Below are positions 1-64,000 of a stretch of DNA of 64,000 nucleotides, piece after piece. The stretch's first letter is position 1. The number at the start of each line of letters is the position of its first letter. The DNA comes from an uncultured Oscillibacter sp. GTDB lineage: Bacteria; Bacillota; Clostridia; Oscillospirales; Oscillospiraceae. The stretch spans positions 31,914 through 95,913 of the forward strand of contig CAMXKT010000001.1 in the NCBI GenBank assembly GCA_947244595.1, given 5' to 3'. Made by a program: the position numbers and the translations under genes. The notes below the pieces were generated by a model, which had not been told where the DNA came from, searched no databases, and saw only the letters and a list, made by a program, of their open reading frames with translations.

Positions 1-673
1 TCTCCAGCGCGGCCAAGATGAGCGTGGGAACGGACATTTTCCCGGGGTCGTAGTTCAGTCCGATCGCGATGGCCAGATCCAGCTGGGTGGGAGAGAGGCT
101 GACGGCGCAAGTGTACAGATCTCCGTGGGGCTGTTCGCCGACGGCGTTGAATACGGCCACGCCGCCCTGGGAGTGGCCGGAAATCCCTATGCGCTCGGTG
201 TCCGCCTTCTGATAGAATATGCTGTCCGGGTCGCCGTTCTGCTCCAGCAGCCAGGCCAATGTCGCGTCGGCAGAGGCCCCGGTGCAGGTGCTGGGGTCCT
301 CATTGCCCAGTACAATAAAGCCCCAGGAGGCCAGGTGCCGGAACAGCGCCTTGTACTTGGAGGCGGCAACCCCTGTTCCATTGGCAAACACAACCACAGG
401 ATAGGCGTTCTCTCCCAGCTCCAGGTCGGCGGGATAGAACGCCTCAAACTTTTTCCAGTCTCCAGGGGCCTCCGCCTCGGTATACTTCACTTCGTGAGCG
501 CCCATAGATAAATATTTGGCCCCGATCTCTCCGCCGGTCTCCACTGTCTTTGTGTAGTTATTCGGAACGAAAGGCCGTACGGAGAGGTACGCCAAAAGGG
601 CCGCGATCAGCGCGATCAGGACCAGGAGGACGATCCCCGCAGCTTTGAGGATGTTCAATATCAGCTTCATCAT
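1..673 (-). CDS. Membrane-anchored alpha/beta hydrolase (partial, runs off left edge)
   Basis: Read on the minus strand from an ATG at 673, this frame stays open for 224 codons to the window edge, so the C-terminus is missing. The N-terminus is a single hydrophobic segment (about residues 3-30) suggesting a membrane anchor with the enzyme outside the cell. A nucleophile elbow GHSQGG lies near residue 166-171, with a preceding beta-strand VVVFANGTG that resembles the oxyanion region of dienelactone-hydrolase or PAF-acetylhydrolase-like enzymes. The start is 11 bases after the stop of the next upstream hydrolase gene, so the two are probably one operon. Substrate unknown; the catalytic Asp and His would lie beyond the edge or in the last visible part. 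Confidence 0.8.
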   Translation of the reverse strand, partial: MMKLILNILKAAGIVLLVLIALIAALLAYLSVRPFVPNNYTKTVETGGEIGAKYLSMGAHEVKYTEAEAPGDWKKFEAFYPADLELGENAYPVVVFANGTGVAASKYKALFRHLASWGFIVLGNEDPSTCTGASADATLAWLLEQNGDPDSIFYQKADTERIGISGHSQGGVAVFNAVGEQPHGDLYTCAVSLSPTQLDLAIAIGLNYDPGKMSVPTLILAALE

Positions 674-684
674 ATCTCAAAACC

Positions 685-1686
685 TCATTTTACCGGCATA
701 TATTTTTCCAAGTATTCCTCCACGGCCTCCATCCACTGCTTGTAGAGCGCATGATCGTTTTGTAATCCGTGGCCGGAATGGGACATTTCAAAATACTTAA
801 AATCGACGCCGTTTTCCTCCAGCGCCTCTTTCAGCCGCAGGGACGCCTTGAAAGGCTGCACGCGGTCATGGGTTCCATAGGCGACAACGGTAGGCGGGGC
901 GTCCGGCGTGATCCACTCAGCGGCGGAGATGGGGTTCATTTTCTCCAAATAAGAGCCGTCCTTAATTTCCTCCACCGAAAGCATCTCGCCCAGCATGGCG
1001 CTGAAAATACCCGCCGCGCCCTGATAGCTCTCCTCTGTCTCCCGGTCAAAGCCGTAGTTGTCCCAGTCCTCCCGGTAAAAACACGAGGGCCCCACCGCGC
1101 CGAAGGTCATGTTCACGGGAACCGGCGACTGACCGGCGTCCCGATAGGCGTAGATCATAGCCAACGCGTGGCCCGCCGAGCCGCCGGCGATGGCCATGCC
1201 GTCGATATGGAAGCCCTCCTCTTCCGCCGCCTCCATCACTTTGGGGATCGCGTCTCTGATTTCCTCCGACTGGGTCAGCACGCTTGCGCCGTTGGTAGTA
1301 CCGCCCTCCAGTTCCGCGAACAAGGTGTAGTTGATACCCGCCGCCACATAGCCCTTTTTGCACAGCCAGGAGAGCATTTCCACATCCCCGCTTTTGTCCC
1401 CGGAGGTAAAGCCGCCCGCGTGGAGGTAAACTACAAGTCCGTAACTCTCTTTTCCGCTGTCGGCGGGCAGGTACAGGTCGAACTTGTTGGCCTCCCCCTC
1501 GCCGTAGGGCAAATCGGTCTTTAAGGCGCCAAGTTCGTCGCTCCACTGAACGGAGTAATCTTTCGCCCACCCAGGTTGGATCATAAATTTAGAGGCGGCC
1601 CCGGCTCCAAAGGCCAATAGAAATACCAGAATTCCCATCCAGACAGGCACAGTCCTTCCCCTCTTTTCCTTCGCGGCTCTGCTCAT
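685..1686 (-). CDS. Membrane-anchored alpha/beta hydrolase (esterase/lipase-like)
   Basis: 333 residues. An N-terminal positively charged stretch followed by a membrane helix (about residues 14-36) anchors the enzyme, with the catalytic domain outside. The domain carries an oxyanion-hole motif YLHAGG (about 87-92), a nucleophile motif GGSAG with Ser near 170, an acid in YGTHDRV (about 275) and a His in HSGHG (about 303). This is the BD-FAE / carboxylesterase pattern. Its ATG overlaps the stop codon of the 44-residue peptide gene upstream (ATGA), which implies translational coupling, and the next hydrolase starts 11 bases downstream. Natural substrate cannot be told from sequence. Confidence 0.85.
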   Translation of the reverse strand: MSRAAKEKRGRTVPVWMGILVFLLAFGAGAASKFMIQPGWAKDYSVQWSDELGALKTDLPYGEGEANKFDLYLPADSGKESYGLVVYLHAGGFTSGDKSGDVEMLSWLCKKGYVAAGINYTLFAELEGGTTNGASVLTQSEEIRDAIPKVMEAAEEEGFHIDGMAIAGGSAGHALAMIYAYRDAGQSPVPVNMTFGAVGPSCFYREDWDNYGFDRETEESYQGAAGIFSAMLGEMLSVEEIKDGSYLEKMNPISAAEWITPDAPPTVVAYGTHDRVQPFKASLRLKEALEENGVDFKYFEMSHSGHGLQNDHALYKQWMEAVEEYLEKYMPVK

Positions 1687-1817
1687 AAGAAATTCCCCCC
1701 AAACAGCGTGCCGCCCAGCAGCAGGTTCATAACCGCGCGAACCGCCAGCCGCCCCAGGGCAAAGGCCTCCACAGCAATAGCAAGCAAAATCAACAGTCGC
1801 TTTTGCGTCGACGTCAT
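1683..1817 (-). CDS. 44-residue predicted membrane peptide, first gene of the hydrolase operon
   Basis: A 45-codon frame (ATG at 1817, TGA at 1683-1685) too short for ordinary gene callers. It has a strong Shine-Dalgarno (AAGGAGGG) about 9 bases before the ATG and its stop overlaps the ATG of the next hydrolase gene in an ATGA arrangement. The product begins MTSTQKR and then has a hydrophobic run (LLILLAIAVEAFALG) and a second weaker hydrophobic stretch (AVMNLLLGGTLFGG). Ribosome site, coupling and membrane character support a real gene. Function unknown; a partner or stabiliser of the anchored hydrolases is a guess. Confidence 0.6.
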   Translation of the reverse strand: MTSTQKRLLILLAIAVEAFALGRLAVRAVMNLLLGGTLFGGNFL

Positions 1818-1831
1818 CTAAAACACCCTCC

Positions 1832-1860
1832 TTGACAGGCTCTCTTCTGTATGCTATGAT
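1832..1860 (+). promoter_or_regulatory. Promoter of the TetR gene
   Basis: TTGACA at 1832-1837 and TATGAT at 1855-1860 are separated by exactly 17 bases, a near-consensus sigma-A promoter that would start transcription inside the palindrome at 1863-1876. Confidence 0.75.
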
Positions 1861-1862
1861 GC

Positions 1863-1876
1863 GTTACAATTGTAAC
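1863..1876. promoter_or_regulatory. Perfect palindrome, probable TetR operator
   Basis: GTTACAATTGTAAC is a perfect 14-base palindrome just after the -10 box of the TetR promoter. Its half TGTAACA (1871-1877) recurs at 1888-1894, 17 bases on. The site lies between the divergent hydrolase operon and the TetR gene, so one repressor could control both directions. Binding is inferred from position and symmetry. Confidence 0.6.
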
Positions 1877-1928
1877 AGCGAAGTAAGTGTAACAGCAGGA
1901 AATGATCTTGTCAATGGAGGCGGCAAAA

Positions 1929-2453
1929 ATGGAACAAAGGGCGAAAAATGTTTCACCGTTCAGCAACGAGAGCCGCAACGCCTATGTGGTGGAACATCTC
2001 ACCAGCTCCATGCTGGCGCTGCTGAAAGAAAAGCCCATCGGCGAAATTTCTATCAGCGAACTGTGCGGCATGGCGGGCGTGGGGCGAACATCTTTTTACC
2101 GCAATTACAAGGAAAAGGAAGATATCATCAAGGCGCACATTGAACACCTATTTCAAGATTGGGTGAGCAAATGGAAAGAGGCCCCCGGCCTTTCCGTCAG
2201 AGAAACGGTCCGGATCGTGTTTTCCCATTTCGAGGCGAACCGGGAATTTTACGCCCTGTTAAACGAAAGAGGATTGGTGTATCTCCTCAAAGACATCATT
2301 TTGGACCTGTGCGGCTTTGACCCGGATCAGGAGATGCCCGCCGCTTATTCCTCCGCCTACGCCGCCTTCTTTTTGTACGGCTGGATCGAGGTCTGGTTCC
2401 GGCGGGGCATGCGGGACTCAGCGGAGGAATTGATCGCTTACCTTCCCCGGTAA
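1929..2453 (+). CDS. TetR/AcrR family transcriptional regulator
   Basis: About 174 residues from the ATG at 1929, preferred over in-frame ATGs at 1902 and 1914 because GGAGG lies 8 bases upstream. The N-terminal helix-turn-helix (ISISELCGMAGVGRTSFYRNY) is typical of TetR proteins, with the conserved F-Y-R-x-Y recognition helix. The C-terminal part resembles TetR proteins with a ligand or partner-sensing helical domain and contains hydrophobic helices ending in a YGWIEVWFRRG segment. It is divergent from the two anchored hydrolases and the small peptide, which it probably represses together with itself through the palindrome at 1863-1876. Confidence 0.85.
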   Translation: MEQRAKNVSPFSNESRNAYVVEHLTSSMLALLKEKPIGEISISELCGMAGVGRTSFYRNYKEKEDIIKAHIEHLFQDWVSKWKEAPGLSVRETVRIVFSHFEANREFYALLNERGLVYLLKDIILDLCGFDPDQEMPAAYSSAYAAFFLYGWIEVWFRRGMRDSAEELIAYLPR

Positions 2454-2482
2454 AACGCTCCGGCAGCAGACCTCAACAAACT

Positions 2483-2511
2483 GGGGAGCGGCGCTTTCTG
2501 CGCCGCTCCCC
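2483..2511. terminator. Bidirectional terminator between TetR and alpha-galactosidase
   Basis: A perfect 12-base-pair stem (GGGGAGCGGCGC / GCGCCGCTCCCC) with a TTTCT loop lies between two convergent genes. Only short T-rich stretches follow on either side. Confidence 0.7.
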
Positions 2512-2515
2512 ACTG

Positions 2516-4690
2516 TTATTCCACTCGCTCCAGCTCCACCAGCACGCTGCAGTAATCCGACAGCGGCGCTTCCATCAAAACGCCGCCCCGCATCCAGCCC
2601 ACGCCGGAACGGACCTCGCCGCTCTCCCGGTTTTAATACAGCGCCGATTCCTCCAGCCCCGCCAGTTTCAGCCGCAGGGAGCGCCGGTAGGCCCGGGAAC
2701 GGACCTGTACAAAGCTCACCACAGCGGCGGACTTGTCCTTTGTGACCGCCATAATGGCGTCATAGGCCCCATTCTCCCGGTAGGACGCCAGCCGGTAGCA
2801 GTCCCCGCCCCGGAAGATCGGGCCGCACCGGCGGTACTCCTCCAGCTGCCCGGGGATGAGGGCCTGTTCCTCGGGAGACAACTTGTCCAAGTCCAGTTCG
2901 TATCCGAAGCATCCCGGCAGGGACACTCGTCCCCGGACCTGGAAGGGCGTGATCCGCCCGTTGACATGGCTGGGGCAGGCGGCCACGTGGGCCCCCATGG
3001 CGGACAGAGGATAGATCAGGGAAGTCCCCTCCTGGATCACCAGGCGGTCCACCGCCTCGGCGTTGTCGGAGGTCCAGATCTGAGGGGAGTAGTAGAGCAT
3101 ACCCGGATCAAACCGCCCGCCGCCGGAGCAGCAGTTTTCCAGCAAAATATCCGGGAAGTCCGTCACCAGCCGTTCTTGAAGCTCGTACAGGCCCAGCACA
3201 TACCGGTGGGCCGTCTCGCCCTGCCGCGACCGGGGAAGAGAGGGGCTGTAAACGTCCGTCAGGGGCCGGTTCATATCCCATTTCACGTAGGAGATGGGGG
3301 CGGAGCGCAGTACGGCGGAGATCTGCTCATACACGCAGTCCCGAACCTCCCGGCGGGTCAGGTCCAGCACATACTGATCCCGGGCCAGGGAGGGCGTCCG
3401 GCCGGGGATCGCCATGGCGTAGTCCGGGTGGGCCCGATAGAGCTCCGAGTCAGGAGAGATCATCTCCGGCTCCATCCAGACGCCCAGGTCCACGCCCAGC
3501 TCCGCCAGTTCCTCTCCCAGGTGCTTCAAGCCGCCCGGGAGCTTTTCCTCATTGACCCGCCAGTCCCCCAGGCTGGAGTTGGCGTCCTCCCGCCTGCCGA
3601 ACCAGCCGTCGTCCACCACCAGCAGCTCGACGCCATACTTGGCCGCCTCCTGGCCCAGGTGGAGAAGGCGGTCGTGGTCGAAGTCAAAGTAGCACGCCTC
3701 CCAGCTGTTCAGCAGGGTGGGACGGCGCTTGCTCTGTCCCCGGATGAGGTGCCGCCGGAAGAAGTCGTGATAGGCGCGGCTCATGCCGCCAAGCCCCTCC
3801 CCGGAGCATACCAGGGCCGCTTCCGGGGTCTGGAAGGACGCCCCCGGCTCCAAACGCCAGGAAAACCCGTCCGGGTGAATGCCCAAGACCGCCCGGACCT
3901 TGTTGAATTGGTCCAGCTCCGCCTGGGCCAGGAAGTTCCCGGAATAGATAAAGCTCATGCCGTAGACCAGGCCGTGTTCCTGGGCGGCGCTGTGCTCACA
4001 CAGGGCCAGGAAGGGGTGGAACTGGTGGGAGGAGATGCCCCGGAGGGAGAAGGCCGCCTGTTTGCCGGAGGCCAGCGGGCGGCGGTCGATGGTCTGCTCC
4101 CGGGCCCAGCTGCCGTGGAGAGTGATGAGGTCGAAGTCCTCGTTGTCCAGCTCCAGGGAGGCGGACAGGGCGGCGGTGAGGTCGACGGCCGCGCTTCCGC
4201 CGTTTTCGACGCGGGCGGACCGAGTTATAACGTCCACGTCCTCGAAAACCGTGTAGAGGAGATGGACCTTTATGTCCGAGACCGGGTCCCGAAGGACGAT
4301 CTCCAGGGTGGAACAGTTCTCCCCATAGGCGGCGGGGAGGCCCTCCAGAGGGGGCTTGCCGGGGAAAACGCGGTGGCTGTCGTAGAACAGCTCGCAGCTC
4401 CCGCCGCCCTGGGCCGTCCGCAGGCAGGGCTGGCGGAAGTTCCCGCCGCCCCAGGCCGGGTACTCAAAGGGAAAGCAGTCGTAGAAAGACGCCCGCTCTC
4501 CGGGGTTGCCGTCCGGGGTGAAGGGGCGCTCCTCCAGACGCAGGAGATATCCCATGTTGTCGTCGGGGACGCGGGGGCCGTAGTAGACGTGGCCCAGAAA
4601 GTTTTCACTGCCCGCAAGGCCGCACAAATAGGTGGTGCGGGGGGTGTCCAGGCGGAAGATCCGCTCCTGCTCGTTGTAGGATATTGGCAT
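2516..4690 (-). pseudogene. GH36 alpha-galactosidase with an in-frame stop near the C-terminus
   Basis: The open part (4690 down to a TAA at 2633-2635) gives 685 residues of a GH36 alpha-galactosidase that hydrolyses terminal alpha-1,6-galactose (melibiose, raffinose family). The nucleophile Asp is in KWDMNR (about residue 471) and the acid/base in SDN (about 541); GVWMEPEMISPDSELY and ENCCSGGGRFD are also typical. Reading through the TAA, the same frame continues 38 codons to a TAA at 2516-2518 and encodes a plausible GH36 tail (GGVLMEAPLSDYCSVLVELE), giving about 724 residues, close to the family's usual length. A nonsense change has therefore probably removed the last strands of the C-terminal beta domain. 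The catalytic core is complete, so activity may remain. It is the third gene of the pgm-bgl operon, 3 bases after the beta-glucosidase stop. Confidence 0.75.
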
Positions 4691-4693
4691 GAT

Positions 4694-5977
4694 TCAGCCT
4701 CCATTTTGAAATAGTGAAGCGCCGCCGCTCCGGGCCAGGTCTCCGTACCGCCGCCCGCTATCCTTGAGGACGCGGTCCCCCGTGACGTAGTCCACATGGG
4801 CCAGGCCGAAGCGCTGGTCATAGCCCTCGGCCCACTCAAAGTTGTCGGTGAGCGCCCAGTGGAAGTAGCCCCGCACGTCCGTACCGGACTCTACGGCCCG
4901 GCTCAGGGCCTGGAGATAGCGGGTCAGGAAGTCGACGCGCTGGGGGTTGTGAACCCGGCCGTCCAGGAAGACCCGGTCGCGGCAGGAAAGGCCGTTTTCG
5001 CTGACATACAGCGGCTTTTGATACCGCTCCGCCAGGAACCGGACGCCCCACTCCAGGGCCTCCGGGGTGATGGGCCAGCCCATGGCGGTGCGGGGAAAAC
5101 CGGCGGGAAAGGGGACCGGCTCCGGTCCGTTCTCTCCCATGCGGGCGGCGGTCCCGTGATAGAGGTTCACGCCGATGAAGTCCAGCTTATCGTTATCCTC
5201 CAGGGCGGGAACGTGAGAGAAGGTGCGGATCCCCTCCGGCAGCGCAAAGGTCAGCCGCCGGGCGGCCTTGATGTCCTCCGCCCGCCCAGAGGCCGGATAC
5301 CAGACCGCCCCGGTGGACGCCAGGCCCACCAGGTTCCCCGGGTCCTCCTGGTGAAGGATATCGAAGGCCAGGGCATGGGCCAGCCGGACGTTTCTCCAGC
5401 AGTTCTCCAAACTCTGCGTGTCCAGCCGCAGCCCCGGCGCGTGTTCTCCGGTGCCGTATCCCATGCCGATGAAGCACTGGGGCTCGTTGAAGGTGAACCA
5501 GCGCCGGACCCGGCCTTTGAAATGACCGGCCATCTTGAAGGCATAGGCCGCAAAGGCGCGGACGGTCTCCTCGTTCTGCCAGCCGCCCCTGTTTTGCAGG
5601 GCCTGGGGCAGGTCCCAGTGATACAGCGTCACCCAGGGCTGGATATCCGCCTCCAGGAGGGCATCCGCCAGGCCGTCGTAATAAGCGATCCCCTCCGGGT
5701 TCCAGGCAGTATCTCCGTCGGGAGCGATCCGGGGCCAGGCCATGGAGAAGCGGTAGGCGCTCAGCCCCATTTCCTTCAGCAAGGCCACGTCCTCCCGCCA
5801 GCGGTGGTAGCTGTCCGCCGCCGCGTCGCCGGTGTCCCCGTGTTTGACGCTGCCCGGGGTATGGGAGAAAACGTCCCAGACGCTCTCTCCCCGGCCGTCC
5901 TCCCGGACGGCCCCCTCGATCTGGTAGGCGGCGGAGGCCGCCCCCCAGAGGAATTCTTTGGAAAAGGCCATACTCAT
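4694..5977 (-). CDS. GH1 family beta-glucosidase / 6-phospho-beta-glucosidase
   Basis: 427 residues with the full GH1 TIM barrel. The N-terminal signature FLWGAASAAYQIEGA is present, the acid/base Glu is in TFNEPQ (about residue 164) and the nucleophile Glu in YVSENG (about 326). It hydrolyses beta-linked glucosides or galactosides in the cytoplasm. The presence of WAEGYDQRFGL near the C-terminus is more typical of non-phosphorylated beta-glucosidases. The ATG at 5977 overlaps the stop of the phosphoglucomutase gene (ATGA); an in-frame ATG at 5971 is better spaced from GGTGG and is an alternative start. Confidence 0.92.
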   Translation of the reverse strand: MSMAFSKEFLWGAASAAYQIEGAVREDGRGESVWDVFSHTPGSVKHGDTGDAAADSYHRWREDVALLKEMGLSAYRFSMAWPRIAPDGDTAWNPEGIAYYDGLADALLEADIQPWVTLYHWDLPQALQNRGGWQNEETVRAFAAYAFKMAGHFKGRVRRWFTFNEPQCFIGMGYGTGEHAPGLRLDTQSLENCWRNVRLAHALAFDILHQEDPGNLVGLASTGAVWYPASGRAEDIKAARRLTFALPEGIRTFSHVPALEDNDKLDFIGVNLYHGTAARMGENGPEPVPFPAGFPRTAMGWPITPEALEWGVRFLAERYQKPLYVSENGLSCRDRVFLDGRVHNPQRVDFLTRYLQALSRAVESGTDVRGYFHWALTDNFEWAEGYDQRFGLAHVDYVTGDRVLKDSGRRYGDLARSGGASLFQNGG

Positions 5978-7644
5978 CTTTCCACCAATTTGCCGGCGGC
6001 GGCGGACAGCGCCTCCAGCGCCGAAGCGGCCCGCGCTTCGCTGTCTCCCCGAACGGAGAGATAGACCTTTAATTTGGGTTCCGTGCCGGAGGGCCGGACG
6101 ATGAGCTTCGCCTCGCCCTCCAGCCGGAATTCCAGCACGTCGGAGGGGATCAGGCCGGTATCGCCGCCCAGGTAGTCCACAGTCTCCAATACCCTCCGCC
6201 CGGCCACGGACGCTGGGGCGGTTTCCCGAAGGGAGGCCATCAGCGCGGCCATGGCCCTCATGCCGTCTTCGCCTTCAAACGCGCGGCTGAGAAGGCCGTT
6301 CCGGTAATATCCAAACCGCTCGTAAAGGGCGTTGACGGCGTCCAGCAGCGTCATGCCCTTCCCGACGTACCAGGCGGCGCACTCGCAGGCCAGCATCACG
6401 GCATTCACCCCGTCCTTGTCCCGGACGTGGGCGCCGGAGAGATAGCCGTAGCTCTCCTCAAAGCCGAAGATGAACCGCTCCGGATGTCCCTCGGCTTCCA
6501 GGAGGCCGATCTGCTCGCCGATATACTTGAACCCCGTCAGGGTCCGGCGGAGCTCCACGCCGTAGTGGGCGGCGATGAGGGAGGCCATGTCCGTGGAGAC
6601 AATGGTGGTAACGGCCACGGGATTCTCCGGCATGGTTCCCCGCTCCACGCGGGTGCGGCAGAGGTAGTCCAGGAGAAGCACGCCCATCTCGTTGCCGGAG
6701 ATCAGCCGGTAGCCGCCTTTCCCATCGGGCGCCGCCGCGCCCATGCGGTCGCAGTCCGGGTCCGTGCCCAGCATCAGGTCAGGATGGACCTGATCGCAGA
6801 GCCGAAGGCCGGTCTCCATGGCCTCCCGAATCTCCGGGTTGGGATAGGGGCATGTGGGGAACCTGCCGTCGGGCCGCTCCTGCTCCGGGACGACCGTCAC
6901 GTCCTCCACACCCATCTTTTTCAGCAGCTTTTTTACGCACTCCAGGCCGGAGCCGTTGAGGGGCGTGTAGACCAGCTTGAGCCTGGACACGTCGTTGCCG
7001 GGGCGCAGGGCGCACACGGCGTCCACAAAGGCGTCCAGGCAGTCGTCCCCGATCCAGCGGATGGTTCCGGCCCGGAGGGCCTCGTCAAAGTCCGTCAGCT
7101 TTACGCCGTCAAAGCAGTCGGTCTTTTCAATAAAGGCCAGCACCTTGTCCGCCGCCTCCGGAGTGATCTGGCAGCCGTCGGAGCCGTAGACCTTGTAGCC
7201 GTTGTACGCGGCGGGGTTGTGGCTGGCGGTGACGCAGATCCCCGCGCCGCAGTTCAAATACCGCACCGCCCAGCTGAGGGCGGGGGTGGGCTCCAGCCGG
7301 GGATAGGGCCATGCGGTAATGCCGTTGGCGGCCAAGACCCGGGCGGCCTCCCGGGCGAAGAGCTCTCCCTTGATCCGGCTGTCCCGGGCGATGGCCACGG
7401 CTTTGGGCAGGCTAGTTGCGTTCAGGTAGTCCGCCAGCCCCTGGGTGGCCCGGTGGACCGTGTAGATGTTCATCCGGTTGGTCCCCGCGCCGAGGACCCC
7501 CCGGAGCCCCCCGGTGCCAAAGGCCAGATCCCGGTAAAAGCGGTCGGAAATCTCGTCGTCCCGGTTTTGGATCGCTTCCAGCTCTGAAATCAGGTCCGGG
7601 TCCTCCCGGGCGTTTTTCATCCAGCGGTCAAATTGTGTTCTCAT
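5974..7644 (-). CDS. pgcA: Alpha-phosphoglucomutase / phosphomannomutase
   Basis: 556 residues from the ATG at 7644, chosen because AAGGAGG lies just upstream; a longer open frame to 7710 has no ribosome site. All landmarks of the alpha-D-phosphohexomutase family are present: the phosphoserine loop TASHNP (about residue 141), the metal loop GTDPDCDR (about 296), the sugar-binding GFEESYGY and the phosphate-binding RPSGTEPKLK near the C-terminus. It interconverts glucose-1-phosphate and glucose-6-phosphate, feeding glycolysis with sugar released by the two hydrolases encoded downstream. First gene of a three-gene operon divergent from a LacI regulator. Confidence 0.92.
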   Translation of the reverse strand: MRTQFDRWMKNAREDPDLISELEAIQNRDDEISDRFYRDLAFGTGGLRGVLGAGTNRMNIYTVHRATQGLADYLNATSLPKAVAIARDSRIKGELFAREAARVLAANGITAWPYPRLEPTPALSWAVRYLNCGAGICVTASHNPAAYNGYKVYGSDGCQITPEAADKVLAFIEKTDCFDGVKLTDFDEALRAGTIRWIGDDCLDAFVDAVCALRPGNDVSRLKLVYTPLNGSGLECVKKLLKKMGVEDVTVVPEQERPDGRFPTCPYPNPEIREAMETGLRLCDQVHPDLMLGTDPDCDRMGAAAPDGKGGYRLISGNEMGVLLLDYLCRTRVERGTMPENPVAVTTIVSTDMASLIAAHYGVELRRTLTGFKYIGEQIGLLEAEGHPERFIFGFEESYGYLSGAHVRDKDGVNAVMLACECAAWYVGKGMTLLDAVNALYERFGYYRNGLLSRAFEGEDGMRAMAALMASLRETAPASVAGRRVLETVDYLGGDTGLIPSDVLEFRLEGEAKLIVRPSGTEPKLKVYLSVRGDSEARAASALEALSAAAGKLVER

Positions 7645-7681
7645 GAGGCGTCCTCCTTGCGGCAGAGTTGATCTGGAAAAC

Positions 7682-7710
7682 AGCATAACATGCTTTTCGC
7701 AAAAGCACAA
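7682..7710 (-). promoter_or_regulatory. Promoter of the pgm-bgl-aga operon
   Basis: On the minus strand TTGTGC (7705-7710) and TATGCT (7682-7687) are 17 bases apart. A palindrome TTTAGCTAAA (7716-7725) lies directly upstream of the -35 box and is a candidate LacI-family operator. Confidence 0.55.
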
Positions 7711-7715
7711 TACAT

Positions 7716-7725
7716 TTTAGCTAAA
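7716..7725. promoter_or_regulatory. TTAGCTAA palindrome, candidate LacI-family operator
   Basis: TTTAGCTAAA is a perfect 10-base palindrome upstream of the pgm operon promoter. The core TTAGCTAA recurs at 8935-8942 in front of the YesL/ATPase operon promoter on the far side of the lacI gene. Confidence 0.4.
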
Positions 7726-7765
7726 TAATTAACCAAATTTTAGTCTCCTTCTTTGTACAGAAAGG

Positions 7766-7794
7766 TTGACGGAACCATTGGAATCCTTTATAAT
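7766..7794 (+). promoter_or_regulatory. Promoter of the first LacI gene
   Basis: TTGACG (7766-7771) and a consensus TATAAT (7789-7794) with a 17-base spacer lie 37 bases before the lacI ATG. Confidence 0.75.
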
Positions 7795-7830
7795 ATTTCC
7801 ACACATACAGATACCGGCAGGAGGAAATTC

Positions 7831-8832
7831 ATGGGAAAAGCTGTTCGTATGGCGGACATCGCGAAGGAATTGAATATCAGCGTGGTATCCGTCTCCAAGG
7901 CCCTGGCGGGCAAGTCCGGAGTCAGCGAGGAAATGCGGGCTAAGGTGGTGGCCCTGGCCCGGGAGATGGGCTATGAGGGAAGCCGGAGCAGCGACCCCGG
8001 AGGGACCGGAAACATCGGCGTGCTGGTGTCCGACCGCTTTTTTGACGAGAATACCTTTTATACCAGCCTGTACCGCTCCCTGGTTCTCTCCAGCGGCGGC
8101 GAGGGCTTGACCTGCATGATGGAAATCGTCTCCCGGGAGGCGGAGCGGAACGCCGCGCTTCCCGCTTTGATCACCGGGCGCAAGGTGGACGGCCTGATCC
8201 TGATGGGCAACCTAGAGAGCGCGTACCTCCAGGCGGTGGTAACCAGCGGCTTCCCCTGTGTTCTTCTGGATTTTCACGCGCTGAACGGGGCGCTGGACTG
8301 CGTGATCAGCGACAACCTGGAGGGCGGCTGCGCTCTGACGGAACACCTCCTGGCCCAGGGACGGCGGGAGATCGGCTTTGTGGGCAGCATCCGGGCCACC
8401 TCCAGCATTATGGACCGGTATCTGGGCTATCAGCGGGCCCTGCGCCTGGCGGGCGTCGTCCCCCGGGAGGACTGGCTGCTGGAGGACCGGGACCAGGAGG
8501 GGCGCTTTATCCCCCTCCGGCTGCCCCAGGAGCTGCCGGAGGCCTTTCTGTGCAGCTGCGACGAGGTAGCCTTTAATCTGATAGAGGCCCTGCGGCAGAG
8601 AGGCCTCCGGGTGCCGGAGGACGCCGCCGTATGCGGCTATGACGATTTCCGGTACGCCACGCTGTCCCAGCCCCAGCTGACCACCTACCGGGTGGACGTG
8701 GAGCAGATGGCCAGGACCGCGGTGGCGTGTCTCACCGCCCGGGTCCGCCAGGAGGATGCCGGACCTGTATGCTATACCATCCCGGGACGGCTGGTGGTCC
8801 GGGAGAGCTGCGGAGCGGCTGCGGAGAGTTAG
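7831..8832 (+). CDS. LacI family transcriptional regulator (glycoside locus)
   Basis: 333 residues from the ATG at 7831, which follows GCAGGAGG; the longer frame to 7753 overlaps the promoter. The N-terminal LacI helix-turn-helix is clear (RMADIAKELNISVVSVSKAL) and is followed by a periplasmic-binding-protein-like effector domain (NIGVLVSDRF, DGLILMG, CGYDDFRYA). The gene lies between the divergent pgm-bgl-aga operon and the YesL/ATPase operon, both of which carry TTAGC-type motifs by their promoters, so it probably controls both in response to a sugar. It ends with TAG and a strong terminator. Confidence 0.9.
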   Translation: MGKAVRMADIAKELNISVVSVSKALAGKSGVSEEMRAKVVALAREMGYEGSRSSDPGGTGNIGVLVSDRFFDENTFYTSLYRSLVLSSGGEGLTCMMEIVSREAERNAALPALITGRKVDGLILMGNLESAYLQAVVTSGFPCVLLDFHALNGALDCVISDNLEGGCALTEHLLAQGRREIGFVGSIRATSSIMDRYLGYQRALRLAGVVPREDWLLEDRDQEGRFIPLRLPQELPEAFLCSCDEVAFNLIEALRQRGLRVPEDAAVCGYDDFRYATLSQPQLTTYRVDVEQMARTAVACLTARVRQEDAGPVCYTIPGRLVVRESCGAAAES

Positions 8833-8857
8833 AGAGCTCCTTCAATATTCAAAACAG

Positions 8858-8884
8858 GCGGAGGCTTCGGCCTCCGCTTTTTTT
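8858..8884 (+). terminator. Terminator of the first LacI gene
   Basis: GCGGAGGC-TTCG-GCCTCCGC forms an 8-base-pair stem with a UUCG-type tetraloop followed by a run of seven T. Confidence 0.9.
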
Positions 8885-8934
8885 GCGCCCTCCTATCGGC
8901 AGGATTCACAAAAAGGTAACGGCTTTTTATGGGA

Positions 8935-9031
8935 TTAGCTAAAATTTAATTTATATATTGACTAATATTAATCAAGTAATTATGCTTAATTTATCGGCTA
9001 ATTGTTGGTCGCAAATTAGCTTACAATTAGC
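8935..9031 (+). promoter_or_regulatory. Promoter and TTAGC-motif cluster before the YesL/ATPase operon
   Basis: TTGACT (8958-8963) and TATGCT (8981-8986) with a 17-base spacer make a clear promoter in an AT-rich stretch. TTAGCTAA (8935-8942) lies upstream, and downstream there is an inverted pair GCTAATT (8997-9003) / AATTAGC (9014-9020) with a third AATTAGC at 9025-9031. These are candidate operator sites for the LacI protein encoded just upstream. Confidence 0.55.
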
Positions 9032-9055
9032 AAAACGAAAATGGGAGGAACTAAC

Positions 9056-9218
9056 ATGAAACATGACCGTACCCTGGGCGGAGTGGGACGGCTCCGCCGA
9101 AGTGAAGATTTCCGGCGGGCCGCTGTGGTTCGGCCGTCGGATTGCTGCCGGGCCTAAGGACGAGGCCGCCTTGGCCGGGGCCCAGGCGCTGTGGGAAGCC
9201 ATGTTTCAAGGGGATTAG
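9056..9218 (+). pseudogene. Deletion scar: start region joined to the tail of a lost gene
   Basis: A strong ribosome site (GGGAGGAACTAAC) precedes ATGAAAC at 9056, the usual opening of a solute-binding protein gene, but that frame stops at a TAA after 33 codons. A different frame, from an ATG at 9063 to TAG at 9216-9218, encodes 51 residues (for example ISGGPLWFGRRIAAGPK and ALWEAMF) that look like the C-terminal tail of a larger protein. The best reading is that the start of one gene and the end of another were joined by an internal deletion that removed the genes between. I cannot name the family of the tail. Confidence 0.45.
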
Positions 9219-9232
9219 AAAGGAGCGCGCCT

Positions 9233-9982
9233 ATGGGATTTCTGCCGAATTTTGACGGCCCCGGCCCACGGGAGGACCCGCCCCGGAAAACCGGCGTCTT
9301 CCGCCTCTGGGAGATGCTGAGCCGGGACTTTTGGGACCTGTTCCAGGCGGGCCTCTTGGCGCTGCTGGGCTGCGTTCCCTTCTTCCTGGGGGTTGGGTAC
9401 AGCATGGTTACCCATACGGTGCTGCTTGCCCCGCTCCTGGGGCTGGCAGGCGGAGCCGCGGCGGGGCCCTTCCTCTGCGGACTGGCGGACACGGTTCTGC
9501 GGGGGCTCCGGGACGAGCCGGGATTGTGGTGGCTGGTCTACCGCCGGGCCTGGAAACGGAACGTCCGGTCGGCGCTCCTGCCGGGAGCCCTGGGCGGGGC
9601 GCTGCTGGGCACGCAGGTTTTCCTTTTGGCCAACGCCGGGGCCCTGCGGCTGGGCGGCGTGACCATGGCGGCCCTGGCGGCGGGGATTCTGCTGGCGCTG
9701 GCCCTGTCGTTGTACCTCTGGCCCCTGCTGGCCCTGATGGAGCTCTCCTTTTTCCAGCTGGTGAAAAACTCCGCTCTGCTCTTTCTGGGGCGGCTGCCCC
9801 GGAGCGCGGCGGCGCTGGCCATTGTAGCCGGTTATCTGTGGCTGGCTCTGCGGTATCTGCCTCTGGCGCTGCCGCTTCTGCCCTTGACAAACCTCTGGCT
9901 GCCGGTCTTTCCGGCCCTGTTTCTGATCTATCCCAATATCAACGAGACCTTTCAAATCGAAGAAAAATTAGGAGGAAACTGA
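9233..9982 (+). CDS. YesL-like (DUF624) multipass membrane protein
   Basis: 249 residues from the ATG at 9233 after AGGAGCGC. The protein has about five hydrophobic segments (for example LFQAGLLALLGCVPFFLGVG, TVLLAPLLGLAGGAAAG, MAALAAGILLALALSLYLW). The order of helices and the short WxLxxRDFW-type N-terminus match the YesL/DUF624 family found in sugar ABC transporter operons of Firmicutes. The gene is directly followed by an MsmK-type ATPase gene one base later, so the two are co-translated. Its role in such operons is not established. Confidence 0.7.
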   Translation: MGFLPNFDGPGPREDPPRKTGVFRLWEMLSRDFWDLFQAGLLALLGCVPFFLGVGYSMVTHTVLLAPLLGLAGGAAAGPFLCGLADTVLRGLRDEPGLWWLVYRRAWKRNVRSALLPGALGGALLGTQVFLLANAGALRLGGVTMAALAAGILLALALSLYLWPLLALMELSFFQLVKNSALLFLGRLPRSAAALAIVAGYLWLALRYLPLALPLLPLTNLWLPVFPALFLIYPNINETFQIEEKLGGN

Positions 9983-9983
9983 G

Positions 9984-11165
9984 ATGGCGACTCTGAATCT
10001 GAAAGACATCACGAAGATCTGCCCCCACAGCGGCGGCCAGAAAAAGGCCAAAAAGAAGGGAGCGGAGAAGAAAACCAATCTCCAGGTGACGGAACAGGGC
10101 GTGGTGGCGGTCCAGAAGTTCAGCCTGGACATCGCCGACAAGGAGTTTATCGTCCTGGTTGGCCCCTCCGGCTGCGGCAAGTCCACCACCCTTCGCATGG
10201 TGGCGGGCCTGGAGGAGATCTCCGGCGGCGAGCTGTACATCGATGGAAAATTGATGAACGACGTGGAGCCCAAAAATCGGGACATCGCCATGGTCTTCCA
10301 GTCCTACGCCCTCTACCCCCATATGACCGTGTATGAGAACATGGCCTTCCCCTTGAAGCTCCGCAAGGTCCCCGGGGACGAGATCGACAAGCGGGTCAAG
10401 GAAGCGGCGGAAATTCTGGATATCACCCAGTACCTGGACCGCAAGCCCAAGGCCCTGTCCGGCGGCCAGCGCCAGCGCGTAGCCATTGGCCGCGCCATCG
10501 TCCGGGAGCCCAAAGTCCTGCTGATGGACGAGCCTCTGTCCAACCTGGACGCCAAGCTCCGCAACCAGATGCGGGCCGAGATCATCAAGCTCCGGCAGAA
10601 AATCAACACGACCTTCATGTACGTCACCCACGACCAGACGGAGGCCATGACCCTGGGTGACCGGATCGTCATCATGAAGGACGGCTTCATCCAGCAGATC
10701 GGCACGCCCCAGGAGGTCTTCGACCACCCCGCCAACTTGTTCGTGGCCGGGTTCATCGGCACGCCGCAGATGAACTACTTTGACGCGCGGTTGGAGAAGA
10801 GCGGAGACCAGTACAGCGTCTCCGTGGGCAGTGTCAAGGTGGATCTGTCCAAGGAAAAGCAGCAGGCCATGGCGGCGAAGGGCGTTCAGCCCCAGGCCAT
10901 CACCCTGGGCGTCCGGCCCAGCCACATTGTCCTGGCCCAAGGGGGAAACGCGCTGACGGCCACTGTGGACGTGTCCGAGATGATGGGCAGCGAGGTCTAC
11001 CTGCACACCAACGCCATGGGGCGGGACGTGGTGATCATTGTGCCCACCATGGACCTCCAGGGAAACCACAAGGACACCTTCGCCCGGGGTGCCGAGGTGA
11101 AGTTTACATTTGCCGGAAATGTCTGCCACCTGTTTGGCGGCGACGGAAAAAATCTGGAGTTCTAA
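9984..11165 (+). CDS. Carbohydrate ABC transporter ATP-binding protein (MsmK/UgpC type)
   Basis: 393 residues. Walker A GPSGCGKST (about residues 55-63), signature LSGGQRQR, Walker B VLLMDEPLSN and the H-loop THDQTEA are all intact, and the C-terminal regulatory OB-fold domain of MalK-like ATPases is present (QIGTPQEVFDHP onward). There is a lysine-rich insertion near the N-terminus (KKAKKKGAEKK) between the first strand and the Walker A motif, as in other Oscillospiraceae homologues. Such ATPases often serve several sugar importers. No cognate permeases remain next to it; the scar at 9056-9218 suggests they were deleted. Confidence 0.9.
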   Translation: MATLNLKDITKICPHSGGQKKAKKKGAEKKTNLQVTEQGVVAVQKFSLDIADKEFIVLVGPSGCGKSTTLRMVAGLEEISGGELYIDGKLMNDVEPKNRDIAMVFQSYALYPHMTVYENMAFPLKLRKVPGDEIDKRVKEAAEILDITQYLDRKPKALSGGQRQRVAIGRAIVREPKVLLMDEPLSNLDAKLRNQMRAEIIKLRQKINTTFMYVTHDQTEAMTLGDRIVIMKDGFIQQIGTPQEVFDHPANLFVAGFIGTPQMNYFDARLEKSGDQYSVSVGSVKVDLSKEKQQAMAAKGVQPQAITLGVRPSHIVLAQGGNALTATVDVSEMMGSEVYLHTNAMGRDVVIIVPTMDLQGNHKDTFARGAEVKFTFAGNVCHLFGGDGKNLEF

Positions 11166-11170
11166 GCAAG

Positions 11171-11203
11171 TACGGGGGATGCCAAAACCTGGCATTCCCC
11201 GTA
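11171..11203 (+). terminator. Terminator after the ABC ATPase gene
   Basis: A 13-base-pair stem (TACGGGGGATGCC / GGCATTCCCCGTA, one G-T pair) followed by TTTTAT lies 5 bases after the stop codon. The rest of the gap to 11540 holds a second hairpin at about 11281-11314, the promoter at 11446-11474, and no gene. Confidence 0.85.
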
Positions 11204-11445
11204 TTTTATAAGGCCATTCACCACGCCTCCGGTACATGGATGGTACGGGAATTTTTCGTCATGCCTCAAAAAAGAGAAGCCCCCCAGGCCCCTTGTGGTT
11301 CTAGGGGGGCTGCGGCCTGTATCTACGGCGCGTCCCCGGCGGCGGCAATGCCGGCGAAGAAGCGGGGCTGGATCCGCAGCCCGCCTCCATAGCGGACCTG
11401 TGACGGGAATAGGCGCAGCTCCTTCAGCGGAGACAGGACGCGTTC

Positions 11446-11474
11446 TTGAAAAACCGGCGGTTTGGGGGTATGAT
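11446..11474 (+). promoter_or_regulatory. Promoter of the second LacI gene
   Basis: TTGAAA (11446-11451) and TATGAT (11469-11474) with a 17-base spacer. Confidence 0.6.
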
Positions 11475-11540
11475 AGGAAAAACAACTGGGGAAAAGAACG
11501 CGGTGCCGTGAGAACGGCGCAAAAACAGGGGGAACCGGAA

Positions 11541-12581
11541 ATGAAAATGACGACAAGCCGCATTGCGGAGTTGGCCGGGGTGTCCCGGGGCGCTGTGGAC
11601 AAAACCATCCATAACCGTCCGGGTGTGCGGGAGGACGTGCGGCAAAAGGTGCTGCAAGTGATTGCGGAGACCGGGTATGTCCCGCTGTCTGTAAGGAAGG
11701 CCTCGGTGCAGCCTTCGAAGACCTTCCGAGTGGCGGCCATTCTTCCACCGCTGACCAACCCCTACTTTGCGGCGCTGAAACGCCATATGGACGAGATCGT
11801 CTCCTTTATGCCTAACCTGTCCCTGACATGCTTTTTTTGCGGCCCCACGGATTCCCGGCAGATGCTTTCCCTGCTGAAGCAGCTTCGGGAGCAGGATTTT
11901 GACGGCTATCTGCTTCGAGGTGCGCGCAGCGGAAGCGTCAGCGAGGAACTGGAGAGCATTGACAGGCCGGTGATCTTCTTTGAGTGCGACATTCCGCGTG
12001 TAAAAAGGCTCTGCCTGGTAGGGGAGGATTGCGTAAAAACCGGGCGGCTGGCGGCGTCACTGCTGGCAAAGAGCGTAGGCTACCGAGGGGAGGTATCGGT
12101 TATCACGGGGTCAGCGGAACTCTCCAGCCATCAGCAACGCCTGACGGGCTTCCTGGACGTGATGCGGATGGAGTACCCCGAAATCCGTATTGCCCGGCAA
12201 ATATACTCCTTAGAGCAGCCCGCAGTGGCCTATCAGCAAACAAATCGGCTTCTGGAGGACTGTCCCCATCTGGCGGGTGTGTGCAACCTAGCGGGCTGCA
12301 CCGGAGAAATTGGCCACGCCATTCTGGAGCGCCGAAAGAAGAGCTCCGTCCGGCTGGTCTGTTTCAGCACGGGCAAAGATGTGATTACGCTGATCCAAAA
12401 GAAAATCGTCACCTTTTCCATCAATCTTCAGCCACGAGAGCAAGCCCGCATGATGTTTGAAGCCATGTACGCCTATCTCTCGCGGGGGCAGAAGCCCTCT
12501 TCCGACTTCCTGAAAACTCCGATCACCATAGCGCTGGACGAGAACATCGACAGCCTGCTGAACGACTTTGGGCCGGTATGA
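11541..12581 (+). CDS. LacI family transcriptional regulator (inositol/rare-sugar locus)
   Basis: 346 residues from the ATG at 11541; an in-frame ATG at 11547 is an alternative. The helix-turn-helix reads TTSRIAELAGVSRGAVDKTI followed by HNRPGVREDVR, the LacI pattern. The sensor domain resembles sugar-binding type-1 periplasmic proteins (FRVAAILPPLTNPYF, GEVSVITGSAELSSHQQR), like the importer's own binding protein, so the ligand is probably the transported sugar. It is followed by a terminator and then by the promoter of the eight-gene transport and catabolism locus it probably controls. Confidence 0.88.
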   Translation: MKMTTSRIAELAGVSRGAVDKTIHNRPGVREDVRQKVLQVIAETGYVPLSVRKASVQPSKTFRVAAILPPLTNPYFAALKRHMDEIVSFMPNLSLTCFFCGPTDSRQMLSLLKQLREQDFDGYLLRGARSGSVSEELESIDRPVIFFECDIPRVKRLCLVGEDCVKTGRLAASLLAKSVGYRGEVSVITGSAELSSHQQRLTGFLDVMRMEYPEIRIARQIYSLEQPAVAYQQTNRLLEDCPHLAGVCNLAGCTGEIGHAILERRKKSSVRLVCFSTGKDVITLIQKKIVTFSINLQPREQARMMFEAMYAYLSRGQKPSSDFLKTPITIALDENIDSLLNDFGPV

Positions 12582-12656
12582 GTCCGAGCAATCCGAGCCG
12601 ATTTGCTCGAAAAGAGCCCTATTTTTAGTCGATATCCTCAAAAAAATATGTTGCAA

Positions 12657-12686
12657 AACCGAGCAAAAATTTTGCTCGGTTTTTTC
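12657..12686 (+). terminator. Terminator of the second LacI gene
   Basis: AACCGAGCAAAA and TTTTGCTCGGTT form a 12-base-pair inverted repeat closed by a very short loop and followed by a T run. The remaining gap to 12872 is AT-rich and holds the promoter below. Confidence 0.8.
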
Positions 12687-12791
12687 GGCAAAAAAAGAGG
12701 AAAAGCCGGTTCCATTTCTTGTTATTTTAAAAGTACCAAAGGGCTGGTTTTTGATGTTTCGCCCAAAAAACGGTTTTGTTTTCTTTGCGAA

Positions 12792-12838
12792 TTGACGCAT
12801 AAACACGAAAATTGCTATGCTTAAAGCACTTAAAGCAC
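12792..12838 (+). promoter_or_regulatory. Promoter and direct repeat before the inositol/rare-sugar locus
   Basis: TTGACG (12792-12797) and TATGCT (12816-12821) are 18 bases apart. Immediately after the -10 box, TTAAAGCAC occurs twice in tandem (12821-12829 and 12830-12838), at the position expected for a repressor site overlapping the transcription start. The regulator would most simply be the LacI protein encoded upstream. Confidence 0.55.
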
Positions 12839-12872
12839 GAAATGAGGCCAAGACGTAAAGGAGAGGATCGTT

Positions 12873-14003
12873 ATGAGCAAAACCATTCGCATCGGGCTGA
12901 TTGGCGCAGGCTTTATCGGGCGCAGCCACGCGACCGCATATCTGAATCAATGCCAGTTCGGCTCGGAGATCAAGCCGGAGCTGGTAGTGGTGGCCGATCC
13001 GGTGGAGACGGCGGCAAAGGCGCTGGCAGAGAGCCACGGCTTTGCCCGGTACACCAGCGATTGGCGCGAGGTGGTCAAGGCGGACGACGTAGACCTGGTC
13101 TGCATCTGCACGCCCAACAACATGCACTGCGAAATTGCCATAGAAGCGGCGCGGAATGGAAAGGCCATCAATTGCGAAAAGCCCCTGGGCATGAACGGCG
13201 ACGAATCCGAACAGGCGGCAAGAGCGGTCAAGGAATGCGGCGTGATTGCGACCTGCGGCTTCAACACCATAAAAATTCCCGTAATTGCCTACGCCAAGGA
13301 GATCATCGACTCCGGTGAACTGGGAGAGCTGGTCCTCTTCCGGGGCAGCTACGACACCGACGGCCTGGCGGACCCAGACGCGCCCCATGCCTGGCGTATG
13401 CTGGCGAAGAACTCGCTGTTGGGCTCTATGGGCGACCTTGCCGCCCATGTGCTGTCCATCTCCCAGTATCTGCTGGGGGACATCACCGCGGTCACCGGCA
13501 TGACGGGGATACTCTACAGCCAGAGGAAGGATTCAGCGGGTAATTTGCAGCCGGTTGAAAACGACGACGTGGCGCAGTTCCTTTGTCGGTATCAAAACGG
13601 CGGCATTGGCTATATTTCCTCCAGCCGGGTGGCTCCGGGGCGCAAGCAGGGCGAGGTCTTTGAGGCGCAGTTCACTAAAGGCATCATCACTTTCAATTTG
13701 GAGCGAATGAACGAAATCAACATCTACCGCCACACGGACAAACCGGTGGACCAGGGCTTCAAGACCATCATTTCGGCCCCCGGCCACGGCGAGTATGGTA
13801 AATTTTGGGGCGGCCCCGGCATTGGCATCGGCTATCAGGACCTGAAGACGATTGAAGAGCGCCACGTTTTGGAAAACATTGTGAACAGCACCACGCCGGC
13901 AGTGGACTTCGTCTTCGCGGCGAAAATCGACCGCGTGATGGAAGCGGTGCTGGAATCGGCGAAAACCGGCCGGTGGGTTGACGTGAAACCGGTGAAGGTA
14001 TAA
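12873..14003 (+). CDS. Gfo/Idh/MocA family NAD-dependent oxidoreductase
   Basis: 376 residues. The N-terminal Rossmann motif GLIGAGFIGRSHA and the catalytic-lysine motif CEKPLG (about residues 104-109) define the Gfo/Idh/MocA family, which oxidises or reduces sugar and inositol hydroxyls in the cytoplasm. The C-terminal alpha/beta domain is complete. It is the first gene of the locus, followed by a TIM-barrel isomerase, an RbsBAC-type importer, a second family member and a zinc dehydrogenase. Substrate probably a cyclitol or keto-sugar; this is inferred from the neighbours. Confidence 0.9.
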   Translation: MSKTIRIGLIGAGFIGRSHATAYLNQCQFGSEIKPELVVVADPVETAAKALAESHGFARYTSDWREVVKADDVDLVCICTPNNMHCEIAIEAARNGKAINCEKPLGMNGDESEQAARAVKECGVIATCGFNTIKIPVIAYAKEIIDSGELGELVLFRGSYDTDGLADPDAPHAWRMLAKNSLLGSMGDLAAHVLSISQYLLGDITAVTGMTGILYSQRKDSAGNLQPVENDDVAQFLCRYQNGGIGYISSSRVAPGRKQGEVFEAQFTKGIITFNLERMNEINIYRHTDKPVDQGFKTIISAPGHGEYGKFWGGPGIGIGYQDLKTIEERHVLENIVNSTTPAVDFVFAAKIDRVMEAVLESAKTGRWVDVKPVKV

Positions 14004-14074
14004 GCGCCCACCGGGAATGCATGAGGAGGGGCGAATGTGCGCATACCTCTATAATAGAGTAAGGAGCATTAACT

Positions 14075-15025
14075 ATGAGACTTTGTTTGAACACCGACGG
14101 GTTGGCGCACCTTCCCTTTGAGGCGATGGTGTCCACCGCCGCGGAGATCGGCGTCGAATCCCTGGAGATTGCCTGCGGCAACTGGTCCAGCGCACCCCAC
14201 ATCGATCTGGACGGGATGCTGGAGCGCAAGAGCACACGGGAAAAGTACATGGATACCATTCACCGGGCGGGTCTGGAGCTGGAGGCCCTCAACTGCTCCG
14301 GGAACCAACTAGAACCCAACGGTACCGGCAGGGCCCATCAGGCCGTGGTAGAGAAGACCTTCCGCCTGGCGGAGCTGTTGGGCGTAAAAAGCGTCGTCAT
14401 GATGAGCGGGCTACCGGGGGGCAGCGCCACCGACACCACCGCAAACTGGGTCACAACCTGCTGGCCGATGAGCTGCCAGGAAATTCTGCGCTATCAGTGG
14501 GAAGAGGTGCTGATCCCCTACTGGGAGAAGACCGCGAAGCAGGCCAAGGACCACGGGATCACCTCCATCGCACTGGAAAATCACGGTGCCCAGTGCGTCT
14601 ACAACGCGGAAACCCTCCTGCGGCTGCGCCGGGCGACGGACCCAATCATTGGCATGAATCTAGACCCCAGCCATCATATGTGGATGGGCGGCGACGGCAT
14701 TGAGATGGCAAAGGCTCTGGGAGCAGACGCGATTCACCACGTCCACGCAAAAGACCTGCGCAAGGAGGGGACGCGCTTCGCCGCGAACGGTGGGCTGGAA
14801 ACCAAGTTCTTCGACGATTACAACAACCGTTACTGGAACTATGTGGCCCTGGGCTACGGCGAGAGCGCCGAATGGTGGAAGACCTTCTTCTCCGTACTGC
14901 GCATGATGGGCTATGATGGTCCGGTTTCTCTTGAGATTGAGGACAAGACCATGTCCGCCCTGGTGGCAATCAAGAAATCCATCTCCTTCCTCCACGAGGT
15001 GATGCCCAGGGACTTCGGCGCCTAA
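14075..15025 (+). CDS. Sugar phosphate isomerase/epimerase-like TIM-barrel protein
   Basis: 316 residues beginning with an ATG after TAAGGAG. The fold is that of the xylose isomerase-like TIM barrel / AP endonuclease 2 superfamily: SLEIACGNWS near the N-terminus, IALENHG (metal Glu), MNLDPSHHMWMG (metal Asp/His), IHHVHAKD (metal His) and VSLEIED (metal Glu) in the expected order. These residues bind the divalent metal in enzymes such as inosose dehydratase/isomerase IolE/IolI and various epimerases. Placed between a dehydrogenase and the transporter, it probably isomerises or dehydrates the oxidised sugar or inosose. Confidence 0.88.
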   Translation: MRLCLNTDGLAHLPFEAMVSTAAEIGVESLEIACGNWSSAPHIDLDGMLERKSTREKYMDTIHRAGLELEALNCSGNQLEPNGTGRAHQAVVEKTFRLAELLGVKSVVMMSGLPGGSATDTTANWVTTCWPMSCQEILRYQWEEVLIPYWEKTAKQAKDHGITSIALENHGAQCVYNAETLLRLRRATDPIIGMNLDPSHHMWMGGDGIEMAKALGADAIHHVHAKDLRKEGTRFAANGGLETKFFDDYNNRYWNYVALGYGESAEWWKTFFSVLRMMGYDGPVSLEIEDKTMSALVAIKKSISFLHEVMPRDFGA

Positions 15026-15155
15026 GGCGCTCTTGGACATGGGAGTTCTTCCCTTCGCGCGGGCCCGGGGCTGCGCGGATGGAAAAGAGGCTCCGCCCCG
15101 GAGAAACATGTAAGAGCTGCCTGCCGGCATGGCGGGCGGCGGAAAGGACACGAAC

Positions 15156-16142
15156 ATGAAAAAAAGAGTATTGAGCCTGCTCCTGGCCGGCGTGATGTGC
15201 CTGTCCCTGGCAGCGTGCGGCGGCAACAAAGACAGCGGGTCCAGCGGCGGAAAGACGGACGGTGAAAGCCAGGGTGCCTCCCCGGCAGAACAGCCGCTGA
15301 AGATCGGCGTGATCGCCAAGTACCAGCACGAGTTCTATATGACCATGTTTGACGGCGCGCGGAAGGCCGCCGAGGAACTGGGCGCGGAAATCGAGTGCAA
15401 CAACCCCTCCTCCCCCCAGGACGCGATGGTGCAGGTGCAGCAGGTGGAAGACATTGTGTCAAAGAATGTAGACGTCCTGGTCATCGTGCCCAATCAGCCG
15501 GACACACTGGCCTCGGCGCTGGCAAAGGCCCATGAGAAAGGAATCACCATTGTGGCCGCGGATACAGACTTTGACTATGAGCACAAGGTGGCCTACGCCG
15601 GGACGGGCAACGAGGAAGCGGGCTCCACGGTGGCGGAGCGCCTGTGCGAAAACCTTCCCGACGGTGCCAGCGTAGTGGTCATGCGGGGCCCCCTAGGCGG
15701 CGTGAGCTTTGACCAGCGCGTGGCGGGCGTGACCAAGACCCTGGAGGAGAAGGGCGTGGCCATTCTGGAAGTGGTCGACGCGGAGTCCATGGCGGACAAG
15801 GCGGCGGCAAAGACCGAGGACCTGATCCAGAAATACGGCGAAAAAATGAACGCGATCATCTGCCTGGACGACAATATGACCCCCGGCGCGGTCACTGCCA
15901 TCCGCCAGGCCAATATGACCGGAAAGATTCTTGTGACCGGCTTTGACGCGGGCTCCTCCGTGCTGGAAATGATCAAAACGGGCGACGTGCTGCTGGATGT
16001 TGCGCAAAACCCGTACAACATGGGCTATGAGGCGGTTAAAGCGGGTGTAGCGGCCCACAAGGGTGAGTCCGTCCAGCCCATCATAGACACCGGCGTCACG
16101 GTCATCGACGCCTCCAATGTGGACGAGCATCTGGACGCGTAA
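15156..16142 (+). CDS. Sugar ABC transporter substrate-binding lipoprotein (RbsB family)
   Basis: 328 residues from the ATG at 15156, which follows GGAAAGGA; a longer frame to 15129 would spoil the signal peptide. A lipoprotein signal with lipobox LSLAAC (Cys about residue 20) is followed by a Ser/Gly linker and a type-1 periplasmic-binding fold (KIGVIAKYQHEFYMTMFDGA, VDVLVIVPNQPDTL, AIICLDDNMTPGA). It would capture a sugar or cyclitol at the outer face of the membrane and deliver it to the permease. A hairpin after the stop separates it from the ATPase gene, as is usual where the binding protein is made in excess. Confidence 0.92.
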   Translation: MKKRVLSLLLAGVMCLSLAACGGNKDSGSSGGKTDGESQGASPAEQPLKIGVIAKYQHEFYMTMFDGARKAAEELGAEIECNNPSSPQDAMVQVQQVEDIVSKNVDVLVIVPNQPDTLASALAKAHEKGITIVAADTDFDYEHKVAYAGTGNEEAGSTVAERLCENLPDGASVVVMRGPLGGVSFDQRVAGVTKTLEEKGVAILEVVDAESMADKAAAKTEDLIQKYGEKMNAIICLDDNMTPGAVTAIRQANMTGKILVTGFDAGSSVLEMIKTGDVLLDVAQNPYNMGYEAVKAGVAAHKGESVQPIIDTGVTVIDASNVDEHLDA

Positions 16143-16160
16143 GCCCGGATCCCCTTAAAG

Positions 16161-16192
16161 GAAAGGCTGCCTGCTTCGGCAGGCAACCTTTC
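16161..16192 (+). terminator. Intra-operon hairpin after the binding-protein gene
   Basis: GAAAGGCTGCCTGC-TTCG-GCAGGCAACCTTTC folds into a stem of about 13 pairs with one mismatch and a TTCG loop. It has no T run, so it is more likely an mRNA-stabilising or partial attenuation element than a full terminator. Confidence 0.6.
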
Positions 16193-16238
16193 CCGTTATG
16201 GCAGAAACAAAGTGGCTCTGAGAAAGAGGTGACAAAGG

Positions 16239-17750
16239 TTGAAGGACTCTATTGTGGAGTTGCGGCATATCGTGAAAATTTTTCCGGGAGTGATGGCGCT
16301 GGACGACATGTCCATCGAGCTGCGAAGGGGGGAAATTCACGGGCTGATTGGAGAGAACGGTGCGGGAAAATCCACACTCATCAAGGTGCTGACCGGAATG
16401 CACCGGCCCGACAACGGCGAAATCTATGTAAACGGCCAGCGGGTGGAATTCCAGAACCCGGAACAGGCCCGGGAGAAGGGCATCGCCTGTGTGTACCAGG
16501 AGCTGAACATCGTCCCGGACGCCAACATGGTGGACAACATTTTCCTCAACTGCTACAAAAGGAAACACCGCTTCTTCCTGGACTACGACTACATGCGCAG
16601 GCGCACGGAGGAGATTATGCGGGAGCTGGGGCAGGAGGCAGACCTGTCGGCCCCCTGCGGCACGCTGGGCATTGGAATGCAGCAAATGGTGGAAATCGCA
16701 AAGGCCATTCAACTGGAGGCAAACGTAATCATTCTGGACGAGCCCACCGCCAGTTTGGGGGAGCAAGAGGTGGAGCAACTGGTACAGAGCATACGCCGCC
16801 TGCAGAAGAAGGGAATCACCTTCCTGTTCGTCTCTCACAAACTGGAGGAGATCTTTGAGCTCTGCGACCGGGTGACGGTTATGCGGGACGCGAAGCACAT
16901 CGTCACCACCGAGCCGGAAAAGCTGACCAAGGACGATCTGATTGCCCACATGGTGGGACGCACGCTGGATAACCTGTTTCCCAAGGCGGCGTCCTGCCCT
17001 GGAGAGGAGGCGCTCCGGGTGGAGGGGCTGACACGGATGGGCGAGTTCTACGATGTGTCCTTCAGCGCCCGCCGGGGCGAGATACTCGGGTTCTCCGGGC
17101 TGGTGGGCGCAGGGCGCACCGAGCTGTTTCAGAGTATTTTCGGCATGACAGCCCCCGACCGGGGTGAGATTTACATCGACGGAAAGAAGGCGGATATCCA
17201 AAGCCCCGGACAGGCCATCTGGAACAAGATGGCATTCTTGACGGAGGACCGCAAGCACCAAGGTCTGATCCTGGAGTCCTCTGTGCGGGAAAACCTGAAC
17301 CTGGTGCAGCTGGACCAAATCCGCAAAGGGTTGTTCCTGGATGAGGACAAGCGCACGGCGCTGTCCCGGGAGGCGGTGGATAGGCTTCGCATCAAGGTCT
17401 CCAGCGACGCCCAGCTTGCGGGACAGCTTTCCGGCGGCAACCAGCAGAAAGTGGTTATCGGCAAATGGGTGATGACCGACGCGGATATTTTTATTTTCGA
17501 CGAGCCGACCAAGGGAATCGACGTGGGAGCAAAAATCGAAGTCTACAACATTATGAACGGACTGGTGGCGCAGGGGAAATGCGTCGTCATGATTTCCTCC
17601 GAGCTGCCCGAGGTACTCGGCATGAGCGACCGGGTGGTGGTCATGCGCGAAGGACGGAAGACGGCGGAGATCTGCCGTGGCAGCCGGTTTTTCAATCAAG
17701 AGGATATTATGAAGGCGGCGTGGGGAGGAAAACTGGATGAAAACGAATAA
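16239..17750 (+). CDS. Sugar ABC transporter ATP-binding protein (RbsA/MglA family)
   Basis: 503 residues starting at a TTG codon (16239) preceded by AAAGAGGTGA. Two ABC cassettes are fused. The first has Walker A GENGAGKST and Walker B IILDEPTAS; the second has SGGNQQK signature and Walker B IFDEPTKGID but a degenerate P-loop (SGLVGAGRTE), as is normal for the RbsA/MglA family. It energises uptake through the permease encoded next, whose start lies 14 bases inside this gene. Confidence 0.92.
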   Translation: MKDSIVELRHIVKIFPGVMALDDMSIELRRGEIHGLIGENGAGKSTLIKVLTGMHRPDNGEIYVNGQRVEFQNPEQAREKGIACVYQELNIVPDANMVDNIFLNCYKRKHRFFLDYDYMRRRTEEIMRELGQEADLSAPCGTLGIGMQQMVEIAKAIQLEANVIILDEPTASLGEQEVEQLVQSIRRLQKKGITFLFVSHKLEEIFELCDRVTVMRDAKHIVTTEPEKLTKDDLIAHMVGRTLDNLFPKAASCPGEEALRVEGLTRMGEFYDVSFSARRGEILGFSGLVGAGRTELFQSIFGMTAPDRGEIYIDGKKADIQSPGQAIWNKMAFLTEDRKHQGLILESSVRENLNLVQLDQIRKGLFLDEDKRTALSREAVDRLRIKVSSDAQLAGQLSGGNQQKVVIGKWVMTDADIFIFDEPTKGIDVGAKIEVYNIMNGLVAQGKCVVMISSELPEVLGMSDRVVVMREGRKTAEICRGSRFFNQEDIMKAAWGGKLDENE

Positions 17751-18750
17751 AACGCTGAAAAAAATTAGCGGCGCAGTGTCCGGCGCGGGTCCTGTGGCCG
17801 CCGTGCTGATCCTTTCGGTGGTGCTGGCGGTGTCGAGCGAGACCTTCCTCACCGTGAACAACTGGATGAATATTCTACGTCAAACGGCGGTGAACAGCAC
17901 CATAGCCATCGGCATGCTGCTGATCCTGCTCACGGCGGGAATCGACCTTTCGGTGGGCTCCATCTGCGCGCTGAGCAGTTGTGTGATGGGCGCGCTGATG
18001 CGGGACCTGGGTGTGCAGAATCCAGTGGTGCTGATCGCCGCCTGCCTGGGCTGCGGGATGCTGTGCGGCTATATCAACGGTGCGCTGTACACGAAGCTGA
18101 ACCTGCCCCATCCCTTTGTGGCGACGCTGGGCACGATGCAGATCTTTCGAGGCTTGGCGCAGATCGTTTCCCACGCGACGCCCATCACCGGCTTTCCCGA
18201 CAGCGTCATCGCACTGGGCTTTTCCTCCATCGGCCCCATCGGCTTCCCAGCCTGCTTTCTCTCGGTAATTCTGGTGTTTATCCTGTTCGCGGTCCTGCTG
18301 AACAAAACGCCACTGGGCAAGAAAATCTACGCCGTGGGCGGCAACGAGGAGGCGGCCCGGGTTTCCGGCATCGACGTAAAGCGGGTCAAGATGTTCGTCT
18401 ATGTGATTACCGGACTTCTGGCGGGGTTCGCGGCGCTGATTTTGACAGGACGGGTTTCTACCGCCCTGCCCACCACCGGCGAGGAGTACGCCATGGACGC
18501 GATTGCGTCCTGCGTGATTGGCGGGGCCTCCTTCAACGGGGGCAAGGGCACTGTAGGCGGCACCTTCGTGGGAGCGCTGTTTATCCAAATTATCCGCAAC
18601 GGCCTAAATCTGCTGGGAGCGCAGTCCGATTTACAGATGGTAGTAATCGGCGCGGTGGTCATCATTGCGGTGGTCATCGACGTGTACCGGGGCGCAGCGG
18701 AGGAGAAAGCCAAGAGGCTGGAGCAGGCAAAAGCACACCTGCACGCCTGA
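17737..18750 (+). CDS. Sugar ABC transporter permease (RbsC family)
   Basis: 337 residues, with eight to ten membrane segments and the conserved RbsC/BPD_transp_2 features: STIAIGMLLILLTAGIDLSVG near the N-terminus and the coupling loop around AVGGNEEAARVSGI. The C-terminus is short and charged (AEEKAKRLEQAK). It overlaps the ATPase gene by 14 bases, so the two are co-translated. It forms the membrane channel of the importer made with the preceding binding protein and ATPase. Confidence 0.92.
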   Translation: MKTNKTLKKISGAVSGAGPVAAVLILSVVLAVSSETFLTVNNWMNILRQTAVNSTIAIGMLLILLTAGIDLSVGSICALSSCVMGALMRDLGVQNPVVLIAACLGCGMLCGYINGALYTKLNLPHPFVATLGTMQIFRGLAQIVSHATPITGFPDSVIALGFSSIGPIGFPACFLSVILVFILFAVLLNKTPLGKKIYAVGGNEEAARVSGIDVKRVKMFVYVITGLLAGFAALILTGRVSTALPTTGEEYAMDAIASCVIGGASFNGGKGTVGGTFVGALFIQIIRNGLNLLGAQSDLQMVVIGAVVIIAVVIDVYRGAAEEKAKRLEQAKAHLHA

Positions 18751-18763
18751 ACGGGAGGAACAG

Positions 18764-19894
18764 ATGATGCAGAAACTCAGGTTTGGAATGGTTGGCGGCG
18801 GCGGCGGTTTCATTGGCAATGTACACCGCCACGGCGCATTAGACGACGACCTTGCCGTACTGACGGCAGGCTGCTTCAGCCGGGACCTCGGCAAGAATCG
18901 GGCCTGCGCCGAGAAATGGGATGTTCCCCGCTGCTACGTCTCCTATGAGGAAATGGCGGAACGGGAGGGCCAGAGGGAGGACGGAATTGATTTCGTCACA
19001 ATTGCCACCCCCAACAATACCCACTATGCTATTGCGAAAAGTTTCCTGGAGCGAGGCATCCATGTGCTGAGCGATAAGCCGGCGGCGCTGAACCTGGAGC
19101 AGGCGCAGGAGCTGGAGGCGCTAGCCGCAGAAAAGGGACTTTTGTTCGGCGTAAGCTACACCTATGCGAACTACGCTCTGATCCGGCAGGCGCGAAACAT
19201 GGTGGAACACGGCGAAATCGGGAAAATCATCAACATCATGTGCGAATACCCCCAGGATTGGGTGCTGATGACGGTGGCCAGCGGCCAGTCGGTGCACGGC
19301 TCCTGGAGGTTCCAGCCGGAGATCATCGGCAATTCCCTCTGCGTCGCCGACATCGGAACTCACCTGGAGTACCTGGTCACAGCGGCGACGGGGCTGGAGC
19401 TGGAAAAGGTACTCTGCGCGGTGCAGACCATTCCCGAGGATCTGCCGTTGGAGACCAATGCGCAGATGCTGCTGCGCTATGCGGGAGGCGTACCCGGGAT
19501 GATGTGGGCGTCTCAAGTAGCTGCTGGACACGAGTGCAGCGTGTCCCTCCGAATCTATGGGGACAAAGGTTCCATCGCGTGGAACCACGACACGCCGATG
19601 CAGCTACGGGTGGCAAAGCTGGGCCGCCCAGTGCAGATCTATACTCCGGAGAGAGACTATCTCTACCCGGAGGCCAAGGCATTAACACGCCTGCCTTACG
19701 GGCACCCGGAGGGATTTTACGAGGCCTTCGCAAACATTTACCGTGGGTTCATCCGCCACATTCTGGCACTGCGGCAGGGCCCGGCAGCGGCGGAATATCC
19801 CTATCCGACCATCCGGGACGGTGTGCGGGGATTGAAGTTTGTGAGGGCCTGTTTGGAGAGCAGTCGGCGCGGCAGCGTCTGGGTGCACCTATGA
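18764..19894 (+). CDS. Second Gfo/Idh/MocA family oxidoreductase
   Basis: 376 residues from the ATG at 18764, which follows GGGAGGAACAG. The Rossmann motif is GMVGGGGGFIGNVHR and the catalytic-lysine motif is SDKPAALN, a common variant of EKP in this family. The C-terminal domain includes GSWRFQPEIIGNSLCVADIGTHLEYL, typical of members acting on inositols or disaccharides. It lies 13 bases after the permease gene. With the first family member (12873-14003) and the TIM-barrel enzyme, it probably completes a redox-isomerase route in which one hydroxyl is oxidised and another reduced. Confidence 0.9.
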   Translation: MMQKLRFGMVGGGGGFIGNVHRHGALDDDLAVLTAGCFSRDLGKNRACAEKWDVPRCYVSYEEMAEREGQREDGIDFVTIATPNNTHYAIAKSFLERGIHVLSDKPAALNLEQAQELEALAAEKGLLFGVSYTYANYALIRQARNMVEHGEIGKIINIMCEYPQDWVLMTVASGQSVHGSWRFQPEIIGNSLCVADIGTHLEYLVTAATGLELEKVLCAVQTIPEDLPLETNAQMLLRYAGGVPGMMWASQVAAGHECSVSLRIYGDKGSIAWNHDTPMQLRVAKLGRPVQIYTPERDYLYPEAKALTRLPYGHPEGFYEAFANIYRGFIRHILALRQGPAAAEYPYPTIRDGVRGLKFVRACLESSRRGSVWVHL

Positions 19895-19909
19895 CAGGAG
19901 GGAATGGAT

Positions 19910-20947
19910 ATGAAGCTTCCAAAGGAAATGCAGGCGGTCATCTTTGAAAAAATCGGGGCGCATAAACTTGTGACGGTACCTGTGCCCGAGATCAGGAACC
20001 CGGACGATCTGTTGGTAAAGATCGAGGCCGCAAGCATCTGCGGCTCCGATCTGCACATTCTGGCCGACCCGCCGGGCTGTATTGCCGTGCCGGGCACGGT
20101 GATTGGGCACGAGATGGTGGGCGAGGTGGTGGAAACCGGCAGCGGTGTTACGGGATTTTGTCCCGGAGACCGTTTGGTCTGCGACCCGAACATCTCCTGC
20201 GGGCGTTGCGAAGCGTGCCGCACGGGGCACAAAAATATGTGTGAAAATCTTCACATCCATGGCGTGGACCGCCACGGCTTTTTTGCCCAGTATGCCTGCA
20301 TCCCGGAGCGCTCCGCCGTCAAAATCAGCCCCTCTCTTTCAAAGGAGCAGGCGATTTTCGCTGAGCCGCTGACCTGTGTGATGAGCGCGGTGGACAAGGC
20401 TCGTCTGCTGCCGGGAGAGACAGTGGCCGTAATAGGGGCGGGCCCCATCGGATTGTACTTCCTGTCCCTGTTCCGAGTGAACGGCGCGGGTCGGGTGATT
20501 TCCGTGGAGCCCTCGGAGTACCGCAGGAAATACGCGGAAAAGATGGGGGCAGACGCTGCGCTGGACCCCAAAAAGCAAGACGCCGCGGCGGAAATCCGGG
20601 CGCTGACCGGCGGCAGGGGAGCCGACGTGGTGGTGGACGCGGTAGGAATGTGCGTAGCAGACGCGTTGCGCTATGTGTGCCGGGGCGGCCGGGTGGTGCT
20701 GTTCGGGCAGAACGCCGCCGCCCGGGAGACCATCTGCCAAAACGATATTACGCGCAATGAAATTACTCTCTTTGGCAGCTACATCGGCCCCTATACCATG
20801 AGCGCTACGGTAAAGCTGCTGGAAAGCGGACTGATTGATTTCAGCAAAATGATTACCCACCGCCTAGCCCTGCGGGAGTTCGACGAAGGACTCGCCGCGA
20901 TGCGTAGCGGGACAGCGCTGGAGGTGGTTCTGGATCCCTTTGCGTAA
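19910..20947 (+). CDS. Zinc-dependent alcohol/polyol dehydrogenase (MDR family)
   Basis: 345 residues from the ATG at 19910 (AGGAGGG about 9 bases upstream; an ATG at 19904 is an alternative only 3 bases from it). Catalytic zinc ligands are visible in SICGSDLH (Cys), GHEMVGEV (His-Glu), and the structural zinc site in the four cysteines of CDPNISCGRCEACRTGHKNMC. The NAD-binding motif is VIGAGPIGLYFL. The family includes sorbitol, threonine and related polyol dehydrogenases. As the last gene of the locus it probably oxidises a polyol intermediate; the exact substrate is unknown. Confidence 0.9.
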   Translation: MKLPKEMQAVIFEKIGAHKLVTVPVPEIRNPDDLLVKIEAASICGSDLHILADPPGCIAVPGTVIGHEMVGEVVETGSGVTGFCPGDRLVCDPNISCGRCEACRTGHKNMCENLHIHGVDRHGFFAQYACIPERSAVKISPSLSKEQAIFAEPLTCVMSAVDKARLLPGETVAVIGAGPIGLYFLSLFRVNGAGRVISVEPSEYRRKYAEKMGADAALDPKKQDAAAEIRALTGGRGADVVVDAVGMCVADALRYVCRGGRVVLFGQNAAARETICQNDITRNEITLFGSYIGPYTMSATVKLLESGLIDFSKMITHRLALREFDEGLAAMRSGTALEVVLDPFA

Positions 20948-20956
20948 AAACGACGG

Positions 20957-21041
20957 CTCTGTCTGCCGGGGGATTTTCTCCGGCGGGCGTAGCTTTTTAC
21001 AACAGGCCGGCGCAAGCAATGAAACGCTTGCGCCGGCCTGT
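20957..21041 (+). terminator. Terminator region after the rare-sugar locus
   Basis: An imperfect GC-rich hairpin (20957-20991) followed by CTTTTTAC lies just after the dehydrogenase stop. It is followed by a perfect 16-base-pair stem (21002-21017 / 21026-21041) with loop AATGAAAC. No gene is supported in 20948-21231. Confidence 0.5.
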
Positions 21042-21231
21042 CCAGTGTTGGCAAAAGAGCTGTGGCTCGCTGCGGATAAAAACGATTCCATCTTTCTTCC
21101 CGTTCCGCCGTTCCGGCGCTTCACCCTGGCGGGAATGAACGCCACGTCTCCGGGAAGCGGCTCCATCATATTGATTGTGGAACTCCGCTGGGGGGAAACG
21201 GTTAAGGTGCTCGCTGATGACCCTAAGCAAA

Positions 21232-22560
21232 TCAAGCGCTATATGGTTTCCGCAACACGTCCCGTATGTTTTCTTGGATTCGCCCGGCAAGCCCTTCATA
21301 CTGCGCCCGCTCCTCCGGGCTGAGCCCGGAAAACCTTGCGGCCTCGAAATCCTTCCAGACATTCTCCAGATCTTTCAAAATAAAAGCCGCGGAGGAAGAA
21401 AAGTCGATCCGCAGCCGCCGTTCATTGCTCTTCCTTCCCTCTGTTGGGTGGGTCTCCGATACAGAGATCAGCCGTTTCCCCTCCAAGCGGTTCAGCAGCA
21501 TGGCCAATCTCCTTTGGGACAGCCCGGCAAAATCCGCAAGCACTTTCCGGGAGGGGGACCTAAACTGCCGGAGGCACAGAAGCAGGCGGGCTTCCGGCAG
21601 GGAAAGGCCGTTTTTCTGCGCGGCGGCCTCCAGGTAATAGTCCAGCAGCTTCCGCTCTCGAAAGAGGTCAAATAGGAATCCCTCCCCCTCCAAGGTGTCG
21701 GGGGGAGCCTGGACCCGCTCGCTCCCCAGGCGTTTTGAGACCGGGGGCACCGCTCCATCCTCGGCGGCGTCGATCAGGAAGCGGTAGATTTTCAGCCGCT
21801 GCTTTTCGTATTCCTCCTCGTCCAGCACCGATTTGTAGAACTGGTTGTAATACTCGAAGGCCGTCAGCTTCATTTGGACCGTTTTGGAAATGCTGATATT
21901 CTGGGTGCAAAGGGACCCTTTCGTTTTAACGTAGTAGTAGATGGGCACCTGCAAAGCAACGAAGGTTTCCGCTCTGCGGATATATTCCAGATTGAACATG
22001 AAGTCCTCGCACCAACTGATGGCCGGGTCCATCCGCAGATGGTGCCGCTCCACGATCTCCCAGCGGTAGAGCTTGTTCCATAAGACCCCGTAGTAAAAAT
22101 CAGCGGGGTTTTCCATCATGTGGGCGGCGTATTCCTCCCGGCTGAGGACCCGCGCCTCGTCGATGTCCCCCTTGGGGGAGACCCACTCACCCACCACCCG
22201 GTAAAAATCGGAGATCACCAAATCGCACTGGTGCTCCTCCATGGCCCGGACCAGCAGTTTGGTGGCGTTGGAGGTGATCCAGTCGTCGGCGTCCAGGAAT
22301 TGAAGATACCGGCCCCGTGCTTGTTCGAGGCATAGGTTCCGGGTGTCGGAAACGCCGGAGTTCTCCTTGTGGAACACCCGGACCCGGCTGTCCGCGGCGG
22401 CGTATTCGTCGCAGATCGCGCCGGAGCCGTCCCGGCTGCCATCGTCGGCCAGGAGCAGTTCAAAATCGGAGTACTCCTGATTTAGAACGCTCTCTACGCA
22501 ACGGCGCAGGCAGGCTTCGGCGTTATAAACTGGAACAATGATGCTGACAGATGGATTCAT
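21232..22560 (-). CDS. GT2 glycosyltransferase fused to a MarR-like winged-helix domain
   Basis: 442 residues. Residues 1 to about 230 are a GT-A family 2 glycosyltransferase: SIIVPVYNAEACLRRCVESV, ADDGSRDGS and the metal-binding FLDADDWIT are intact. After a helical stretch, residues from about 315 to 442 read as a MarR-type winged helix: GLSLPEARLLLCLRQF, a recognition region KVLADFAGLSQRRLAMLLNRL, a wing (RRLRID) and a C-terminal helix pair GLSPEERAQYEGL. The frame is continuous, with no sign of a join artefact. GT2 enzymes work at the membrane on cell-wall or glycolipid acceptors; what a DNA-binding-type domain does there is not known. A promoter-like TATAAT lies at 22615-22620 on the minus strand. 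Confidence 0.8.
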   Translation of the reverse strand: MNPSVSIIVPVYNAEACLRRCVESVLNQEYSDFELLLADDGSRDGSGAICDEYAAADSRVRVFHKENSGVSDTRNLCLEQARGRYLQFLDADDWITSNATKLLVRAMEEHQCDLVISDFYRVVGEWVSPKGDIDEARVLSREEYAAHMMENPADFYYGVLWNKLYRWEIVERHHLRMDPAISWCEDFMFNLEYIRRAETFVALQVPIYYYVKTKGSLCTQNISISKTVQMKLTAFEYYNQFYKSVLDEEEYEKQRLKIYRFLIDAAEDGAVPPVSKRLGSERVQAPPDTLEGEGFLFDLFRERKLLDYYLEAAAQKNGLSLPEARLLLCLRQFRSPSRKVLADFAGLSQRRLAMLLNRLEGKRLISVSETHPTEGRKSNERRLRIDFSSSAAFILKDLENVWKDFEAARFSGLSPEERAQYEGLAGRIQENIRDVLRKPYSA

Positions 22561-22795
22561 AACAGACCTCCGAGGTAAATGTTGAGAAATTTCGATCCGC
22601 TAAAATTCGATTTGATTATACTATAAAAAGCAAAAATGTGCACTCTCAAATTATGTGATGGAGAAATTAAAAAGCTCTAAATTCTTTATGCTATGAGAGG
22701 GTATTAGAGCCATGATAGATTTTGTCTGATTCCGCCTTCTGTTCATCGTCTGCTAAAAATCATGCTTTCATTGCGTACCCTTTTGGTGCGTTGTC

Positions 22796-22824
22796 TTGAC
22801 ACGTTTTCTCAATCATGGTATTAT
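22796..22824 (+). promoter_or_regulatory. Promoter of the type VII-like secretion operon
   Basis: TTGACA (22796-22801) and TATTAT (22819-22824) with a 17-base spacer lie about 108 bases before the EssC-like start. The gap 22561-22931 is AT-rich and holds no gene. Confidence 0.7.
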
Positions 22825-22931
22825 TTTGAAGAAAAGTTGAACAAAAGTGCAGGCAAAACCAGCTAAGAATATGATTGCATTAAACAAGGCTCAGGATAAA
22901 AATTTCATGCCATGTGAGGAGAGATTTTTCC

Positions 22932-25900
22932 ATGCCTACGCCACTCGACCCAAGTATAAGTAGGACCCTACCAGCTTCCGCATCATCAGCTATGAAGGTC
23001 GTCCTCATCTCCGAGAGCGGCACCATGGAAAACCTCTGGCTGCCAGGTGCCTCCGGGGGAAGAAGGCGTTTTCCGCGAAGAGACGATCTGCCGCCCCTCT
23101 TCCTGGAGGCGAGGAGAAACGGTTGGTCTGTCCAATTGGAGGAAGGAGCCGTGTTCTCCCCGGCGATCCAGGACGCAGAGGGTGGAGCCGGGCGGCAGAT
23201 GCTACGCCATGAGGGAATTCTGCGGATCCTCTGGAAGCAGGAGCGCTTTGTGCTTTATTCCGAGGCTGGAACGCTGGAAAAGGGGGCCTTTCTGCCCTAT
23301 TTCCTGGAGGAGAACACTGCCTACAGCATCGGGCGCAGTGAAGACAACGACATCTGTTACCTCAACGAGACTGTCTCCCGCTCCCATGCGCAGTTGTACT
23401 GGAGCAGGGGGAGCTGGTGGATCCGGGACTTGGGCAGTACCAACGGCACCTACGTCAATGGGCGGCGGACGTTGGAGCAGCAGTTGAGAAACGGCGACGT
23501 GATCTACATCATGGGGCTGTATATTCTGGTGGGTCCGGGATTCACGGCCATGAACAGCCAGAACAACCGGGTGGTGTTCCACACGCCGAAAATCCGGGCT
23601 ATTACGCCCGGTGAGGGGTGGTCTTATGCGCCGTGCCCAGAAAAGCTTCCGGATCAGGCTCTGTTTGACCGCCAGCCCCGGAAGCAGCGACCGCCGGAGC
23701 CGGAGGCTATTACCTTTGATATGCCCCCCATCCCCATAACCGCCAGCAAGATTCCCCTGCTGTTGCGCATGGGAAGTCCCTTGGTCATGGGCGGCAGAGC
23801 CCTAGTCACCGGCAATCTGGTTATGGCCCTCACATCCCTGGTCTTTCCGGGTCTTACCCAGGGGCTCACGGAGAAGGATCGGAAGGAGTATGAAGAGAAG
23901 CGGCTGACGGTTTACCGGGAATATCTCTCCGGGAAGCGGCAGGAGATTGCCGGAGAAAAGATGGCGGAGGAAGCCCAGCTGAATGAGTGCTACCCGCCTC
24001 TGGACACCGCTTTGCGGTTCGCCGTGGATCGGGACCGGTTGTGGGAGCGACGGAGCGTAGACGAGGATTTTCTAGATCTCAGGATCGGCACCGGAACCCG
24101 CCCGCTGCTAGCGGAGAAAAATTGCCCCAAGGAGACCTTTGAGGTAGAACGGGATGTGCTTAAGGAAGAACTCTTTGCGCTGACTCGAGAACCTGTAATT
24201 TTAAAAGATATTCCCATTTTACTATCCTTGCGCCGGGACTTCATTGTAGGCGTTCAGGGCTTTTCCCGAAAGACCTTCTCGGTATTACGAAATTTACTCC
24301 TCCAGCTGGTGGTAACCCACAGCAGCGACGAGGTGAAGTTGGTCATCCTAGCCGGGGAGACCTATGAGGAGGACTTCCGGTTTGCCCGGAATCTGCCCCA
24401 CACGTGGAGTGACGACCACTCCATCCGGTTTTTTGCCGGAGGGGCTGGGGATATCCCGGCTTTAAGCCGGTACCTCAGTGGGGAGATCGAAGCCGCCCTG
24501 TCTCCGGAACAGCTGCGACCCGGGGCCCAGCGGGGACCAGCCTATGTGATCGTAGCTGCCAGCAAATCCCTTTTTAACGCTTTGGAGTGTCTGAAAGATG
24601 TTCTGGCCCAAAGGGAGTACCGCGGTGTATCTATCATCGCCGCCTTCGATGGGATCCCTAAGGAGTGCACCCAGCTCATCGACCTGAGGGGGGACCCGGC
24701 ACTGTCCGCTCTTAGCGGCTCCGAAGAAACTGGGACTCGCCCCTTTCGGGAGGAGGACTGTGCCCTGGAGCTGTGCCAACGGGCCCTGCTGGAACTGGCC
24801 AGGACCCGCTCTGCGGCCCAGTCTCAAACCTATGCCCTGCCCGATATGATCACCTTTCTGGAGCTTTACGAGGTGGGTCGGGTGGAATATTTGGAGCCCT
24901 TGCGGCGGTGGAAGGAGAACAACCCCGTCAAGTCCCTGGCGGTGCCTATCGGCGTAGGGACCGATGGGCGGCCTTTTGCCCTGGATCTCCACGAGAAGCG
25001 ACAGGGGCCCCACGGCCTGGTGGCCGGCATGACCGGCTCCGGCAAGTCGGAGTTCATCATCACCTATATTCTCTCCATGGCCGTAAACTTCAGCCCCGAC
25101 GAGGTGGCTTTTGTGCTCATCGACTATAAGGGCGGCGGTCTGGCGGATGCTTTTGAGAACGAGGAGCGGGGGATCCACCTGCCCCACCTAGTCGGAACCA
25201 TCACGAACCTGGATGGGACCGCCATTGACCGGTCCCTAGCTTCCATCAAGAGCGAGCTTACCCATCGTCAGACGGTCTTTAAGAATGCCAAGGCTCTGTT
25301 GGGGGAAAGTACCCTGGACATCTACGATTACCAGAAGCTGTATCGCACCGGACAGGTCCAGGAACCGCTGCCCCATCTCTTCATCATCTCTGACGAGTTT
25401 GCGGAGTTGAAGCAGCAGCAGCCCATGTTCATGGACGAGCTCATCAGTGCCGCTCGGATTGGGCGCAGTCTGGGGGTTCACCTGATCCTGGCTACCCAAA
25501 AGCCAGGAGGCGTGGTGAACAACCAGATTTGGAGCAACGCAAAATTCCGGGCCTGTCTCCGGGTCCAGGACCGGAGCGACAGCATGGAGATGCTGAAGCG
25601 CCCGGAGGCGGCGGAGCTGAAGGACACGGGCCGCTTCTACCTTCAGGTGGGGTACGATGAGTACTTTGCCCTGGGGCAGTCCGCCTGGTGCGGCGCCGAC
25701 TACTGCCCCCAGGATCAAGTTCTGGAGGAGCCGGACAATGCCGTCCAGTTCCTGGACAACACCGGTCAGAGTGTTCTCAGTGTCAAGCCGGAGACAGAAA
25801 AAAGGCCATCCCAGGGCCGCCAGATCACCGCTATCGTTCAATACCTGTCAGATCTCGCCAAGGAGCAGAACATTTGCCCCAAAAAGCTCTGGAAGGATGC

Positions 25901-27593
25901 CTTGCCGAAGCAATTGGAGTTGGAGGGCCTGGGCGCATTCATCCGGGGGGATTATTCCGTGCTTCTGGGTACCGTGGACGATCCCGAGCACCAGAGCCAG
26001 TTCCCTCTGTATTTAGATCTCTTAAGCTTCCGAAATCTTCTAGCGGTGGGCAATGCAGGCACCGGGAAGAGCACCCTGATTAGAACGCTGCTCTACGGGT
26101 TGGTGCGCTCCTATGGCCCGGACCATCTGCAATACTATTTGGTGGATCTCTCCGATGGAGCACTGGCAGGGTATCGCCGCTTGCCCCACTGCGGAGCCTA
26201 TCTCACAGAGCGTCAGACCGGGGAGTTGTCCCGGCTCATGGATTTGATCCACGGAATTATCTCCCAGCGGAAAGCCTTGTTTGCCCAGGAGGGTGTGTTC
26301 ACCTTTGAGGCCTACCGGAATATCCGCCCCCTTCCTTTGATTCTCTTCGTTATCGATGGGTACACCAAGATCAAGGGCCTGGAGGGTGGGGACCGGTTTT
26401 TCATGCAACTGCCGGAGTACCTACGGGAGGGGACCACTGTAGGAATCCGGTACATAGTCACCTGCAACCATCTCCCCGAGGTGGGCACCCAGTCCCGACA
26501 GGAATTTGACGGACGGATTGCCCTCCAGGCCAAGGACCACTATGAGTACGCCGACATTCTAAAGGTCACCTGCAAAATTTCCCCCCCAGAGGTCAACGGG
26601 CGGGGCATGTGCGCCCACGAAGGCCGAGGACTTACCTACCAGGCCGCCATGCTGGACTGTCAGCTTCCGGAGAAGGAACAGGCGGAAGCTCTGGAGCGGC
26701 GTTTGCAAGAGATCACAGAGCGGGACCGGGACCTCCCGGCAGCCCAGCGGCTGCCTATGCTGGATCCGAAGCAGACCTATGAGGACTTCTGCAGAGGCTT
26801 TGCCCCAGGCCGGATTCCCCTGGGTTACGCTGCCCGGAATATGCACCCTGTGGCCCTGCCCCTCCAGCAGCTCTACTGTCTTTCATTGTTCCTTGGGAAT
26901 CCCAAGGGAGCGAAGCCGGTGTTTTCCAACCTCCTGCATGCTGCTCAGATCAACGGTATGGAGACCATCGTGCTCCGCCGCAGCGCCGGGAGCGTACTGG
27001 AGGACGTGAGTTCCCGAGAGAATCTGCGATTTTTGGAGTGCTCCCAGGAGGGGCTGACAGAGCTGGCGGCCGTGTTGATGAATGCCTTCCAGGAACGTTG
27101 CGTCCTCCGGGACGAGTACAGCATACAGCAAGGGATTCCTCTGAGCCGTAAGAACCGGGCGGTAAAGGCGTCAAAATACATTCGAGAGCGGAGTAAATCT
27201 ATTCTGGTGCTCATTGAGCGGTTCGCAGACCTCTGCGAGGTAAAGGAAACCCAGAATGAGGGGGAACTCCAAGGACAGCTCATGGCCCTCTTCAGCCTCA
27301 TGCGGGGTTACAACTTTTACTTCGCTGCCGGGTTCTACCACACGGATCCCTCCCTCGCTAAACATCCCCTCATGGCTTACTACAATCAGGAGGGACTGCT
27401 GCTTCTTTCCGGGGGGCGGTACGACAGGACGCCCTTGCCGGAGATTCCCTATGAGCTGAAAAAGCTGGATAAGCAGGACCCCAATTTCAACCACTTTCTT
27501 CTGAAATATCAGGAGAGCTTCCACCCCCTGATCATGCCTTGCGGAAAAATGGAGGAGGAAGCCCTTGACCCGGATGAGGCACCGATTATATAA
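22932..27593 (+). CDS. Type VII secretion-like FHA-FtsK/SpoIIIE ATPase (EssC-like)
   Basis: About 1553 residues from the ATG at 22932, preceded by GAGGAGAG; a GTG at 22914 is possible. In order: an N-terminal region with an FHA domain (about 115-210, core SIGRSEDNDI, SRSHAQLYW, STNGTYVNG), a hydrophobic pair of probable membrane helices (about 275-310), then FtsK/SpoIIIE-type ATPase domains. The first has Walker A GMTGSGKS (about residue 700) and LIDYKGGGLADAF; the second has GNAGTGKST (about 1040). The C-terminal third domain has only a degenerate P-loop (GNPKGAKP). This is the layout of EssC/YukB, the motor that drives WXG100-type proteins across the membrane. It heads an operon with YukD-like and small helical proteins. 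Confidence 0.9.
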   Translation: MPTPLDPSISRTLPASASSAMKVVLISESGTMENLWLPGASGGRRRFPRRDDLPPLFLEARRNGWSVQLEEGAVFSPAIQDAEGGAGRQMLRHEGILRILWKQERFVLYSEAGTLEKGAFLPYFLEENTAYSIGRSEDNDICYLNETVSRSHAQLYWSRGSWWIRDLGSTNGTYVNGRRTLEQQLRNGDVIYIMGLYILVGPGFTAMNSQNNRVVFHTPKIRAITPGEGWSYAPCPEKLPDQALFDRQPRKQRPPEPEAITFDMPPIPITASKIPLLLRMGSPLVMGGRALVTGNLVMALTSLVFPGLTQGLTEKDRKEYEEKRLTVYREYLSGKRQEIAGEKMAEEAQLNECYPPLDTALRFAVDRDRLWERRSVDEDFLDLRIGTGTRPLLAEKNCPKETFEVERDVLKEELFALTREPVILKDIPILLSLRRDFIVGVQGFSRKTFSVLRNLLLQLVVTHSSDEVKLVILAGETYEEDFRFARNLPHTWSDDHSIRFFAGGAGDIPALSRYLSGEIEAALSPEQLRPGAQRGPAYVIVAASKSLFNALECLKDVLAQREYRGVSIIAAFDGIPKECTQLIDLRGDPALSALSGSEETGTRPFREEDCALELCQRALLELARTRSAAQSQTYALPDMITFLELYEVGRVEYLEPLRRWKENNPVKSLAVPIGVGTDGRPFALDLHEKRQGPHGLVAGMTGSGKSEFIITYILSMAVNFSPDEVAFVLIDYKGGGLADAFENEERGIHLPHLVGTITNLDGTAIDRSLASIKSELTHRQTVFKNAKALLGESTLDIYDYQKLYRTGQVQEPLPHLFIISDEFAELKQQQPMFMDELISAARIGRSLGVHLILATQKPGGVVNNQIWSNAKFRACLRVQDRSDSMEMLKRPEAAELKDTGRFYLQVGYDEYFALGQSAWCGADYCPQDQVLEEPDNAVQFLDNTGQSVLSVKPETEKRPSQGRQITAIVQYLSDLAKEQNICPKKLWKDALPKQLELEGLGAFIRGDYSVLLGTVDDPEHQSQFPLYLDLLSFRNLLAVGNAGTGKSTLIRTLLYGLVRSYGPDHLQYYLVDLSDGALAGYRRLPHCGAYLTERQTGELSRLMDLIHGIISQRKALFAQEGVFTFEAYRNIRPLPLILFVIDGYTKIKGLEGGDRFFMQLPEYLREGTTVGIRYIVTCNHLPEVGTQSRQEFDGRIALQAKDHYEYADILKVTCKISPPEVNGRGMCAHEGRGLTYQAAMLDCQLPEKEQAEALERRLQEITERDRDLPAAQRLPMLDPKQTYEDFCRGFAPGRIPLGYAARNMHPVALPLQQLYCLSLFLGNPKGAKPVFSNLLHAAQINGMETIVLRRSAGSVLEDVSSRENLRFLECSQEGLTELAAVLMNAFQERCVLRDEYSIQQGIPLSRKNRAVKASKYIRERSKSILVLIERFADLCEVKETQNEGELQGQLMALFSLMRGYNFYFAAGFYHTDPSLAKHPLMAYYNQEGLLLLSGGRYDRTPLPEIPYELKKLDKQDPNFNHFLLKYQESFHPLIMPCGKMEEEALDPDEAPII

Positions 27594-27608
27594 TAGGGGT
27601 TATAGGAC

Positions 27609-27860
27609 ATGGATAAGAAGCTGATCGCCCTCTTCGTCCCCGCCGTGGGAGAAACCTTCGAGTTGCTGGCGCCTACGCACCTGATACTGTCGGAGCTGAC
27701 AAAGCTGCTGGTGCAAGGCATCCGAGAGCTGTGTCAGGGGCACTACGTGCTTTCCGGGCAGGAAACCCTCTCCCTGCGCCAAGGCGCGGCTCCCTTGGAT
27801 CCTGCCAGGACCCTGGCGGACTACGGCGTGGAGGACGGAGCTGAACTGGTTTTGGTCTAG
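27609..27860 (+). CDS. YukD/EsaB-like ubiquitin-fold protein
   Basis: 83 residues, 15 bases after the EssC-like gene. The sequence (IALFVPAVGETFELLAPTHL, then LSGQETLSLRQGAAPLDPA and TLADYGVEDGAELVLV) matches the YukD/EsaB beta-grasp pattern, a small cytosolic ubiquitin-like protein found with EssC in Firmicute type VII systems, where it affects secretion or substrate levels. It ends with TAG. Confidence 0.8.
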   Translation: MDKKLIALFVPAVGETFELLAPTHLILSELTKLLVQGIRELCQGHYVLSGQETLSLRQGAAPLDPARTLADYGVEDGAELVLV

Positions 27861-27891
27861 GGAAAACTCTCAAGGGAAAGGCGGTGGCCCT

Positions 27892-28095
27892 ATGGCAGCG
27901 GGAATCCCGGAGCTTTTGCGGGATAGCAAGGCGGAGATGCGGCAGTTGTTGCAGCTGCTGGAGGAGGACCGGGAAGTCCTGTCTCAGTGTGTCAGCGGGG
28001 AACTGTTGGAGGCCTGCCTAACGGGCACCCACCGGGCGGCCCAGACGGCCCGAGGGCTACTGGCACAGAGCCGAGAACTGGAGGGAGCCATCTGA
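27892..28095 (+). CDS. 67-residue helical protein of the secretion operon
   Basis: A short, almost wholly helical protein (LLRDSKAEMRQLLQLLEEDR, AAQTARGLLAQSRELEGAI) in the same operon and orientation as the EssC and YukD genes, with a purine-rich ribosome site (GGGAAAGGCGG) upstream. No family recognised. Its size and heptad-like leucines fit a helical-hairpin secretion substrate or a small chaperone for one. Confidence 0.6.
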   Translation: MAAGIPELLRDSKAEMRQLLQLLEEDREVLSQCVSGELLEACLTGTHRAAQTARGLLAQSRELEGAI

Positions 28096-28188
28096 GGACT
28101 CCGGCGCAGAATCGAGAAGTTGATTTGCGGGAGGAACGCAATTTCCCCTCTGCTGATCATAAAAAAATAGAAATGGGAGGTAAATTGC

Positions 28189-28515
28189 ATGGCAACAGGC
28201 AACTATTCGCTTAATGTTCAGGATCAGGCGTCCGTAAACGACTGGAAGGCCCGGGCCCAGAAGCTGAACGAGCAGGCGGAGCGGACGATCCGAGAGGCGG
28301 CCCAGGCGCTGGAGGAGTTCAAGGACACAGCAGAGGGCAACGTCTTCGAACAAGTGTGCACCTACAGCAATCAGGTAATCAACGGCATGACCCAGGTGAT
28401 GCAGGGCATGAACGAAATTCTAACAGCGGTGGACAAGATGATCAACATGGTCCTGGAAAAGGGCAAAGAGCTGGTAGACGGTGTGATTGACGTGGTCGGC
28501 AAGGTCTTCGGATAA
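28189..28515 (+). CDS. WXG100-like helical secretion substrate candidate (108 aa)
   Basis: 108 residues after a strong ribosome site (GGGAGG). Two long amphipathic helices are predicted around a turn (AQKLNEQAERTIREAAQALE ... GNVFEQVCTYSNQV), followed by a third helix. Size, helix pairing and position right after EssC and YukD genes match the WXG100/EsxA class exported by type VII systems, but the W-x-G turn itself is missing (the only Trp is in VNDWKA). The C-terminal stretch LVDGVIDVVGKVFG is hydrophobic. Confidence 0.7.
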   Translation: MATGNYSLNVQDQASVNDWKARAQKLNEQAERTIREAAQALEEFKDTAEGNVFEQVCTYSNQVINGMTQVMQGMNEILTAVDKMINMVLEKGKELVDGVIDVVGKVFG

Positions 28516-28534
28516 GAAAAAGGAGGAATGAAAC

Positions 28535-28897
28535 ATGGCTGACGAACTGAGACTGAAAGTTTCACAGAGCGACTACCAGCAGAAGCTGAGTGTTCTGGAC
28601 ACCAAGATCGGTGAGCTGGAGACCATCTACCGGGAGTATGCCCAGCTGAAGATGGACGCTCACAAGGTCCTGGGTGACGGTGATTCCAATCTCAACACCC
28701 TCATGGAAACGGTTCAGAAAAACATGGACGCCGTGGGTAGCCAGCACGCTATGCTGGTGGAGAGCCGGGCTATGCTTGAGAAGCAGAATGAATCCCTGGG
28801 CATGACCTCCTCCAGCGTGGGGGATCTCCTCAAGGCCACGGGGGAGACCATCTCTAGCGCAGCCAGTGTCTTCAAGACCCTCAGTGATCTCACCTGA
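28535..28897 (+). CDS. WXG100-like helical secretion substrate candidate (120 aa)
   Basis: 120 residues, 19 bases after the 108-residue gene and preceded by AAAGGAGG. It is predicted helix-turn-helix with a glycine turn (LGDGDSN) where WXG would be, and a Ser/Thr-rich C-terminal part (MTSSSVGDLLKATGETISSA). It probably pairs with the 108-residue protein as an Esx-like heterodimer, as type VII substrates commonly do; this is inferred from size, fold and adjacency. Confidence 0.7.
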   Translation: MADELRLKVSQSDYQQKLSVLDTKIGELETIYREYAQLKMDAHKVLGDGDSNLNTLMETVQKNMDAVGSQHAMLVESRAMLEKQNESLGMTSSSVGDLLKATGETISSAASVFKTLSDLT

Positions 28898-28925
28898 GTC
28901 GTATTGAGGGCTTAGACACATCAGC

Positions 28926-29246
28926 GTGTTAGAAAACGGCTTTTCTGCGGATTTTTTATGCCTTCAGGAATACCGGGAGCGCCTGCGCCAAGAGCAGCAG
29001 CTGGCCCAGCGCCTCCAGCAGCACCTGGAGAGCGCCCGGGACCTGGCTCTTCCAGAGGAGACCTGGCGGTACGATGCCCTCCTTCGGGAGGTGAATCGGC
29101 TGGTCCGTTACTTCTCCGCCATGGGAGAGCAGATGGACGCTGTGCTGGAGCAGCTGGCAAGGCTGTCCCTGGACATCCGTCTGCTGCTTCTGGACACCTC
29201 GTCGGACATCCGGCGGAAAACCGGGATTTTCTTTCCCGATGGATGA
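28926..29246 (+). CDS. 106-residue coiled-coil protein ending the secretion operon
   Basis: The frame opens with a GTG at 28926 and has no clear ribosome site, so the start is uncertain. The product is strongly helical (EYRERLRQEQQLAQRLQQHL, EVNRLVRYFSAMGEQMDAVL, LARLSLDIRLLLLDTSSDI) and of the right size for another type VII partner or chaperone. It is the last gene before the terminator at 29273-29314. No family recognised. Confidence 0.6.
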   Translation: MLENGFSADFLCLQEYRERLRQEQQLAQRLQQHLESARDLALPEETWRYDALLREVNRLVRYFSAMGEQMDAVLEQLARLSLDIRLLLLDTSSDIRRKTGIFFPDG

Positions 29247-29272
29247 GGTTGAGCGCCCCGTCAAGGCAAGAA

Positions 29273-29314
29273 AAGAGTGGTCCGGCTGCCCATAGGGGTA
29301 GTCGGATCACTCTT
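29273..29314. terminator. Terminator of the secretion operon
   Basis: A long imperfect hairpin (AAGAGTG ... CACTCTT, with an inner GC-rich stem around CTGCCCATAGGGGTAG) followed by CGTTTT. It separates the plus-strand secretion genes from the convergent PP2C gene. The stretch 29315-29638 beyond it holds only short, poorly supported frames. Confidence 0.75.
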
Positions 29315-29638
29315 CGTTTTGCTGTAATCGTTCAACGTAGCTTCTGAAGTCCCCCCATGGCTCTATATATAAACCGTCACCTGGCGCAGCCTTCTCATCA
29401 CCCGGGCCTCCCGCGTTACATCCACCGGGGTTGTAGATTCATCTTTACCTGCCGATCATCACATCCATTCCCAGCCTCAGATGGCGGGCTTGGAGGAGTC
29501 GTCTGTTCCCATTCTCCTGCAACGGCACCCGTTTTTGTAATCCGCCTCCAGTAGTACCCCCCAGAACTTCCGGTGCCTCTTGTACCGTGAACGCCACATT
29601 TTTCTCCCCTCTCACATGGCACTGAATCCGGAGCTGTC

Positions 29639-30418
29639 TCAGAACCAGCTCCGCCTGATCTCCACCGCCAGAACCGTTACGTTGTCCAACCCCCCGTTCC
29701 GGAGGGCCGCCTGGACCAGTCGGTCCGCCGCAGTAGAGGGGGAATCAGCCTCCCGCAAAATCACTGAGATGTCCTGCGCCGCCACCATGTCCGTCAGCCC
29801 ATCGGAGCACAGCAGCAGCCGACAGCTGCCGGGGATCACCGGGTAACTCTCCGCCGGCTGAGGACGTCCAATCCCCACACATCGGGTCAGGCGATAGTCC
29901 GGCCGCGTGTCCGCAGAGGGTGGGATCCCCGCGAGCAAATGATCCGCCCACACATTGTGGTCATGGGTTACCTGCCAGAACCTCCCCCGGCGGCTGCAAA
30001 AGATCCGAGAGTCCCCCAGATTGAAGCAACGGACTCCTCGGCAGGTCAGTACCGCCAGGGCCAGCGTAGACCCGGACCGCCGCCCTGACGGGGCCGATGA
30101 TCCCACCGCCCGATGAGCCTGCCGGACACAGGACTGTACCGCAGCTTCCAGACTCGACGGTGCCGCCGCCAGCAGGGCATCACGGTTCGCCGCAAAGGTC
30201 TCTGCCGTCAGCCGGGAGGCAGTCTCCCCCGCCGCCTCGCCCCCCATACCATCACACACAGCGAAAACCGCTGGGACGCTGGTCGTGCCGTCCAGGGAGA
30301 AAGCCCGGCTGCCCAGTGACGGCGGCAGGAGCACCCCGTCGGCCAGGAGATTGTCTTCATTGTTCTCCCGCAGCAGCCCCAGATGGGACCGCGCGGCATA
30401 GTTCACTGTCCACTTCAT
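29639..30418 (-). CDS. PP2C-family Ser/Thr protein phosphatase
   Basis: 259 residues from the ATG at 30418 (GGGGCGGAGGG upstream). The PP2C metal motifs are present: RENNEDNLL near the N-terminus, VCDGMGGEAAGE, LCSDGLTDMV and GGLDNVTVL near the C-terminus. It is a cytosolic metal-dependent phosphatase that should reverse phosphorylation by the kinase encoded at 35485-37464. Transcribed with the VWA-FHA gene just upstream and pointing toward the secretion operon. Confidence 0.9.
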   Translation of the reverse strand: MKWTVNYAARSHLGLLRENNEDNLLADGVLLPPSLGSRAFSLDGTTSVPAVFAVCDGMGGEAAGETASRLTAETFAANRDALLAAAPSSLEAAVQSCVRQAHRAVGSSAPSGRRSGSTLALAVLTCRGVRCFNLGDSRIFCSRRGRFWQVTHDHNVWADHLLAGIPPSADTRPDYRLTRCVGIGRPQPAESYPVIPGSCRLLLCSDGLTDMVAAQDISVILREADSPSTAADRLVQAALRNGGLDNVTVLAVEIRRSWF

Positions 30419-30458
30419 CCCTCCGCCCCTTTCCGACGCAGGGGCCCGGCACGCAGCC

Positions 30459-32078
30459 TCACTGGGTTCCACCCTCAAAGAGGGCGGATGTGGGGCGGCC
30501 GGCCTTGGGGGACTTCGCCGCCATTTCGGGATCCTCCGGGCCGTCCAGTTTCTGGATATAGTCGACCTTCAGTTTCTCCCGGCCCAGGCTCAGGAGATCG
30601 CCGGAGGCCACGGGTTTGCTATCCGTAACCCTTTCACCGTTGACCCGGGTGGTGTTGGACCCCAGGTGAACCAGCACTAAAGCGCTGCCATGCACCTCTA
30701 GACGGCAGTGCTCCCGGGAAACAGTCCCCTCCTCCAAACGAAGATCGCAGTAATCCGCCCGACCGATGAGGAGGGAATCCGCCAGTTCCAAGGTCCAAGA
30801 CAGCCCCGGGTGTCTAGGCGCGCTGAACTTCACCGTGTACAAAGCGCCGTCTATGAAGGGTGTTGTTTTCGATTGTTTCTCCGTGGGACGGGCTGAAGCG
30901 GCGGAGCTCTTGTCCTTGTCCGCAACCGGTACGGTTTCCTTCTTCTTCCCCCGGAGTGCAACGACCAGCACCGCCGTCAATATCACAACAACGGCCACAG
31001 CACCAATGGCGCAGACCGCACCGTACCGCTCCAGGAAGGCAGGCTCCGGAATTGCCTCCGGCTCCGGTTCAGACTCCGATTCAGGCTTCGGTTCAGGCTC
31101 CGGTTTAGGCTTCGGTGCTTCCGGTATCTCCGCAGGAGCGGCGGTCTCGGGCGCTGCCTGGACGAAGCTCGCGGGAAACTTCACATCCAGGGTAACCGTG
31201 GTCTTGCCCAAGGTGAGATCCACCTGACGCACGGACCCATCCAGCAGATGTTCCGGCGCCTGAACCTGTAGATAGGAAAAGTCATCCGCACTTAGTCTTG
31301 CTGGCAAGTCCTCCAGAGAGGTATCCGGATCCAGAGAGAAATAGCTTCCCCCGCTGATCCGGGTTATTCCGGAGAGCTCCTTGTTCGGCGTACTTTGGAC
31401 CTGCTCACTGACCGCCAGCACGTCCACGGGGCAGTACTCATTCTGGAGCTTCAGGAAGAGCTCTTCCATGGTCACACCCACCTTGGTCGCATCCGCCCCA
31501 TCGGTAATCACCAGAATGCGGGAGTAGGGGGGCAGGTCCTCCCCAGTCTCTTCCGCTTGGGAGATGGCATTGTAGATGGCGTCGTAGATCATACTCCATT
31601 GGCCGTCGAAGGCGATGGACTCCACGGCTTTCCCTAAGTCGTAGCGGTCCGTCGTGAAGTCGCACAGGACTCGCGTCTCCTGGGCAAACGCAATGAGCCG
31701 GTACTCCTCATTAGCGCTCTTGCGCTCAATGAGCTTGTCCACAGCGGCCACCACTTTCTCCCGCATGGCCTTAGGCATGGAGCCGGAGACGTCGATGAGC
31801 ACTGTGGTCCGAATCCGGGCATCCTCGTCGGAGAGCGTACCGGCCTTTTGTACAGGGGCCTCCTGATTGGAGACCCGGCAGATCACGGCGGCGGGATCCA
31901 CATCGCCGTTCAGGAAAAAAGTAGTCAGCATCTCGCTGGGAACCACCTGGACTACCTGAAACTCCTCCTCCGCCAGAGCCGGGGGAATAAGCGTCCCTGC
32001 GGGCAGCAGGATTAGGAGAACCGCAAGAACTGCGGTGCACAGAGCACACTTCCTCATATCATCCACCATCCCAAACAT
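30459..32078 (-). CDS. VWA-TM-FHA membrane protein of the secretion locus
   Basis: About 539 residues from the ATG at 32078; an ATG at 32057 gives a cleaner signal peptide and is an alternative. Order of parts: signal peptide ending near ALA-EEE, an extracellular von Willebrand A domain with a MIDAS site DVSGSM (about residue 96) and ITDGAD, a Pro/Glu/Lys-rich linker, one membrane helix (about 345-370), then a cytosolic FHA domain (LLIGRADYCDL, SREHCRLE, NTTRVNGERV). This places a ligand-binding domain outside and a phospho-threonine reader inside. It sits with a PP2C phosphatase and faces the EssC operon, so it is a candidate scaffold or sensor for the system. Confidence 0.88.
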   Translation of the reverse strand: MFGMVDDMRKCALCTAVLAVLLILLPAGTLIPPALAEEEFQVVQVVPSEMLTTFFLNGDVDPAAVICRVSNQEAPVQKAGTLSDEDARIRTTVLIDVSGSMPKAMREKVVAAVDKLIERKSANEEYRLIAFAQETRVLCDFTTDRYDLGKAVESIAFDGQWSMIYDAIYNAISQAEETGEDLPPYSRILVITDGADATKVGVTMEELFLKLQNEYCPVDVLAVSEQVQSTPNKELSGITRISGGSYFSLDPDTSLEDLPARLSADDFSYLQVQAPEHLLDGSVRQVDLTLGKTTVTLDVKFPASFVQAAPETAAPAEIPEAPKPKPEPEPKPESESEPEPEAIPEPAFLERYGAVCAIGAVAVVVILTAVLVVALRGKKKETVPVADKDKSSAASARPTEKQSKTTPFIDGALYTVKFSAPRHPGLSWTLELADSLLIGRADYCDLRLEEGTVSREHCRLEVHGSALVLVHLGSNTTRVNGERVTDSKPVASGDLLSLGREKLKVDYIQKLDGPEDPEMAAKSPKAGRPTSALFEGGTQ

Positions 32079-32132
32079 AGGGTCTCCCATCGGCAACGAA
32101 GAATTTGCCGACACAGGGCCCGATTTGTGGAA

Positions 32133-32161
32133 AGCATACCACGTTTTTTGCCTCTTTTCAA
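32133..32161 (-). promoter_or_regulatory. Promoter of the VWA-FHA / PP2C operon
   Basis: On the minus strand TTGAAA (32156-32161) and TATGCT (32133-32138) are 17 bases apart. Confidence 0.6.
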
Positions 32162-32221
32162 CCATCCTCATAGCGTTTCTTCAGCTTACGGCAGAAATTG
32201 CCGGGGACTTCCGCCATCGCC

Positions 32222-32250
32222 TTGTCAAACGGTAAATTTGCCGATATAAT
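32222..32250 (+). promoter_or_regulatory. Promoter of the TPR lipoprotein / kinase operon
   Basis: TTGTCA (32222-32227) and a consensus TATAAT (32245-32250) with a 17-base spacer, 55 bases before the first lipoprotein start. Confidence 0.75.
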
Positions 32251-32304
32251 TGGAACAACGGCGGGCGGATCGTCTGTGCCGCACTTAAAAGGGAGGGGAC
32301 ATTG

Positions 32305-33480
32305 ATGCGAAGGAGCAGAGCACGTGGTTTCTATGCATTTTTGTGCGTGATTTTGCTGCTAACCGCCTGTGGGGTGAAAGAGCCCACTTGGCAGGAGCAG
32401 TACGCCCTGGGCGTCCGGTACTTATCCGAGGGCAACTACGAGGAGGCGATCATCGTCTTTACTGCCGCCATTGAGATTGATCCCAAGTTGGCCCCTGCTT
32501 ACGTGGGTCGCGGCGACGCCTACATACTTTCTGGCGAGACGGCAGAAATCCTAGCGGCAGCCCAGTCGGACTATGAGAAGGCCCTGATCCTTGACAACAC
32601 CTTCGTTGAGGTCTATCAAAAACTGGCCCAGGTCTATCTTACGTTGGAGGAACCTAATAAAGCGGCAGAGATTCTGGAACAGGGCTTTGCGGTGACTGGC
32701 GATGAGACTCTGGGGGAGTCTCCGGAGGATATCCAGGTGAGTCTTCCGGATCCGGAACCCACCTCTGATAGAATCTCTGACTTGCTCGGGAAGACAATGG
32801 GCGACGTGGTGGAACGCTACGGAGAAGGCTATAGCGCTGATAACTATGAAGGATCGACCTTCATCATGTATCAGGACATCGGAGCATTTTATTTTGGCAC
32901 AATTGTCGAGTACCCTGATTATGATGCAATCATTACCATGATCTCATGGTATAGTGATGAGCCCCTAGTGGGGGTGCTGACAGGAATGATGACGTATCCT
33001 GAGCTTGTCGCTGCGGTAGGAGAGGTAGCAAAAGAGCCGGAGTATTCTTTTAATGAATTTGACAATAAAGTCATCTATTCCAGCGATTTTGTATACCAAG
33101 GATACCGTGTCAGCTACATTTGGCTGGAGGATCCAACTACCACGGCCTCCGTCAGTGTGACTATAGGGAAAGATGAGGACATCTTTGAGACACATTGGTA
33201 TGAGCCTGACATGGGCCTTATAACAGAGCGTTTCAATCACATAGGGCGCAACTACCTTACGGAGGTTTTGGATATCCCAGCTGACGCCGGGGTCCAGTTC
33301 GCGAACATCCAGCATGCCGGTGGTATGTTATGGAGTATGGATTGTTACACACCGACAGACAACGGGCTGCGCATTTTCGCCTCCTTCGAATTTGATCCGT
33401 GGAGCAGCAGAGCAGCTATCACTCCCCAATGGGGCGGTGAATTTGATGCCGAATTTGATATGGATCAATACGATTATTGA
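32305..33480 (+). CDS. TPR lipoprotein 1 of the tandem family
   Basis: 391 residues from the ATG at 32305 (GGGAGGGG upstream). Signal peptide with lipobox LLTAC, then the family's constant block of about 60 residues (WQEQYALGVRYLSEGNYEEA ... AAIEIDPK ... AYVGRGDAY), which is a TPR pair, then a second TPR region and a unique C-terminal domain (from about residue 150, with ISDLLGKTMGDVVERYG) of unknown type. The lipid anchor puts it on the outer face of the membrane. First of five tandem paralogues in the secretion locus. The C-terminal half has visibly lower GC than the neighbours. Confidence 0.85.
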   Translation: MRRSRARGFYAFLCVILLLTACGVKEPTWQEQYALGVRYLSEGNYEEAIIVFTAAIEIDPKLAPAYVGRGDAYILSGETAEILAAAQSDYEKALILDNTFVEVYQKLAQVYLTLEEPNKAAEILEQGFAVTGDETLGESPEDIQVSLPDPEPTSDRISDLLGKTMGDVVERYGEGYSADNYEGSTFIMYQDIGAFYFGTIVEYPDYDAIITMISWYSDEPLVGVLTGMMTYPELVAAVGEVAKEPEYSFNEFDNKVIYSSDFVYQGYRVSYIWLEDPTTTASVSVTIGKDEDIFETHWYEPDMGLITERFNHIGRNYLTEVLDIPADAGVQFANIQHAGGMLWSMDCYTPTDNGLRIFASFEFDPWSSRAAITPQWGGEFDAEFDMDQYDY

Positions 33481-33514
33481 TGTGATAGTCATGGATGAAA
33501 AGAGGACGCAAGAG

Positions 33515-34378
33515 ATGAAACGGTATCTAGCCCTTATTCTATCCTGTGTGCTACTTCTGTGTGGCTGCAGTCAGCAGCTTCCCATCTGGGAGGAACAGTA
33601 CGACCTGGGTGTCCGGTACCTGTCCGAGGGCAACTATGAGGAGGCGATCATCGCCTTTACGGCGGCCATTGAGATTGATCCCAAACAGGCCCTTGCCTAC
33701 GTGGGACGGGGCGATTCCTATATTACGGCTGTGCGGTCAAGTGCTGTCTCCAATGCTTATCAAAATGCCCTAGCGGATTACTTGTATGCAATCAGCCTTG
33801 ACAGTCAAATCGTGGAGGGATACCAACGGGCAGCGGAAATATATATTCTTTTAAATGATACCGATTCCGCTGCAGAACTTCTGCGGCAAGGGATAGACAC
33901 CACCGGAAGCGTAAAGCTGCAAGATGATTTAGACAAACTGCAAGTTGGGGAAATCTTGACCGTATTGACCCACGTAACGTATTGCATTGACGATGGATCT
34001 AAGGTAGAACAGCATTTCATCTACAATGAGCAGGGCTATAACATCCGCGGAGAAGCCGCTTTTCTTTCTGCAGATGGAACAGAAACCGCACATGATGTAA
34101 CAATATGCACATATGATTCGGAACCAGGCTACTGTCACTATGAGACCTGCCACTGGTCGCTTTACAGAAACACCCGCGGAGAAAGGCAAGTGAGTCCTGG
34201 GGTACCCGTGTACTATATTGCTGGTTACGGAACCGGCGAAAGTGCGGGTGTAGACGGAAGTCAGATTCTGTCGAAGAAGAAATTGGCTGAGATTAAAGCA
34301 AATAACGGAATTTATGAGCCACATAGATATGGACCCCAACGACGCACGGGCGTGGCATCATGCAGTCCATACCTTTGA
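33515..34378 (+). pseudogene. TPR lipoprotein 2, frameshifted near its C-terminus
   Basis: 287 residues from the ATG at 33515. Lipobox LLLCGC, then the constant block (EEQYDLGVRYLSEGNYEEAI ... AAIEIDPKQALAYVGRGDSY). The C-terminal domain is unlike that of lipoprotein 1 and contains YNEQGYNIRGEAAFLSADGT, an RHS-like phrase. The last residues (YEPHRYGPQRRTG) look out of frame, while a different frame from about 34314 to 34478 continues with WHHAVHTFDDAGNPTTITSY and RADGSITGTAEYEW, matching the style of the family. A 1-base gain or 2-base loss just before about 34310 would explain this. Confidence 0.6.
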
Positions 34379-34502
34379 TGATGCGGGAAATCCAACGACT
34401 ATTACCTCTTATCGTGCTGACGGATCCATTACAGGCACAGCAGAATACGAATGGACAACTATGAAGATAGTTCCCTGAATTCAGAAAAAGAAGGTAATTC
34501 GA

Positions 34503-35453
34503 GTGATAGAAAAGGCTCCGATTTTGTATTTGGTGTTTGTACTTTTGGTTTGCCTTTGCGCTTGTGCCCCAAGCGAATCAACTTGGCACAAGCAGTATGA
34601 CCTAGGTGTCCGTTACTTATCCGAAGGAAACTATGAGGAAGCCATCATCGCTTTCACCGCCGCTATTGAGATCGGCCCCAAACAGGCCCTCGCCTATGTA
34701 GGTCGGGGCGATGCCTATGTCGCTTCCGGCGAGACGGAGGAACACCAGGCTGCGGCCCAGGCGGATTATGAGAAGGCTATTGAACTGGATGAATTTTTGA
34801 CAGAAGCGTACTTAGGGTTTGCGGGCATTTATATTCAGCAAGGAGATTATGAAGACGCATTGAAGCTGTTACAGAATGCTCTGGAAAAAATAGACAACCG
34901 TTCTTCTGTTGAAGCAAAGATCTCGGAGTTAGAAAAATTGATAGAATCTTCATTAGAGCAGGAAACACAAGAGGAATATACTTTCCGAGTTCAGGCAGTT
35001 GAAAACGACATGATTGTGGAAGCTGAGAATCTGGCGGTTCATGTGCGGGATGACCGTACTGCGGCCATAACTGTCAGCGGACTTTCCCTGGAAGACAGTT
35101 ATTTGACAAACTTACATTCTAGTGGCAAGAACAGCTCGGAATACTTGTGGGAAGTTAAACTGTATGGTAATCAAAAAGCTTATAGTGTATCAACTTCATG
35201 TTGGGCTTTTGACCCAGGAGCAGAAAAAGTGAAGGCTATTGCCGATATGCAGCATTCGCTTTGGGTGAATGATGGAGATAGCTGGCCACGGATTGCCGAC
35301 GTTGAAATGTCTTACACGAAAAGCAGTATAACGTGGACCTTCACTGTTCCAGATGAGTATCCATTTGATTTCAGTAGTGTGAATCGCTATGAAGTGGGTA
35401 TAAAAGATATTTCCCTGGGGCTCACTTCCCACAAGGTTTACACCCCCGGATGA
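34503..35453 (+). CDS. TPR lipoprotein 3 of the tandem family
   Basis: 316 residues from a GTG at 34503 preceded by AAGAAGG. Lipobox CLCAC, the constant TPR block (KQYDLGVRYLSEGNYEEAII ... KQALAYVGRGDAY), a further TPR (GFAGIYIQQGDYEDALKLL) and a beta-rich C-terminal domain (from about residue 165, ITVSGLSLEDSYLTNL) with no recognised family. It directly precedes the kinase gene. Confidence 0.82.
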   Translation: MIEKAPILYLVFVLLVCLCACAPSESTWHKQYDLGVRYLSEGNYEEAIIAFTAAIEIGPKQALAYVGRGDAYVASGETEEHQAAAQADYEKAIELDEFLTEAYLGFAGIYIQQGDYEDALKLLQNALEKIDNRSSVEAKISELEKLIESSLEQETQEEYTFRVQAVENDMIVEAENLAVHVRDDRTAAITVSGLSLEDSYLTNLHSSGKNSSEYLWEVKLYGNQKAYSVSTSCWAFDPGAEKVKAIADMQHSLWVNDGDSWPRIADVEMSYTKSSITWTFTVPDEYPFDFSSVNRYEVGIKDISLGLTSHKVYTPG

Positions 35454-35484
35454 GAACAATATTGTGATATGTAGAGGTATCATT

Positions 35485-37464
35485 ATGACCATGGCTACTA
35501 TCAACGATACATATGAATTGAAATCAATGATCGGCCAAGGCGGTATGTCCACCGTCTACCTCGCCGAGCACATCCGCCTCCACACCCGTTGGGCGGTGAA
35601 GGAGGTCCGCAAAAACCAGGCAATCCGTTTTGACTTTCTAGCAGAGTCCAACATTCTGAAACGTCTACAGCACCCGATGCTCCCTCGTATCGTGGACATT
35701 TTCGATACAGCGGAGACGGTCTATATAGTGGAGGATTTCGTAGAGGGTATTACCCTAGGCGATCTGCTCCGACAGCAGAAAAAGGTGGACGAGGCCCAGG
35801 GCCTCCAGTGGTTTCAGGACCTGTGCGGCGTCCTGAGCTACCTCCACAATCAGCAGCCGAACCCTATCATATACCGGGACCTGAAGCCATCCAACATCAT
35901 GCTTCAGCCCGATGGCACGCTGAAACTCATCGACTTCGGCATTGCGCGGGAATACAAGGAGGACTCCAACGCCGATACCACCTACGTCGGCACCAGGGGT
36001 TATGCCGCCCCGGAGCAGTTCGGTAAGGCCCAGACCGACGCCCGAACGGACATCTATGCCCTGGGCGTCACCATATACCACCTGCTGACCGGAAAAAGTC
36101 CCTACGAGCCGCCTTATCAGTTCGTCCCCGCTCGGCAGCTGGCCCCGAAGCTTTCCCGCGGGACTGAGTACATACTGAGTAAGTGCATTCAGTCGGAACC
36201 GGCTAACCGCTATCAGTCTGTCGACTCCCTTCTGGACAACCTGGAACACATCTATCGTTTTGACCTCGCCTGGAAGCGATATCAGAACGCCAAACGGCTC
36301 CGGGTCGTTATCATTGCGGCGATGCTGGCGGTGTCCATCGGCCTGATCATGGGCGGACAAGCCTTGATAGGACAGGAGAAAGAGGCTTCCTATGCCGCTT
36401 TGCTGGAACAGGCCGGCGGGCTTTATACTTCCAACTTTGAAAGCGCCTTGGTCTGTCTTGAGGAGGCACGAAGCTTGTTCCCGAAGCGGATTGAAACAGA
36501 CCGGCAGCAGACCTACGCGCTCTATCTCAACGGTCAGTGGCAGTCGTGCGTTGACTATGGCGCCGATGTGCTGAAGCGCCATGGTCCTGATACCCAAACC
36601 CGGCTCTTTATGGCCTCGGCTCAGTTTGAGCTGGGCGACTATACTCAGGCGGCGGAGGGCTTTGCCCAAGGAGGGGAGCTTTCTGCCGACAACCTACGGG
36701 ACTATGCCGTCTGTCTGGGCCGCTTGGGTCAGGTGGAACAAGCGGAGGCTATCCTGGAGCAGCTGATCGGTCAGGGCGCTAACCCGGATGTAACTCAGTA
36801 TGTCCAAGGCGAAGTCTACTACGCCCAGAAGAAATACCTGGAGGCGGAGGATGCCTTTTTAAAGGCGTTGGAGCAAGCGGAGACCTTGGCCCTCTCTCGG
36901 AGGTGCTACGTCTCTCTGGAGGATCTGTACCGGGACTGCGCCGCTCTGGTACGAACCGATGCGTCCCCCATTGCCTACCCCGCCACCAAGTCCGCAGAGC
37001 TGCTGTCCTCTGCTGTGGTCCAGGAGGGTTTACGCTATGACAGTGTGCTGTGGGAGGCCCTGGCGCTGGCCTATTTCGAGGCCTATCATACAGATCCCAG
37101 CGTCCCGGCGGACTATCTCAGCAAGGCGGCCAACTGCTTTAACCGGGTCATAGAACTGGGCGTAGTAAAGGAATATTACGCCAATCTCTACACCATTTAC
37201 TATGAGATGAAGGACTACGGACGGGCGGAGCAAACCCTTATGGACTACGAGGCCGCCTTTCCTGAGGATTACATGCCCCATGCACTGCGAGGCATGATGC
37301 TGATCACCGTAGAAAATGAGAAACCCCAGAGTGCACGGAACTACGAACTGGCTCAGGCGGAGTATGAGACAGCGGAAGAGATGCTCCGGAGCTCTGATGA
37401 CACCACCTATTATCAGCAGCTTGAAAGTCTGATCGAAAATTTGCGGAAAAATGGCTGGCTGTAA
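35485..37464 (+). CDS. Transmembrane Ser/Thr protein kinase with C-terminal TPRs
   Basis: 659 residues from the ATG at 35485 (AGAGGT upstream). Residues 1 to about 265 are a PknB/Hanks-type kinase: glycine loop IGQGGMSTVY, lysine in WAVKEV, catalytic loop IYRDLKPSN (about 128-136; Tyr replaces the usual His of HRD), DFG in LIDFGIAREY (about 150) and APE in GYAAPEQFG. One membrane helix follows (about 272-295), then a long TPR-like helical region to the C-terminus, presumably outside. The active-site residues are intact apart from the H-to-Y change, which is common in bacterial kinases. It likely phosphorylates Thr residues read by the FHA domains of the EssC-like and VWA-FHA proteins. Confidence 0.9.
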   Translation: MTMATINDTYELKSMIGQGGMSTVYLAEHIRLHTRWAVKEVRKNQAIRFDFLAESNILKRLQHPMLPRIVDIFDTAETVYIVEDFVEGITLGDLLRQQKKVDEAQGLQWFQDLCGVLSYLHNQQPNPIIYRDLKPSNIMLQPDGTLKLIDFGIAREYKEDSNADTTYVGTRGYAAPEQFGKAQTDARTDIYALGVTIYHLLTGKSPYEPPYQFVPARQLAPKLSRGTEYILSKCIQSEPANRYQSVDSLLDNLEHIYRFDLAWKRYQNAKRLRVVIIAAMLAVSIGLIMGGQALIGQEKEASYAALLEQAGGLYTSNFESALVCLEEARSLFPKRIETDRQQTYALYLNGQWQSCVDYGADVLKRHGPDTQTRLFMASAQFELGDYTQAAEGFAQGGELSADNLRDYAVCLGRLGQVEQAEAILEQLIGQGANPDVTQYVQGEVYYAQKKYLEAEDAFLKALEQAETLALSRRCYVSLEDLYRDCAALVRTDASPIAYPATKSAELLSSAVVQEGLRYDSVLWEALALAYFEAYHTDPSVPADYLSKAANCFNRVIELGVVKEYYANLYTIYYEMKDYGRAEQTLMDYEAAFPEDYMPHALRGMMLITVENEKPQSARNYELAQAEYETAEEMLRSSDDTTYYQQLESLIENLRKNGWL

Positions 37465-37585
37465 TGGCATTTTGATGCGCATGGATCTGTGAGGCAGGTA
37501 GCGCCGATGTTCACTTTCTCCTGTCAGCGGATGAGGTACGGCACAAAGCGATCGTAAAAATCATTTCATTAAAAGGAGTTCTTCT

Positions 37586-38017
37586 ATGACAATCGGACAA
37601 CTTGTTTTCTACGGCGGATTGGCCCTACTGGGACTGACGATCATTGTCGCTATCGTTTTTCTGGTAAAAAAGCTTGCATACCAGCCCGAAAACCCCATTT
37701 ATGAGAGAACCGCGGCAGGCCGCACCCAGCCTCTCCGCAACGGTTATCCTGCGGAGAAGGAGTCCATTCGCCACGGCGGCTCCAAACGAACGGAGCCTAT
37801 GCAGACCGCGGCATTCGATAACGAAACAGGCACAGCGGCCCGAGAGACGGAGGCATTTGTCGATGAGACCGACGTGCTCTCTCAGGAACTCGATACCCAC
37901 GATGGCAAAACTGCCGCGCTCTTCCGGAAAGCAGACACTCGGCCGGGCGGTTCGAATCTATTAGGACGGCGGCGGAGACGTGTGAGCCTACTGAAATTTT
38001 GGAAACAACATATTTAA
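37586..38017 (+). CDS. 143-residue membrane protein with a Thr/Glu-rich cytosolic tail
   Basis: Preceded by AAAAGGAG. One N-terminal membrane helix (about residues 5-28) is followed by a polar tail rich in Thr, Glu and Asp (KRTEPMQTAAFDNETGTAAR, RETEAFVDETDVLSQELDTH) and a basic C-terminus (LGRRRRRVSLLKFWKQ). No family recognised. Thr flanked by acidic residues is the usual target of PknB-type kinases and of FHA binding, so the tail may be a phospho-switch for this locus. That role is inferred from motif style and position only. Confidence 0.65.
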   Translation: MTIGQLVFYGGLALLGLTIIVAIVFLVKKLAYQPENPIYERTAAGRTQPLRNGYPAEKESIRHGGSKRTEPMQTAAFDNETGTAARETEAFVDETDVLSQELDTHDGKTAALFRKADTRPGGSNLLGRRRRRVSLLKFWKQHI

Positions 38018-38032
38018 AATAAGAGGCAACGG

Positions 38033-38650
38033 ATGAAACGGGCGTTTTTATTGATTTTATGGGCAATCCTTCTGGTGGGGATGTGTGCCTGCGGAGCGTA
38101 CGAAAGTACCCCCAGCTGGCAGGAGCAGTATGATTTGGGTATCCGATATTTATCTGAGGGAAATTATGAGGAGGCTATTATTGCCTTCACGGCCGCTATT
38201 GAGATTGATCCAAAACAATCCTCTACCTATGTGGGACGGGGCGACGCTTGCATTGGTTCCGGCGAGACGGAGAAACATCTGACGACGGCCCAAGCGGACT
38301 ATGAGAGGGCAATTGAACTGGATGCAACCGATGTATCCGCATGGCTTGGCCTTGCGGATGTATATATCCGACTGAGAGACTATGTAGGAGCGGAAGACGT
38401 GCTGAGACAAGCACCTGAAAAAACTGAAAGTAATCAACGCATTGCAGATAAGTTAGCGGAATTCTCTTCTGAAAGGATAACCGATGCTCAAGGAAAAGAT
38501 AGGATAACAATTTGGCGGTTGCCGGATGGCTCGATAGACTCATATTGTATTACAAATTACGACACCGGGAATCGCAGAACCGGTGAGGTATATTGTCAAG
38601 CTGACGGAACTATAGAGAACTATAATGTTATTACCTATATGTGCATGTAA
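38033..38650 (+). CDS. TPR lipoprotein 4 of the tandem family (short form)
   Basis: 205 residues. Lipobox VGMCAC, the constant TPR block (WQEQYDLGIRYLSEGNYEEA ... KQSSTYVGRGDA), a second TPR and a short C-terminal region ending in WRLPDGSIDSYCITNYDTGN, which resembles the RHS-like ends of lipoprotein 2. It is shorter than its paralogues, so its C-terminus may have been lost. The end overlaps the next paralogous fragment. Confidence 0.78.
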   Translation: MKRAFLLILWAILLVGMCACGAYESTPSWQEQYDLGIRYLSEGNYEEAIIAFTAAIEIDPKQSSTYVGRGDACIGSGETEKHLTTAQADYERAIELDATDVSAWLGLADVYIRLRDYVGAEDVLRQAPEKTESNQRIADKLAEFSSERITDAQGKDRITIWRLPDGSIDSYCITNYDTGNRRTGEVYCQADGTIENYNVITYMCM

Positions 38651-38852
38651 CTGCAACTCTGAGGTAATCTCTTGGCAGAAGCAGTATAATCTGGGTATCC
38701 GATGCTTACCTGAGGGAAATTACGCAGAGGCTATCATTGCTTTCACAGCCGCTATTGAGATTGATCCAAAGCAAGCCCCCGCCTACGCGGGGCAGGGCGA
38801 TGCCTTTCCTCTTCCACGAGGATACTCTCATTTTCCGCTTCCACGAACTTAG
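38625..38852 (+). pseudogene. TPR lipoprotein 5, truncated stub
   Basis: 75 codons carrying a degraded lipoprotein start and the constant TPR block (WQKQYNLGIRCLPEGNYAEA ... KQAPAYAGQGDAF) that then runs into unrelated sequence. It overlaps the end of lipoprotein 4 by 26 bases in another frame. The break point near 38810 adjoins the integrase scrap, so it was probably cut by the same rearrangement. Confidence 0.65.
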
Positions 38853-38903
38853 GCTCACTTTCGCAACCCTGGCGCTGCAAAACGGGGTGGACATTACTTG
38901 AGC
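38830..38903 (+). pseudogene. Scrap of a tyrosine recombinase (integrase) catalytic box
   Basis: In one frame the sequence reads FRFHELRLTFATLALQNGVD followed by a stop. This is the H-x-L-R-H-T box of phage and ICE integrases, with the second His replaced by Leu. Only about 25 codons remain. It lies beside a partial tRNA and marks the edge of a lost or degraded integrated element. Confidence 0.65.
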
Positions 38904-38955
38904 CAAAGCGCTGACCCAATTTTTTGACCGGATTATTTCAACGCAAAGACAAGGA

Positions 38956-38989
38956 AAAGGTTCTGAAATCCTAAGATTTCAGAACCTTT
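38956..38989. terminator. Strong hairpin next to the tRNA remnant
   Basis: AAAGGTTCTGAAATC and GATTTCAGAACCTTT form a perfect 15-base-pair stem with loop CTAA. On the minus strand it follows the tRNA remnant and ends in CCTTTTCC, as expected for a tRNA-gene terminator carried along at an attachment site. Confidence 0.7.
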
Positions 38990-38996
38990 GTGCTTG

Positions 38997-39038
38997 TGGA
39001 GGTGGGATTTGAACCTGCGACCTCCGGGTTATGAAGCA
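38997..39038 (-). other. 3' half of initiator tRNA-fMet, probable attachment-site remnant
   Basis: On the minus strand a 30-base stretch running from the CAT anticodon (39031-39033) through the variable loop and T loop matches the 3' half of bacterial tRNA-fMet (includes CATAACCCGGAGGTCGCAGG then TTCAAATCC). The 5' half and a correct acceptor stem are missing, so it is not a working tRNA gene. Integrases commonly target such 3' halves. The rest of 38904-39309 holds no gene. Confidence 0.6.
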
Positions 39039-39309
39039 GCTGAGGAACGTTTCAGGGGGGAGTCCTCCGTCTCACCAATCGCGGGATTCTCACCGTTTTG
39101 AGATTTACCGCAACTATTGAGACAAACTAAGCAGCAGTCTCACAGGATAAGCATTAGTAATTCTGAAATTTCCCCGGATTTTCTTCGGGTTGAGTGGAAA
39201 ACAGATACTCAGAAAGGCAGGGAGCCGACTACTCTTTTTTGAAAACAAGCTTTTATGAAACCGAGAAGATACAAGATTCCAGGAGAGGCTTTCCGATATT
39301 TCCCAGTAT

Positions 39310-41144
<1,835 letters not shown>

Positions 41145-41153
41145 CTCATTCCT

Positions 41154-41984
41154 TTAAATCAAACCCAACTGCGCAAACGCGCGGTACAAGCCGTCCTCGT
41201 CCACCGGGGGGCAGACCAGATCGGCGGCCTCTTTCAGAGCCGCGCTGCCGTTGCCCATGCAGACCGAATACCCCGCCGTCTGGAGCATCTCCAGGTCGTT
41301 CATGCTGTCGCCGAACGCGATGGTGTCCTCTACGGCCATCCCCAGGTATTCACTCAGCCGGAGCACGGCCGTTCCCTTGTTGAAGGCCTTGTTGATCAGT
41401 TCCCCGTTGACGATGCCGCAGGCGTCCGTGTCCTGTATGCAGAAATTAAACTCATCTTCCAACGCCCGCATGGGCGCTTCCAGGAGCTCCTGCCCGGGGC
41501 TCATGAAGGTCAGGCCATAGATCGGTTCTCCGCCGTACTCCGCCATAGGCCGGATATCCAGCTCGCTTTCGATCTGCACCCGCCAGCGCAGCAGCTCACT
41601 GTTGGCCCTGGACTGGGCGTTTGCCGCCAGGAATTCCTTGAAGCCCTCGTCCGTATAGCTGTAGTTTCTGCTTCCAATGGTGCGGTAGACGCCGCTTTCC
41701 CGAAAAACCGTCAGCACCCGTTCCTGCTGTTCCGGCGTCATGGGGCAGTCGTAGACCATCTGATCGCCGTACTCAATGCAGCCCCCGGAACAGCTGATCA
41801 CTCCGTCAAAATCATATTTCAGCAGCGGAGACAGCATCCCGTAATTTCGTCCGGAACACAGAACCGCCTTATGGCCGTTTGCCTGGGCGCGGCGAACCGC
41901 CTCCAGCGCCGAGTCCGGAGGGACGTTTTTCCCGGGTTCCGTCAGGGTGCCGTCGATATCCAAGAAAATCAATTTCTTTTCCAT
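41154..41984 (-). CDS. HAD superfamily (Cof-type, subclass IIB) sugar phosphatase
   Basis: 276 residues from the ATG at 41984 (GAAGGAGG upstream); the longer frame to 42149 crosses the promoter. Motif I is FLDIDGTLT (about residues 7-15), motif II is LCSGRN, the motif III lysine lies in the NKAFNKGTAV region (KGTAVLRL) and motif IV is IAFGDSMNDLEML. This is the Cof/IIB pattern of sugar-phosphate phosphatases. In the sucrose locus it may remove phosphate from a sugar phosphate; unlike its neighbours it is intact. Confidence 0.9.
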   Translation of the reverse strand: MEKKLIFLDIDGTLTEPGKNVPPDSALEAVRRAQANGHKAVLCSGRNYGMLSPLLKYDFDGVISCSGGCIEYGDQMVYDCPMTPEQQERVLTVFRESGVYRTIGSRNYSYTDEGFKEFLAANAQSRANSELLRWRVQIESELDIRPMAEYGGEPIYGLTFMSPGQELLEAPMRALEDEFNFCIQDTDACGIVNGELINKAFNKGTAVLRLSEYLGMAVEDTIAFGDSMNDLEMLQTAGYSVCMGNGSAALKEAADLVCPPVDEDGLYRAFAQLGLI

Positions 41985-42039
41985 AATAACCTCCTTCTCT
42001 ATATTTGGCCTTATAATGTTCTCGCGTTCATTTTTGATT

Positions 42040-42067
42040 ATTATATATAGCAGGTCAGCGTTGTCAA
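42040..42067 (-). promoter_or_regulatory. Promoter of the HAD / amylosucrase operon
   Basis: On the minus strand TTGACA (42062-42067) and TATAAT (42040-42045) are 16 bases apart. Confidence 0.65.
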
Positions 42068-42151
42068 TGGAAACACTTGATTTTTTTCGGATTCTCGGTT
42101 GATTCATCCATTTATACAGTTTATAGCCCTGTTTTTTGACACATCTCACGA

Positions 42152-42180
42152 TTGACAGGGGCCAGGCGGTGTGATAGTTT
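42152..42180 (+). promoter_or_regulatory. Promoter of the PTS / LacI operon
   Basis: TTGACA (42152-42157) and TAGTTT (42175-42180) with a 17-base spacer, 83 bases before the PTS start. Confidence 0.5.
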
Positions 42181-42262
42181 TTATTTATGAAATGAGCGCG
42201 CGCACATAAGCGGAAACCAAAGCGGTCCCAGGGATATTCTTGTTTGTTATGAGGAGGAAGCT

Positions 42263-44178
42263 ATGAACTACGACTATGCGAAGATAGCGCGGGAGGTCAT
42301 TGCGGCGGTGGGCGGACCCGAAAACATCCGTTCCGCCGCCCACTGTGCCACGCGCCTGCGTCTGATCGTGGCCGACCGGGCCAAAGCGGACGACGAGAAA
42401 GTGGGAGAGATCGATGCGGTAAAGGGCACCTTCTTCACCGCCGGTCAGTATCAAATCATCTTCGGCACCGGGCACGTCAACCGGGTCTATGAGCAGATCA
42501 CCCAGCTGGGCATCGCCGAGACCACCGCCAGCGAGGCCAAGGAAGCCAAGATGGAGGGCAAAAACCGGGTTCAGAAGGCCATCCGCACTTTCGGCGACGT
42601 GTTCGTCCCGGTCATCCCCGCCCTGGTGGCAACCGGTCTCTTCCTGGGCCTAAAGGGCGCGCTGCTGAACAACAACTTCCTGGCCCTGTTCGGCATGACC
42701 AACGCCGACATCCCTCAGACCTTCCAGGTGCTGGTGGACGTGCTCTCCGGCACCACCTTCGCTTTCCTGCCTGCCATCGTCTGCTGGTCCACCTTCCGGG
42801 TCTTCGGCGGCTCCCCGGTGCTGGGACTGATTCTGGGCCTCATGCTGGTCAACGGCTCCCTGCCCAACGCCTACTCGGTGGCCGACCCCAGCAGCGGCGT
42901 GACGCCTTTGATGCTCTTCGGGTTCATATACCCATCGTGGGCTATCAGGGCAGCATCCTGCCCGCTTTCGTGGCCGGCGTCCTGGGCAGCAAGCTGGAGA
43001 AGAAGCTGCGGAAAACCGTGCCCGCCGTCTTCGACTTTATGATTACGCCCTTCCTGGTTCTGCTCATCATGCTGGTGCTCTCTCTGCTGGTCATCGGGCC
43101 CCTGCTGCACGCCCTGGAGAACGTCCTGCTGGTGATTGTGGAGAGCGCCTTGGCGCTGCCCCTGGGCCTGGGCGGCCTGGTGGTGGGCTTCTTCTGGTCC
43201 ATCATCACCCTGACCGGCGTGCACCATATCTTCAACATGCTGGAAATCAGCCTGCTGTCCAGCACCGGGTTCAACCCCTTTAACGCCATTTTGTGCATGT
43301 GTGGCTTTTCCTCCGCCGGCGTGTGCCTGGCCATCTCCCTGAAAGCGAAGAAGAAGGAAATCCGCGCCATCGGCCCCAGCGCCACCGCCTCCGCCCTGCT
43401 GGGCATCGGCGAGCCCGCCCTGTTCGGCGTCATCCTGCGCTATGGCCTGAAACCCTTCCTGCTCAGCTGCTCCATCAACGGCGTGGCCGGTATGATCGCC
43501 ATGCTGCTGGGGATGAAGGGAACCGGAAATGGAATCACCACCATCCCCGGCATGCTGCTGTACATTTATTCTCCCACCCAAATCCTGATGTATATCGTGC
43601 TGGCGGCCGCCGTCTTTGCCACCGCTTTCAGCCTGACCTGGATGTTTGCCGTACCCCCGGAGGCGATGGAGGCGGACGCCCCCAAGGCCGCCAAGAAGGT
43701 GGGGCCCGCCCCTGCTCCCGCTCCCTTCCCGGAGGAGCTGGGCTCCGTGGCAAAGGGCGTCTTTGTTCCCATGGAGGAGCTTCCCGACCCAACCTTCGCC
43801 TAGGGCGTGCTGGGGACCTGCTGCGGCGTCACCCCCGAAGAGGGCAAGGTCTACGCCCCCATGGATGGGACCATCAGCCAGCTGGCCGAGACCTGCCATG
43901 CCGTGGGCATTGAGGCCGAGGGCGTGGAACTGCTGATCCATGTGGGCGTGGACACCGTGGAGATGAAGGGCGACGGCTTTCAAAGCCACGTCAAGGAGGG
44001 GCAGGCCGTGAAAAAGGGCGACCTCCTCCTGACGGTAGACCTGGAAAAGGTCAAAGCCGCCGGACATCCCTCCACCATCGTGGTTGTGGTCACAAATTCC
44101 GACGACCTCGCTTCCGTGGAGGCGGCCGCCTCCGGAGCGGTCCGGCCCGGCGACCCGCTGATGCGCTTGAAAGCTTGA
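42263..44178 (+). pseudogene. PTS sucrose-type EIIBCA, broken by a frameshift and a stop
   Basis: The gene reads as one EIIBCA permease of about 638 codons. EIIB has the phospho-Cys motif AAHCATRLRL; EIIC has multiple membrane segments including PVIPALVATGLFLGLKG and GYQGSILPAFVAG; EIIA has its His in ELLIHVGVDTVEMKGDGF. After LMLFGF a 2-base duplication (ATATA for ATA at 42926-42930) shifts the frame; the correct sequence would be FGFIPIVGYQG. A TAG at 43801-43803 then interrupts PTFA-x-GVLG between EIIC and EIIA. An intact enzyme would import and phosphorylate sucrose. Both lesions make it non-functional as read. Confidence 0.85.
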
Positions 44179-44302
44179 TACCTCCCGTTCTTCACTCCTT
44201 CCTATAAGCATGAGCAAGCGGCCCATCTCTGACGGAGACGGGCCGCTGCTCTTGACGGGAAACGGCGGATAGGATAAAATAACACAAAAAGGAGGGATTG
44301 CG

Positions 44303-45310
44303 ATGGCCAGTATGCAGGATATTGCGGATAGGGCGGGGGTTTCCCGGGTCACGGTCTCCCGTGTGCTGTCCAACCACCCTTCTGTAAAAGCGGAGACCCG
44401 GAAAAAGGTGCTCTACTGGGTCAAGGCCCTGGACTACGAGCCGAATCTGATCGCTCAGAGCTTGGCGGGGAACCGGACGAATATTATTGGGCTGCTGGTG
44501 CCGGAAATCGCCTACCCATTTTTCAGCGAGATCATTGAGGCGATTGAAAATCAGGCTTTTTATGAGGGCTACAGCACCATCATCTGCAATACTCGCCGTA
44601 GTCTGGAAAAGGAAAAAAATATTCTGGCGGAGCTGCGCCAGCGGAAAGTAGACGGCATCATTGCGGTGCCGGTCTCTCCGGAGAAGAGCCTGCCCGCCTT
44701 CCAGCGTCTGCAGGTCCCGGCGGTGATGATCACTAAGCGTATGGAGGGGTTCAGCTGCGTGTATATCTCCCATTACGCCGGGGGACAGCAGATGGCCAAG
44801 CACTTTTTGAACGTGGGCTTCCAGAAAATCGGTTATATTGGTCCCACCAGGGACACCACCTCGGCCTTGAAATACGCCGGGTTCCAAAATTTCCTGGCGG
44901 CAAACCGGGTGGAGCTGGTGGACGTGATCGACTGTCCCGCGCCGGAGAATATGAATGCCAGCCTGGTCTGTAAGCTGGTAAAGGAATATGCCGCGGGTCC
45001 GGGGCTGCGCTGCGAAGCGTATCTGGCCAACGATGACATTACGGCTTGCGAGGCGATTGCCGCTTTCCGTGAGCTGGGCTATTCGGTTCCTCAGGATATT
45101 GCCATCGCCGGTTTTGATAATTCCCTGCTGGCAAAGGAGATCAGTCCGAAGCTGACCGCCCTGGCCCAGCCCTTGGAGGAGATCGGCCGGAAGGCGGTTG
45201 AAGTGCTGCTGAATCAGCTGAACGACCATGCGGAACCGCAGATGTACGAATTGGAATCCCGGGTGATTGTAAGGGAGTCTACCATTCAGTTTGTGCCGGC
45301 CTCAAAATAA
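44303..45310 (+). CDS. LacI family regulator of the sucrose locus
   Basis: 335 residues, ATG after AAAAGGAGGG. The helix-turn-helix (MQDIADRAGVSRVTVSRVLS) and the effector domain (IIGLLVPEIAYPFFSEII, KVDGIIAVPVS, IAIAGFDNSLLAKE) are complete. It resembles ScrR/SacR-type regulators and lies downstream of the PTS gene, so it likely controlled the divergent sucrose operons. It is intact although both main structural genes are broken. Confidence 0.9.
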   Translation: MASMQDIADRAGVSRVTVSRVLSNHPSVKAETRKKVLYWVKALDYEPNLIAQSLAGNRTNIIGLLVPEIAYPFFSEIIEAIENQAFYEGYSTIICNTRRSLEKEKNILAELRQRKVDGIIAVPVSPEKSLPAFQRLQVPAVMITKRMEGFSCVYISHYAGGQQMAKHFLNVGFQKIGYIGPTRDTTSALKYAGFQNFLAANRVELVDVIDCPAPENMNASLVCKLVKEYAAGPGLRCEAYLANDDITACEAIAAFRELGYSVPQDIAIAGFDNSLLAKEISPKLTALAQPLEEIGRKAVEVLLNQLNDHAEPQMYELESRVIVRESTIQFVPASK

Positions 45311-45423
45311 ACGGAGGCCTTGGAAAGACGTTGGTGACAATCTTGCTGCAAAGACGTTTAAAGCGGCGTATCAAGAGCGGGCGGGCCCGGCAGCTTAACG
45401 TTTCATAGTGATCGGAGCAGTCG

Positions 45424-45875
45424 GTTTGTTTCAAAACACTGACTGCCTCCTTTCGGGACTATGCCGCCGAGGCGTCTCTCTTGTTATGGTTAGAATCCTA
45501 TGCCAAGCCGACTTTACGGCCTTTGACATTCACAAACTATGAGATGACCATTGAAAGACATTTCAACACCAGGCTCGGCAAAGTCAAACTAAAAAATGTA
45601 TCTACGCGAATAATCCAAGACTTCTTAACCGGCGGCCTGCGGAGAGGAGAATTGCTGGGGCTCCAATGGCAGGATGTAGATTTGGAAAACAGAATCAAAA
45701 AAATCAGGCATACAATCTCCCGCCTCAGGAAATTTGATCTCACCAGTTCAGCGTATCAGTACATCTCCAACTGGACACCTGTGAAGCGGAGGCCCTGCAA
45801 AAGGCAACCGACGTCATTAGGGTCTCCGAAATATTAGGACACGCAACGAGTTCCTTCATTACAACGCTCATTTAA
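45424..45875 (+). pseudogene. Tyrosine integrase remnant with internal deletions
   Basis: Pieces of a phage/ICE integrase appear in order: a core-binding domain (ASFRDYAAEASLLLWLESYA, PLTFTNYEMTIERHFNTRLG), then directly the catalytic Arg box (LRRGELLGLQWQDVD), which implies loss of about 100 residues in between, then a frameshifted final box (VSEILGHATSSFITTLI) ending at TAA 45873-45875. The start is missing. It marks the edge of a decayed mobile element continuing to the right. The preceding 45311-45423 holds no gene. Confidence 0.75.
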
Positions 45876-45895
45876 TTTATCGCTATGCGGAACAG

Positions 45896-46308
45896 GGAGG
45901 CGCTTTTTCGCCTATGTCCCCAAGCAGACCGTTCGGAAAGAGCACATCGAGGCGGACCTGCGGGACTGTCCCTATGACGACGACCCCCGGTATATCCGCT
46001 ACGCCGACATCCACAGCCACAACAGCAAGGAGGCGTTTTTCTCTGCCGAGGACGACCGGGACGAACGGGGTACCGGGCTTTATCTGGTGATGGGAGAGCT
46101 GGACCGCTTCTTCCCGGACATCAAGGCCCGGATCTCCTGCGGCGGCTCCTTTGTCAAGATCGACCCCGGTGAGGTCATCGAAGGGCTGAAACGCGACTAT
46201 CCCCAGGAATGGGCGAAGAACGTGACCCGGGAGGAGAAAAAGTCTTTCCGCAATTTTCCCGTGAGGCCCGGCGGCTTCCTGCCTCCCGCCTTGGAGGCAC
46301 GGTTATGA
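45896..46308 (+). pseudogene. JAB/MPN (JAMM) metalloprotease-like protein, 5'-truncated
   Basis: The frame is open across the junction with the integrase remnant and has no start codon of its own beyond internal ones. It encodes RRFFAYVPKQTVRKEH, then the JAMM metal motif ADIHSHNSKEAFFSAEDD (H-x-H plus S-x(2)-D arrangement), then a conserved tail. Such proteins occur next to ThiF-like E1 enzymes in conjugative elements and PRTRC-type systems, where they may process a ubiquitin-like protein. Its stop overlaps the ThiF ATG (ATGA). The N-terminal part is missing. Confidence 0.7.
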
Positions 46309-47066
46309 AGTACCCGATGGACGTGCCCGTGAAGATCGTCCAGCTGGGCGCTGGAGGCACCGGGGGCCATATCGCGCCCCATCTGTACCGCCTGCTCTAC
46401 GCCCTGGGCCGTCCCGCCCGCTATATCATCTGCGACGGCGATAAGGTGGAGGAGAAGAACCTGCTGCGGCAGAACTTCTCCCCGGCGGACTTAGGGGAGA
46501 ACAAGGCCCGGGTACTGGTGGAGTGCTACTCCACGGTGTTCGGCCTGAAGGCGGAGTATGTTCCCGCCTTCATTGAAAAGCTGGAGACCTTGATGGAGTT
46601 GATTCGGCCCAACGAATGGGAACTGGATGATAACTTCCATAAGAAGACAAAAGAAATGGTGATCCTGCTGGGAGCGGTGGACAACAACAAGTCCCGGCAG
46701 CTTTGCCATCAGGCGTTTTACCAGTCCAGGGACCTGGTGTACATCGACAGCGGCAACGGGGAATTTTCCGGTCAAGTGGTCTGCGGCGTGCGGCGGAACG
46801 GTCACACCTTTTTCAAGCCCATCGGCGGCGTGCAGCCGGAGATGCTGAAGGACACGGACAAGTTCCCCTCGGAGCTTTCCTGCGCCGAGGCTTCCATCTC
46901 TGATCCCCAGAGCATGGCGGCCAACATCACGGCGGCCACGGCGGTGGTGGACATGGTGTACAATATCCTGGCCCACGGCGAGAGCCTGGTCCGGCAGACG
47001 GATTTCTCCACCCGGACGGTGAAGATGCAGACAGTTTTGGAAAAGCAGAGAAGGAGGGCGGCATGA
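46305..47066 (+). CDS. ThiF/E1-like adenylyltransferase of a mobile element
   Basis: 253 residues from the ATG at 46305, which overlaps the JAB stop. The N-terminal nucleotide-binding motif is VQLGAGGTGGHIAPHL, followed by DGDKVEEKNLLRQNF (the conserved D-x-V and R-Q-x-F of the E1/ThiF/MoeB family) and LGAVDNNKSRQ. The zinc-binding cysteines of MoeB are absent, as in PRTRC ThiF-like proteins. It would adenylate the C-terminus of a ubiquitin-like partner, but none is encoded next to it here. Coupled on its other side to the sliding-clamp gene by another ATGA overlap. Confidence 0.85.
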   Translation: MKYPMDVPVKIVQLGAGGTGGHIAPHLYRLLYALGRPARYIICDGDKVEEKNLLRQNFSPADLGENKARVLVECYSTVFGLKAEYVPAFIEKLETLMELIRPNEWELDDNFHKKTKEMVILLGAVDNNKSRQLCHQAFYQSRDLVYIDSGNGEFSGQVVCGVRRNGHTFFKPIGGVQPEMLKDTDKFPSELSCAEASISDPQSMAANITAATAVVDMVYNILAHGESLVRQTDFSTRTVKMQTVLEKQRRRAA

Positions 47067-47704
47067 AGGCCATTGTAGACGCAAAGACCCTAACAGCGGC
47101 AATAAGTCAGGTGGAAAAGCTGATCCCAAAGTCCAGTATCCCAGTATTGGGAGGGATGCCGGTCAGTTTTTCGCATGGAGTATGTTCCCTGACCGGCGCG
47201 GACCCCACTACCTGGCTGACGGCAAAGCTGCCCGCTCAGGGGGACGATTTTTCCTTCGTGTTTCCGAACCCCAAGGCGGTACTGAACGCCTGCCGGTACT
47301 AGGACGGCGAACTGGCTGTTGTCCCACGCTGGTTCAAGCCAAAACCCATTGAATATCTCGCCGACATTTCCGACACGGGGCCGTACTTTACAAAAGTCAA
47401 TCTCCTCTGTGGCCAGCTAATTGGGGAGTTCGATATCATACCGGCGAAGGAATATCCCGCGCTGCCCAAGCGGGGAGAGGAGATCTCTTTTCGCACGAAT
47501 GCCGCCGCCCTGTTGAAGCGGATCGAGCGGGTGAAATACGCCGTACTGGAGTCGGCAGGTTCATCGTACCGGCCGGAACAGACCTGCGTGCAGTTCAGCG
47601 GGAACGATGTTTTCTGCGTGGACGGCTGGCGGGCGGCGTGCGATACGGACAACTCGCTACGGTTTCCCAAGCCCTTCACTATACAAAGAAGTTCTATGAT
47701 ATAA
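47063..47704 (+). pseudogene. DNA polymerase III beta-clamp-like gene, interrupted and truncated
   Basis: The first 79 codons (IVDAKTLTAAISQVEKLIPK, then SFVFPNPKAVLNACRY) resemble a DnaN-type clamp paralogue of mobile elements. A TAG at 47300-47302 interrupts it, but the same frame continues (DGELAVVPRWFKPKPIEYLA, EFDIIPAKEYPALPKRGEEI, VFCVDGWRAACDTDN) to about 47690, after which AT-rich unrelated sequence begins. It therefore has both a nonsense change and a lost 3' end. Confidence 0.7.
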
Positions 47705-47901
47705 AAAGCGCAGAGAAATTTGTGCAATTCTGTCAAGAAATAATTGAAAATGATGAACAAAGGCATACGGCGGCCAGGAGTATTCCTTCTAAGGTGCTTA
47801 ACGGGTACTTACTACACACCTCAGCGAAAAGCACTTACTATTTGCCTTGTTTCCTTACCATATCGCTAAATAGAAATGAAAAATTTGTTGAAATAGAATA
47901 A
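47685..47901 (+). other. AT-rich fragment with an open frame of unknown origin
   Basis: After the clamp remnant breaks off, a different frame reads KKFYDIKSAEKFVQFCQEII, then NGYLLHTSAKSTYYLP, and ends at 47901. Base composition is much more AT-rich than its neighbours, and the residue pattern looks like real protein rather than a shadow. It is fused in frame to clamp-derived sequence and has no own start, so it is probably a gene fragment brought in by rearrangement. No family recognised. Confidence 0.35.
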
Positions 47902-47969
47902 AGCTCACCAAAAATGTTGTTTAAAGACGTTCTGAAAAGGGCGTCTCTTTTTATTATGGGGAGGTCCAT

Positions 47970-48334
47970 ATGAATCATAACCCATGCTATCATGGCAGTG
48001 AAAACAATCAATTTTCCTTTTACGCATTCCCCGTCAGCTTGTAAGGGATAAACAGTTTGAGCATCTTTCCGCAGAGGCCAAGCTACTGTACGGCCTCCTG
48101 TTGGACCGCATGAGCCTGTCAGCCAAGAATGGCTGGTACGATGAACAGGGGCGCGTCTATATCTACTACACCCTACAAGAAATCCAGGAAGACTTCGGAT
48201 GCTGCCATGACATGGCCACAAAACTGCTGAGAGAACTAGGCAGCGGCAAAGCTGGTTTCGGTCTAATCGAACGCATCAGACAAGGGCCGGGTCTTTCAGC
48301 AAAAATCTACGTCAAGCAATTTGCTATTCCGTAG
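47970..48334 (+). pseudogene. RepA-type replication initiator, frameshifted and truncated
   Basis: An ATG at 47970 after GGGGAGG opens MNHNPCYHGSENNQFSFY and then a frameshift occurs (one base missing after about 48026); the correct frame resumes as IPRQLVRDKQFEHLSAEAKL and LYGLLLDRMSLSAKNGWYDE, ending at 48334. This is the winged-helix N-terminal domain of RepA (RepA_N family) found in plasmids and ICEs of Firmicutes; the C-terminal half is gone. It is closely related to the RepA encoded at 49981-50589. Confidence 0.8.
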
Positions 48335-48471
48335 TTCACGAAACCGCAAGACAGTTCCACAACATCAATCTTTAAAGTGTCCCCTTTGTCAAGGACAAAT
48401 AAGAAATAGACACCCCAATATATGGACAGGCATCGAAAAGGACAGCAGGCTGAATGAATCTCAGGTATTTG

Positions 48472-49914
48472 TCACCCAATCAAAGAATCAGAAACTGTCT
48501 TTCGCTCCAAAGCGTGCGCGCCATGTTCATCAGGCACTTTAAGGATTGCGGGCGGCGAGGGCTTGCCAGGGAGATCAAGAGGATAAACGCCGGTAGTGAC
48601 AAAGGAGAAATATTCGTTGGGAGAGAGCTTTGCCAAATCCCATTGATACCTCTCGTTGTTGTAATACGACATATAATCGTCGATAACCGCTTTTACTTCG
48701 TCAAAAGAGGGATCGCCCGTCAAGTCGATCAAATCCTTCATATGCCCGAAGAAGCTCTCCTGGGGTGCGTTATCCCAGCAATTTCCTTTGCGGGACATAG
48801 AGCGGCGAAGCTCGTTGTGTTCAACGAGTTCAATAAATTTGCAGCTGGTGTAATGGCAGCCCTGGTCGCTGTGGATCACTGTCTCTGCGTGGAACGAGAC
48901 GCCATGCTCCCGTATCAAAATATCCACCGCGTCCAGCACAAAGTCAACTTCCAGGGATGGACTGAGGGCATAGGAGAGTACCAGCTTTGTATAGGCGTCC
49001 ATGATCACGCACAGGTAGAGGAATGATTCGCCCCAGGGGATATAAGTAATGTCTGTGAGGAGTACAAGCCGGGGGCCATAGCTCTCAAATTCACGGTCCA
49101 GAAGGTTGGGAGCATAGTTGTTCGTTTTCATCGCATTCTTCATTTTGCGGTAAGGATTTGCCCTCCGAATCGGACAATGCAGTCCATATTTCTTCATCAG
49201 CCGGCGTATCTTTTTCAGATTCATAACCACCGGCGGAGTATTGTGAATCAGGCACATATAGATGCCCTGCGCCCCTTTGGAATATCCCCGCCGGTTGTAT
49301 GCCTCCAAAACCAGCTCAAAATCAGCGCGATCCCACGCTTCCCGTGTCTGTCTGGCCGAAGCAGCTTTTAACCACGCGTAGTAGCCGGATCTGGAAACCC
49401 CGGCTGTCTGGCACATCATGGATACGGAAAGTTCATTCTTGCTGTCGGCCAATGTCTTGTGGATCAGGGAAAAGATAGTGAAAGCCTCGTTCATGGCCGC
49501 GGCCCTTGCTTGCCCGTACCTCTGGCAGAGGATATTTTTTAGAAATTCCACCTCCTGCTCAAGATATTTTAGCCGGTGCTGCACCTGCCGCAGCTGAGCC
49601 TGGGTGGTCGTATCTCCGCCTTCAGCAGCCCCCTCTCCGCGTCTGCGCTGCGGCCGCTCATGGAACCCCTTCGCTGAAACCGCCTGCTTGCACACTACGT
49701 TCTGGATGCCGCTGAGGCGGTTCCTCCCAAGAACCTCCGGGTCATAGCCCAAATCATACATGATCGTTCTGGGCCTATCCCCTTCTTGGTATCCTCGCCA
49801 GAATTCTTCCTTGAATACATTCGTAAACGTGATCTGCGTGGTGGACACATGGAGCGTGTATGGATTTTCTGCCATAGCCCGCACCCGCTCCTGGGTAAAC
49901 ATTTTCCGTGCCAT
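48472..49914 (-). mobile_element. IS3-type transposase (insertion sequence)
   Basis: 480 residues in a single open frame. An N-terminal helix-turn-helix region (FTNVFKEEFWRGYQEGDRPR) and a coiled coil (QVQHRLKYLEQEVEFLKNIL) are followed by an rve/DDE catalytic domain with Asp in LTDITYIPWG, Asp in VIHSDQGCHYTS and Glu in NCWDNAPQESFFGHMK. It is intact, and lies between the two RepA copies. I could not define long terminal inverted repeats; a short GGACAA / TTGTCC pair at 48393 and 49976-49981 may mark the ends. Confidence 0.85.
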
Positions 49915-49980
49915 GTGTGACGTCCCTTTCTATTGGCTTCATTTTATCACACTGCCCTGCCCTCAGAACATACCCTTGTC

Positions 49981-50589
49981 CTAAATCCTATATCTGTAGG
50001 ATTTGTTTTTGTCCACTTTTCGGGTACGTCTCTGCTTTTTTCCCTGTCCAACAACCGGGGTCTCCAATCTTCCCCCTGTCCATAATCTTGGATACAGTAT
50101 AAGCCGATTTTTTCCACCTCTTGGCGTCGGAATTTCCGACTTCTGCAAGTCGGAAAAATCGACCTGTGAAATGGGCGCGAAAGGCTCCGGGGACGGAGGG
50201 GCCGGATCAGCCGGTATTGTCCGGGTAGTGAACCGCTTGACATATATCTTCGTGGGCTTTCCCTGGCCCTGCTTGATCCGCTCGATCAGGCCGACGCCCT
50301 TCCTCGTGTCCAGCTCGGCCAACAGCTTCATGGCCTTGTCCCGCCCGCAGGTCATATCGCCGCATATCTCGTCCACGGAGTAGTAGATGTAGACCCGCCC
50401 GGTGTCGTCGTACCAGCCGTTCCGGGCAGACAGGCTCATGCGGTCAAGCAGCATCCCATACAGCAGCTTGGCGTCCGTGGAGACGTGCTTGAATTTTGGG
50501 TTCGTGATCAACTGGCGGGGGATTTTGAAAAAGACAAATTCCTCCGATTCATCGCCGTAGAAATAATCTGATAATATGATTTCCGGCAT
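49981..50589 (-). CDS. RepA-type replication initiator of a mobile element
   Basis: 202 residues, ATG after AAAGGAGG. The N-terminal domain (EFVFFKIPRQLITNPKFKHV, LLYGMLLDRMSLSARNGWYD, RVYIYYSVDEICGDMTCGRD, GVGLIERIKQGQGKPTKIYV) is the RepA_N initiator fold. The C-terminal part is short and basic (GQGKKQRRTRKVDKNKSY) and ends close to the insertion sequence, so it may be cut off or frameshifted there. A hairpin with a T run lies just before the ribosome site (50617-50642). Confidence 0.78.
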   Translation of the reverse strand: MPEIILSDYFYGDESEEFVFFKIPRQLITNPKFKHVSTDAKLLYGMLLDRMSLSARNGWYDDTGRVYIYYSVDEICGDMTCGRDKAMKLLAELDTRKGVGLIERIKQGQGKPTKIYVKRFTTRTIPADPAPPSPEPFAPISQVDFSDLQKSEIPTPRGGKNRLILYPRLWTGGRLETPVVGQGKKQRRTRKVDKNKSYRYRI

Positions 50590-50616
50590 GGTCAGGGCCT
50601 CCTTTGGGCAAAAGAA

Positions 50617-50642
50617 AAAGCACAGTCTTTCAATCGTGCTTT
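50617..50642 (-). promoter_or_regulatory. Hairpin with T run directly upstream of repA, possible attenuator
   Basis: On the minus strand AAAGCAC-(12 bases)-GTGCTTT is followed by TTTCTTTT and then by the repA ribosome site. A terminator in this position would control read-through into repA, as in antisense-RNA attenuation of plasmid rep genes. The frameshifted repA at 47970 has a similar small hairpin and T run before its ribosome site (about 47925-47952). Confidence 0.45.
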
Positions 50643-50776
50643 CTCCAGGGTGTTAAATTGTGTCACATTGGCTTCATTTTTCGGTGACTGCCTGACATTT
50701 TTGGGATTTGCGCGTCATTCTTTATCAGGCACACCCATCAGGGGTCCCTCTCGTTTTGAATAAACCCGCCGTAGCG

Positions 50777-50863
50777 AACGCTTTGGAGCTTGCCCCAAAG
50801 CGTTGGCCCTTGGTTTGGCCGCAGGACAAACCAAGGGCCAGCCTGGTGGAGAGGCTGGCCCTT
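50777..50863. terminator. Three tandem hairpins after the flavodiiron gene
   Basis: AACGCTTTGG/CCAAAGCGTT (50777-50804), GCCCTTGGTTTG/CAAACCAAGGGC (50806-50838) and AAGGGCCAGCC/GGCTGGCCCTT (50833-50863). The second and third share bases 50833-50838, so they exclude each other. They lie downstream of fprA on the minus strand and probably end its transcription. The gap 50643-50937 holds no gene. Confidence 0.6.
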
Positions 50864-50937
50864 GTCTTCACAGTCCCCCGGCGCGGGTTGGAAGATCCTC
50901 GCGGACATCCGCGCCGGGTAAAGGACGGAGAAGCAAA

Positions 50938-52155
50938 TTATTTGAGTACGGAGGCGGCGATGGCGTCGGCCAGCGCGTCGATCTCCGACTCGTTCTGGGG
51001 CTGGAGAGAGGACGTGACGGTCATTTCGTCGTCCAGGATCTCCATGTGCTTGAGCTGCTCGATCTCTTCCCGCATCAGCGCCCCGGACCGGGGAGCCCAG
51101 GAGCCGCTGCCCATGATGGCCACAGTGCGCTTCTGGAGGTTCAGCGCCTTCATGTCCATCAGGAAATTGTGCATCGGCGGGAAGATGCCGAGATTATAGG
51201 TGACGGAGGCCAGCACCAGGTGGCTGTACTTGAAGAGGTCCGAGATCAGGTAGCTGACGTGGGTGCTGGACACGTCGTAGAGCCTCGTGTTGGTCACGCC
51301 CCGGGCGGTGAGCTTGGCGGCCAGAACCTCGGCGGCGGCCTCGGTGTTGCCGTACATGGAGGCGTAGACGATCATGACGCCCTTTTCCTCCGGCTCGTAG
51401 GTGGCCCAGTGGGTGTACTTGTCGATGATATAGCCCAGGTCCTTCCGCCAGATGGGGCCGTGGAGGGGGCAGAGCATCTTGATGTTGTCCAGGCCCACGA
51501 GGGTGGCCGCCTTGTTCAGCAGGGCCACCACCTGGGGACCGTACTTGCCCACAATGTTGGTGTAGTACCGCCGGGCGTCGTCGATCCACTCCCGGTCGAA
51601 GTCCACCTCGTCGGCAAACAGCTTCCCGTCCAGGGACCGGAAGGAACCGAAGGCGTCGGCGGAGAAGAGGACGCCGTTGGTGGTGTCGAAGGAGACCATG
51701 GCCTCCGGCCAATGGACCATGGGAGCGTAGACAAAGGCGATGGTGTGCTTGCCGAAGCAGCGGGAATCCCCTTCCTTCACTTCGTCGATCTGGTTGGGGT
51801 CCAGGGCGAAGCCGAACTGGTTGAGAAGGGTCACGGCCTTGGGGGTGGTGATGATCTTCACCTTGGGCCAGCGGAGGAGAATCTCCTCAATGGAGGCGGC
51901 GTGGTCCGGCTCCACATGGTTGATGACCAGGTAGTCCAGGGGACGGCCCGCCAGGACGGCCTTCACGTTGGCGATGAACTGCCGGCTCACCGCCCAGTCG
52001 GCGGTGTCGAAGAGGACGGTTTTCTCGTCCGTGAGGACGTAGGCGTTATAGGAGACCCCGTGGTACAGGGGGTGGATATTCTCAAAGAGGGCCAGGCGGT
52101 GCTCGTCCGCGCCTACCCAGTAGAGGTCGTCGGTGACTTGACGGTAATTATACAT
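50938..52155 (-). CDS. fprA: Flavodiiron protein (FprA-type oxygen/NO reductase)
   Basis: 405 residues. The N-terminal metallo-beta-lactamase-like domain carries the diiron ligands in NHVEPDHAAS (H-x-E-x-D-H, about residues 79-84) and further His/Asp ligands in PMVHWPEAM and LFSADAFGSF. The C-terminal flavodoxin domain begins near residue 255 (VMIVYASMYGNTEAAAE) and binds FMN. The enzyme reduces O2 to water (or NO) in strict anaerobes, taking electrons from rubredoxin. It lies 33 bases after a gene whose product ends in a rubredoxin domain, which could be its direct donor. Confidence 0.93.
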   Translation of the reverse strand: MYNYRQVTDDLYWVGADEHRLALFENIHPLYHGVSYNAYVLTDEKTVLFDTADWAVSRQFIANVKAVLAGRPLDYLVINHVEPDHAASIEEILLRWPKVKIITTPKAVTLLNQFGFALDPNQIDEVKEGDSRCFGKHTIAFVYAPMVHWPEAMVSFDTTNGVLFSADAFGSFRSLDGKLFADEVDFDREWIDDARRYYTNIVGKYGPQVVALLNKAATLVGLDNIKMLCPLHGPIWRKDLGYIIDKYTHWATYEPEEKGVMIVYASMYGNTEAAAEVLAAKLTARGVTNTRLYDVSSTHVSYLISDLFKYSHLVLASVTYNLGIFPPMHNFLMDMKALNLQKRTVAIMGSGSWAPRSGALMREEIEQLKHMEILDDEMTVTSSLQPQNESEIDALADAIAASVLK

Positions 52156-52188
52156 AGAACTGCCTCCTTATTTTCGTTCCGGGGCTGG

Positions 52189-54099
52189 TTAAACTTCAAT
52201 CTCAATGAAGGCGTCCACGCCCTCGCCGCAGTGGGGGCAGGTCCAGCCTTCCGGCAGGTCCTTGAAGGCTGTGCCGGGCTTGACCTCGTTCTCCGGGTCC
52301 CCGACCAGCACGTCGTACTCGTGGCCGCAGCCGTTGCAGATGTAAAGCTTCCGGGGCGGGGTTACCTTTTTGGGGACCATGCGTTTCATCTTCACCATGG
52401 GCGGCGCGGGCTGCTTCTCCCCGGTGTCCAGGGCGGCGGTGAGCAGGGGCAGGATCTCCATCACATCCCCCACGATGCCGTAGTCGCAGTTCTTGAAGAT
52501 TTTCGCGTTGGGGTTTTTATTGATCGCCACAATGCAGGAGGCGTCCTTGATGCCTTTCAGGTGCTGGATGGCTCCGGAGATGCCGCAGGCGATATAGAGA
52601 TTCCCCTTAAACTTCTGGCCGGACATGCCCACGTAGCGGTTCAGAGGCACGTATTTCAGCGTCTCCGCCACGGGACGGCTGGAACCGACGGCGGCTCCGG
52701 CGGCCTTGGCCAGGTCCTCGATCAGCTTCATGTTCTTCTTTTCACCGATGCCCTGGCCCGCAGAGACCACCCGTTCCGCCTGGGTGATGGGGGTGTCGAT
52801 GGGAATGCCCACGGTGAAGTCGTGCCCGTCCTTTTTGAGGCTGGCCACCAGGGCCTCCACCTTCTCCTGGGCGGTGCCGTCCTTCCAGATCTGGCGCTTC
52901 CGCGCGCCGGTCTCAGGGCCCCGCTGCTGGGCGGGGGCGGCGCCCTCGGCCTTGCCCGCCTTGCCCAGGATGTGGGAGGCGATGACCACCCGCTGGATTT
53001 CGTTGGTGCCCTCGTAGATGGTGGTGATTTTGGCGTCCCGGTAGAAGCGCTCCACTTCCATGCCCTTGAGATAGCCGCAGCCGCCGAAGATCTGGAGGGC
53101 GTCGTTGGTGACCTCCAGGGCGATGTCGGAGGCGTACTGCTTCGCCATGGCGGACTCCATGCCGTAGGGCACGTGGGCCTGCTTTAGCTCGGCGGCGCTG
53201 TAGACCAGGAAGCGGGCGCAGCGGAGCTTGGTGGCCATATCGGCGATCTTGAAGGCGATGTTCTGCTGCTGGCAGATGGGGCGGCCGAACTGGACCCGCT
53301 CCTTGGAGTACTCCACGGCGGCCTCATAGGCTCCCTGGGCGATGCCCAGAGCCTGGGCCGCGATGCCGATGCGTCCGCCGTCCAGGGTGGACATGGCGAT
53401 CTTGAAGCCCTGGCCCTCCTTGCCCAGGAGGTTTTCCTTGGGGACCTTGACGTTGTTGAAGTTCAGCTGGCAGGTGGCGGAGGAGCGGATGCCCATTTTG
53501 TCATAGTGCTCCTCGAAGGTGAAGCCCTCCCAGCCCTTTTCCACGATGAAGGCGCTGATGCCCCGGGTGCCGATGCCGGGGGTGGTGACGGCGAAGATCA
53601 CATAGGTGCTGGCCTCTCCGCCGTTGGTGATGAAGATCTTTTCGCCGTTCAGGAGGTAGTGATCTCCCATATCCTCGGCGGTGGTCTCGGTGCCGCCGGC
53701 GTCGGATCCCGCGTTGGGCTCCGTCAGGCCGAAGGCGCCGATCTTCCGGCCGGAGCACAGGTCCGGGAGGTACTTTTTCTTCTGCTCTTCATTGCCGAAG
53801 GCGTAGATGGGGTAGGTGCCCAGGGAGGTGTGGGCGGAGAGAATGACGCCCGCGCCGCCGTCTACCCGGGCCAGCTCCTCCACGGCGATGGCGTAGCTCA
53901 GGGCGTCGGCTCCCGCGCCCTCGTACTCCGTGTCATAGGGCAGGCCCATCAGGCCCAGCTCGCCCATCTTCTTCACCTGCTCCGTGGGGAAGCGGTTTTC
54001 CTTGTCCAGCATGAAGGCGATGGGTTTGATCTCGGCCTCCGCAAATTCCCGGACTTTCGCCCGAAGATCTTCGTGGGCCTGCGTGGTTTGGTACAGCAT
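52189..54099 (-). CDS. Acyl-CoA dehydrogenase-EtfA-rubredoxin fusion protein
   Basis: 636 residues in three parts. Residues 1 to about 385 are an acyl-CoA dehydrogenase ([40 protein letters not shown], catalytic Glu in [11 protein letters not shown]). After a Pro/Gln-rich linker, residues about 410-565 match the FAD-binding C-terminal domain of EtfA ([53 protein letters not shown]). Residues about 585-636 are a rubredoxin with CNGC and CPHC iron ligands. This places acyl-CoA oxidation, a flavin relay and a one-electron iron centre in one chain. The neighbouring genes encode an Rrf2 regulator and a flavodiiron protein, so electrons may pass from substrate to oxygen. No EtfB partner is visible here. 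Confidence 0.9.
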
Positions 54100-54165
54100 G
54101 TTGAGTGCCTCCTTTTCCCGTAATGATCGGTTGTGGCATATTGAGACGGATGAAACCTGGATACG

Positions 54166-54558
54166 CTAGAAAATATCGCTCAGCGGCATGCGCTGGAGCT
54201 CCCGGTCCAGGGACTCCTGGATACGGTTCAGTTCCCGGCAGACGCCGCAGCCGCCCTTGGGGAAGTTCTCGCACTGGTAGCCCTCCCGCTGGCAGCGGTT
54301 CAGTAGGGGCGGCTCGCCGATGGACTGGAAGACGTCGTAGATGCTCAGCTCCTCGCAGGGACGCTTGAGAAAGTAGCCCCCGCTGACGCCCCGGCGGCTC
54401 TCCACGATGCCGGCGGACAGGAGGCGGTTCAGAAGCTTCAGGGTGATGGCCTTCTGCATGTGCTCCTGACGAGCCACGGCGGCGGCGGAAAGCTGCCCGT
54501 CCCGGTGCAGGGCCCGGAGAATGCGCAGGGCGTAATCCATCTCTCTTGTAACCAGCAA
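54166..54558 (-). CDS. Rrf2-family Fe-S-type transcriptional regulator
   Basis: About 130 residues from a TTG at 54558, 4 bases after GAGGTGG and matching the usual Rrf2 N-terminus (LVTREMDYALRIL); an ATG at 54576 would add six residues. The winged helix is followed by SGIVESRRGVSGGYFLKRP-like recognition and wing residues and by a cysteine cluster (CQREGYQCENFPKGGCGVC) that in Rrf2 proteins binds an iron-sulfur cluster. It precedes the acyl-CoA dehydrogenase fusion and flavodiiron genes in the same direction and probably switches them on under oxidative or iron stress. Confidence 0.88.
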   Translation of the reverse strand: MLVTREMDYALRILRALHRDGQLSAAAVARQEHMQKAITLKLLNRLLSAGIVESRRGVSGGYFLKRPCEELSIYDVFQSIGEPPLLNRCQREGYQCENFPKGGCGVCRELNRIQESLDRELQRMPLSDIF

Positions 54559-54652
54559 AAGACCACCTCGATCCATTCTGCGGAATGAAGAGGCCGGACG
54601 GCGTGTACAAACCCAGCCACTTTATCATAACCATATTGTACAGTTTTTGTTG

Positions 54653-54680
54653 ATTATACCAAATCCGTTGAAAATGTCAA
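54653..54680 (-). promoter_or_regulatory. Promoter of the Rrf2 redox operon
   Basis: On the minus strand a consensus TTGACA (54675-54680) and TATAAT (54653-54658) are 16 bases apart. Confidence 0.7.
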
Positions 54681-54725
54681 TATTTCCGGGGGCGGAAACG
54701 GAACAAATTGGAAAATATAACAAAA

Positions 54726-54756
54726 AGCGCCAGGCGGTTTCAGCAAAACCGCCTGG
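54726..54756 (-). terminator. Terminator of the folD operon
   Basis: On the minus strand CCAGGCGGTTT and AAACCGCCTGG form an 11-base-pair stem followed by GCGCTTTTTG, just after the folD stop codon. Confidence 0.8.
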
Positions 54757-54771
54757 TGTTTACGCTACAAT

Positions 54772-55620
54772 TTAACACAGGATCCCCCGGCGAAGCCGGG
54801 CGGCCCGGAGGACGTTTTGCAGCAGGCAGGCCCGGGTCATGGGGCCCACGCCGCCGGGAACCGGGGTGAGGAAGCCCGCCACGGGCTCCACCGCGGGAAA
54901 GTCCGCGTCTCCGGTGAGCTTCCCGTCTGCCCCGCGGTTCATGGCCACATCAATGACCGCCGCGCCGGGCTTCACCATCTCCGCCGTCACAAGACCCGGC
55001 TGGCCCACGGCGGAAATCAGGATGTCCGCCTGGCGGGTGAGGTTGGGGAGGTCTCGGGTCTTCGAGTGGCAGAGGGTGACGGTGCCGTCCCGGGCGGTGA
55101 GGAGCTGGGCCAGGGGGCGGCCCACCAAACGGCTCCGTCCGATGACCACGCAGTGCCGGCCCCGGATAGGGATCTCGTAGGCGTCCAGCAGCTCCAGCAC
55201 TCCGGCGGGGGTGCAGGGCAGGAAGCGGGGCTCCCCCAGGGCCAGGAGGCCTGCGTTCAGGGGGTGGAAGCAGTCCACGTCCTTTTCCGGGGCCAGGGCG
55301 TGGAGAATGGGGCGGGCGTCCAGGCCCTCCGGCAGGGGGAGCTGCACCAGGACGCCGTCCACGTCCTCATCCCGGTTCAGGGAGTCCACCAGGGCCAGCA
55401 GATCCGCCTGGGAGACCTCCGCCGGTAGGCGGTGGGTCCGGGTGCGGATGCCGCATTCGGCGCAGTCCCGCTCCTTGCCCCGAACGTAGATTTGGGAGGC
55501 GGGGTCCTCTCCCGCCAGCACTACCGCCAGCATGGGAGGGCGGGCCAGGGCGGCGGTCTCCTCCCGGATCTGAGCTTTGATGTTGGAGGCCAGGGCCGCG
55601 CCGTCAAGCTTCACCGCCAT
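54772..55620 (-). CDS. folD: Bifunctional methylenetetrahydrofolate dehydrogenase/cyclohydrolase
   Basis: 282 residues from the ATG at 55620, which follows GAAGGAGG. The FolD signatures are clear: YVRGKERDCAECGI (with the catalytic lysine of YxxxK), VQLPLPEGL, DGVLVQLPLP context and VIGRSRLVGRPLAQLL for NADP binding, then AVIDVAMNR. It interconverts 5,10-methylene- and 10-formyl-tetrahydrofolate for one-carbon metabolism. Its start overlaps the end of lgt by 17 bases, so the two are translated together. Confidence 0.95.
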   Translation of the reverse strand: MAVKLDGAALASNIKAQIREETAALARPPMLAVVLAGEDPASQIYVRGKERDCAECGIRTRTHRLPAEVSQADLLALVDSLNRDEDVDGVLVQLPLPEGLDARPILHALAPEKDVDCFHPLNAGLLALGEPRFLPCTPAGVLELLDAYEIPIRGRHCVVIGRSRLVGRPLAQLLTARDGTVTLCHSKTRDLPNLTRQADILISAVGQPGLVTAEMVKPGAAVIDVAMNRGADGKLTGDADFPAVEPVAGFLTPVPGGVGPMTRACLLQNVLRAARLRRGILC

Positions 55621-56545
55621 GGGGACCTCCTTCCGCCGCCTCCGCCTGGGCGGCGGCCACGCGATTGACCAACAGGTCCTCGGGGGAGTGCTTTTTGATT
55701 TTGATCTCATAGAACAGCGCCAGGATGGCGGCCAGTACCATGACGGCGCTCAGCGCCTGGGAAACCCGGATGGGCTGGCCGAAGAGGGTCCAGTCGAAGA
55801 GATAGAGGCTGTCGGTCCGCAGGCCCTCGATCCAGGTCCGGCCCAGGCCGTACCAGAGGAAGTAGAACCAGGTGTTTTCCCCGTCGAACCGGCGGCCCTT
55901 GGAGACCACAAGGAGGATGAGCAGCAGGCCGACGAGGTTCCACAAGCTCTCGTAGAAGAAGGTGGGGTGGACCTCCACGTATTGATAGGCGCTGGTCCAC
56001 ACCCGCATCCGCCAGGGCAGGTCCGTCAGGCCCCCGAAGGCCTCCCGGTTGATGAAGTTGGCCCAGCGGCCGATGATCTGGCCCAGCAGCAGCCCCATCA
56101 CCGACAGGTCCGCCATGGCCCCGAAGGGGATCTTCTTGAGGCGGGTGAAGAAAAAGGCCACCAGCGCCCCGGCGATAACGGTGCCGTAGATGGCGATGCC
56201 CCCGTCCCAGATGGCCACGATCCGGCCCCAGTCCAGAGCCCCGGAGTCGTCCCGGTAGAGGTCCAGGTAGAAGATGACGTAATAGATGCGGGACCCCAGG
56301 ATGCAGCAGGGCACCGCCCAGAGGACGAAGTCCAGCACGTTGTCTTCGGTCAGGCCGTAGCGCTTGGCCTGCTTCATGCACAGCAGCAGCCCCGCCAGGA
56401 AGCCCAGGGCCAGGATGATGCCGTACCAGTAGACGCCGTGGCCCACGTGGATGGCGATGGGATCCGGATTGAACTCCCAGTCCCCGAAGAGGCCGGGAAA
56501 GCTGATGGGCATGCTTTTCAGCGCGGTCAGTTCAGGAGCGGACAT
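55604..56545 (-). CDS. lgt: Prolipoprotein diacylglyceryl transferase
   Basis: 313 residues, ATG after AAGGAGG. A multi-spanning membrane protein (GVYWYGIILALGFLAGLLLC and six further segments) with the Lgt signature GRWANFINREAFGG (catalytic Arg and Asn). It transfers diacylglyceryl to the lipobox cysteine, and so would act on the lipoproteins encoded in this window, such as the TPR lipoprotein family and the sugar-binding protein. It lies between the M16 peptidase pair and folD in one transcription unit. Confidence 0.95.
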   Translation of the reverse strand: MSAPELTALKSMPISFPGLFGDWEFNPDPIAIHVGHGVYWYGIILALGFLAGLLLCMKQAKRYGLTEDNVLDFVLWAVPCCILGSRIYYVIFYLDLYRDDSGALDWGRIVAIWDGGIAIYGTVIAGALVAFFFTRLKKIPFGAMADLSVMGLLLGQIIGRWANFINREAFGGLTDLPWRMRVWTSAYQYVEVHPTFFYESLWNLVGLLLILLVVSKGRRFDGENTWFYFLWYGLGRTWIEGLRTDSLYLFDWTLFGQPIRVSQALSAVMVLAAILALFYEIKIKKHSPEDLLVNRVAAAQAEAAEGGPHGGEA

Positions 56546-56546
56546 G

Positions 56547-57818
56547 TCAAGCCTCCTTGGGGACGATCTCGCTGAGGACCGCCCGGTCCGCCGTCACGTT
56601 CTCCTGGAGGAAGTCCAGCACGTCCTTCTGGGTGACGGCGTCAAAGACCTGGGGGAAGCGGAAGGGATCATAGCCGCCGAAGTAGCCCTCGGTGAGGGAA
56701 ACGGCGATGCTCTCAAAGGAGTTCAGCCCCCGGAGGCTGGAACCGAAGCTGGCCCGAAGGGCCCGCTGGAAGAAGTCCTCCTCCACGCCCTGGCGGACCA
56801 GGCGGTCCGCCTCCTTCTGGAGCTCCTCGGCCACGGCCCGGGGCTCTTTGCTCTCGCCTCCGGCGTAGAGATACGCCACACCGGGCATCAGCTCGAAGTC
56901 CCCGCCGAAGCTGGAGTTGATGAGGCCCTGGCCATAGAGCCGCTGGTACAGGGGGCTGGACTCGCCGAAGAGCAGGTCGCAGGCCAGGTCCCCCAGGATC
57001 ATGGCCCGGAGGCGGTCTTCCCCCTCCGGGACCGGGCGGCATTTGTAACCCGTCAGGAACTGGGGACTGGAGACCTCCATGGCAAGGCGGGTCTCCCGCT
57101 CCGCCACGGTCTCGGGCTCCTGACCGTAGTCCCGGGGGACGGCGGGGCCGCCCTCTTTGGGCAGCACCCGGCGGGCAAGGTCCGACACCTTCACGGGGTC
57201 CACGTTCCCCACCACCGTCAGGATCATGTTGGAGGGGGTGTAAAAGGCTTTGTGGCAGTCGTAGAGGGTCTCCGCCGTGATGTGGGAGATGCTCTCCACG
57301 GTTCCGGCGATGGAGGTCCGGGCGGTGGAGACGCTGTAGAGGGCCCGGAGCATTCGGACGTAGATCTGCCAGTCGGGGTTGTCCTCGATCATCCGAATCT
57401 CCTGGCCGATGATGCCCTGTTCCTTGGCGACGCTCTCGTCGGTGAACCAGGGGACGGAGACGAAGGACAGGAGGATCTCCAGGTTCTCGTCAAAGTGGTC
57501 CGTGGAGTCGAAGTAGTAGCCGGTCATGGCGTTGGAGGTGAAGGCGTTGGGCTCCGCGCCGTTTTTGGCCAGCTCCTGGAGGGCGTTGCCCTCCTTGGTG
57601 TCGAACATCTTGTGTTCCAGATAGTGGGCGATGCCGGCGGGGGTGTCCAGCCAGCGGCCGCTCAGCTGGAAGCGGGTGTCCATGCCGCCGTAGCGGGTGG
57701 CGAAGAAGGCGTATTTCTTGGCGTGGTCCGGCTTGGGGATGACGCGGAGCTCCAGGCCGTTGGGCAGGGTCTCGCAGTAAACCGTCTCGCCCAGGCGCTC
57801 GTATTGGACGGGATTCAT
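56547..57818 (-). CDS. M16-family metallopeptidase (YmfH-like, active partner)
   Basis: 423 residues. The inverted zinc motif HYLEH (in AGIAHYLEHKMFDTKEG, about residues 68-72) with the downstream Glu in NAFTS context defines an active M16 subunit. The C-terminal half-domain is complete (YLYAGGESKEPRAVAEEL, GLNSFESIAVSLTEGYFGGY). It forms a clam-shell enzyme with the inactive partner encoded immediately upstream; the stop of that gene overlaps the ATG here. The YmfF/YmfH pair is common in Firmicutes; its substrates are poorly known. Confidence 0.9.
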   Translation of the reverse strand: MNPVQYERLGETVYCETLPNGLELRVIPKPDHAKKYAFFATRYGGMDTRFQLSGRWLDTPAGIAHYLEHKMFDTKEGNALQELAKNGAEPNAFTSNAMTGYYFDSTDHFDENLEILLSFVSVPWFTDESVAKEQGIIGQEIRMIEDNPDWQIYVRMLRALYSVSTARTSIAGTVESISHITAETLYDCHKAFYTPSNMILTVVGNVDPVKVSDLARRVLPKEGGPAVPRDYGQEPETVAERETRLAMEVSSPQFLTGYKCRPVPEGEDRLRAMILGDLACDLLFGESSPLYQRLYGQGLINSSFGGDFELMPGVAYLYAGGESKEPRAVAEELQKEADRLVRQGVEEDFFQRALRASFGSSLRGLNSFESIAVSLTEGYFGGYDPFRFPQVFDAVTQKDVLDFLQENVTADRAVLSEIVPKEA

Positions 57819-59077
57819 GCCTCCGCCTCCTTTCCCTGTAAGAAGTACACGGTGTCCAGCTTCACCGTGCTCATGGCGTCGAAGATGCGCTCAGAGGTGA
57901 CGGCGCGGACCTGCTCCGCCAGCTCCTCCGGGGTCTCGTCCCGGCCGGTGGCGGCCTGGCCCAGGTAGAAGTTCTCCAGCTTCCCCTGGGAGTCTCCCAT
58001 AGAGGCGTAGGCGTTCAGCAGGGTGCTCCGGGCGGCCTCCAGCTCCCAATCCTCTAATTGGCCCTTCTGAACGGCTTCCAGCTGGGCGAGGATCTCGTCA
58101 TAGGCCTTTTGATAGTTCTCAAACTCGATGCCGGAGGAGACGGTGATCAGGCCCTTCTGCCGGTGGAAGAGGGAGGAAGCGTAGTAGCAGAGGGAGAGCT
58201 TTTCCCGGACGTTCAGGAAGAGCTTGGAGTTGCTGCTGCCGCCGAACAGGGTGTTGCCCAGCAGCAGGGCGGCGGCGTCGCCGCTGCCGCAGAAAAAGCC
58301 CATGCCCAGCTTGCCCTGGGTCACGTCCAGCCGCTCGGTGACGATCCGGGGCTCCTCGGGGAGGACGTGGGCCGCAAACTCCGGCAGGGCCGGAATATCC
58401 TTCCGAGGCAGGTCCGCCAGGGCGGCGCGGAGGGCGTCCTCCACCCGGGACTGTTCGGCGCTGCCGCTGTAGAAGATCTCCAGCCGAGAGGCGGAGATGA
58501 GCTCCCGATAGGCGTCGTAGACCATCTGGGGATAGAGGGCGGCGGCGATCTGCTCGTTCCCCAGGCGGGGCACGCCGTAGGGCTCGCCGGTGCACATCTC
58601 CTGGAGGAGGCGGCTGTCGGCGTAGGAGCGCTTATCGTTCAGGATGCTGCGGATGGCGTCCACAAGGTTGGTTTTCTCGCTGTCGAAGTATTCCTCCAGG
58701 AAGAGGCCGTCCCGGGTGACGGGGCGGCAGATCAGCTCCCCCAGCAGGGCGGCGGCGGGCTCCAGCAGACGTTCGCCGCCGGGGGCGAAGCTGTCGTCAA
58801 TAAGGCTGGCCACGAAGCCCACGCACTGGGACTCGCCCTTCTTGCGGACGGTGACGTCGAACCGGGCGCCGTAGAGCTGGTCCAGGCGGGCGGAGAGGGC
58901 CCCCATGTCCGGATAGGCGGCGGTGCCCCGGCGGAGAATGGCGCTGAAAAGCGCGTTGGCGGAGGCGGTCTCCCACCGCAGGGGGACGACGAACTGGGCG
59001 GAGAGCAGGCTTGTCTTGAATTTCTTCGCCGGGAGGAACGTGAGGAACACGCCGCCGGCGAGTTGCGTTCTAGTCAC
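57815..59077 (-). CDS. M16-family peptidase-like protein (YmfF-like, inactive partner)
   Basis: 420 residues from a GTG at 59077, preceded by AAAAGGAG; the longer frame to 59410 runs through intergenic hairpins and is not coding. The fold matches M16 proteins (ALSARLDQLYGARFDVTVRK, YFDSEKTNLVDAIRSILNDK, LGMGFFCGSGDAAALLLGNT), but the HxxEH zinc motif is missing, so it is the substrate-binding, non-catalytic half of the pair. Overlaps the start of the active partner by 4 bases. Confidence 0.85.
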   Translation of the reverse strand: MTRTQLAGGVFLTFLPAKKFKTSLLSAQFVVPLRWETASANALFSAILRRGTAAYPDMGALSARLDQLYGARFDVTVRKKGESQCVGFVASLIDDSFAPGGERLLEPAAALLGELICRPVTRDGLFLEEYFDSEKTNLVDAIRSILNDKRSYADSRLLQEMCTGEPYGVPRLGNEQIAAALYPQMVYDAYRELISASRLEIFYSGSAEQSRVEDALRAALADLPRKDIPALPEFAAHVLPEEPRIVTERLDVTQGKLGMGFFCGSGDAAALLLGNTLFGGSSNSKLFLNVREKLSLCYYASSLFHRQKGLITVSSGIEFENYQKAYDEILAQLEAVQKGQLEDWELEAARSTLLNAYASMGDSQGKLENFYLGQAATGRDETPEELAEQVRAVTSERIFDAMSTVKLDTVYFLQGKEAEA

Positions 59078-59179
59078 TAGGTTCAGCTCCTTTTGTGGAA
59101 TCGGGTCTCTGACAGGATTGTCATATAAAACCAAGTATATACTGAATGGGGCGGGATTGCAAGACTGAATGGGCGCCAT

Positions 59180-59266
59180 GTTTTGCTCGCCGCCGCTTGC
59201 GGCGGCGAGCAAAACGGCTGAAATCAAAAATATTATTTCCAAATTTGTGATTTGGAAATAATATTT
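59180..59266. repeat. Two long perfect stem-loops between divergent genes
   Basis: The first (59180-59215) pairs GTTTTGCTCGCCGCCG with CGGCGGCGAGCAAAAC over 16 base pairs around a CTTG loop. The second (59228-59266) pairs AAATATTATTTCCAAAT with ATTTGGAAATAATATTT over 17 base pairs around TTGTG. They lie between the M16 pair (minus) and spoIIP (plus), where terminators are not expected. The gap 59078-59306 holds nothing else. Confidence 0.7.
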
Positions 59267-59306
59267 CCCGGCCGCCGGACATAGGTTGTCCCAGAGGTGA
59301 GCGGAT

Positions 59307-60488
59307 ATGAAACAAAGGAAATCCCTGGGGACCGTGCTGCGGCGGCTGGAGGCGGCGCTCCTGGCGGCGGGGACGCTGTGGATTGCCGCCGTCACAGCCG
59401 GAAGCGACACGGCGGCGGCGGCGTTCTCGGCCCTGAAAGAGGCCCTGCCGGAACGGGCGCTGCGCTGGGAGCTGGGAGACCTGCGGCCCGGGGACGGCCT
59501 GTCCCCGGCGGCGGCGCTGACGATTGGAGAATCGGCGCTGCTGCTGGCGGCCCGGAAGGACGTGGCGGCGCTCCAGTCCCTGGAGCGTCAGGAGCCGGCG
59601 GAGGAGGACGGGGAGACCCAGGTCCCTGTGCGGGCGCCAGTGGAAGAGACCCCGGTGGAGCCCGCCGCCCCCCTGGCGGCGGACAACGGCGTCCCCGCCA
59701 AGACGCTGATCCCCACGGATCCCAGCGGCTACACCGTCTGCGGGCGGGTGTACATCAGCAATTCCACCGCTCATGCGCTGTCTGTCCCGGAGCTCCAGAA
59801 GCCCTTTGCGGCGTCCCTGGGGGAGGGGGAACCCCAGGTGCTGATCCTCCACACCCACGGCAGCGAGGCGTATACGCCCGCCTCGGGAACGGAGGGAATC
59901 GTCTGGTCCGGGGACTACCGGACCACGGATTACCGCTACAACGTGGTGAGGGTGGGGGACGAGATGGCGGAGGTTTTGGGGGACGCGGGGCTGTCCGTCC
60001 TCCACGACCGGACGCTGTACGACTACCCCAACTATACCGGGGCCTATGACCGGGCGCTGGCCTCTATCCGGAGGTACTTGGAGAAGTATCCCTCCATCCG
60101 CTTCGTGCTGGACGTCCACCGGGACGCCATCGAGGATGGACAGGGGAACCAGTACAAGGCGGTTTCAGAGGTGGGAGACGGGGAGACCGCCGCCCAGATG
60201 TCCCTGGTGATGGGCAGCGACGGCAGCGGCCTGGAGCACCCGGACTGGCTGGAGAACCTGCGTCTGGCGGCGGCGGTGCAGCAGGACGTGCTGGAACACT
60301 ACCCCACGCTGATGCGCCCGGTGCTGCTGCGGAACTCCCGGTACAACCAGCACGCCACCACCGGGTCATTGCTGCTGGAGGTGGGAGCCGCCGGGAACTC
60401 CCCCGAAGAGGCGGCTTTGGCGGGGCGGCTCTTCGCGGAGCGGTTCGCGGCGATTTTAAAAGAGAAAACGGAAAATGCGGCTGGCTGA
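59307..60488 (+). CDS. spoIIP: Stage II sporulation protein P
   Basis: 393 residues with an N-terminal membrane anchor (about residues 10-35), an acidic/Pro linker and the SpoIIP amidase domain: LILHTHGSEAY, VLDVHRDAIED, LLRNSRYNQH and LLEVGAAGNS hold the zinc-binding and catalytic residues. SpoIIP is a peptidoglycan amidase/endopeptidase that works with SpoIID and SpoIIM during engulfment of the forespore. Its presence shows the host is a spore former or derived from one. A strong terminator follows. Confidence 0.93.
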   Translation: MKQRKSLGTVLRRLEAALLAAGTLWIAAVTAGSDTAAAAFSALKEALPERALRWELGDLRPGDGLSPAAALTIGESALLLAARKDVAALQSLERQEPAEEDGETQVPVRAPVEETPVEPAAPLAADNGVPAKTLIPTDPSGYTVCGRVYISNSTAHALSVPELQKPFAASLGEGEPQVLILHTHGSEAYTPASGTEGIVWSGDYRTTDYRYNVVRVGDEMAEVLGDAGLSVLHDRTLYDYPNYTGAYDRALASIRRYLEKYPSIRFVLDVHRDAIEDGQGNQYKAVSEVGDGETAAQMSLVMGSDGSGLEHPDWLENLRLAAAVQQDVLEHYPTLMRPVLLRNSRYNQHATTGSLLLEVGAAGNSPEEAALAGRLFAERFAAILKEKTENAAG

Positions 60489-60516
60489 CGAAAGGATTTT
60501 CGTCAGCCAATTTTTT
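60482..60516 (+). terminator. Terminator of spoIIP
   Basis: TGGCTGACGAAA-GGAT-TTTCGTCAGCCA is a 12-base-pair stem followed by ATTTTTT; the stem overlaps the stop codon. Confidence 0.92.
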
Positions 60517-60592
60517 CCGCCGCGCATGAAACCGCCGAAATCAGGGACCCTAACATCACCCAACGATTTGAACGCAAAAGGAGTGAGCCCAT

Positions 60593-61819
60593 TTGGAAAC
60601 GGGAATCCATAACACCTCCGAGATCGGGCGGCTGAAAAAGGTCCTGCTCCACCGCCCGGGCCAGGAGCTGGAAAACCTGATGCCCGAGTACCTGGAGCGC
60701 CTTTTATTCGACGACATCCCCTATCTCCGGGAGGCCCAGAAGGAGCACGACGCCTTCGCCGACTGCCTCCGCCAGCAGGGCGTGGAGGTGGTTTACCTCA
60801 CGGACCTGGTGGTCAATTCCATCACCTCCGACGAGGTCCGCAAGGAGCTGGTGGTCCAGTTCCTGGACGAGGCGGGCATCAAGGACCAGCGGAGCCGGGT
60901 CCTCTTAGGAGAGTATCTGGGCAAAATGCCGGACAAGCAGATGGTCTCCACCATGATGGCCGGCGTGCGCAAGAGCCAGCTCCACGGGGAGAGCGAGAAG
61001 CTGGCGGACCTGCTCTCCGCCACCGGGGACGGGTATCCCTTTGTGGTGGACCCCATGCCCAACCTCTATTTCACCCGAGACCCCTTCGCCACCATCGGAA
61101 CCGGCGTGTCCATTCACAAGATGCTGACAGAGACTAGAAACCGGGAAACCCTCTTCGGCAAGTTTATCTTTGAGCACAACCCGGAGTATAAGCACGCCCC
61201 CCGGTGGTACGACCGGGGCGAGACCTCCTCCCTGGAGGGCGGGGACATTTTGATTTTGAGTCCTCAGGTGCTGGGGGTGGGCATCTCCCAGCGGACCAAG
61301 GGGGACTCCATCGACACCCTGGCGGAGGCGGTGCTGACCTACGAGCGGACAAATTTTAAGAAGATCCTAGCCTTCAACATCCCCAAGAGCCGGTCCTTTA
61401 TGCACCTGGATACCGTGTTCACCATGGTGGACCGGGACAAGTTCACGGTGCATCCCAACATCCTCTCCAGTATCACGGTCTTCGTCATGGAGCTGGACGA
61501 GAATCGGAAGATGAAGATCACCCAGGAGGACGGCCGGCTGGAGGACATCTTAAAAGAACACCTGGAGCTGGACCACGTGACCCTCATCGAGTGCGGCCGG
61601 GGCAGCGAGGTGGACGCGGCCCGGGAGCAGTGGAACGACGGCAGCAACACCCTGGCCATTGCCCCCGGCGAGGTGGTGGTTTACTCCCGGAACTACGTGA
61701 CCAACCGCTCCCTGGAGGAGGCGGGGATCAAGGTGCACACCATTCCCAGCGCGGAGCTCAGCCGCGGGCGCGGCGGGCCCCGATGCATGTCGATGCCTCT
61801 CTGGAGAGAGGATCCGTGA
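60593..61819 (+). CDS. arcA: Arginine deiminase
   Basis: 408 residues starting at a TTG (60593) preceded by AAAAGGAGTGAG. The guanidino-group-modifying fold is intact: [44 protein letters not shown] and the catalytic Cys in [15 protein letters not shown] (about residue 397). It converts arginine to citrulline and ammonia, the first step of the arginine deiminase pathway, which yields ATP and buffers acid in anaerobes. It is followed after 660 bases of repeats by arcB. Confidence 0.95.
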
Positions 61820-61894
61820 GATTCCCCCTGATGGGGGAGCTGATACTCGCCCTTGCGGGCGGGGCGGATTGGCAGTCAGCGATGGCTGGTGCAA

Positions 61895-62405
61895 TGCACC
61901 CCCCATTCTCTCTTTTGCGAAAAGAGAGAATGCGCCGTGCACGGTGGAAGAGAGAAAACGGGGGCGCGGAAGGAGTATAGACTGTTTGATACGCATGACC
62001 CTACCCGCGGCGTGGTGCGGGCGGGGGTTTTGGAGGTCGAAGTATGGACTGTCCGGTCCTCCTCGCTGCCGCTAACCTGGCGGGTGTTGTAGAACTGCGC
62101 CTAACAGCTTCTCTTTCGGTGCGCACCATGGCGGCGGCGCTTCGCTGGCCACCATTTCTTCGGCTCTGCCGACCTGCGCCAGGGGAGCGGCAGCGGAAAG
62201 AGCAGCTGGTCCATTCGATAACAACCCAACTCCCGCTAAGACCACGCCGCGAGCAGAAGACATTCGTGAAACCGGAAGCACTGCCTGCGCGTCCCCCCGT
62301 CCAAACGTACGCATCCCCCAATACTTCCTTTTCTCTTTTGGACCGTGCACGGCCCGTTTTCTCTTTTCCTTCTGGAAGGAAAAGAGAAAATGGGGGGTGC
62401 AATGA
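61895..62405. repeat. Inverted repeat pair with internal hairpins in the arcA-arcB gap
   Basis: The block TGCACCCCCCATTCTCTC ... GCCGTGCACGG (61895-61960) recurs in reverse orientation at about 62325-62401 (CCGTGCACGGCCCG ... TGGGGGGTGCA). Each copy holds its own stem: ATTCTCTCTTTT-GCG-AAAAGAGAGAAT (61905-61931) and a 15-base-pair TTTTCTCTTTTCCTT stem (62357-62390). The enclosed 360 bases contain no convincing gene; the open frame at 62044-62490 looks like repeat-derived noise. The whole gap 61820-62480 is therefore repeat DNA plus the arcB ribosome site. Confidence 0.65.
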
Positions 62406-62480
62406 ACCAGCTAGCATCCTAGCTGACATCCACCCCGCCCGTCAGGGCAGGTATTTTCTAACAAAGGAAGGACGATACCA

Positions 62481-63479
62481 ATGGCATTGAATCTAAAAGG
62501 CCGCAGCTTTTTAACCCTGGAGGACTTCACCCCCGGTGAAATCCGATATCTCCTGGACCTGGGCCACGACCTGAAGGCCAAGCGCCGGGCCGGCATCTGC
62601 GAACCCGCCCTGAAGGGCAAGCACATCGTGCTGCTATTCGAGAAGACCTCCACCCGGACCCGGTGCTCTTTCGAGGTGGCCGCCACCCAGGAGGGGGCCC
62701 ACGTCACCTACCTGGACGCGGGCAGCTCCCAGATGGGCAAGAAGGAGTCCCTGGAGGACTCCGCCAAGGTACTGGGCCGCTTCTTCGACGGCATCGAGTA
62801 CCGGGGCTTTGAACAGAAAGCGGTGGAGGACCTGGCGAAATGGTCCGGCGTCCCCGTGTGGAACGGCCTCACCGACTGGGACCACCCCACCCAGATTCTC
62901 GCCGACATGATGACCCTGGAGGAGCACTGCAAAAAGCCCCTGAACAAGATGAAGGTGGTCTTCCCCGGCGACGTGCGAAATAATATGTGCTACGCCTGGA
63001 TGATCGGCGCGGCCAAGATGGGCATGCACTTCGTAGGCTTGGGGCCCCAGGAGCTGGCCAGGGAGATGGATCAGGAGCTGGTGAAGCGGGTCTTCGCCGA
63101 GGCCCGGGAAAACGGCGGCCTCATTGAGATCACCGACGATATGAAATCCCTCAAGGGCGCGGACATGATCTACGGCGACATCTGGGCTTCCATGGGCGAG
63201 GAGGAGCTGATCCCCAAGCGGGCGGCGCTGCTCTCCCCCTTCCGGGTGACAGAGGAGACCATCAAGGCCACGGAGAACCCCGACGTCCTCTATATGCACT
63301 GCCTGCCCTCCTTCCACGACTTCGAGACGAAGCTCGCCAAGGAGTGGAAGGACAAGGACGTGGACATCCGGGAGGTCACCGACGAGGTCTTCCGCAGCCG
63401 CCACAGCGTGGTCTTCGACGAGGCGGAAAACCGGATGCACTCCATCAAGGCCGTTCTGGTGGCCACCATCGGAAAATAA
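62481..63479 (+). CDS. arcB: Ornithine carbamoyltransferase
   Basis: 332 residues, ATG after AAAGGAAGG. Carbamoyl-phosphate-binding STRTR (about residues 55-59) in FEKTSTRTRCSFEVA, HPTQ in DWDHPTQILADMM, ornithine-binding DIWASMGEE and HCLP in MHCLPSFHD (about 272) are intact. Placed after arcA it acts in the catabolic direction, turning citrulline into ornithine and carbamoyl phosphate; a biosynthetic ArgF role cannot be excluded from sequence. A carbamate kinase gene is not in the window and may follow downstream. Confidence 0.93.
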   Translation: MALNLKGRSFLTLEDFTPGEIRYLLDLGHDLKAKRRAGICEPALKGKHIVLLFEKTSTRTRCSFEVAATQEGAHVTYLDAGSSQMGKKESLEDSAKVLGRFFDGIEYRGFEQKAVEDLAKWSGVPVWNGLTDWDHPTQILADMMTLEEHCKKPLNKMKVVFPGDVRNNMCYAWMIGAAKMGMHFVGLGPQELAREMDQELVKRVFAEARENGGLIEITDDMKSLKGADMIYGDIWASMGEEELIPKRAALLSPFRVTEETIKATENPDVLYMHCLPSFHDFETKLAKEWKDKDVDIREVTDEVFRSRHSVVFDEAENRMHSIKAVLVATIGK

Positions 63480-63495
63480 GAGGGGGGAGATCCCT

Positions 63496-64000
63496 TTGGA
63501 AAGAGCGAAATTCCGTATGCCCACGGCATACACCATTCTATTTCTCCTCATCATCCTGGTGGCCCTGTGCACTTGGCTGGTACCGGCGGGATCCTACCAG
63601 TACGTGGACGAGACCCCGGTAGCCGGGACTTATCACGCCGTTGCCCAGAATCCCCAGGGAGCCGGAGCGGTGCTGAAAGCCGCTTTCGCCGGATTCTACG
63701 ACGCGGTGGACGTGTGCGTCTTCATCCTGATGGTAGGCGGCTTCCTGGGTGTGGTCATGAAGACCGGAGCGGTGGACGCCGGCGTGGGCCGCATTATCCA
63801 GCGCCTGGGGGGAAAGGAGAAGTGGCTCATCCCCATTCTGATGATCGCTTTCGGCCTGGGGGGCACCACCTACGGTATGTGGGAGGAGACCATGGCGTTC
63901 TATCCCCTGCTGATTCCCGTCTTCCTGGCGGCGGGCTATGACGCCGTGGTGGGCATCTCCGTCATTTTGCTGGGGGCCGGGGCGGGTATCATCAGTTCCA
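63496..64000 (+). CDS. YfcC/DcuC-family transporter (partial, runs off right edge)
   Basis: The frame opens at a TTG (63496) 5 bases after GGGGGGAGA and stays open for 168 codons to the edge. The start (MPTAYTILFLLIILVALCTW, LVPAGSYQYV) and VDVCVFILMVGGFLGVVMKTG match the YfcC/DcuC family of membrane transporters, several of which lie in arginine deiminase operons as putative arginine/ornithine or basic amino acid carriers. Position right after arcB supports an ArcD-like exchange role. The C-terminal two thirds are missing. Confidence 0.85.
   Translation, partial: MERAKFRMPTAYTILFLLIILVALCTWLVPAGSYQYVDETPVAGTYHAVAQNPQGAGAVLKAAFAGFYDAVDVCVFILMVGGFLGVVMKTGAVDAGVGRIIQRLGGKEKWLIPILMIAFGLGGTTYGMWEETMAFYPLLIPVFLAAGYDAVVGISVILLGAGAGIISS

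Follow-up and report, generated by a model that had tools for sequence, protein, structure and literature searches.

Gene content of the locus

The DNA analysed here, a stretch of 64,000 nucleotides from an uncultured Oscillibacter sp. (the window; its genome is called G000 below), carries between positions 22932 and 38852 genes for an EssC motor, YukD, four small helical proteins, a PP2C phosphatase, a VWA-TM-FHA protein, a kinase-TM-TPR protein, a single-TM protein and five TPR lipoproteins, one of them truncated. The ORF listing and profile scans found every part named in a preliminary description (FHA-bearing EssC, YukD, four small helical proteins, kinase, PP2C, VWA-TM-FHA and TPR lipoproteins) where that description had placed it; the single-TM gene was missing from its listing. 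The same description spoke of one continuous stretch, and all parts do lie inside 22932–38852, but the PP2C and VWA-FHA genes (29639–32078) run on the minus strand and separate the EssC group from the lipoprotein/kinase group, so the locus is not a single operon. The main ORFs are open across their full profile matches, and 22400–39600 gave no Rfam match at E values up to 0.1. A tRNA-like stretch beyond the locus is single-copy in the window, and its first 28 bases have no exact match in the other fetched loci. Transmembrane (TM) and signal stretches were assigned by hydropathy scan and by eye, without a trained predictor, and because G000 is 73% complete every absence in this genome is provisional.

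The motor ATPase EssC (TsxC; 22932–27593, plus strand) scores 830 bits against TIGR03928 and thus passes the curated EssC model, whose cut-off is 778. Its ATG at 22932 is preceded by a Shine-Dalgarno-like GAGGAG, while the GTG at 22914 is without one. The protein has one N-terminal FHA domain (74.7 bits; residues 137–199, numbered on the ORF from 22914) with an intact GR..SxxH..NGT signature. YukD/EsaB (TsxB), ubiquitin-like, follows on the same strand (27609–27860; PF08817, 37.7 bits against a cut-off of 27).

The next four ORFs (27892–29246, plus strand) match no Pfam family over its cut-off. Their order, behind EssC and YukD, is shared with an Oscillospiraceae metagenome-assembled genome, L019, at pairwise identities of 32, 13, 27 and 23%. 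The first, s67 (27892–28095), is the positional counterpart of a 58-residue L019 ORF; s120 (28535–28897; model pLDDT 71) and s106 (28926–29246) are the two whose L019 counterparts are recognisable by profile, s106 at the same place in both loci. Foldseek returned helical bundles of many kinds for s120, none significant. The second ORF, s108 (28189–28515), is a candidate divergent WXG100 protein (TsxA), on its position and on a model (pLDDT 75) that predicts a helical hairpin, although it carries no WXG motif. Its structure matches include Esx structures such as 4lws_A (TM 0.74), none of them significant. The Pfam WXG100 family matches 32 of the 33 EssC-positive genomes, G000 being the sole exception. 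A reading in which the locus has no WXG100 at all was softened by the L019 counterpart of s108, which joins a custom WXG100 profile at 1.5e-10 (it was absorbed into the profile during iteration), though s108 itself scores only 0.056 against that profile.

On the minus strand, the PP2C/PPM phosphatase gene (TsxF; 29639–30418; PF00481, 49.4 bits) lies 40 bases after the VWA-TM-FHA gene (30459–32078), whose product reads as a signal peptide, a VWA domain (DxSxS..TDG; 38.2 bits in Pfam), a TM segment at residues 355–373 by hydropathy, a predicted cytosolic linker and an FHA domain (46.9 bits). This FHA domain keeps GR, SREH and N, so that the two FHA domains which the preliminary description put forward as readers of phospho-threonine both have intact signatures.

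The plus strand resumes with three TPR lipoprotein genes, at 32302–33480, 33515–34378 (the ORF opens at 33314; the start was set at the lipoprotein signal) and 34503–35453. Next come a gene for a Ser/Thr kinase with a TM segment (residues 272–290 by hydropathy) and a predicted extracytoplasmic TPR domain (TsxD, TsjD-like; 35485–37464; Pkinase 172 bits, plus a TPR match), the single-TM gene (37586–38017), a fourth TPR lipoprotein (38033–38650) and a truncated copy (38625–38852), the last assigned by ORF and profile scan and by eye. Each of the four longer lipoproteins has a TPR match, and lipoboxes were seen by eye in the first, second and fourth. The N-terminal region of the third lipoprotein has five matches in G000, all of them inside the locus.

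EssC relatives and the nearest published system

With the window genome counted, EssC was matched in 10 of 150 family genomes (E up to 1e-30), in 32 of 396 order genomes (1e-60) and in 33 of 373 class genomes (1e-40), as well as in five named loci; no more than two or three candidates were scored in each genome, and a weak or second copy may therefore escape. When 46 EssC proteins were placed in a tree, that of the window fell with those of L015 and L019 into a separate clade on a long branch (SH-aLRT 100), and a second tree of 48 proteins retained this clade. Of these 48 proteins, 27, the window's among them, show the signature GR..SxxH..N[GA]T in their N-terminal part; it is absent from the EssC proteins of G488, G551, G316, G442, G391, G425 and others. 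A tighter pattern picked out 25 of 42 EssC FHA segments.

Kinase genes lie in 27 and PP2C genes in 24 of the stretches fetched around 48 EssC genes, with one or the other in 30 and neither in 18. These counts rest on custom profiles, with several contigs short (down to 7 kb), and two loci of the set (G551 and G861) were chosen for their VWA-FHA genes while other EssC matches from the class search were left out. The linkage is recurrent, most of these EssC loci having a kinase or PP2C gene, but the refuting condition set in the preliminary description, an EssC clade found mostly without the kinase, PP2C and VWA-FHA genes, gives a mixed picture: L019, which has the closest EssC among relatives whose flanks can be read, shows on its 16.5-kb contig no kinase, no PP2C and no separate FHA protein, and EssC is undetected in most class-sample genomes with a VWA-TM-FHA protein (below). 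The short contig of L015 likewise has neither kinase nor PP2C.

A standard T7SSb can be rejected, as the preliminary description had judged. Genome-wide profile searches found neither EssB nor EsaA in G000 (73% complete). Among the 33 EssC-positive genomes, EssB appeared in one (G008), beside a second EssC that has no profile-detected FHA domain, and EsaA in none over its cut-off and in three below it. LXG was not found in G000 either. Garrett, Higginson and Palmer (2024; PMC11217815) have described types T7SSc to T7SSj, several of which have a kinase, a PPM phosphatase and FHA proteins; they report that in some types TsxC has conserved phospho-threonine signatures, and they already draw the comparison with type VI secretion. 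A phospho-regulated type VII system with a type VI parallel, the core idea of the preliminary description, is therefore plausible and consistent with the recurrent linkage, but it has already been proposed in print. What the present locus adds is the VWA-TM-FHA protein, a WXG100 position that Pfam does not recognise, and candidate phospho-threonines.

By its published parts, the nearest type is T7SSj, for which PMC11217815 names C. acetobutylicum ATCC 824. Both have an EssC with a canonical FHA domain (TsjC is described with a conserved signature), YukD, a kinase with a C-terminal TPR region (as in TsjD), a PPM phosphatase (TsjF) and a single-TM protein with an unstructured cytosolic stretch, for which 37586–38017 fits TsjK by description. 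They differ in that T7SSj has a DUF6382-FHA protein (TsjJ) and the Ig-like TsjI, whereas the window locus has the VWA-TM-FHA protein and TPR lipoproteins instead, and in that the WXG100 of the window locus is not recognisable by Pfam. T7SSe shares a kinase, a PPM phosphatase, a separate FHA protein, single-TM proteins and two WXG100-type positions; its separate FHA protein is the soluble DUF6382-FHA TseJ rather than a VWA-TM-FHA protein, the window locus has no candidate for the Ig-like TseI, and the window kinase has a TPR ectodomain. T7SSc resembles the locus in having a vWA protein, TscE, beside a kinase and a PPM phosphatase, and TscE is the only vWA protein in the main text of PMC11217815. 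It is predicted to be cytosolic and without a TM segment, while the window VWA domain appears to be exported and connects to FHA by way of a TM segment; furthermore, the T7SSc EssC has no FHA domain.

One reading of these likenesses is that the locus is a published T7SSj (or T7SSe) with ordinary divergence, in which the VWA-FHA protein simply replaces DUF6382-FHA. The window indeed has the B, C, D and F parts, a K-like part and possibly A, to be set against TsjC, TsjD, TsjF and TsjK, and its kinase domain groups (96/98) with those of G316 and G442, whose loci hold DUF6382-FHA genes. Against this, DUF6382, the TsxJ partner domain, was not matched in G000, though it is matched in 24 of 38 EssC-positive genomes (18 over the cut-off). 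Nor does the locus have a spare large ORF for TsjI: none of the 15 locus ORFs scanned matched an Ig-like protein, and every ORF above 150 residues is otherwise assigned, although Pfam is weak for this protein and InterPro misses such Ig domains (PMC11217815). The window, L015 and L019 EssC proteins also stand on their own long branch, in a tree drawn without TsjC. We regard this reading as unlikely, but as the most serious of the alternatives.

Linkage of the VWA-TM-FHA gene to type VII loci

Full-length VWA-TM-FHA proteins were found in three of the 396 order genomes (G000, G488 and G437), all EssC-positive (Fisher 0.0005; 0.006 without the window genome). Two partial matches were also seen in this sample, one of the FHA half only, directly upstream of EssC (G091), and one of the VWA half only, in a genome with no EssC detected (G338). 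In the class sample both domains occur in 15 of 373 genomes, of which four are EssC-positive (33 of 373 overall), and the association is weaker, at p = 0.035 with the window genome and 0.11 without. The four are G000, G551 (same contig as EssC), G861 (about 14.5 kb from EssC) and G740 (another contig). With EssC undetected in the other 11, the idea that the VWA-FHA protein is an obligate type VII part was rejected.

The best witness for linkage is contig C47 of G551, a genome only distantly related. Its genes run, on one strand, YukD, EssC, WXG100, two unassigned ORFs, TPR, two WXG100s, and then VWA-TM-FHA, kinase-TM-TPR, PP2C, TPR, VWA and an Ig-like protein. Homologues of the window EssC, YukD, VWA-TM-FHA, kinase-TM-TPR and PP2C are thus together, with identities to the window of 39% for PP2C, 26% for the kinase (homologous end to end) and 35% over 525 columns for the VWA-TM-FHA protein. 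Because these homologues share one strand in G551, and because the lipoprotein matches of G000 are confined to the locus, the genes are co-located beyond chance. In G488, too, a single contig carries EssC, YukD, kinase-TPR and VWA-TM-FHA. The EssC proteins of G551 and G488 pair with each other (65% identity), and their clade is far from that of the window protein; two EssC lineages are thus accompanied by the same phospho-module. The VWA-FHA proteins of G488 and G551 are the closest to that of the window. The TPR half of the window kinase was matched in five of 167 order genomes (the window's included) from three genera, all of them EssC-positive.

These distributions bear on a second reading, in which kinase, PP2C, FHA and VWA-FHA make up a stand-alone envelope-signalling module that sits beside the type VII system and does not control it. 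In seven of the 11 VWA-FHA cases with no detected EssC, the gene belongs to a row of PP2C, FHA, PP2C, FHA and VWA-FHA, with a kinase in front in five of the seven; the first FHA protein of the one row scanned (G824) is a trypsin-like peptidase-FHA fusion. The opposite strand of the window PP2C and VWA-FHA genes relative to EssC also fits such a module. A tree of 18 VWA-FHA rows, on the other hand, splits into groups of 11 and seven (100/99), the 11 comprising the PP2C/FHA-row modules, G740, G861, G603 and G808, while the window falls within the seven, together with G488, G551 and G533 (100/99), and thus across a supported split from the modules. Two of these three relatives are in EssC loci, the third (G533) being on a 4.5-kb contig from a genome with no EssC detected, and in G551 the module shares a string of same-strand genes with EssC. 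We therefore consider an independent module improbable. A decaying system, in which EssC was kept while its WXG100 partner and substrates were lost, would account for the missing Pfam WXG100 match, the missing LXG and the truncated lipoprotein copy, but with the main ORFs open, the four-small-gene order kept in L019 (two of the four recognisable by profile) and G000 incomplete at 73%, we give it very little credence.

Candidate phospho-threonines and a proposed switch

The single-TM protein encoded directly after the kinase (143 residues; TsxK/H-like) has in its tail four Thr-x-A/V-hydrophobic motifs: TAAF, TEAF, TDVL and TAAL. A filter for single-TM proteins within the next two genes of 42 kinase genes passed seven proteins, of which we kept four with a charged, disordered-looking tail, encoded directly after the kinases of G000, G469, G316 and G442, and dropped three. 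In the four tails T-x-phi-phi (phi, hydrophobic) occurs 12 times against 2.8 expected, a count that none of 5000 shuffles reached, while the serine equivalent is not raised (2 against 3.4) and that for asparagine is mildly so (6 against 2.7). All seven filtered proteins together gave 15 against 6.5 (p = 0.0035), with serine at 6 against 7.9. The test is exploratory, having been done after some examples were noticed and on four of the seven filtered proteins. A first version of the filter, with four proteins of which two were of the right type, gave threonine 5 against 1.5 (p = 0.016) and glutamine 4 against 0.8 (p = 0.007).

Across 1212 proteins encoded near EssC or VWA-FHA genes, an early wide count of proteins with at least three motifs showed no excess of threonine over serine (20 and 30). 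A contrast emerges when hydrophobic stretches are removed, an acidic neighbour is required and at least four motifs are demanded within 120 residues: seven proteins then qualify for threonine and none for serine, whereas with exactly three acidic-flanked motifs the counts are 12 and 17. Of the seven that qualify for threonine, three are TPR proteins related to one another, with repeats such as DEGTVLLN, and one is an FHA protein; the rest are the single-TM protein of the window, G316_003 and G391_001, the last being another single-TM tail. Segments between kinase domain and TM showed no threonine excess (3 against 4.0 expected). The linkers and tails of the VWA-FHA proteins did (12 against 4.4, p = 0.0015; serine 3 against 6.1), in rows that are related and in a test prompted by examples already noticed.

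These exploratory counts suggest that the repeated motifs could serve as a phospho-threonine docking tail for FHA domains. Such docking has precedents. In the type VI system of A. tumefaciens (PMC3953482), phosphorylation of TssL at Thr14 depends on PpkA, and Fha binds a DLPpTVVEI peptide that resembles the window tail motif; in the type VI pathway PpkA/PppA/Fha/TssL a PP2C-type phosphatase opposes the kinase. The window locus, too, combines a kinase, a PP2C phosphatase and FHA domains, and the comparison is one of working principle, with no claim of type VI membership: the secretion machine is different, and in the window it is the motor itself and the VWA protein that bear the FHA domains. 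The ETTS switch of GarA (PMC5448819) is similar in that an FHA domain binds a phospho-threonine motif lying in an unstructured extension, but GarA is a soluble metabolic regulator bound in cis and does not belong to a secretion system.

On balance we think, with modest confidence, that the locus encodes a type VII secretion system other than T7SSb, closest to T7SSj and T7SSe by description, with a built-in threonine phospho-switch. EssC would act as the motor, with ubiquitin-like YukD as its partner, and the WXG100/Lap positions would be taken by the small helical proteins. An envelope cue would reach the membrane kinase through the TPR domain that faces outward, probably with the help of the TPR lipoproteins, and the kinase would phosphorylate the next-encoded single-TM protein at the Thr-x-hydrophobic-hydrophobic sites of its cytosolic tail, perhaps also the VWA-TM-FHA linker. 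EssC and the VWA-TM-FHA protein would bind these phospho-threonines with their FHA domains and so gather the motor at the membrane, with the VWA domain outside tying the complex to an envelope partner, and PP2C would reset it. In G488 and G551 the EssC FHA domain lacks the phospho-threonine signature and so cannot be the reader in the proposed way; there the VWA protein would have to be.

More tentatively, and leaning slightly towards doubt, we propose that kinase-adjacent single-TM proteins are multi-site phospho-threonine docking tails; EssC and the VWA-TM-FHA protein would read them through their FHA domains, and motor assembly would thereby be switched and linked to an outside sensor. If so, and the two proposals share the same tentative standing, the VWA-TM-FHA protein would be a type VII component absent from the parts list in the main text of PMC11217815. 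A phosphorylation switch has been proposed in print for some type VII variants; our literature search, covering that main text and otherwise titles and abstracts, with few subscription journals, found no paper on a VWA-TM-FHA protein in a type VII system and no phosphosite for T7SSc to T7SSj. The tail described here, with its four motif threonines in a protein of 143 residues, is a precise target, and the VWA-TM-FHA protein is a candidate link from the cell exterior to the motor.

VWA-TM-FHA relatives with and without EssC

In G091, a TM-FHA protein (L026 14370–15290, on contig C3) is encoded immediately upstream of EssC, the motor ATPase of type VII secretion, and resembles the C-terminal half of VWA-TM-FHA without its VWA part. 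Genome G824 carries a module of kinase, PP2C, FHA, PP2C, FHA and VWA-TM-FHA genes (L170 9326–15988) in which EssC was not detected; its first FHA protein is a fusion of a trypsin-like peptidase and FHA. Similar rows, again with no EssC detected, were obtained for G710, G678, G676, G810, G580 and G726, and the kinase was not found in those of G580 and G726. Inside the EssC locus of G220, adjoining the kinase and VWA genes, lies a TPR protein (L085 1144–3336) that combines a zinc ribbon with TVLL-type repeats, seven of them in tandem; G240 shows the same.

Downstream flank of the window locus

Just past the truncated last TPR lipoprotein copy, a stretch at 39001–39035 looks by eye like a portion of a tRNA (reverse complement). 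ARAGORN found no tRNA genes in the window. The stretch is single-copy within the window, its first 28 bases had no exact match across the other fetched loci, and it is possibly an old integration scar.

Farther along, a glycoside hydrolase-like gene, recognised by eye (39310–41144, minus strand), is split into three ORFs by one in-frame stop and one frame change, reflecting either a broken gene or an assembly error.

Base composition of the window locus

The GC content is 0.47–0.52 in the lipoprotein parts (32000–36000 and 38000–39000) but 0.55–0.60 in the EssC part. This lower GC of the lipoprotein parts suggests that the window's type VII locus is a mosaic.
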